From NCBI GenBank assembly GCA_016937175.1, contig JAFGWL010000031.1, positions 1-25,884 on the forward strand: a DNA stretch of 25,884 nt. Direction: 5' to 3'. The position numbers and the translations under genes were made by a program. This document shows positions 1-25,884 of this stretch, piece after piece; position 1 is the stretch's first letter; each line of letters begins with the position of its first letter. The DNA is from Candidatus Mcinerneyibacteriota bacterium. Lineage in GTDB: Bacteria > Macinerneyibacteriota > Macinerneyibacteria > Macinerneyibacteriales > DSCS01. The notes under the pieces were generated by a model, which was given only the letters and a program-made list of their open reading frames with translations, did not search any database and was not told where the DNA came from.

Positions 1-288
1 CTCTCTGATCCTGTGATAGATATGATCGTTGAAAAAATCGGCCTGGGCTTCGTCAGGAATCAGGACCACAAAAAAATCGCAGGTTTTCATTCCTTCTTCG
101 GGAGTAAGAACCCGAAACCCCTCCTGACGGGCTCTGTCCGCCGAAAGTGATCCCTCTCTGAGGACCACAGAGACATCGACTCCGCTATCCTTCAGATTCA
201 GGGCCTGCGGCCGTCCCTGGTTCCCGTATCCGATCACAGCTACTTTACGGCTTTTAAGAATATCACTTTTCTTATCCAATGAGATCAT
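1..288 (-). CDS. ilvC: Ketol-acid reductoisomerase, N-terminal part (cut by window edge)
   Basis: This gene encodes an NAD(P)H-dependent enzyme of branched-chain amino acid synthesis, which isomerises and reduces acetohydroxy acids. Only the first 96 codons lie in the window. The visible part is the start of the Rossmann domain: strand KVAVIGYGNQG, then RPQALNLKDSGVDVSVVLREGS, the classic family pattern in which the LREGS loop reads the cofactor phosphate. The start is the ATG at 288, five bases from the first base of the rpoD stop codon; its GAGGT ribosome site lies inside the last codons of rpoD, so translation is probably coupled. It is the last visible gene of the minus-strand housekeeping operon. 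The catalytic C-terminal knotted domain is outside the window, so integrity cannot be judged. The family call is firm; cofactor preference is not decided. Confidence 0.93.
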   Translation of the reverse strand, partial: MISLDKKSDILKSRKVAVIGYGNQGRPQALNLKDSGVDVSVVLREGSLSADRARQEGFRVLTPEEGMKTCDFFVVLIPDEAQADFFNDHIYHRIRE

Positions 289-290
289 CT

Positions 291-1925
291 TCAATACCTC
301 GATGAAAGTTCATCCATGATCCGGACATACTCCTCAAGAAGGCGTTTTCTGCTGGGATGTTTCAATTTTTTCAAAGCTTTCTGTTCGATCTGACGCACAC
401 GCTCCCGGGTGATGCCGAATTTTTCTCCGACTTCTTCAAGGGTATAGGACTTTCCTTCTATCCAGGAATAGCGAAGACGAAGGATCTTCTGCTCCCTGTC
501 TTCCAAAGTCAGCAAAAGGTCGTTGAGCTTCTCACGGAGCAGTTTAAGCTGAACGATACGCTCGGGAGATTCGATGCGTGTATCCTCCAGGAAATCACCC
601 AGCTGGCTGTCCCCCTGATCTCCCACGGGAGTTTCCAGAGAGACAGGATCTATGGCGATCTTCTTGATCTGGTTGATCTTGGATTCGGGCATATCGATGA
701 TAGCTGCCAATTCTTTATTCGAAGGCTCCCGCCCGTTTTCCTGTTTGAAGATGCGCATGGTCTTATTGATCTTATTGATGTTTTCGATCATATGGACAGG
801 GATCCGGATGGTCCTGGCCTGATCGGCGATGGCCCGGGTGATAGCCTGACGGATCCACCAGGTGGCATAGGTAGAAAACTTATAACCCTTCTTGTAGTCA
901 AACTTCTCCACAGCCCGCATAAGGCCTATATTGCCCTCCTGGATGAGATCGAGAAACTGCAGCCCCCGGTTGGTATACTTCTTGGCAATGGAGATGACCA
1001 GCCGCACATTGGCGCTGATAAGATGCTTTTTCGCCCGTTCCACGATGCGAAGGCCTTTGTTGACTTCCAGAAGATAGAGCTTCAGCTGGTTGCGGTTCTC
1101 TCCGAGCACCTCTTCAGTAGAACGGATATACTCCTCCAGCCCCTTAATCTCGAATTTTTTGGCTTTTTTCGAATTCTGTAGCTTCTCCAAGTCGTTTTCC
1201 GTCTTCTCAAGGCTTTTGACAAGGATCTTGAATCTCGTGGCAAGAGAATCGATCTGTGGGTAATTGAGGTCAAGCTCATCGACAGCCACTCGGAGACGCT
1301 CTCTTTTGCCTTCGAGCAGGACCTGGAGCTTCTCTTTCTCGCCCTTCCTCTTCGTGGTCTCCGCGTTTTTCTGTGTCTCTCTGATCTCGTCATATATCCC
1401 CTGGATCTTTGAAAACTGGAGATAGACCTTTTCCCGGCACTCCTCCTGTTTTTCGGCATTGTTGATATCATTATACTCCATATTGATGACATCCTCACAA
1501 TGACGCTCTTCACAGCGTTTTATGCGCTGGGCCAGTTCGGGGACCACAAAATCGAGCTTGAAGACATGTTTTTTGATTATTTCATACCCTTCCTCGATAC
1601 GTTTGGCTACCTCGATCTCGCCATCTTTGTCCAGAAGCGGGACCTTTCCCATCTCCCTCAGGTAGAGGCGAACGGGATCATCCAAGGTGTTTTCATTGAG
1701 TGCGTCTTCCAGGATGTCGGAATCAAGTTCCCGCCCACCTTCTTCTTTGTCCTCCACCAAAAGCCCGCCCTTTTGCAGCTCGGCGATGATCTTTTCGAAG
1801 AATTCAGGGGAAACCACCTCATCGGGGATAAGATCATTGAGCTCTTCATAGCTGATCCCATTTTTCTTTTCGGCTTCCCGGACGATCTGTTCGATCAGCT
1901 CGCCCTCATTCCAATTCTTTTTCAA
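291..1925 (-). CDS. rpoD: Primary RNA polymerase sigma factor, sigma-70 family
   Basis: This is the housekeeping sigma factor that directs RNA polymerase to promoters. In order it shows an N-terminal region 1.1-like domain (about residues 5-55), region 1.2 (about 80-113, with [13 protein letters not shown]), a long charged, probably coiled-coil non-conserved segment (about 114-300), region 2 with [12 protein letters not shown] and the promoter-melting [13 protein letters not shown] block (about 305-375), region 3, and region 4 with the helix-turn-helix [18 protein letters not shown] (about 475-520). Its 544 residues fit group 1 sigma factors that keep the non-conserved region. The start codon is TTG at 1925-1923; no in-frame ATG is near, and a GGAGGA site sits 5 bases upstream. 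It overlaps the end of dnaG by 20 bases. The pairing with dnaG matches the widespread dnaG-rpoD arrangement. Confidence 0.97.
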
Positions 1926-3546
1926 GTATTTCCTCCTTCTTTTTTTCCATCTTGATGGTCTGTATCACATTATGATAAAAACGTTCGAACATCTCCTCAT
2001 CGGGGATAAAGGCCTCACGAAAGATAAGGGTCGTCATCTCGTTTATAAGAAGAGGATCCTCCACAAAATGCTCATACTTTCCCCTGCCATGGATGATTTC
2101 CCCCTGTGACAAGGCCTCCCCGGCTCTTTCAAGAGCCTCAAAAATACGCCTGTCGGTGATAAAATATTCCCAGTCTTCCTGAAGTTCCGCAAGTTTCACG
2201 GAAAAGTCCTTTTTTTCCAGAAAATAGAGAAGAAACAGGACTTCATCCTTTCGGAAATCTCCCTTGAAGGTGGCTTTTTTTCTTCTTTTCCCCCGTTTTT
2301 CCAGAGAGGCCCCTATTTTCCGTCCGAACCGGACATCAAGGGCCTGAAGGAAAAAAGATCGACGTTCTTCATCAGTCAACCGGGTAAAATCTTCTTTAAG
2401 TTTTTTGTACACACCGGCTTTCTGCTCGGGATTATCCAAGTCCACCCCTGCTGTAAAGTAGTCCACATAAAAGTCAAATCCCGGGACTGAATTTTTAATA
2501 AGCTTGTCAATAAAACCCTTTCCGCGCATCTTCACCGTATCATCAGGATCCTTTTCGAGGCTGTTGACAACCACCCAGGTGTTGATCCCGGTATTGAACA
2601 GCTGCTCCAGAGAGCGGATGGTGGCGCGCTGTCCGGCTTCGTCATTATCAAAGAAGAGGGTGATATCATCCACCCTGTTCGTTAAAAGCTCTGCATGCCC
2701 CCGGGTAAAAGCCGTCCCCAGGACAGCGACTACATTTTTGATACCATACTGATAAAGGGCCAACAGGTCCATATATCCCTCCACGACCACAGCCGACCTG
2801 GAAGCGAAGATCTCCCGCCGGGTCAGGTGCAGGCCGTAGAGAGTTTGGGATTTCTTAAACAGAGGCGTCTCCCCCGAGTTAAGGTATTTGGGCTGTTGCT
2901 CCTTCTGCAAGGCCCGCCCCCCGAAAGCGATCACATTCCCTCCCGGTTCGCAGATGGGAAACATAATACGGTCCCGGAACAGGTCATAGGGGCCGTTTTT
3001 TCCTTCACGAGCCAGGAAAAGTTTGTCCAACTCCTCCATGGCGGCCCCTTTTTCCTTCAGCTTCCGGCAGAGGGGATTTCCTGAAGCGGGGGCATACCCC
3101 AGCCGGAAGGCCTCGATGACATTTCTGGAGACTTTCCTCTCCTTTAAATAGAGGCGCGCCTGCCGGGCCTCGTCCGAGGTCATGAGGGTATCGAAAAAGA
3201 AATCCGCCGCATCTTCGTTTAAGCGGTAAAGCCGGTCGCGGGCTTCATTTTTCGGCCGGTCCCGTAAAGCGACTCCCGCTTCCCGGGCCAACTTCTCCAA
3301 AGCTTCTTTAAAGGGAATATTCTCATATTCCATGAGGAACGTGATCACATTCCCCGACTTTCCGCATCCGAAACAGTGAAAAAGCCCTTTCTCATCGCTT
3401 ATAGAGAGAGAGGGGCCCCGGTCATTATGAAAAGGACAGACCGCCATGTAATTTTTACCTGTTTTTTTCACAGGAATATAACGTCCTATAAAATCAACGA
3501 GGCTGATCTTCTCTATTATCTGATCAATGGGATTATTTTCTTTCAC
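1906..3546 (-). CDS. dnaG: DNA primase
   Basis: Primase lays down the RNA primers for lagging-strand DNA synthesis at the replication fork. The N-terminal CHC2 zinc ribbon is visible ([10 protein letters not shown], then [11 protein letters not shown], giving the C/H/C/C ligands at about residues 38-65). The TOPRIM catalytic core follows with [14 protein letters not shown] (the metal-binding Glu), AVLGTAFT and the acidic [12 protein letters not shown] block. A divergent C-terminal helical region (about 420-546) corresponds to the helicase-interacting domain. Its 546 residues are slightly shorter than E. coli primase. The start is a GTG at 3546; the distance to the zinc motif is normal for the family, but I see no Shine-Dalgarno site ahead of it and no alternative in-frame ATG. 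The 76-base gap before it is the loosest junction of this operon. Confidence 0.96.
1931..1936 (-). promoter_or_regulatory. Ribosome binding site that fixes the TTG start of rpoD
   Basis: GGAGGA on the minus strand lies 5 bases before TTG at 1925-1923 and inside the last codons of dnaG. Its strength and spacing support the non-ATG start. The placement implies that ribosomes finishing dnaG may pass to rpoD, which would tie primase and sigma levels together. Confidence 0.7.
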
Positions 3547-3622
3547 GTATGTATAGATGCAAAGAAAGAGGAAAAGTTTCTCGAATTTTCAAAAAAAAGG
3601 CATTTTTTTGCGAATTTTCCTT
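3547..3622 (-). other. AT-rich nadC-dnaG spacer with direct repeats and an A/T hairpin
   Basis: This 76-base spacer is the only real gap in the operon. A 9-base direct repeat CGAATTTTC occurs at 3582-3590 and 3611-3619 (plus-strand reading). Between the copies lie A8 (3591-3598), GGCA and T7 (3603-3609), which could fold into a 7-pair A/T hairpin on either strand, followed on the minus strand by a T-run. It may be a weak terminator, a processing site or part of a dnaG promoter. I could not identify a convincing -35/-10 pair. Confidence 0.4.
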
Positions 3623-4519
3623 TTATTCCCTCCTTTTTTTACTTTTACCAGGCTCAAAGTCCATATCCATGCTCAGATCCACCGCCACAGCTGAATGGGT
3701 AACGGCTCCAGTGGAGATAAAATCGATATCGAGGCCGGCCAGTCCGGAAAGCCGTGAGAGGGTGATTCCTCCCGAAACTTCTATCTTAACGGCAGGGTCT
3801 TCTTTTCTGATCAGGCGGGCACACTTCTCAATGGATTCATTGTCCATATTATCCAGCATGATAACGTCGCACCCGGCACGGGCCGCCTCCCGGGCCTCCT
3901 CGGCGCTTTCCACTTCCACCTCAAGGCGTATCCCTTTTTTTCGCAGGAGTTGCGCCCTTTTCACAGCCGCAGTCAGTCCCCCTGCGACAGCCTTATGGTT
4001 GTCTTTGATCATCATCATGTCATAAAGCCCCATGCGGTGGTTGACGCCTCCTCCGGTTCGGACAGCGTATTTATCGAGGGCCCGGTGCCCCGGACAAGTC
4101 TTCCGTGTATCCAGAAGACGTACATGGCTCTTTCCGAGAGCTTCCACATAACGCCGGGTCATGGTCGCCACTCCGCTCATCCTCTGGACAAAATTCAAGG
4201 CCGTCCGTTCCCCTTTCAAAAGGGAAAGAGCTGCCCCTTCCAGGCGGGCCACGGCCGTGCCCTTTTCCACCGATGCCCCCTCTTCCACACAGTCTTCGAT
4301 CTTTACTAAGGGATCCAGCTGACGGAAGACTTCGCAGATAAGGGGGTAGCCGCAGAAGACCAGCGTCTCTTTGGCCAGGATTATCGCTTTTGCCCGGTCC
4401 CGTGGTTGAAATAGAAGGTCGGAAGTCACATCTCTCCGGCGGGTCCCCAGATCCTCTTCAAGGGCCAGGCGGACAAGCCGGCGGACAAGCCTCTTGTCAG
4501 GCAAAGTATCGTTCTTCAT
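3623..4519 (-). CDS. nadC: Nicotinate-nucleotide diphosphorylase (carboxylating)
   Basis: Quinolinate phosphoribosyltransferase joins quinolinate and PRPP to give nicotinate mononucleotide, the entry step from de novo quinolinate synthesis to NAD. The signature active-site block is clear: RLLDTRKTCPGHRALDKYAV, then TGGGVNHRMGLYDMMMIKDNH at about residues 136-173, and the phosphate-binding barrel strands VEVESAEEA, VIMLDNMDN, IEVSGGI and ISTGAVTHS. Its 298 residues are usual. The ATG at 4519 overlaps the uvrB stop as ATGA, indicating translational coupling. No nadA or nadB lies in the window, so this pathway gene is separated from its usual partners. The C-terminus ends in a basic SKKRRE tail, and its codons contain an AGGAGG-like stretch with no start codon nearby. 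Confidence 0.97.
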   Translation of the reverse strand: MKNDTLPDKRLVRRLVRLALEEDLGTRRRDVTSDLLFQPRDRAKAIILAKETLVFCGYPLICEVFRQLDPLVKIEDCVEEGASVEKGTAVARLEGAALSLLKGERTALNFVQRMSGVATMTRRYVEALGKSHVRLLDTRKTCPGHRALDKYAVRTGGGVNHRMGLYDMMMIKDNHKAVAGGLTAAVKRAQLLRKKGIRLEVEVESAEEAREAARAGCDVIMLDNMDNESIEKCARLIRKEDPAVKIEVSGGITLSRLSGLAGLDIDFISTGAVTHSAVAVDLSMDMDFEPGKSKKRRE

Positions 4520-6528
4520 ATTTTAATCCTCTCTTCAAACTTTTTACGGAGCTGAAAAATGGTGTCACGCACCTTCGCAGCCTCCTCAAAGAGAAGCTGT
4601 TCACTTTTGGCTTTCATCAACTCCGTGAGCTCCTCGATCACTTCAGGAATAGCTTCGTAGGGTACCTTTTCCGTATCGAAGGAAAATCCTTTCTCTTCCC
4701 GGTCCCGCCTCTTTTCCTGGAGAAGGGTGGAAAAGCGGATCTCCTTTTTTATCGTCCTGGGAGTGATGCCGTGTTCTTTATTGAAAACCTCCTGGATCGC
4801 TCGCCTGCGCGCTGTCTCATCTATGGCTGCACGCATGCTGTCGGTGATGGTATCGGCATACATGATGACAAGCCCGTTGACATTCCGGGCCACACGTCCC
4901 GAGATCTGGATGAGAGAGCGGAAAGAACGCAGAAAACCCTCTTTATCGGCATCAAGGATAAAGACCGTAGAGACTTCCGGCAGGTCAAGCCCTTCACGGA
5001 GAAGGTTGATCCCCACAAGAATATCGAAATCCCCCATCCGCAGGCTGTTAAGCGTCTCAATACGCTCGAAGGTGTGGATCTCCGAATGGAGATAATCGGC
5101 TCTGAAACCCTTCTCTTTCAGGAAGGCGGTAAGGTCTTCTGCCATCTTCTTGGTCAGGGTCGTGACAAGGATCTTTTCTCCGCGTTCGATAATGGCGCGA
5201 GCCTCTTTCATCAGGTCATAGACTTGTCCTTCTGTGGGGCGGACTTCGATTACAGGGTCCAGAAGCCCCGTGGGACGGATGATCTGTTCCACAATAGCGC
5301 TGCTGACCTCTTTCTCATAATCGGCGGGTGTAGCTGAGACAAAGAGTGTCTTGTCCAGCATCGATTCAAATTCACTGAAATAAAGAGGGCGGTTATCCAG
5401 CGCCGAAGGCAGGCGAAAACCGAAATCCACCAGCTTCTGTTTCCGGGCGCGGTCTCCGTTATACATGCCCCGGATCTGGGGCAGGGAAATATGGCTTTCA
5501 TCGATGATCATCAGGTATTCGTCGGGGAAATAGTCTAAAAGCACATAGGGGCGCTCCCCCTCCCGGCGGCCGGTGAGATAACGCGAATAATTCTCGATCC
5601 CCGAACAATATCCGAGGTTTTCCAGCATCTCCAGGTCATATTTTGTGCGCATCTCAAGCCTCTGGGCCTCCAGCAATTTTCCCTCTTCCCTGAAAAGAGC
5701 AACCCTTTCCTCCATCTCTTTTTCGATCAGGCTCAGAGAGCGTTTAAGGTTCTCTTCAGAGGTGATGAAATACTTGGCAGGGAATATCTCGACCTCATCC
5801 AGGGCGGAGACAGGTGATCCGGTCAGGTTTTCAAAGGTATACAGATCCTCCACTTCATCTCCCCACAACGCGACACGGATGGGATTGTTCTCATAAGGAG
5901 GATAGATATCCACAATATCTCCTTTGGACCGGACATCACCCTTATAGAAACCGATGTCGTTTCGTTCGTAAAAGATGCCGATTAGGCTACGCAGGAGGTC
6001 CATCTTGTCTATATGATCTCCCCTTTTTATCCTGACGGATGATGCTTTGTAGTCCCTCGGAGAGCCAACTCCGTAGATAGCCGAGACGCTTGCCACTACG
6101 ATCACATCCCGTCGTGTCAGAAGCGATGTGATGGTCTCAAGCCGCATGCGGTCGATATCTTCATTGATGGAAGCGTCTTTTTCAATATAGGTATCGCTCT
6201 GGGGGATATAAGCTTCAGGCTGATAATAGTCGTAATAGCTCACATAATAACAGACTTTGTTTTCAGGGAAAAACCCTGTGAGTTCTGTGTAGATCTGGCC
6301 GGCCAGGGTCTTGTTATGGGTGATGATCAGGGTAGGCAGGCCCATCCGCTCGATAACCTTGGAAAAAGTAAAGGTCTTTCCGGAGCCCGTCACACCCAGA
6401 AGGGTCTGGCTCATCCCTTTCCCAGCTCTGAAGTTCGAGACCAGAGACTCGATAGCCTCCACCTGGTCTCCCATAGGCCGGAAAGGGGAGACGACCCGGA
6501 AGGGCCTTTCCTGAAACGCAGGATTCAT
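4516..6528 (-). CDS. uvrB: Excinuclease ABC subunit B
   Basis: UvrB is the damage-verifying helicase-like subunit of nucleotide excision repair; it receives lesions from UvrA and recruits UvrC. Walker A is GVTGSGKT at residues 45-52, the family-specific YYVSYYDYYQPEAYIPQSD block lies near 92-111 and contributes to the DNA-clamping beta-hairpin, the DEAD-like box reads MIIDESH, and helicase motifs VTTLTKKMAEDLT, GINLLREGLDLPEVS and QISGRVARN follow. The C-terminal UVR domain, ELMKAKSEQLLFEEAAKVRD, is the UvrC contact. At 670 residues it is full length. The ATG at 6528 overlaps the stop of the TPR gene (ATGA), and the stop overlaps nadC in the same way, so uvrB sits in the middle of a coupled chain. 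Confidence 0.98.
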   Translation of the reverse strand: MNPAFQERPFRVVSPFRPMGDQVEAIESLVSNFRAGKGMSQTLLGVTGSGKTFTFSKVIERMGLPTLIITHNKTLAGQIYTELTGFFPENKVCYYVSYYDYYQPEAYIPQSDTYIEKDASINEDIDRMRLETITSLLTRRDVIVVASVSAIYGVGSPRDYKASSVRIKRGDHIDKMDLLRSLIGIFYERNDIGFYKGDVRSKGDIVDIYPPYENNPIRVALWGDEVEDLYTFENLTGSPVSALDEVEIFPAKYFITSEENLKRSLSLIEKEMEERVALFREEGKLLEAQRLEMRTKYDLEMLENLGYCSGIENYSRYLTGRREGERPYVLLDYFPDEYLMIIDESHISLPQIRGMYNGDRARKQKLVDFGFRLPSALDNRPLYFSEFESMLDKTLFVSATPADYEKEVSSAIVEQIIRPTGLLDPVIEVRPTEGQVYDLMKEARAIIERGEKILVTTLTKKMAEDLTAFLKEKGFRADYLHSEIHTFERIETLNSLRMGDFDILVGINLLREGLDLPEVSTVFILDADKEGFLRSFRSLIQISGRVARNVNGLVIMYADTITDSMRAAIDETARRRAIQEVFNKEHGITPRTIKKEIRFSTLLQEKRRDREEKGFSFDTEKVPYEAIPEVIEELTELMKAKSEQLLFEEAAKVRDTIFQLRKKFEERIKI

Positions 6529-6932
6529 CTCAGCTCGTTTAAAAGCTCCATGATGTCCTTCTGACCGGGATCGATCTTCAGCGAACGCTCGAAAGCTTCG
6601 GCGGCCTTGTCGTCCCAGTCCAGAGCCTTGTAAAGAATCCCGAGGTTGTTCCAGGCATGGGTGTTGTCAGGGTTCAACTCCGTTGACTTGAGGTAGTTCT
6701 TGATAGCGTTTTCAAAGAAATCCTCTTCGTCGGTCTTATCTTCCCACAGCTCTTCCCTGGCGACATCCTCCAGGGCCAATTCTCCGTAGGCGACTCCCAG
6801 ATTATAATAGAGTTCCGCATCATCGGGCAACATAACGGAGGCTTTCTCGAAAAGTTCCACGGCTTTTTTCAGATCGCCCCTTTGTGCGGCTTCATAGGCT
6901 TCATCTTTTATTCTCTTTGCGTCTTGGTTCAT
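6525..6932 (-). CDS. Small tetratricopeptide-repeat protein
   Basis: This 135-residue protein has no signal peptide and is made mostly of tetratricopeptide repeats: a first unit near 6-38 (EAYEAAQRGDLKKAVELFEKA followed by LPDDAELYYNLG) and two later units ending in LNPDNTHAWNNLGILY and DWDDKAAEAFERSLKIDP. An acidic insert (EDVAREELWEDKTDEEDFF) interrupts the helical solenoid. TPR proteins are protein-protein scaffolds, so no substrate can be named. It is the first gene of the operon, 19 bases downstream of the promoter -10, with a strong GGAGG site about 6 bases before the ATG, and it overlaps uvrB by four bases. A role linked to repair or replication would be inference from position only. 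Confidence 0.85.
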   Translation of the reverse strand: MNQDAKRIKDEAYEAAQRGDLKKAVELFEKASVMLPDDAELYYNLGVAYGELALEDVAREELWEDKTDEEDFFENAIKNYLKSTELNPDNTHAWNNLGILYKALDWDDKAAEAFERSLKIDPGQKDIMELLNELR

Positions 6933-6950
6933 ATCGACCTCCTTCCCTTT

Positions 6951-6979
6951 ATCCTATCATCTCTCCCCCTTTTCGTCAA
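6951..6979 (-). promoter_or_regulatory. Sigma-70 type promoter of the TPR-uvrB-nadC-dnaG-rpoD-ilvC operon
   Basis: Read on the minus strand, TTGACG (6974-6979) is separated by 17 bases from TAGGAT (6951-6956), which is preceded by an extended -10 TGA. Transcription should begin about 6944, giving a short leader with a GGAGG site before the TPR start. The pattern is close to consensus and the spacing is ideal. Confidence 0.7.
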
Positions 6980-7000
6980 TCGGATACCGCCTGCAGCTTC

Positions 7001-7028
7001 TTGACTTTTCGGCTTTTAGGAGTATGCT
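7001..7028 (+). promoter_or_regulatory. Possible promoter of the exported protein-murB pair
   Basis: TTGACT (7001-7006) and TATGCT (7023-7028) are separated by 16 bases. If used, transcription would start at or within a few bases of the ATG at 7035, giving an almost leaderless message. The only ribosome-site-like motif (AGGAG, 7018-7022) lies inside the promoter spacer and 12 bases from the start codon. This is a weak call. Confidence 0.35.
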
Positions 7029-7034
7029 TCTGGT

Positions 7035-7622
7035 ATGCCATTGATTCTCTTTTTCATTCTGCTCATGGAAACGGCCCATCCGGTCTGGACGATCCCCGCA
7101 TCGGTGGAAGAATCCATACGTCGCGAAAGCTCCTACGGAGAAAGCCTCAGCATCGTCACCCTCTTTCCGGCTCAACCTGTCAAAGAGATCATAAGAAAAG
7201 AGAAGGCCCATATGGCCTATGTGGCAGTGACCGGAGAACGGGCCTATGTCTTCTGGAAGGATCAAGAGAGCCGCCCCCGGGGGGCCCGTTTGTCACTTCC
7301 GTCTCCTGCGCCCTTCACTCTCGACTACTCCCGCTTCCGTCTTTTGAAGGAGGGAATGCATCGCCCGGAGCTGGCCTTTCTCTACCTTTTCCACCGTCAG
7401 GCCCTGGAGGAATCTAAAGAAAAGACTCCGCAGCTTCTCTATGCTGCCCTCTTTCCGGACCACCCCCATCCTGCGATACCCTACCCCTCCCTGAACAAAG
7501 CAAGACTCGCAGAACTCTCCCGGTCGGCTGATTTTATCAAACGCTATGATCAACCTTTTTTCCTATTGCTTCAGGGAGAGATCAAAGCTTTTATCGACGA
7601 AACGGCCCCCGCCTATGATTGA
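7035..7622 (+). CDS. Hypothetical exported protein upstream of murB
   Basis: I do not recognise this 195-residue protein. It begins with a short hydrophobic stretch (PLILFFILLMETAHPVW) that looks like a signal peptide or membrane anchor with no basic N-region. The next part (about 20-100) alternates hydrophobic and charged residues (SIVTLFPAQPVKEII, AYVAVTGERAYVFW) and may form a beta-rich domain. The C-terminal half is helical and rich in Arg/Lys and Pro (FLYLFHRQALEESKEK, LNKARLAELSRSADFIKRYDQ). No catalytic motif stands out. Its last 8 bases overlap the murB start, so the two are probably co-translated and it may act in the envelope. The start context is poor (AGGAG 12 bases upstream). Confidence 0.6.
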   Translation: MPLILFFILLMETAHPVWTIPASVEESIRRESSYGESLSIVTLFPAQPVKEIIRKEKAHMAYVAVTGERAYVFWKDQESRPRGARLSLPSPAPFTLDYSRFRLLKEGMHRPELAFLYLFHRQALEESKEKTPQLLYAALFPDHPHPAIPYPSLNKARLAELSRSADFIKRYDQPFFLLLQGEIKAFIDETAPAYD

Positions 7623-8469
7623 AAAAAACTTCTCTCTTCAGTGTTTGAACAGCTATTGCCTTCCCGGGACAGCAGAATATTATTACCGGTATCATTCGGA
7701 AGATGAACTCTCAGATATCCTTCGCTGGGCCCGGCGTAAAGGGATGCCAGTCCATATCCTTGGAGGCGGCTCCAATATCCTCATCAGCCGCCCCTTCATC
7801 GAAGGGCTCGTCATCCACATGGGCCCCCTCTTTCTTAACCGAAAAGGACAGACTCTCCTGGCCGGAAGCGGGGTGGACACCTCTCTGTCTGTCCTGCACG
7901 CTTGGCATCACGGGCTGAGCGGAGCCGAGTTTCTTTACGGACTTCCGGGAAACCTCGGCGGGGCCCTGTTCATGAATGCCCGGGCTTACGACCGCTCGAT
8001 GTCAGATATCATCCTCTCGGCGAAAGTCATGGATGAAACAGGTAAGGTTTTCTGGGTTGACAAAAAAGATATGGCCTTCGGATACAAGGATTCTGTTTTT
8101 CAACACCGCCCCTGGACCATCCTGGCGATGTCGTTCCAGCTTCAAAAGGGAGATAAAGAGTTGATCCACAGGGAGATGGCCCGGTGCATAGATATCAGGC
8201 GCACCAAGGGCCATTACGATTTCCCCTCCTGCGGCTCTGTCTTCAAGAACCCCTATGAAGCAGGGATACCGGCGGGAAAGCTCGTGGAAGAACTCTCCCT
8301 TAAGGGGAGACGGGCCGGCGGGGCGGAGATCTTTTCCAAACACGGCAATTTCATCGTTAACAGGGATTCTGCCTGCGCTGAAGATATCCTGAAGCTTCTC
8401 GAGATCATCCGTCAAGAAGCGCGCGAAAAAAGGGGAATCATTCTCACTCCCGAAGTGGACATCTGGTAA
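7615..8469 (+). CDS. murB: UDP-N-acetylenolpyruvoylglucosamine reductase
   Basis: This FAD-dependent cytosolic enzyme reduces the enolpyruvyl group to make UDP-N-acetylmuramate, the second committed step of peptidoglycan precursor synthesis. The FAD-binding block LGGGSNILIS, the GLPGNLGGALFMNARAY loop, the catalytic-serine motif CGSVFKNP, GGAEIFSKHGNFIVN and the C-terminal PEVDIW glutamate are all present. I place the start at the ATG at 7615 (284 residues) because the MurB domain begins immediately after it; an in-frame ATG at 7546 would add 23 residues unlike the family. Neither start has a good ribosome site, so coupling to the upstream gene is likely. The motif normally written F-G-Y-R-x-S-x-F reads FGYKDSVF here, with Lys in place of the usual active-site Arg. 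Confidence 0.93.
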   Translation: MIEKNFSLQCLNSYCLPGTAEYYYRYHSEDELSDILRWARRKGMPVHILGGGSNILISRPFIEGLVIHMGPLFLNRKGQTLLAGSGVDTSLSVLHAWHHGLSGAEFLYGLPGNLGGALFMNARAYDRSMSDIILSAKVMDETGKVFWVDKKDMAFGYKDSVFQHRPWTILAMSFQLQKGDKELIHREMARCIDIRRTKGHYDFPSCGSVFKNPYEAGIPAGKLVEELSLKGRRAGGAEIFSKHGNFIVNRDSACAEDILKLLEIIRQEAREKRGIILTPEVDIW

Positions 8470-8551
8470 TTCTCACAATTTTAACACTCTCCTCACGTTA
8501 TCTTCATCCTGCCGCCTTATTGTAATGGAAACGACATAAGGAGGTTGTGTT

Positions 8552-9697
8552 ATGAAAAAAGGTTTGATTGTTGTCTTGATGGCCCTGATCCCCTTTTGGG
8601 CCGGAGCAACGGAGTTTTCGTTCAAGGGTGAGATGAGGACAAGGATGAGCGCCTTTACGGATACTGAAGAGGCCGGCCTGGAAGAAGCTGCTGAGATCAG
8701 TAAGATCGACTCCCGGATCCGCTTTTATACCAAGGCTCTCTACAGCGATGCCGCTGCCTTCACCCTCGGAATCGAGATAGGTGATTTCGACTGGGGAAGA
8801 GAAGGACATAATAAAGATGAGAAAATCGTCGAAGTCAAACATGTCTATATGGACCTGACACCTGATTTTTCTGCCTCTATGAAATTCCGGTTAGGGCTGC
8901 AGGGCTATAAGGACCTTTTCGGCCAGGCCGTTTTTGACGAAGATGCCGCAGGCCTTCTCTTCATGCCGGAGATGGAAAATGTGGATCTTCGTACAGGATT
9001 CTTCATCCTTTCCGATGACGAAGCAAAAGGAAATGCCGATAATTCCAGGACTCTGGCCTTGATGGATGCCGCTCTTAAAAGCGGTTCTTCCACATGGAAA
9101 GGAGCTCTCTACTACGACTATTACCGCCATGAAGCTGCGACTCTTTATCTCGCCGGGGGCGGAGATTTCCAGCTTGATTCACTGGGTTTCGGAGCTCAGG
9201 CCGTTTATATGACCCGGAGTTTCCATGAAGAGGGCCTGGACAATATCAGCGGCCTTTTCGCCCATCTCTATACCCGGTTCAAAAAGGATAAGTTCACTGT
9301 GCAGGCTCAGCTCGGATATTCTCCTGCCGGAGAGAACGGCTACTTCGAGGGTATCGAAGAGTATGCCGATCTTTACGGCCTGGAATATGCTTATAAAGGA
9401 TCTGTCTATGACGGCCAGAACCTTCTTTCAGGATATGGAGGAGAAATGGGACAAATGGTCCTTGCTTTGAACCTCACCTATGATTTCCTCTTTGCCAATG
9501 CAGGCATCATCCGGGCGACACATGAGGATTTGGAGGAAAAAGCCCTCGGGACAGAATTCGACCTCGGCTTTAAGACAAGCCTGACGAAGAAAGTCGACTT
9601 CACCGGAGTCTATGCCCTTTTCATGCCCGGGAAGGCCTTCGGAGAAAACGATAAAACAGCCCATGAGCTGGCGACTCAGCTCAAATTCAAATTCTGA
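8552..9697 (+). CDS. Outer-membrane beta-barrel (porin-like) protein, array paralog 1
   Basis: This 381-residue protein is exported by a clear signal peptide (MKKGLIVVLMALIPFWAGA, then TEF). The mature part alternates polar and hydrophobic residues as in amphipathic beta strands and ends QLKFKF, the C-terminal aromatic signature recognised by the BAM machinery. Motifs shared with the three following genes are FSFKGEMRTR at the mature N-terminus, HVYMDLTPDF, RLGLQGYKD, the acidic FDEDAAGL, YGLEYAYKGSVYD and VYALFMPGKAF near the end. It is the most divergent member: its acidic block reads GHNKDEK rather than EDQNRDE. A porin or substrate-specific channel is the best guess; no substrate is indicated. 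It has an AAGGAGG ribosome site and its own terminator directly after. Confidence 0.85.
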   Translation: MKKGLIVVLMALIPFWAGATEFSFKGEMRTRMSAFTDTEEAGLEEAAEISKIDSRIRFYTKALYSDAAAFTLGIEIGDFDWGREGHNKDEKIVEVKHVYMDLTPDFSASMKFRLGLQGYKDLFGQAVFDEDAAGLLFMPEMENVDLRTGFFILSDDEAKGNADNSRTLALMDAALKSGSSTWKGALYYDYYRHEAATLYLAGGGDFQLDSLGFGAQAVYMTRSFHEEGLDNISGLFAHLYTRFKKDKFTVQAQLGYSPAGENGYFEGIEEYADLYGLEYAYKGSVYDGQNLLSGYGGEMGQMVLALNLTYDFLFANAGIIRATHEDLEEKALGTEFDLGFKTSLTKKVDFTGVYALFMPGKAFGENDKTAHELATQLKFKF

Positions 9698-9719
9698 TCC
9701 TCATTTTCTTGAATCTTTT

Positions 9720-9753
9720 AAAAAAAAAGCGGGTTAACCCCCGCTTTTTTTTT
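9720..9753 (+). terminator. Intrinsic terminator after barrel paralog 1
   Basis: A perfect 14-pair stem (A9 plus GCGGG pairing with CCCGC plus T9) encloses the loop TTAACC and ends in the T9 tract at 9745-9753. The A-tract on the other side makes it functional in both directions. It separates paralog 1 from paralog 2. Confidence 0.9.
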
Positions 9754-9779
9754 GTCATTCCTCATTTCTGTGCTATATT
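9752..9779 (+). promoter_or_regulatory. Promoter of barrel paralogs 2-3
   Basis: TTGTCA (9752-9757) is separated by 16 bases from TATATT (9774-9779), which is preceded by TGC, an extended -10. The -35 starts within the last two T residues of the preceding terminator. Transcription should start about 9786, followed by an AAAGGAGG ribosome site and the ATG at 9807. Confidence 0.65.
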
Positions 9780-9806
9780 TATGAAAATCATTAAAGGAGG
9801 TTTTTA

Positions 9807-11042
9807 ATGAAACGAGTTGTGTTGATTTTATTACTGCTGATTCCGCTCACACTGAGTGCAACGGAATTCTCCTGGAACGGAATGTTCCGGACACGGACCG
9901 GGGATTATACAGAATATCACTGGTATAATGTCGGTGCTGAAAACCCTGATACGCAGAACATGAGCGATTACATGATGCGCCTCTTCACCAACATCGGCTT
10001 TAGCGACAGCCTGAAGGCTGTCTGGGGGATCGAAGTCGACGGGATCTGGGGAGACGAGGATCAGAACCGCGATGAGATCAATGTGGAGACAAAACATCTC
10101 TACATGGATTTCACTCCCGATTTTGCCGACATGCTTACAGTCCGTATCGGCCTTCAGCCTTACAAAGACCCCTTCGGAAGCGCCATTTTCGATGAAGACG
10201 CCGTAGGCCTCTTCCTCCTTCCGAAATTCGAGTCTTTCAATCTGAAAGCCGGATGGCTGCAATTCCACAACCAGGATATTTCCGAAGACCGCGATGACAA
10301 TCTCTTCGTGATCGAGGGAAGCAAGGATTTCGAATCCTTCACCCTGGGCGCGGCCTTCCTGTATGACATGGGCTACATGGATCCCAATATCCTGTCACAC
10401 GCCATGCACGAGATGATCATGGTCTTCCCTTTCGAGTACGACAACATGTGGTTGGGTTTCTTCGGGAAATATCACACCGACACCATGGAAGCGGGAGGGC
10501 ATTTTGTCTACAACTCCTGCAAATATGCGGAAAACTTCATGATTTCTGCCGAAGACAGCACCGGCTTCTTCGCCTATCTTTACGGGAAATATAACCTGAC
10601 AGAAAAGATGAACGTGAAACTCCATTTCGGCTATACCCCCGCGATAGATTATGATTCCGATGATTATACCTACTTCACAGCCATCAAGCCGCAGACCAAC
10701 CTCTACGGCCTGGAATACTTCTTCTACGGCCCGGTCTTCGATCGCGCCACCATGCTCAACACCTACGGCGACTGGCTTGGACAGACCGTCCTGGCGTTGA
10801 ATATCAACTACAGCTTCCTCTATCTGAATGCCGGTATGATCAAAGGCAACTTTGACAACTACTTCACCGATGAAAAAGAGTTCGGAAAAGAGATCGACCT
10901 GGGATTTAACTATCCCGTGACAGACGGCCTGACCCTTTCTGGTGTCTACGCCCTCTTCATGCCCGGCCAGTTCATGGAAGATTTCTACGGCTACAACGAG
11001 ACCGCCCATGAGATGGCCTTCAAACTGGAATACAAGTTTTAA
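9807..11042 (+). CDS. Outer-membrane beta-barrel (porin-like) protein, array paralog 2
   Basis: This 411-residue paralog has a signal peptide (MKRVVLILLLLIPLTLSA, then TEF) and the barrel-type terminal KLEYKF. Shared family blocks are FSWNGMFRTR, WGIEVDGIWGDEDQNRDEI, HLYMDFTPDF, RIGLQPYKDPFG, FDEDAVGL, YGLEYFFYGPVFD and VYALFMPGQFMED followed by TAHEMAF. Between the blocks, stretches rich in Tyr, Asp and Asn (for example YDSDDYTYF and DNYFTDEKEF) are probably surface loops and are where the paralogs differ most. It starts with an AAAGGAGG site and lies 19 bases ahead of paralog 3, so the two should share a transcript. A 14- to 18-strand porin or transporter is likely; the substrate is unknown. 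Confidence 0.87.
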   Translation: MKRVVLILLLLIPLTLSATEFSWNGMFRTRTGDYTEYHWYNVGAENPDTQNMSDYMMRLFTNIGFSDSLKAVWGIEVDGIWGDEDQNRDEINVETKHLYMDFTPDFADMLTVRIGLQPYKDPFGSAIFDEDAVGLFLLPKFESFNLKAGWLQFHNQDISEDRDDNLFVIEGSKDFESFTLGAAFLYDMGYMDPNILSHAMHEMIMVFPFEYDNMWLGFFGKYHTDTMEAGGHFVYNSCKYAENFMISAEDSTGFFAYLYGKYNLTEKMNVKLHFGYTPAIDYDSDDYTYFTAIKPQTNLYGLEYFFYGPVFDRATMLNTYGDWLGQTVLALNINYSFLYLNAGMIKGNFDNYFTDEKEFGKEIDLGFNYPVTDGLTLSGVYALFMPGQFMEDFYGYNETAHEMAFKLEYKF

Positions 11043-11061
11043 CATCTAAGGAGGAATCATA

Positions 11062-12294
11062 ATGAAAAAATCTCTTATCGTTATCATGCTGCTTCTTATC
11101 CCGGTAATGGTCTTTGCCGTGGATTTTTCCTACTCCGGCATGTTCCGGACTCGCGGGTCTCAGCTGACTGACCCTTACCTGGATAACCTGATCTACGGCG
11201 GAGAAGATGTCATCTCCTGGACCGATTATCAGCTTCAGCTCTTCACCACAGCTGCCATCAATGACAATCTGAGCATGGTGTGGGGAGTCGAAGTGAACGG
11301 TATCTGGGGCGATGAAGACCAGAACCGCGACGAGATCACTGTCATGACTAAACATCTCTATATGGATTTTACCCCCGATATGCTGGACTGGATGCATATC
11401 CGTCTGGGCCTTCAGCCTTATCATGATATCTTCGCAAGTTCCATCTTCGATGAGGACGCCGTGGGTATCTCCCTGATGCCTGAATGGGATACTGCTGATG
11501 TCTCTGTCGGCTACTATGTCTTCCATGATGAAGAGATGTTTGGCGAGTCCAACCGTTTCTGGACCCTGGATGTGGCTAAAAACATGGATGCCCTGACTCT
11601 GAAAGCAGCGGCTCTCATGAACAAGTTCCATATCGCCGGCGGAGGACATAACTACTCCCGCCTCTATATCGGCGCTGCTGCCGACTACAACATGGATAAG
11701 ATGAGCTTCGGAGGCCACTTTGTCTACTCCACCACTTCATTTGAAGAAGACGATTTCAACCCTGACATGAGCGGCTATTTTGCTTACCTGTACGGGAAGA
11801 TGGATGTCACCGAGAAACTCAATGTCAAGCTGAACTTCGGGTATACCCCCGGCGCAGCGGACATGGATTCTGTGACCATGTTCGAAGGGATTGCCCCCTA
11901 TTTCAACCCCTATGGGCTGGAATATCTCTTTGTAGGGCCCGTTGTGGACTTCCCCGTGGGACAGGGCGCTATCCTGAACACCGCCGGCTCCTACATGGGC
12001 TTCCCCAACGGCCTTATGGTTTTGGCTGCCAACATCAACTACGGCATGTTCTATATGAACGCCGGACTGGTGAACGCGGTCATCGACATGGAAGGCGCTC
12101 CTGATTTCGACAAGAACATCGGAACAGAGCTCGATTTCGGGATGAAGACACAGCTCACAGACGGCCTCGATTTCTGCGCTGTCTATGCCCTCTTCATGCC
12201 CGGAAGCTTCATGGAAGATGAATTCATGTGGGGCATGGGAGCTGATCCCAAGACCGCTCATGAACTTTCCGTGAAACTGCAGTATAATTTCTGA
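11062..12294 (+). CDS. Outer-membrane beta-barrel (porin-like) protein, array paralog 3
   Basis: This 410-residue paralog has a signal peptide (MKKSLIVIMLLLIPVMVFA, then VDF) and ends KLQYNF. It carries FSYSGMFRTR, WGVEVNGIWGDEDQNRDEI, HLYMDFTPD, RLGLQPYHDIFASSIFDEDA, YGLEYLFVGPVVD and VYALFMPGSFMED. It is unusually rich in methionine (for example ALMNKFH, MDSVTMFEGI, MWGMGADPKTA). It is closest to paralogs 2 and 4 by these blocks; paralogs 3 and 4 share APYFNPYGLEYLF or MPYFNPYGLEYLF and the FHDEE strand turn. Translation should follow that of paralog 2 through the AAGGAGG site in the 19-base gap. A strong hairpin follows its stop by 15 bases and should reduce transcription into paralog 4. 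Confidence 0.87.
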   Translation: MKKSLIVIMLLLIPVMVFAVDFSYSGMFRTRGSQLTDPYLDNLIYGGEDVISWTDYQLQLFTTAAINDNLSMVWGVEVNGIWGDEDQNRDEITVMTKHLYMDFTPDMLDWMHIRLGLQPYHDIFASSIFDEDAVGISLMPEWDTADVSVGYYVFHDEEMFGESNRFWTLDVAKNMDALTLKAAALMNKFHIAGGGHNYSRLYIGAAADYNMDKMSFGGHFVYSTTSFEEDDFNPDMSGYFAYLYGKMDVTEKLNVKLNFGYTPGAADMDSVTMFEGIAPYFNPYGLEYLFVGPVVDFPVGQGAILNTAGSYMGFPNGLMVLAANINYGMFYMNAGLVNAVIDMEGAPDFDKNIGTELDFGMKTQLTDGLDFCAVYALFMPGSFMEDEFMWGMGADPKTAHELSVKLQYNF

Positions 12295-12309
12295 GAATGA
12301 AATAACAGA

Positions 12310-12342
12310 AGAGGGGAAAGCCGCAGGCTTTCCCCTCTTTTT
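12310..12342 (+). terminator. Terminator-like hairpin between barrel paralogs 3 and 4
   Basis: AGAGGGGAAAGCC (12310-12322) pairs perfectly over 13 bases with GGCTTTCCCCTCT (12326-12338) around a GCA loop, followed by T-residues to 12342. It starts 15 bases after the paralog 3 stop and ends 12 bases before the paralog 4 ATG, so the paralog 4 ribosome site (AGGGAGG) lies immediately after it. There is no room for a promoter between the hairpin and the ATG, so paralog 4 must depend on read-through. Confidence 0.8.
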
Positions 12343-12354
12343 CAGGGAGGATTT

Positions 12355-13566
12355 ATGAAAAAAATTGGGTTGCTTCTTTTGTTTGTCTGTCTGCCTCTCT
12401 TGCTGTTCGGCGTGGACTTTTCCTATCACGGAATGGTGCGCACCAGGACGACTCAGCAGACAGTGATCATTGAAAGCGATATGAATGAGGTCCCCCACGA
12501 CACCATCACCTACTCCGACTACAGGATGCGTCTCTTCACAGAAGCGACGTTCAGTGATGCCCTGAACCTCGTATGGGGAGTGGAAGTCAATGGACAATGG
12601 GGAAACGAAGAACAAAACAGAGATGAGATCAATGTCAAGACCAAACATCTCTACCTGGATTTTACACCTGATTTGGTTCAGATGCTCAACTTCCGTGTAG
12701 GCCTTCAGCCCTACAAGGACATCTACCACGGCGCCATCTTTGACGAAGACGCCATGGGCCTCACCATCACTCCTGAGTTGGAGTTCATTGATTTACAAGC
12801 CGGTTATTTCGTATTCCATGACGAAGAAGCCAATGAAGGGGAATCCAGACGCTTCTTTACCCTGGATGCCGGAAAGACATTCGGAGACCTCACTGCCAGG
12901 ACAGCGGTTCTTTTCAACAAAGATACGGATGAAGAACTCTCTTCCCTCTACTATGGCCTCACAGCCGATTACGCTTTCAACGATCAGCTGAAGGTCGGAG
13001 CCCTCTATGTCTATAATGACAATACATGGCTGCCTGCCGATGAAGACGATTATAATGATCACGGCTCATTTATCTACGGATATGCTTCTTACGCCTTCAA
13101 CGACAAATTGAATATTAAACTCCATTACGGGACCTCGCCAGGGAAGACAAACGACAATGGCGATTATATATCTTTCATGGGAATCATGCCCTATTTCAAC
13201 CCCTACGGGCTGGAATACCTCTTCAAGGGCCCTGTTATGGATGATAACCCCGTGTTTTTAAGTCCTGGTTACGACCTGGACGGAGATTGGTATATCATGG
13301 GACAGCAGGTCATCGCCGCTAATATCGTCTATGACATGTTCTACCTCAATGCCGGCTATGTGACATTGGCTTCTTATGACTGGCCTTCTGATTACCGGAA
13401 TTACACAAAGTCTTTCGGAACAGAACTGGACCTCGGAGTAAAACTTGATGTAGCGGAAGGGTTGGAACTTTCTGCCGTTTATGCCATGTTCATGCCAGGA
13501 GACTTCTTCGAGCTGGACGACGATACCGCCCACGAGATGTCTGCCAAACTTCAGTATAACTTCTGA
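12355..13566 (+). CDS. Outer-membrane beta-barrel (porin-like) protein, array paralog 4
   Basis: This 403-residue paralog has a signal peptide (MKKIGLLLLFVCLPLLLFG, then VDF) and ends KLQYNF. It has all the family blocks: FSYHGMVRTR, WGVEVNGQWGNEEQNRDEI, HLYLDFTPDL, RVGLQPYKDIY, FDEDAMGL, MPYFNPYGLEYLFKGPVMD and VYAMFMPGDFFE. A Cys sits inside the hydrophobic core of the signal sequence (LFVCLPLLL) but lacks the small residues of a lipobox, so lipidation is unlikely. The loops differ strongly in length and charge from paralog 3. It follows the terminator-like hairpin with an AGGGAGG ribosome site and is the last member; a strong plus-strand terminator lies 24 bases after its stop. Confidence 0.87.
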   Translation: MKKIGLLLLFVCLPLLLFGVDFSYHGMVRTRTTQQTVIIESDMNEVPHDTITYSDYRMRLFTEATFSDALNLVWGVEVNGQWGNEEQNRDEINVKTKHLYLDFTPDLVQMLNFRVGLQPYKDIYHGAIFDEDAMGLTITPELEFIDLQAGYFVFHDEEANEGESRRFFTLDAGKTFGDLTARTAVLFNKDTDEELSSLYYGLTADYAFNDQLKVGALYVYNDNTWLPADEDDYNDHGSFIYGYASYAFNDKLNIKLHYGTSPGKTNDNGDYISFMGIMPYFNPYGLEYLFKGPVMDDNPVFLSPGYDLDGDWYIMGQQVIAANIVYDMFYLNAGYVTLASYDWPSDYRNYTKSFGTELDLGVKLDVAEGLELSAVYAMFMPGDFFELDDDTAHEMSAKLQYNF

Positions 13567-13589
13567 GAAACACTTTTACACTTATTCTC

Positions 13590-13628
13590 AACCCGCAGAA
13601 AGCTTTCGGCTTTTTGCGGGTTTTTTTT
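13590..13628 (+). terminator. Intrinsic terminator closing the barrel array
   Basis: A stem of about 12-14 pairs (AACCCGCAGAAAGC with GCTTTTTGCGGGTT, one G-U pair, loop TTTCG) is followed by T8 at 13621-13628. It terminates plus-strand transcription. On the minus strand the same hairpin is followed by TTGAGAATAAG, not a T-run, so it is a poor terminator for the convergent operon, whose last stop codon touches it. Confidence 0.85.
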
Positions 13629-14247
13629 AAAACAGAAAAAGAATTAGAATAAGAGGGAGCGGAAGAAAAGAGCTTCCCGTCTTGACGGTGATACTCAAAA
13701 AAAGAAAGATAAAGGTGAGTAGCGCTGTTTTGCAGAAAAGAGGGAAAAAAGTGCGGGAAAGATTCCGTCCCACCGCCAGGATAATGATGACCCCCGACAG
13801 AGTGATTCCGGCAGAAATGGAATAGCCGGCGATCCAGTGGAAGAGAGCCGCCAGGAGAAAAAGGATTGCAGCAAAAACCAAATGAGGCCACTGACACTTT
13901 CCATGAAGAGGGCCGTGATAAAAACCCTTTTTCTTTTCCCACATTCCCTTGATTACCCGGCCATAATACTTTTCCACGGCCCAGACCGCAGTGACTTCAA
14001 ATAAGAGGAGAGCCCTCAGATTGGCTTCACTCCATTCCAGGGCATAGACCATCACAGTGATCAGGGTAAAAGAAGAGAAGAGGAAGAGCAAGACCCGGCC
14101 TAGACGGCGGTTCACACGCACGCGGATCTCGGCATCCTTTTCAAAAAGGGGATGAAAGGCTCCTCTTTTCCAGACAAAAAGAAAGCTCCCGTAGAGAAGC
14201 CCCGCAAGATTTCCGTAAAGCAAAAGGTTAAAGGTCCAATGCGGCAT
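13627..14247 (-). CDS. Hypothetical multi-pass inner-membrane protein
   Basis: I do not recognise a family for this 206-residue protein. It has about six or seven hydrophobic segments: near 6-25, 50-70 (VLLFLFSSFTLITVMVYAL), 78-93, 120-138 (LVFAAILFLLAALFHWIAG), 142-160, 168-187 and 192-206. The loops between segments 1-2 and 3-4 are basic (EIRVRVNRRLGR, KYYGRVIKGMWEKKKGFYHG) and probably face the cytoplasm. The ATG at 14247 overlaps the Gx gene end by 20 bases, so it is the last gene of the operon. Its position next to Gx, NusG_II and ApbE suggests a role in the same membrane module, which is inference. The reading frame runs up to the terminator, with the stop codon in its T-tract. Confidence 0.65.
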   Translation of the reverse strand: MPHWTFNLLLYGNLAGLLYGSFLFVWKRGAFHPLFEKDAEIRVRVNRRLGRVLLFLFSSFTLITVMVYALEWSEANLRALLLFEVTAVWAVEKYYGRVIKGMWEKKKGFYHGPLHGKCQWPHLVFAAILFLLAALFHWIAGYSISAGITLSGVIIILAVGRNLSRTFFPLFCKTALLTFIFLFLSITVKTGSSFLPLPLILILFLF

Positions 14248-14746
14248 ATCTCACCCTTTTAATGATAAGTCCGGAAAGAAGGCCTATGAGTAAGCCGCTC
14301 ACCGTTCCCCCCAGAAGCATGAGGAAAAAATACCAGAGCAGCTCACTTTTGGGAATAAAGAAGAAGTAGACCACAAGGATCTGTCCCAGATTATTGCAGA
14401 AAGCCCCGCCGATACTCAGAGGGATCAGGCTAAAGCGCCTGAATCCGGCTGTGAGAAAAAGAAGAGCAGCACTGTTTCCCGCAAGAGCGATGAAAAAGGC
14501 TGGGGAGGCCAGTTTCCCGAAGATCAGGGCACTCAGAAAGACCTTGAACAAGACGACCAGAAGAGCCTCTTTCCGGCCCAAAATATAGAGGGCTGAGATG
14601 GTCAGGATATGGCTGAATCCGACCCGTACGGAAGGGATCGGAAGGGTCAGGGCCATGTCAAAGGCATTCAGCAGTATAGCCATGGCAGTAAGAAGGGAGA
14701 CAGCAAGCAATCGCCTCAGGGCCCTCTTCCTACTGTGTGATGACAT
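14228..14746 (-). CDS. Gx transporter family protein (heptaprenyl diphosphate synthase component I-like)
   Basis: This membrane protein of about 172 residues matches the small family named Gx transporter or heptaprenyl diphosphate synthase component I: after a basic N-terminus, LLAVSLLTAMAILLNAFDM, then PSVRVGFSHILTISALYILG, LVVLFKVFLSALIFGKLASPAFFIALAGNSAA and GAFCNNLGQILVVYFFF, giving five to six membrane spans. The family resembles ECF-type substrate-binding components, but its substrate is not established. I chose the ATG at 14746 because an AGGAGG site (14753-14758) lies 6 bases upstream; the adjacent ATG at 14749 is too close to it, and the longer frame to 14839 adds non-family sequence inside NusG_II. 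Adjacency to NusG_II and ApbE is typical of the family. Confidence 0.82.
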   Translation of the reverse strand: MSSHSRKRALRRLLAVSLLTAMAILLNAFDMALTLPIPSVRVGFSHILTISALYILGRKEALLVVLFKVFLSALIFGKLASPAFFIALAGNSAALLFLTAGFRRFSLIPLSIGGAFCNNLGQILVVYFFFIPKSELLWYFFLMLLGGTVSGLLIGLLSGLIIKRVRYAALDL

Positions 14747-15092
14747 CATAACCCTCCTTACGGGCCGGGCAGACGATGAGAGCTGTCCTGTTGGGAGCAC
14801 ATATGATGACCCCTTCTGTGACCCACCCCTGCTTTTCACAGATTTTAAGAGGGCAGCTGGCCTCGGTCACCCGGACACGCCCGCCGGAGATCTCCACCAT
14901 ATGTGTCCCGATGGAAAATTTACTGTCCTTGTCCAGAGAAACCGTCAAGGTCTCCCCGGGCCGTTGGATGACCAGCTCCCCGGCGGCAGAAGAGGCCCTT
15001 TCCCGTTGGTGCAGAGCAACCCGTCCAAAAAGAGCCATCAGAAAAAAAAGAGCCACGAAAAAGAGAAGATCGTTTTTCCTTATCCCTTTCAC
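14730..15092 (-). CDS. NusG domain II-containing protein, membrane anchored
   Basis: This 120-residue protein has one N-terminal membrane segment (DLLFFVALFFLMALFGRVAL, about residues 8-27) followed by an extracytoplasmic domain of the NusG_II type: GELVIQRPGETLTVSL, HMVEISGGRVRVTEASCP, KICEKQGWVTEGVIICAPNRTALIV. The cysteines in SCPLKICEKQGW and IICAPN are characteristic of this stand-alone family and suggest a redox or metal role. The start is GTG at 15092 and forms GTGA with the stop of the radical SAM gene. It overlaps the Gx gene at the other end. The function of the family is not known; co-occurrence with Gx and ApbE suggests an envelope redox context. Confidence 0.85.
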   Translation of the reverse strand: MKGIRKNDLLFFVALFFLMALFGRVALHQRERASSAAGELVIQRPGETLTVSLDKDSKFSIGTHMVEISGGRVRVTEASCPLKICEKQGWVTEGVIICAPNRTALIVCPARKEGYDVITQ

Positions 15093-16099
15093 GTTCCGTC
15101 TCTCCTTTGAGTATCAATGAAAGGGATGTGGCGGCCGCAGCTGGGGCATCGTCCCCCGTCGGCGAGACGGTTCTCCACGGCATATCCTTCCCTGACGATC
15201 ACAGGAAACCCGCAGCCCGGACAATGGGTATCCTGCCCTCCGCTCATATTGCCTCCATAAACATATTCCAGAATCCCTGATGCTTCACGGAGCACTTCCT
15301 CCATAAGCCTCAGGCTTGTGGGAGGCTCCTTCCATTTCCAGGAGGGGTAATATCTGGAGAAGTGGACGGGGACTTCGATGGAGAGTTCTTCTGCTACCCA
15401 GCGGATGAAAGAGCTGATCGATTCCCTATTGTCATTGACTCCTGTCACAATGAGATAGGTGAGTTCAAGATGGACCCCGGCCTGATAGATGCTGCGGGCA
15501 TTGTCCAATATCACTGGAAGCTCCCCCCCGGTAAAACGGCGGTAGACATCTTCATCAAAGGCTTTGATATCAAGATTGACAGCTTTTATCCGGGGAAGAA
15601 GCTCTTCGAGAGGTTCCGGGTTTACATAGCCGTTGGTCACAAGCACTATATCGGGGCATTTGCTTTCCCACAAAGGCACAGAAGAGAAATCAAGGATATA
15701 TTCAAACCACATGAGAGGCTCTGTATAAGTGAAAGCGATTTGTCCGGCCCCCCGTTCTTTCATCAGATGGGCCAGGTTTTCTGGAGAGAGGTACTGTCCC
15801 CGGGCCCGCTCCTGGGAAATGGACCAATTCTGACACCAGGGGCAATGCAGATTACAGCCAAATGAGGCCACAGAAAGGATTTGCGACCCGGGATTGAAAT
15901 GAAAGAGGGGTTTCTTCTCTACAGGATCCATGGAAAGAGCAACGATGTGTCCGTAGTTTTCAGCCAGGAGGGCCCCATCCCGGTTAGCCCGGGTCCTGCA
16001 TATTCCCTCCTGTCCGGGAGAAAGGGTGCATCGGTGGGGACACAGCTCGCACCGGATCCTCTTATCAGAAAGCTCTGTAAAATAGGCGGCCCTTTTCAT
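15089..16099 (-). CDS. amrS: AmmeMemoRadiSam-type radical SAM enzyme
   Basis: This 336-residue protein matches the AmmeMemoRadiSam radical SAM family. It opens with the cysteine-rich block CELCPHRCTLSPGQEGICRTR (about residues 17-37). The iron-sulphur motif is CNLHCPWCQNW, that is CX3CX2C, followed by AFTYTEPLMWFEY and the barrel strands. A C-terminal zinc-ribbon-like segment has CPGCGFPVIV and CPSCGRHIPF. The likely start is the ATG at 16099, preceded by AGAGGAG, within the end of the ApbE gene (35-base overlap); the frame is open to 16270 but that extension is basic non-family sequence. The partner AMMECR1 and Memo genes are not in the window. Its substrate is unknown; the operon suggests modification of an envelope or flavin-linked protein. 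A pyruvate formate-lyase activase is the main alternative and less likely. Confidence 0.88.
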   Translation of the reverse strand: MKRAAYFTELSDKRIRCELCPHRCTLSPGQEGICRTRANRDGALLAENYGHIVALSMDPVEKKPLFHFNPGSQILSVASFGCNLHCPWCQNWSISQERARGQYLSPENLAHLMKERGAGQIAFTYTEPLMWFEYILDFSSVPLWESKCPDIVLVTNGYVNPEPLEELLPRIKAVNLDIKAFDEDVYRRFTGGELPVILDNARSIYQAGVHLELTYLIVTGVNDNRESISSFIRWVAEELSIEVPVHFSRYYPSWKWKEPPTSLRLMEEVLREASGILEYVYGGNMSGGQDTHCPGCGFPVIVREGYAVENRLADGGRCPSCGRHIPFIDTQRRDGT

Positions 16100-17075
16100 C
16101 CTTCTCCTCTGTAAGATTCCATACTCCGATCTCTCCATGGTCATCGACCCATAAGATATGGTTCCGTTCCGATTCTGTTTCCAGCATCTTTTCCCTCTCC
16201 TCTGCGCCTGCAAAATAGGCCGTGGAGAGGATATCGGCATCCAGTCCCGATTCCGCCATGACCGTGACACTGATCAGTCCGCGGGCCGGCTGCCCGGTTA
16301 GAGGGTTCAGAATGTGGTGATACCGGATCCCGTCCCTGATAAAAAAGCGCTCATAATCTCCGGACGTTACAATAAAAAGGCAATCCCCTTTTTCTTCGAT
16401 CCAGGTAAGGACCCCTTCTTCGCGGGGATGACGCACGCCCACTTTCCATAACCGGGGTTTGGATGAGAAAAGGGCTACATCACCTCCGAGATTGAGAACA
16501 GCTTCACTGACTCCCTCTTTTCGGCAGAGATCCGTTAGCCGGTCGAGCAGCCAACCCTTGAAAAGCCCTCCCAGGTCCAGGGAAAGCTTTGCAGGAAGGA
16601 GGATGGTCTCTTCCCCTTCCAGAGAGACAGATGAGACAGCCAGCGCCCGGACGGCTCTTTTCAATTCTTCTTCTCCGGGGATCCGGCCCCCTTCGGAAAA
16701 GGCCCACAGATCCATGAGATCTCCGGTTTCGGGGCGAAAAAAGCGGCGGACAGCGGGCCTCTCTTTTAAATATCGTGCAAGGAGAGCATAGAGCTCTTTG
16801 TCCTCCAGCCGCCCCTCCCTGTTGAGCCGAGAGACTCTCGATCCACCTCGGTAGCGGGAATAGGCCTCCTCCATCTGCCGTATCTCTCTCTCCATCTTTT
16901 CCAGCAGGCCCTCATGGGAGGAGTTGACCTTAAGGGAGCAGTAAGTATCCAAAGCAAAAAATGTTCTCTCGACAAGGGGCTCTCGTTTATTAAAAGGGGA
17001 AAAAATGAAAAGAGCTGCAAGGACAGCGAAGAGAAGACTAATGGACAGAACGGTAAATAAGGGGATTTTCTTCAT
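16065..17075 (-). CDS. apbE: FAD:protein FMN transferase
   Basis: ApbE attaches FMN covalently to Thr or Ser of target proteins outside the cytoplasm. An N-terminal hydrophobic anchor (LFTVLSISLLFAVLAALFIF) precedes the domain, with no lipobox cysteine. Family motifs are ERTFFALDTYCSLKV, SRYRGGSRVSRLNREG, LDLGGLFKGWLLDRL, the FAD-binding VLNLGGDVALF, RHP and HHILNPLTGQPARGLISVTV, and the metal-binding SGLDADILSTAYFAG. I prefer the ATG at 17075 (336 residues), preceded by GGTGAGAGAG; a GTG at 17087 would add four residues. It overlaps the phosphorylase gene by 38 bases. No protein with the usual flavinylation motif is encoded in the window, so the target is elsewhere or atypical. Neighbouring NusG_II and Gx genes are common ApbE companions. 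Confidence 0.92.
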   Translation of the reverse strand: MKKIPLFTVLSISLLFAVLAALFIFSPFNKREPLVERTFFALDTYCSLKVNSSHEGLLEKMEREIRQMEEAYSRYRGGSRVSRLNREGRLEDKELYALLARYLKERPAVRRFFRPETGDLMDLWAFSEGGRIPGEEELKRAVRALAVSSVSLEGEETILLPAKLSLDLGGLFKGWLLDRLTDLCRKEGVSEAVLNLGGDVALFSSKPRLWKVGVRHPREEGVLTWIEEKGDCLFIVTSGDYERFFIRDGIRYHHILNPLTGQPARGLISVTVMAESGLDADILSTAYFAGAEEREKMLETESERNHILWVDDHGEIGVWNLTEEKDEKGRLFYRAF

Positions 17076-18345
17076 ATTCTCTCTCACCGATCATAATCGA
17101 TTTTTCAAGAAGGCTCATAACAGAGGCCTTTTTTGCTTCATCTGCATAGAAGAGGGTGAGAAGGGGATCACCTACACGGACTGAATCGCCTCTTTTCACG
17201 TGGAGTTCCATACCCACATGATGGTTGATGGAATCTCCCTTTTTCAGCCGTCCTCCTCCCAGATAGATCAGAGCTTTTCCCATTGAGAAGGTATCCATCT
17301 CCAGAATGCGGCCGTCCTGTTTGCTCCTGATCTGGATCATCTTCTCAATAAAACGGCCTTCTTCGATTTCTTCCAACGCTTCGGAATCACCCCCCGCGTC
17401 GATGATCATCTTTTTAAAACGCTCATAGGCCTTCCCCGAGCGAAAGATCTTGTCACATCTGTTTATAAACACCTCTTTCTCCTCTTCATAAAAAAGAGAG
17501 TGGATCTCATAGGTAAGAGCCAAGGTCACCTCTTTCAAGTGCCTGTCCATACGCTCTCCGCGTAAAAAGAGAAGAGATTCCATGACCTCAAGGGCATTAC
17601 CGATAGTATAGCCCAGTGGCTGATTCATATCTGTGATCAAAGCTCTGGCTTTTAACCCGGTCTTCTGTGAAACACGCACGAGAGATTCAGCCAGAGCCAG
17701 GGCTTCGCGGGGAGTCTTCATAAATGCACCGTTCCCGCATTTGACGTCGTAGACGATGGCATCGATCCCTTCGGCCTTCTTCTTGGAGACGATGCTGGCC
17801 GTGATCAGGGGAATAGATTCCACAGTACCTGTCACATCCCTCAGCTCATACATCTTTTTGTCCGCCGGGACGATCTCATCCGATTGGGAAAAGATCACCG
17901 ATCCGCTCCTTTGAAGACGGGATGGAAGATCCCGGGAAGAGACTTCGCACTGATAGCCTCTGATAGATTCAAGCTTGTCGATGGTCCCCCCGGTATGGCC
18001 GAGTCCCCGGCCTGCCATCATGGGATTGCAATAACCCAGTTCTGCAAATAAGGGGGCAAGGATCAGGGATACCTTATCACCGACTCCCCCTGTGCTGTGT
18101 TTATCCACTTTCGTCCGGGAAATCGAGGAGAGATCGATCTCTTTTCCCGATTCTATCATAATCTCTGTCAGGCAAGCCGTCTCTTTGACAGAGAATCCCC
18201 TGATCACGCCGGCCATCAGAAAAGCGGACATCTGTTCATCACGGATATCCCCGGCTACATATCCCCGGATCAGATATTTGAGCTCCTGGCGTGTGAGAAA
18301 AACACCGTCTCTTTTTTTTCGTATTAACTCCACAGGATCATACAT
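17038..18345 (-). CDS. deoA: Pyrimidine-nucleoside (thymidine) phosphorylase
   Basis: This cytosolic salvage enzyme splits thymidine, and often uridine or deoxyuridine, with phosphate to give the base and the sugar-1-phosphate. It has the small helical domain (LIRKKRDGVFLTRQELKYLI), the phosphate-binding signature KVDKHSTGGVGDKVSL at about residues 79-94, SGRGLGHTGGT-like MAGRGLGHTGGTIDKLES, DVKCGNGAFMKT (DVKVGSGAFM in many relatives), DMNQPLGYTIGNALEV, and a C-terminal PYNP-type domain (VGMELHVKRGDSVRVGDPL). Its 435 residues are usual. The ATG at 18345 overlaps the phosphodiesterase-like gene by 8 bases and the stop lies inside apbE. Whether it is thymidine-specific or has broad pyrimidine range cannot be told, so the symbol is provisional. 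Confidence 0.94.
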   Translation of the reverse strand: MYDPVELIRKKRDGVFLTRQELKYLIRGYVAGDIRDEQMSAFLMAGVIRGFSVKETACLTEIMIESGKEIDLSSISRTKVDKHSTGGVGDKVSLILAPLFAELGYCNPMMAGRGLGHTGGTIDKLESIRGYQCEVSSRDLPSRLQRSGSVIFSQSDEIVPADKKMYELRDVTGTVESIPLITASIVSKKKAEGIDAIVYDVKCGNGAFMKTPREALALAESLVRVSQKTGLKARALITDMNQPLGYTIGNALEVMESLLFLRGERMDRHLKEVTLALTYEIHSLFYEEEKEVFINRCDKIFRSGKAYERFKKMIIDAGGDSEALEEIEEGRFIEKMIQIRSKQDGRILEMDTFSMGKALIYLGGGRLKKGDSINHHVGMELHVKRGDSVRVGDPLLTLFYADEAKKASVMSLLEKSIMIGEREYEENPLIYRSVH

Positions 18346-19117
18346 ACCGGATCACATCGCCCTGTTGCATCACCTTGATCTCGAATCCCTCCACTTCGAT
18401 ACGTGCGATCTCTTCTTTCAGCTTATCTTCGTAGATGGGTTTCATATGATAGATATAGACATCGATTTTGTAATCTCGCTTCTTCATCTTTTTCAGCTCT
18501 TCTGCCATCATTTCCGGAGTGAGATGTTTAGAAGCCTGTGCCAGCCCTTTCATCTCATTGGGGAAGGATGTTTCCAGGAATATCGCCTTGAGATTGGGCT
18601 CTTTATCTGCCAGGGCCCAGACCTCTTCAGTCTCCCCGGTATCGCTTACATGAAGAAGGGTACTTTTATGGTCACGGATAAAATAGGAGAAGGTGAAGAC
18701 AGGATGGGGGACCTGGACAGGAAGAAAAGTCAACCCGAAGAGTTCAAACTCCTTCTTGTTTTCGATCTCCCGGTAGACATAGACGGGATTTTCCTTAGTG
18801 GGGATCTGTGTAAAATCGGGCCAGAGACTGTTGTTGAAATAATGGTCAGCCACCGCTTTCAGGGTCCTCCTCTCTCCGATGATGGAGACGGGGTTCCCCT
18901 TCCGTCCGATGATATTATCTCCCAGAAATCCCAAATCCTTGATATGATCGATATGTGAATGGGTCAGAAGGACCGCATCCAACATGAGCTGTTCGTCCAG
19001 GTCCAGCGAAGAAGTGAGAGAACCGGCATCAAGGGCAATGGCCTTGTTGATGACAAAACCCGTTGTCTTATAGCCGGGAAGCTGGTTCCCGTAACATCCC
19101 AAAATCCTGATTTCCAT
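18338..19117 (-). CDS. Metallo-beta-lactamase-fold hydrolase resembling class II cyclic-nucleotide phosphodiesterase
   Basis: This 259-residue protein has no signal peptide and a metallo-beta-lactamase fold. The metal motif is LLTHSHIDHIKDLGFL (about residues 51-66), followed by a middle strand region, the HVSDTGETEEV aspartate, an ETSFPNEM strand and SKHLTPEMMAEEL with the last conserved His; near the end comes IYHMKPIYEDKLKEEI. The order HxHxDH, DTG, E-x-SFP, HLTP matches class II 3',5'-cyclic-nucleotide phosphodiesterases (yeast PDE1, CpdP group), though the HSHIDH block deviates from the strict signature. It lies 9 bases after the adenylate cyclase gene with a GGGAGG site, so hydrolysis of cAMP in the cytoplasm is the natural inference. 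A different MBL-fold phosphodiesterase activity cannot be excluded. Confidence 0.78.
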   Translation of the reverse strand: MEIRILGCYGNQLPGYKTTGFVINKAIALDAGSLTSSLDLDEQLMLDAVLLTHSHIDHIKDLGFLGDNIIGRKGNPVSIIGERRTLKAVADHYFNNSLWPDFTQIPTKENPVYVYREIENKKEFELFGLTFLPVQVPHPVFTFSYFIRDHKSTLLHVSDTGETEEVWALADKEPNLKAIFLETSFPNEMKGLAQASKHLTPEMMAEELKKMKKRDYKIDVYIYHMKPIYEDKLKEEIARIEVEGFEIKVMQQGDVIRYV

Positions 19118-19126
19118 ACGTCCTCC

Positions 19127-21259
19127 CTATTTTTCTGTCATGACAAAGGAACCGTCCCAATCGGCCGGAGGGGGTGTCATGCGGTATTGTTCACTCCTTC
19201 CCAGAAGGAGGCGGGACGGCCCGTCTTCCGGCTGGATATCCAGAGTTTCCCGGAAAAGCCTTTCAGCCTCAGCCCAATTCCTCTCCCGGTAGGCCTTGAG
19301 GGCTTCCTCAAATTTAATGAGAAAGATATCAGGGTAAGGCAGTTCCATGACTTCATAGATCCTTGTCGGCTCATTTTTACCCTTGACTTTCACCAGGTCG
19401 ATCTCACGGCAACGGCTCCGGCTCCTGTCAAGAAGCCGGTAAGTATCTTCTGTAATAAGAATATTGACACGGTAAAAACGGGTCAGCCCTTCGATCCGGG
19501 CTCCCAGGTTCACATTATCTCCGATGACCGTATAATCCATCTTCTTTCCCTCGGCCCCGATATTTCCCACGAGCATACTTCCGCTGTTGATCCCGATTCC
19601 CATATCCAGGATATCCTGACCCCGGGCTCTCCACTTCTCCTGGAGCTCCCTGATCCTTCCCCGCATGGCCAGAGCTGTTCTGACAGCCCTCTCTGCGTGG
19701 TCTTCATAAGCGAGGGGGGCTCCGAAGAGGGCCATGATCTCATCACCGACGAACTTGTCCAGCGTTCCGTCATGGGACATGATGACATCGGTCATCTCAT
19801 GAAGATATTCGTTTAACCGCTGGACGACCTCTTCGGGCGGGTGCTCTTCGGTAAATGTGGTAAAACTCTTGACATCTGAAAAGAGGACACTCATATCCCT
19901 CTTCTGGCCGTGAAGAGTAGCCAATTCGGGATTTTTCAGAAGCTCCTGGACGATGTTGGCCGACAAATATGATGAAAACATATCCCGGATCATTTTCTTC
20001 TGTAGTTCTTCCCTGAGATATTTAAAGAAGGTAACCCCCAGAAAGATGACAAAGATAGCTGCCAGGGGTTCCGCCATACGGATATAGACAGAATGTTTGT
20101 ACAGGATAAAGCCGGCGGCGAAAAAGAGGATAAAAAGCAAACCGGCCAAAAGGATATTACGCCACCCCCTGCTCCCCCGCGAGAAAAGGGAAAGGAGAAG
20201 AGCGATCGCCAGGATGATAAGTGTATCTACCCAGAAAGGGACACTCTTAATAAAGCGCCCTTCAAAGATATTGAGAGTCGCGTTAGCCAGATATTCCATC
20301 CCGGGCATCTCTCCTACAGGAGTCATCTTGATATCTTTTGCCGCAGAAGCCAAGCCCCGTGCTGTCATTCCCACAAATGCGATCTTTCCCGTAAGGTCGA
20401 TCTGGGCATGCCCGCTCATAATATGGGCAAAAGAGATATGACGAAACCTGTCATACCCCCGGTAAGAGCTGTAATAGTCCACCAGGCGCCGGCCGGAATC
20501 ATCCAGGGGGATGACCCGTTCTCCCACGACAAGATCCTTTCCTGCAAGGCGGAGCTGATCCATGGGGATCCCGTTGTACTGCATATAGAGTATAACGGGG
20601 AGCGAGGGATAGAGATAACCGTCGAGGATAACATATTCCGTCACTTTTCTAAAGACATTGTCCTCGTCCGCCATCATCCAGTCGTGGCCCAGAAAAGCAT
20701 GGTCTGAGATGGGAGAGACAGTGGGCAGGATCTGGCTGATCCCGGGGATGTTGGGCGGCGCTTCAACAGGGACAGCCCAACGTCTGATATTTTCAAGTGT
20801 CAAGGGGTCTACCGTATAGGTCTCATAACTTCCCCGCATGAGGAAATTGTAGACAAAACCGACATTGCCGGCTTCAGCAGCTGCCTGGTCCATCAGGCCG
20901 TCTTCCGGTGATGTTTCGGGATAGTAGATATCAATAAAGACCAGTTTGGGGTTCATCTCCCCGATCTTCCGGATAAAACGGGCCATGACCTCCCTGTTCC
21001 AGGGCCATCGCCCATACTCCTGGAGAGAATAATCATCAATATCGATAAAGACGAAGGTGGAGAGCAGAGAATCCATCTGCTCCATGGTAATGTCAGCTCC
21101 CTCCACCTTTTCCCGCCCTGTCTCCCTGATAAAGAGCCGGGCGCGAAGGTCATGAAAGATGACTTCCACCCTGTCCCACAAAGCTGGAAACAGCAGGGCT
21201 GAAAAGATAATCAGAAAGGCCAGGGCCAGGGCGAGGAGCGTCGTCTTATAGCGTTCCAT
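19127..21259 (-). CDS. CHASE2-domain adenylate cyclase (class III)
   Basis: This 710-residue membrane protein has one N-terminal span (about 8-27), an extracytoplasmic CHASE2 sensor (about 30-330, with FVFIDIDDYSLQEYGRWPWNR, KLVFIDIYYPE and IAFVGMTARGLASAAKD, the usual CHASE2 landmarks), three further spans (about 345-420) and a cytoplasmic class III cyclase domain. Both metal-binding Asp are visible in VLFSDVKSFTTFTE and KFVGDEIMALFGAP, the Lys before FVGD favours ATP, and DYTVIGDNVNLGARIEG carries the adenine contact and the Asn/Arg transition-state pair. A C-terminal TPR-like hairpin (FEEALKAYRERNWAEAERLFRETLDIQP) follows. It should make cAMP in response to an envelope signal. It is two bases from the cyclic-nucleotide-binding gene and nine from the phosphodiesterase-like gene. 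Confidence 0.95.
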   Translation of the reverse strand: MERYKTTLLALALAFLIIFSALLFPALWDRVEVIFHDLRARLFIRETGREKVEGADITMEQMDSLLSTFVFIDIDDYSLQEYGRWPWNREVMARFIRKIGEMNPKLVFIDIYYPETSPEDGLMDQAAAEAGNVGFVYNFLMRGSYETYTVDPLTLENIRRWAVPVEAPPNIPGISQILPTVSPISDHAFLGHDWMMADEDNVFRKVTEYVILDGYLYPSLPVILYMQYNGIPMDQLRLAGKDLVVGERVIPLDDSGRRLVDYYSSYRGYDRFRHISFAHIMSGHAQIDLTGKIAFVGMTARGLASAAKDIKMTPVGEMPGMEYLANATLNIFEGRFIKSVPFWVDTLIILAIALLLSLFSRGSRGWRNILLAGLLFILFFAAGFILYKHSVYIRMAEPLAAIFVIFLGVTFFKYLREELQKKMIRDMFSSYLSANIVQELLKNPELATLHGQKRDMSVLFSDVKSFTTFTEEHPPEEVVQRLNEYLHEMTDVIMSHDGTLDKFVGDEIMALFGAPLAYEDHAERAVRTALAMRGRIRELQEKWRARGQDILDMGIGINSGSMLVGNIGAEGKKMDYTVIGDNVNLGARIEGLTRFYRVNILITEDTYRLLDRSRSRCREIDLVKVKGKNEPTRIYEVMELPYPDIFLIKFEEALKAYRERNWAEAERLFRETLDIQPEDGPSRLLLGRSEQYRMTPPPADWDGSFVMTEK

Positions 21260-21261
21260 CT

Positions 21262-21924
21262 TCAGGCCCCGGTATAACGTTCCTTCAGTTCCAGATATTC
21301 CATGAATTTGCCGAGGTCATCCCCTTCACGCACGATATACTTTCCGTCCCCGACGACGGCGATCCGGCTCCGGACCAGGATCTCAAGGACCTCCATGACC
21401 TTCCCGATAGGCAGAGCCAGACGGGAAGAGAGATCTTTTTGAAGTTCACTGTAGTCAAAGACATATCCTTCTTCACTCTTAGGAGCCTTGGAGATGATCA
21501 TTTTAAGAGTCCCGACTATACGTGAGACGATATCCTGGAGCATGAGGTTCTCGATCTGTTTGTCGGTATCACGGATCCGTGCACTCATCTTTTTGAGGAT
21601 CTGCATGATGATCTTGGGGTTAGTCTGGATCTGGGATTCGAAGACTTCCCTGTCGATGACGATCAGTTTGGTATGATCCTCTTCCACGATGGCTGTGGCA
21701 CTTCTGGGATAATCATCGATGATAGACATCTCTCCGAAGAAATCCCCGTCAGAAAGGACCGCCAGCGTGGTTTCCACATCCCGTGATTTTTTTGTAATCT
21801 TGACTTTTCCTTTGAAGATGATATACATGGTCTCGCCTTTTTCTCCCTCATAAAAGACGATATCGCCTTTCATATATTCACTTCCGAACTTTTCAAATAC
21901 TTTCTCGCTGACATTTACACCCAA
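21262..21924 (-). CDS. CRP/FNR-like cyclic-nucleotide-binding transcription regulator
   Basis: This 220-residue protein has an N-terminal cyclic-nucleotide-binding barrel whose phosphate-binding cassette reads FFGEMSIIDDYPRSATAIV (about residues 83-101); the Glu of FGE and the Arg of PRSAT are the residues that hold cAMP or cGMP. A long dimer helix follows (ILKKMSARIRDTDKQIENLMLQDIVSRIVGTL), then a winged-helix domain (DYSELQKDLSSRLALPIGKVMEVLEILVRSRIAVVGDGKYIV). This is the CRP layout, but the recognition helix lacks the typical SRETVSR core (here ALPIGKVMEV), so DNA binding is probable rather than certain. The start is TTG at 21924 with AGGAGG 6 bases upstream. It lies between glmS (16-base gap) and the adenylate cyclase, so it is the obvious receptor for that enzyme's product. 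Confidence 0.88.
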   Translation of the reverse strand: MGVNVSEKVFEKFGSEYMKGDIVFYEGEKGETMYIIFKGKVKITKKSRDVETTLAVLSDGDFFGEMSIIDDYPRSATAIVEEDHTKLIVIDREVFESQIQTNPKIIMQILKKMSARIRDTDKQIENLMLQDIVSRIVGTLKMIISKAPKSEEGYVFDYSELQKDLSSRLALPIGKVMEVLEILVRSRIAVVGDGKYIVREGDDLGKFMEYLELKERYTGA

Positions 21925-21930
21925 GGCCTA

Positions 21931-21936
21931 CCTCCT
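21931..21936 (-). promoter_or_regulatory. Ribosome binding site that fixes the TTG start of the cyclic-nucleotide-binding protein
   Basis: AGGAGG on the minus strand is 6 bases from the TTG at 21924-21922, within the short gap after glmS. The next in-frame ATG (in EYMKGD) would remove the first strand of the barrel, so TTG is favoured. Confidence 0.65.
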
Positions 21937-21940
21937 TTAT

Positions 21941-23779
21941 TTATTCCACCGTCACACTCTTCGCCAGATTACGGGGCTGATCCACATCACACCCCCGCTC
22001 AACAGCTGTGAAATAAGCCAGCAGCTGTAAAGGGATGGTGTTGATAACCGGAGTCAATGCCTGAACTGTGAAGGGGACATAAAGCACATCGTCCACCAGT
22101 TCTTTGATCTTTTTATTTCCTTTAGTCGCTACGGCGATGACCTTGCCGTTGCGGGCTTTCACTTCCTGGATATTGGTTATGACCTTTTCATACATGATAT
22201 CATCATCGTTAGCCAGGACCACGCAGGGCATATTCTCATCGATGAGCGCGATAGGGCCGTGCTTCATCTCTGCAGCAGGATATCCTTCAGCATGGATATA
22301 GGAGATCTCTTTGAGTTTAAGAGCCCCTTCAAGGGCCACGGGATAATTGATATGACGCCCGAGAAAGAGGGCATTCTCTGCTTTCCGGAAATAACGGGCT
22401 ATCTTTTTGACATCTTCTTCATGTTGGAGGAGTTCTGTGATCTTCTCCGGCAGGGCCTGGATCTCACGCACCATGTTTTTCCCCTGGCTCAGGGAGTAGT
22501 CACGTCTTCTTCCCAGATAGAGGGCGATAAGCGCCAGAACCATGACCTGTGAAGTAAACGCCTTCGTCGAGGCTACCCCGATCTCCGGCCCCGCGTGGAT
22601 GTATACTCCGGCATCTGTCTCCCGTGCGATAGTAGACCCCACCACATTACAGATCCCGAAGACGCGGGCCCCTTTTCTTTTGGCTTCTCGCAGCGCCGCC
22701 AGGGTATCAGCCGTCTCCCCGGATTGGGAGATCACAAAAAGAGCGGTCTTCTCTTCAATAATCGGGTTTCGGTAACGGAATTCGCTGGCATACTCCACTT
22801 CCACGGGGATTCCGGCAATGCTTTCGATCAGATACTCTCCTATAAGGGCCGCGTGCCATGACGTGCCGCACGCTGTGAGAATGATCCGGTTGACATTACG
22901 AAAAAAATCATTGTAGTCGGCCAGCCCCTGAAGGATGGCATCCCCGTTCTCCGCATCAAGGCGGCCCCGGGTCGCATTGAGGATAGTGCTGGCCTGCTCA
23001 TGGATCTCCTTGAGCATGAAATGGGGATATCCGTTCTTCTCGATCTCGGTCAGGTCCATATCGATGGTATGGACTTCGACTTTTTTTTCGCGGTTGTCTT
23101 TGATATCTGCCAGCTTAATCCCTTCCCGGGCGTCCACGGCGACGATCTCTCCCTCTTCAAGAAAGATGACATCCTTGGTAAAACGGACGATGGCAGCTAC
23201 ATCACTGGCGACAAAATATTCTCCAGCCTCTCCCTTGGCCACGACCAGGGGGCTTCCCAGCCGGGCTGCTATGATCCGCCCGGGATTATCCCTTTCGATC
23301 ACAGCGATCCCGTAGGTGCCCTCGACATTGAGGAGAGCTTCACGGACAGCTTCAAACAGGTCACCTTTATAATACTCTTCAAAGAGGTGCGCCAGGACTT
23401 CTGTATCTGTCTCGGTATAGAACTGATGCCCTTTTTTCTCCAGATAGATCTTCAGGGAACGGTAATTCTCAATGACTCCGTTATGGACTACAGCCAGCTT
23501 TCCGCTGCAATCCAGATGAGGATGAGCATTGATATCGTTGGGAGCTCCGTGTGTCGCCCAGCGCGTATGGGCGATCCCCGTCCTGGAATCGTAGTGTTTT
23601 TTCTCGATCTTGCGGCTAAGCATCTCCACTTTCCCGGCTACTTTATCGATGATAATATCATTTTCTCCCAGGATAGCGATCCCGGCTGAGTCATACCCTC
23701 TGTACTCTAATCTCTTCAACCCGTCAAGAAGGATGGGGACAGCGTTTTTGCTACCTGTATACCCGACGATTCCGCACAT
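21941..23779 (-). CDS. glmS: Glutamine-fructose-6-phosphate aminotransferase (isomerising)
   Basis: GlmS makes glucosamine-6-phosphate from fructose-6-phosphate and glutamine, the first step to UDP-GlcNAc for peptidoglycan and LPS. The protein starts MCGIVGYTG, giving the catalytic N-terminal Cys after Met removal, with RGYDSAGIA, THGAPNDINAHPH-type glutaminase residues and HNGVIENY. The two SIS domains carry ACGTSWHAALIGEYLIE, ISQSGETADTLAAL, ASTKAFTSQ and the catalytic EMKHGPIALI, and it ends PRNLAKSVTVE, as full-length GlmS proteins do (612 residues). It is the first gene of the long minus-strand operon, with its own promoter upstream. The predicted leader of about 29 bases is too short for a glmS ribozyme. 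The 16-base gap to the TTG-started regulator gene indicates co-transcription. Confidence 0.98.
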   Translation of the reverse strand: MCGIVGYTGSKNAVPILLDGLKRLEYRGYDSAGIAILGENDIIIDKVAGKVEMLSRKIEKKHYDSRTGIAHTRWATHGAPNDINAHPHLDCSGKLAVVHNGVIENYRSLKIYLEKKGHQFYTETDTEVLAHLFEEYYKGDLFEAVREALLNVEGTYGIAVIERDNPGRIIAARLGSPLVVAKGEAGEYFVASDVAAIVRFTKDVIFLEEGEIVAVDAREGIKLADIKDNREKKVEVHTIDMDLTEIEKNGYPHFMLKEIHEQASTILNATRGRLDAENGDAILQGLADYNDFFRNVNRIILTACGTSWHAALIGEYLIESIAGIPVEVEYASEFRYRNPIIEEKTALFVISQSGETADTLAALREAKRKGARVFGICNVVGSTIARETDAGVYIHAGPEIGVASTKAFTSQVMVLALIALYLGRRRDYSLSQGKNMVREIQALPEKITELLQHEEDVKKIARYFRKAENALFLGRHINYPVALEGALKLKEISYIHAEGYPAAEMKHGPIALIDENMPCVVLANDDDIMYEKVITNIQEVKARNGKVIAVATKGNKKIKELVDDVLYVPFTVQALTPVINTIPLQLLAYFTAVERGCDVDQPRNLAKSVTVE

Positions 23780-23814
23780 AAGATGCTCCTTTACCTCTTC
23801 AGCATATCATATAG

Positions 23815-23843
23815 AAAATACCACACTTTTCAGATCATTTCAA
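23815..23843 (-). promoter_or_regulatory. Promoter of the glmS-cAMP-redox operon
   Basis: On the minus strand TTGAAA (23838-23843) is separated by 17 bases from TATTTT (23815-23820). Transcription would start about 23808, leaving a leader of about 29 bases with an AAAGGAG ribosome site. A TATGAT further downstream is an alternative -10, but its matching -35 is poor. Confidence 0.55.
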
Positions 23844-23862
23844 GGTCAGCGTCATGAATATG

Positions 23863-23882
23863 GAAAGGGGGCCTCCCCTTTC
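23863..23882 (-). terminator. GC-rich hairpin after the glutamine synthetase-like gene
   Basis: GAAAGGGG (23863-23870) pairs over 8 bases with CCCCTTTC (23875-23882) around a four-base loop. It lies 15 bases after the stop of the glutamine synthetase-like gene. No T-run follows on the minus strand, so it may be a weak terminator or a message-stabilising hairpin rather than a classical intrinsic terminator. Confidence 0.4.
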
Positions 23883-23897
23883 AGGAGCTTTCCCGGA

Positions 23898-25772
23898 TCA
23901 TATCGATGTATTTCTTATATAGAGCCTGTAGACCTCTTCAGCTTCCTCATAAAGAGCCATAAACGAGGCCATAAGCCGGCCGGCCTTCTGATAATCTCTC
24001 CGGTCGAGGAGCAATTCGATCTCCGAAGCCATAGAGGGAGCAGATCTGCTGTCTTTCAGCAGAAGCCGTCTCTTCCCCTCAAAATCTTTCCATAAGCGCT
24101 TGTCCCTTCTCTCCTCCCGCCCAGGCCTCCTCTGACAGGAGGCGAGAGACTGCCTTACAGCGGGGAAGACCTTCTCCCGGATCTCGACGATCCATTTGTT
24201 CAAAGAGGCCCTCAGGGCGGAATCGATGATCTCGCTCCGGAAAGGAGTCTGTTCCAGGGGAGAGCGGTCAGCCTCGCGGAAGGCCTCCAGGATATCCCAC
24301 ACGGTCTCGGGAGCTTTCCCGTAGAGCTTCTCCCTCTCTTCATGGCTCAGAGAGGAGAAAATATTCTCTTCAGAGACATACTCTCTGTATTGTTCCAGGT
24401 AGATGGAAGGTTCACCGTACTTTTTTGTGAGTTCTCCGTGAAGCTCTTCCCTTTTTCTCGTCATAGCATACTTCATCCCGTCGATCATGGCCAGATAGAC
24501 AGCTCCTGCAGCAAGATAGGTATTGGTATGAGGATGAGGGGCCCGCAATTCAAAACGGGTCGAAAGGGGATTGTCTGAGCGGATAAGCCCTACCAGGACC
24601 GTCCTGTTCCGGCTTGGCGACCGGGAGGATTTCCCCAGGGATGCCACGACAGATACCGGGGCCTCGAAACCGGGTCTTAATCGGTTCAAGGCGTCCAGCG
24701 AATGGGTCACAAAGGGATTGATGAGGGCCCAGTGTTTGAGAAGGCCCATGAGAGCTCCGTATCCCATCCGTGACATAAAGGTATCAGAGGAGGCCGGCGA
24801 AAACAGATTGATCTTTTCTCCTCTGCGTGTAACGAATCCCATTCCGAAATGCATATGTTCCCCGCTGCCGGCTATCCCGCGCATAGGTTTGGCATCAAAC
24901 GTGACTTCAAGCCCGTTTTTCCGGAAGATCTCCTTGATAAGGATACGGGCATAGAGCTCCTTGTCTGCCGCCGCCAGAGGCCGGTCATAACGCCAGTCGA
25001 TCTCCAGCTGTTCCATGATCCCGTGGAAAGAGCCGTCGGGAGAGAGTTTCGCTTTGACACCCCCTACCTCCTTATGTCCCATTTCCACCTGGTATCCGTA
25101 AGCGTCGAGGGTCAACAGTGTCTCTTCCAGGGCTCTTCTGACCTGCCCCTTGGTCCTTTTCCAGTAACTTTCCTTAAGCATCTGGCTCATTGAGAGCTCT
25201 TGAAGAGGGACTTGTTCTGCAGGAGTCCTGACCCAGAACTCCAGTTCAGTCCCCAGAGTCAAATAAACACGTTCCACCTCTTCAGCGCGGAAACCCCGCT
25301 CTTCTTCAAAAAGGGGATCGTTCTGAAGTATCTCAAGGACACGGTTTTCTGTGAAAGCAGCTGTCTCTTTCAAGAGGGAACGGGAACAATAAGTGTCGTC
25401 CCCGTGTTTGAAAAAAGCCGGAATCCGCAAAGTGGAAAGGTAATCCCCGTTTTCCAGGGGATATTCCCTGTTCTCATCCACATACCACTCTCCTGTTGTA
25501 TCGACGATAAAATCGATTTTGGCATCATTGAGAGTGGCGATCCCGGGGAGATTGACCGAAGAGCCATCTGTCTGGACTCCGCCGTCCATGATCTCACGGA
25601 GGTGATCCAGAAAGTAAGAGACAGGGATCCGTTCATCCGTATCATTTCCAAGAAAATCCACGCCCACCAGGGAGACGAACCGGATCTCAGGCCGGCCTCT
25701 TAAAAATTCCGGAAGAGACTCGCTGTTCTTCACATCTCCGGGGACAACAGTGAACTTCCCTTTTTCTTTCAT
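23898..25772 (-). CDS. Glutamine synthetase-family protein, long atypical form
   Basis: Glutamine synthetase joins ammonia and glutamate using ATP. Recognisable blocks occur in order: VQTDGSSVNLPGIA, LGTELEFWV (metal Glu), MGHKEVGGVKAKLS and EQLEIDWRYDRPLAAADKELY, AGSGEHMHFGMGF (the GSGxHxH nucleotide/glutamate block), RPGFEAPV, SRNRTVLVGLIR and RFELRAPHPHTNTYLAAGA (substrate Arg residues). EKLYGKAPE resembles the NLYDLPPE site of GSI, so the adenylylatable Tyr may be conserved. At 624 residues it is about 150 longer than bacterial GSI and shorter than GSIII; the extra length is mainly a charged helical C-terminal tail (about 480-624). Start is the ATG at 25772 with an AGGAGGG site. True glutamine synthesis is likely but not certain; a gamma-glutamyl ligase relative is the alternative. 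Confidence 0.85.
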   Translation of the reverse strand: MKEKGKFTVVPGDVKNSESLPEFLRGRPEIRFVSLVGVDFLGNDTDERIPVSYFLDHLREIMDGGVQTDGSSVNLPGIATLNDAKIDFIVDTTGEWYVDENREYPLENGDYLSTLRIPAFFKHGDDTYCSRSLLKETAAFTENRVLEILQNDPLFEEERGFRAEEVERVYLTLGTELEFWVRTPAEQVPLQELSMSQMLKESYWKRTKGQVRRALEETLLTLDAYGYQVEMGHKEVGGVKAKLSPDGSFHGIMEQLEIDWRYDRPLAAADKELYARILIKEIFRKNGLEVTFDAKPMRGIAGSGEHMHFGMGFVTRRGEKINLFSPASSDTFMSRMGYGALMGLLKHWALINPFVTHSLDALNRLRPGFEAPVSVVASLGKSSRSPSRNRTVLVGLIRSDNPLSTRFELRAPHPHTNTYLAAGAVYLAMIDGMKYAMTRKREELHGELTKKYGEPSIYLEQYREYVSEENIFSSLSHEEREKLYGKAPETVWDILEAFREADRSPLEQTPFRSEIIDSALRASLNKWIVEIREKVFPAVRQSLASCQRRPGREERRDKRLWKDFEGKRRLLLKDSRSAPSMASEIELLLDRRDYQKAGRLMASFMALYEEAEEVYRLYIRNTSI

Positions 25773-25803
25773 CTTCTTTCCCTCCTTCTACAAAACATAG
25801 TCA

Positions 25804-25831
25804 AATCTATCACAAAAAAGAGGCTGTTCAA
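25804..25831 (-). promoter_or_regulatory. Promoter of the glutamine synthetase-like gene
   Basis: On the minus strand TTGAAC (25826-25831) and TAGATT (25804-25809) are 16 bases apart, with an extended -10 TGA directly before TAGATT. Transcription would start about 25797, leaving a leader of about 25 bases that contains the GGAGGG ribosome site. Confidence 0.55.
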
Positions 25832-25843
25832 TAAAAAAAGAGG
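25814..25843 (-). repeat. Pair of 10-base direct repeats flanking the -35 element
   Basis: AAAAAAGAGG (plus-strand reading) occurs at 25814-25823 and 25834-25843, exactly 20 bases apart start to start, so both copies face nearly the same side of the helix. They bracket the -35 hexamer of the predicted promoter. This is a plausible operator, but homopurine runs can repeat by chance. Confidence 0.4.
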
Positions 25844-25884
25844 TTTTATATTGACCTTCTGAAATCCTCCCATAGACTTCTTTC

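Follow-up and report, generated by a model that had tools for sequence, protein, structure and literature searches.

A conserved three-gene set with a class II-type phosphodiesterase candidate is present in the window (the whole stretch of 25,884 nucleotides that was analysed), and the finding is real and wider than the window alone. The genes encode a CRP-fold cyclic-nucleotide-binding protein (CNB), a CHASE2-domain class III nucleotidyl cyclase (CYC) and a PDE1/YhfI-like phosphodiesterase candidate of the metallo-beta-lactamase fold (MBL). The trio is probably a real signalling cassette. We consider it likely that the cassette runs on cyclic nucleotides, with CYC making cAMP, CNB reading it and MBL hydrolysing it. 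This reading rests on the genes themselves, their families, their catalytic residues, two predicted folds and the adjacency of the genes across lineages.

Layout of the locus

The original prediction described three nearly abutting genes, and they were found as such. CNB, CYC and MBL are head-to-tail ORFs on the minus strand between glmS and a deoA-like gene, with gaps of 2 nt (CNB/CYC) and 9 nt (CYC/MBL). CNB starts 16 nt past glmS, and at the other end of the block MBL and deoA share 8 nt. Because these neighbours are so close or overlapping, the block lies within a longer same-strand gene run. glmS and CNB are probably on one transcript, and the three genes of the block would be co-transcribed. 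The features of the locus are the following.

23815..23843, minus strand: promoter-like site upstream of glmS, from a scan that as a whole was at chance level
21941..23779, minus strand: glmS (NCBIfam glmS, 812.6 bits), 16 nt upstream of CNB
21930..21937, minus strand: Shine-Dalgarno-like site AAGGAGGT, read directly from the sequence, 5 nt upstream of the CNB start codon TTG
21262..21924, minus strand: CNB, CRP-fold cyclic-nucleotide-binding protein, 220 aa, TTG start (ORF; Pfam cNMP_binding, 2.9e-23)
19127..21259, minus strand: CYC, CHASE2-domain class III nucleotidyl cyclase, 710 aa (ORF; Pfam CHASE2, 3.3e-39, and Guanylate_cyc, 2.2e-27)
18338..19117, minus strand: MBL, PDE1/YhfI-like metallo-beta-lactamase-fold phosphodiesterase candidate, 259 aa (ORF; Pfam; AF2)
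17038..18345, minus strand: pyrimidine-nucleoside phosphorylase, deoA-like (NCBIfam TIGR02644, 488 bits), overlapping MBL by 8 nt

A promoter and terminator scan gave counts at chance level and no firm boundary within the block. The whole genome has just four cNMP-binding matches and three class III cyclases, and chance adjacency of the three genes is therefore unlikely.

Other genes surround the block. The same-strand run continues after the cassette (13627-17087, minus strand) with apbE, genes for a radical SAM protein and a NusG-II-like protein, and a putative membrane transporter. Where the radical SAM gene begins is uncertain, since its ORF overlaps apbE. A 624-aa protein with a glutamine-synthetase domain is encoded at 23898-25772 (minus strand). 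It scores 112 bits against a GlnA equivalog cutoff of 429, so far under it that the protein appears to be an unusual glutamine synthetase. Four tandem paralogous ORFs on the plus strand (8552-13566) resemble outer-membrane beta-barrels, with signal-like N-termini and a C-terminal Phe, which is odd given that the nearest named relative is labelled Bacillota.

The phosphodiesterase candidate

The best Pfam match of MBL is Lactamase_B_2 (PF12706, 4.9e-15), followed by PDEase_II (PF02112, 3e-13), and Lactamase_B is matched as well. The PDEase_II score of 50.1 bits is above the gathering score of 23.7, and all 38 members of the MBL family match this model at E 0.001 or better. The HxHxDH, DTG, SFP and HLTP motifs first noted in the sequence, along with the FGE...PRSAT cassette of CNB, were all located. 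MBL thus has, within its MBL fold, the HxHxDH dimetal motif by which class II (PDE1-type) enzymes are recognised.

18944..18961, minus strand: HSHIDH metal-binding motif, residues 53-58; H53, H55, D57 and H58 are invariant in the 38-member alignment
18815..18838, minus strand: FNNSLWPD motif, residues 94-101, from the alignment to 4ojv; yeast PDE1 has FNDLIWPD
18635..18643, minus strand: DTG, residues 159-161; D159 is invariant in the 38-member alignment
18560..18574, minus strand: ETSFP, residues 182-186 (SFP 184-186)
18515..18526, minus strand: HLTP, residues 198-201; H198 and P201 are invariant in the 38-member alignment
18437..18448, minus strand: HMKP, residues 224-227; H224 is nearly invariant and P227 invariant in the 38-member alignment

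MBL is closest to a proven class II member, since yeast PDE1 comes first both by sequence profile and by VIA-align Z. A family profile built from the 38-member alignment matched, among solved structures, yeast PDE1 (1e-18) ahead of YhfI (3.8e-15), with both a YhfI-like protein and RNase Z behind them at about 1e-12. Fold prediction for the 18338-19117 product, which had been proposed as a check, gave an AF2 model of the MBL fold with a mean pLDDT of 97.4. Its top VIA-align match is yeast PDE1 (4ojv; Z 29.3, 253 of 259 residues, 2.1 A, 26% identity), followed by the YhfI-like protein and YhfI at Z 28 (YhfI 28.0) and RNase Z at 26-27. Foldseek placed YhfI marginally above PDE1, so that the two are nearly tied in structure. 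Fold resemblance alone is no proof of MBL function. The grouping of MBL with cyclic-nucleotide phosphodiesterases is supported by sequence and model, and its activity is a predicted one. The N-terminus (MEIRILGCYG) is without an evident signal peptide, which would fit a cytoplasmic enzyme.

RNase Z was considered as the identity of MBL and dropped; a match to that group would have told against the original assignment. MBL scores 31.7 bits against the NCBIfam RNase Z equivalog, whose cutoff is 292.95, whereas a true RNase Z is encoded elsewhere in the same genome (G000:C28; 313 bits against the cutoff of 293). RNase Z rows split from the MBL family with support of 88-92 in a quick tree, in which some long branches make that support modest. 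Of 93 MBL family rows, 79 carry the FN..WPD motif, and the nine rows of RNase Z or RNase-Z-like proteins all lack it. The closest structures are PDE1 and YhfI.

The receptor and cyclase candidates

CNB contains the cNMP-binding barrel and phosphate-binding cassette of a CRP-family receptor. In an alignment of 26 relatives its G64, E65, R74, A76 and A78 are invariant, and it retains both the cassette arginine and the C-helix arginine. In CRP, T127 and S128 are the residues that contact adenine. This T-S pair is absent from CNB, which has T120-D121 in the window and mostly A-D in the relatives. The CRP fold was confirmed by a structure search with the AF2 model (pLDDT 87), which matched CRP proteins at Z about 17-18 and found cAMP receptors to be the closest structures. 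The model has a winged-helix arrangement, with uncertain domain placement (pTM 0.52). DNA binding by CNB is plausible. Mean column identity in the CNB alignment is 60% in the barrel, 27% in the winged-helix part and 47% in the C-terminal helix, and HTH_Crp_2 is matched in 21 of the 26 relatives, the window CNB not being among the matches.

21694..21738, minus strand: phosphate-binding cassette of CNB, FGEMSIIDDYPRSAT (FGE...PRSAT), residues 63-77, from the sequence
20192..21214, minus strand: CHASE2 sensor domain of CYC, residues 16-356 (Pfam)
19367..19903, minus strand: cyclase catalytic domain of CYC, residues 453-631 (Pfam); D, D, K, T, N and R are kept in the trio-cyclase alignment
19130..19174, minus strand: conserved C-terminal tail of CYC, PPPADWDGSFVMTEK, after a TPR-like stretch, of a pattern common to most trio cyclases

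Class III cyclases depend on a pair of metal-binding Asp residues, a Lys and Thr of the adenine type, and an Asn and Arg. CYC keeps all six in the alignment of trio cyclases, and its Pfam matches (CHASE2 and Guanylate_cyc) agree with the earlier description of a CHASE2 class III cyclase with ATP-type residues. The TPR-like end and the tail PPxxxWDGxxxxxxK are common to most trio cyclases and the window CYC, which suggests that the trio cyclases are of one origin.

There is a minor but appreciable chance that the cassette uses one or more cyclic nucleotides other than cAMP, with an MBL that is relaxed or prefers cGMP and a CNB that binds a different cNMP. Such a choice would agree with the loss of the T-S adenine contacts from CNB, and the class III Lys and Thr favour ATP without proving it. 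Additionally, yeast PDE1, by the title of Tian 2014 (cited in PMC9117128), is a cNMP phosphodiesterase for both cAMP and cGMP, and Apyc1, of the same fold group as MBL, cleaves all cNMPs equally (PMC9117128). Against this, the Lys and Thr of CYC are of the adenine type, the CNB structure matches cAMP receptors best, and a preference for cAMP and cGMP over cCMP and cUMP is seen in YhfI, where it is strong, and in another bacterial MBL phosphodiesterase (PMC9117128). We retain cAMP as the probable messenger.

Conservation of the gene set

Searching for the three-gene neighbourhood across genomes, as had been suggested, showed the genes adjacent in a same-genus relative and in many genomes of another phylum, where the order is different. 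Of the two outcomes named beforehand as refuting the idea, a grouping of MBL with RNase Z and a lack of adjacency in every relative, neither was thus observed. The same-genus relative retains the order glnA-glmS-CNB-CYC-MBL-deoA-apbE. The other phylum, that of genome G030, comprises 179 genomes with sizes up to 13.8 Mb, from which 36 MBL loci in 20 families were sampled. MBL is present in 145 of the 179 genomes. CNB lies directly upstream of MBL on the same strand in 32 of the sampled loci (17 families), the trio CYC-CNB-MBL, as opposed to CNB-CYC-MBL in the window, occurs in 21 (14 families), and accD is close downstream of MBL in 13. Two genomes of 10-12 Mb have only 11 and 16 CNB-profile matches, so adjacency of CNB and MBL would be rare by chance. 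In the phylum of G022, MBL occurs in four of five genomes, each time in the arrangement CNB-MBL-accD.

Some genomes contain open frames of 480-520 aa that could be read as CNB-MBL gene fusions. This was rejected, because the CNB match sits in a different frame of the same DNA, and the long frames are better seen as upstream extensions in high-GC DNA. At one locus (L021 3000-4103, genome G016), in-frame TAA codons occupy conserved Glu positions of both MBL and accD on one contig. An alternative genetic code was discarded, since TAA closes intact ORFs on other contigs of G016; a local lesion or an error in the sequence is the likelier cause.

MBL is carried by 64 of 386 diverse bacterial genomes. 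At 40 further MBL loci there was a strong CNB neighbour at 9, a cyclase neighbour at about 5 and accD at 6, and many had none of these; the loci with a CNB or cyclase neighbour belong to diverse families. Loci named as Deltaproteobacteria have MBL with accD and folC, in genomes without a close relative of CNB (best CNB scores of about 50-91 bits, where true relatives score 279-345). Further neighbours are GAF-domain proteins, trpA and folC; accD, folC, trpA and GAF genes were identified by eye from sequence. Many lineages have accD after MBL (L003-L011, L022, L044, L074-L077, L080-L094), with folC next in several, and at L185, L191 and L199 a GAF-domain-like protein, as judged by eye, adjoins MBL instead of CNB or a cyclase. 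Many genomes have an MBL with neither partner, often next to accD or folC. MBL is therefore not restricted to the circuit, and its ancestral role may be wider.

This wide distribution bears on whether MBL acts on another phosphodiester, such as an RNA end, a 2',3'-cNMP or a nucleotide-like metabolite, and so has a linked but different job. We regard that as improbable. It draws on the frequent presence of MBL without CNB or CYC beside accD, folC or trpA, on the precedent of SpdA in Sinorhizobium meliloti (PMC4222275), and on the functional diversity of the MBL superfamily, Lactamase_B_2 being the top Pfam match. PDEase_II coming second also counts against a cNMP phosphodiesterase, as does the score of MBL against the NCBIfam equivalog for Rv1339-type phosphodiesterases (NF041851), which is 26.6 bits where the cutoff is 400. 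However, the best sequence and structure matches of MBL are cNMP phosphodiesterases, the FN..WPD motif is common to MBL and PDE1 and absent from RNase Z rows, and MBL is strongly associated with an adjacent CNB in the phylum of G030. It is very improbable that the gene order reflects chance or housekeeping and lacks functional coupling: the block does belong to a long run of genes on one strand that includes glmS and deoA, and MBL-accD linkage does occur independently, but other lineages link the same partners in different orders and neighbourhoods.

The proposed circuit and comparable systems

In the cAMP cassette that we favour, CYC would sit in the membrane, with its CHASE2 domain detecting a signal from outside the cytoplasm and its class III domain converting ATP to cAMP. 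A single messenger would serve all three proteins. CNB would bind it and pass the signal on, most likely via regulation of transcription. MBL, as a class II (PDE1/YhfI-like) dimetal phosphodiesterase, would cleave the messenger to 5'-AMP and thereby end or limit the signal. A more specific proposal has a small chance of being right. It holds that this is a discrete, widespread second-messenger cassette with a dedicated class II phosphodiesterase, linked through accD to fatty-acid synthesis, in which CNB is not a conventional transcription factor and acts through its barrel and C-terminal helix, perhaps on a protein partner.

Should the proposal for the trio be right, the making, reading and removal of cAMP would be inherited as one self-contained circuit, and this in lineages whose cAMP signalling has received little study. 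The trio offers a clear, testable three-protein system, and the presence of accD beside MBL in many genomes prompts one to ask whether cAMP and fatty-acid synthesis are linked. Among the open-access full texts searched, none described the trio with a PDE1-like enzyme. Typical class II phosphodiesterases are described as mainly of unicellular eukaryotes (PMC9293780), and the occurrence of a PDE1-like family in so many diverse bacterial genomes contrasts with that description.

The closest characterised parallel that we found is the cyaD1 locus of S. meliloti, with CHASE2 cyclases, the CRP-like receptor Clr and SpdA (PMC4222275, PMC13001267). There, an outside signal raises cAMP and activates Clr (PMC4222275, PMC13001267). 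Like the window, this locus brings together a CHASE2 class III cyclase, a CRP-family receptor and a phosphodiesterase-like gene; it differs in content, and the likeness is one of gene kinds. SpdA is a class III metallophosphoesterase, unlike the class II-type MBL. With 3',5'-cAMP it showed no detectable activity, its substrate being 2',3'-cAMP (PMC4222275), and this is the main caution for reading MBL function from its neighbourhood.

Yeast PDE1 (4ojv), a typical class II enzyme, has in common with MBL the full-length fold and the HxHxDH, FN..WPD and GHLxP-type motifs. It is about 110 residues longer and has no operon context, and the activity of the bacterial MBL is only predicted. The YhfI/Rv1339 group of bacterial MBL phosphodiesterases is already known (PMC9293780). 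These atypical class II enzymes (Rv1339, YhfI and CpdA of C. glutamicum) have the MBL fold and the motif [T/S]HxHxDH (PMC9293780), which reads THSHIDH in the window MBL; YhfI differs in that the FN..WPD of the MBL family did not align there. The anti-Pycsar phosphodiesterase Apyc1 (7u2r) belongs to the same fold group as MBL (Z 25.6) and differs in being of a phage-encoded family with relaxed specificity (PMC9117128). Its Pfam model is matched by two of the 38 MBL family members and not by the window MBL. CNB has the cNMP barrel, C-helix and, in its model, the winged-helix arrangement of CRP and the cAMP receptor proteins of E. coli and M. tuberculosis, and differs from CRP in its altered adenine-contact pair, its weakly conserved winged-helix half and its conserved C-terminal helix.
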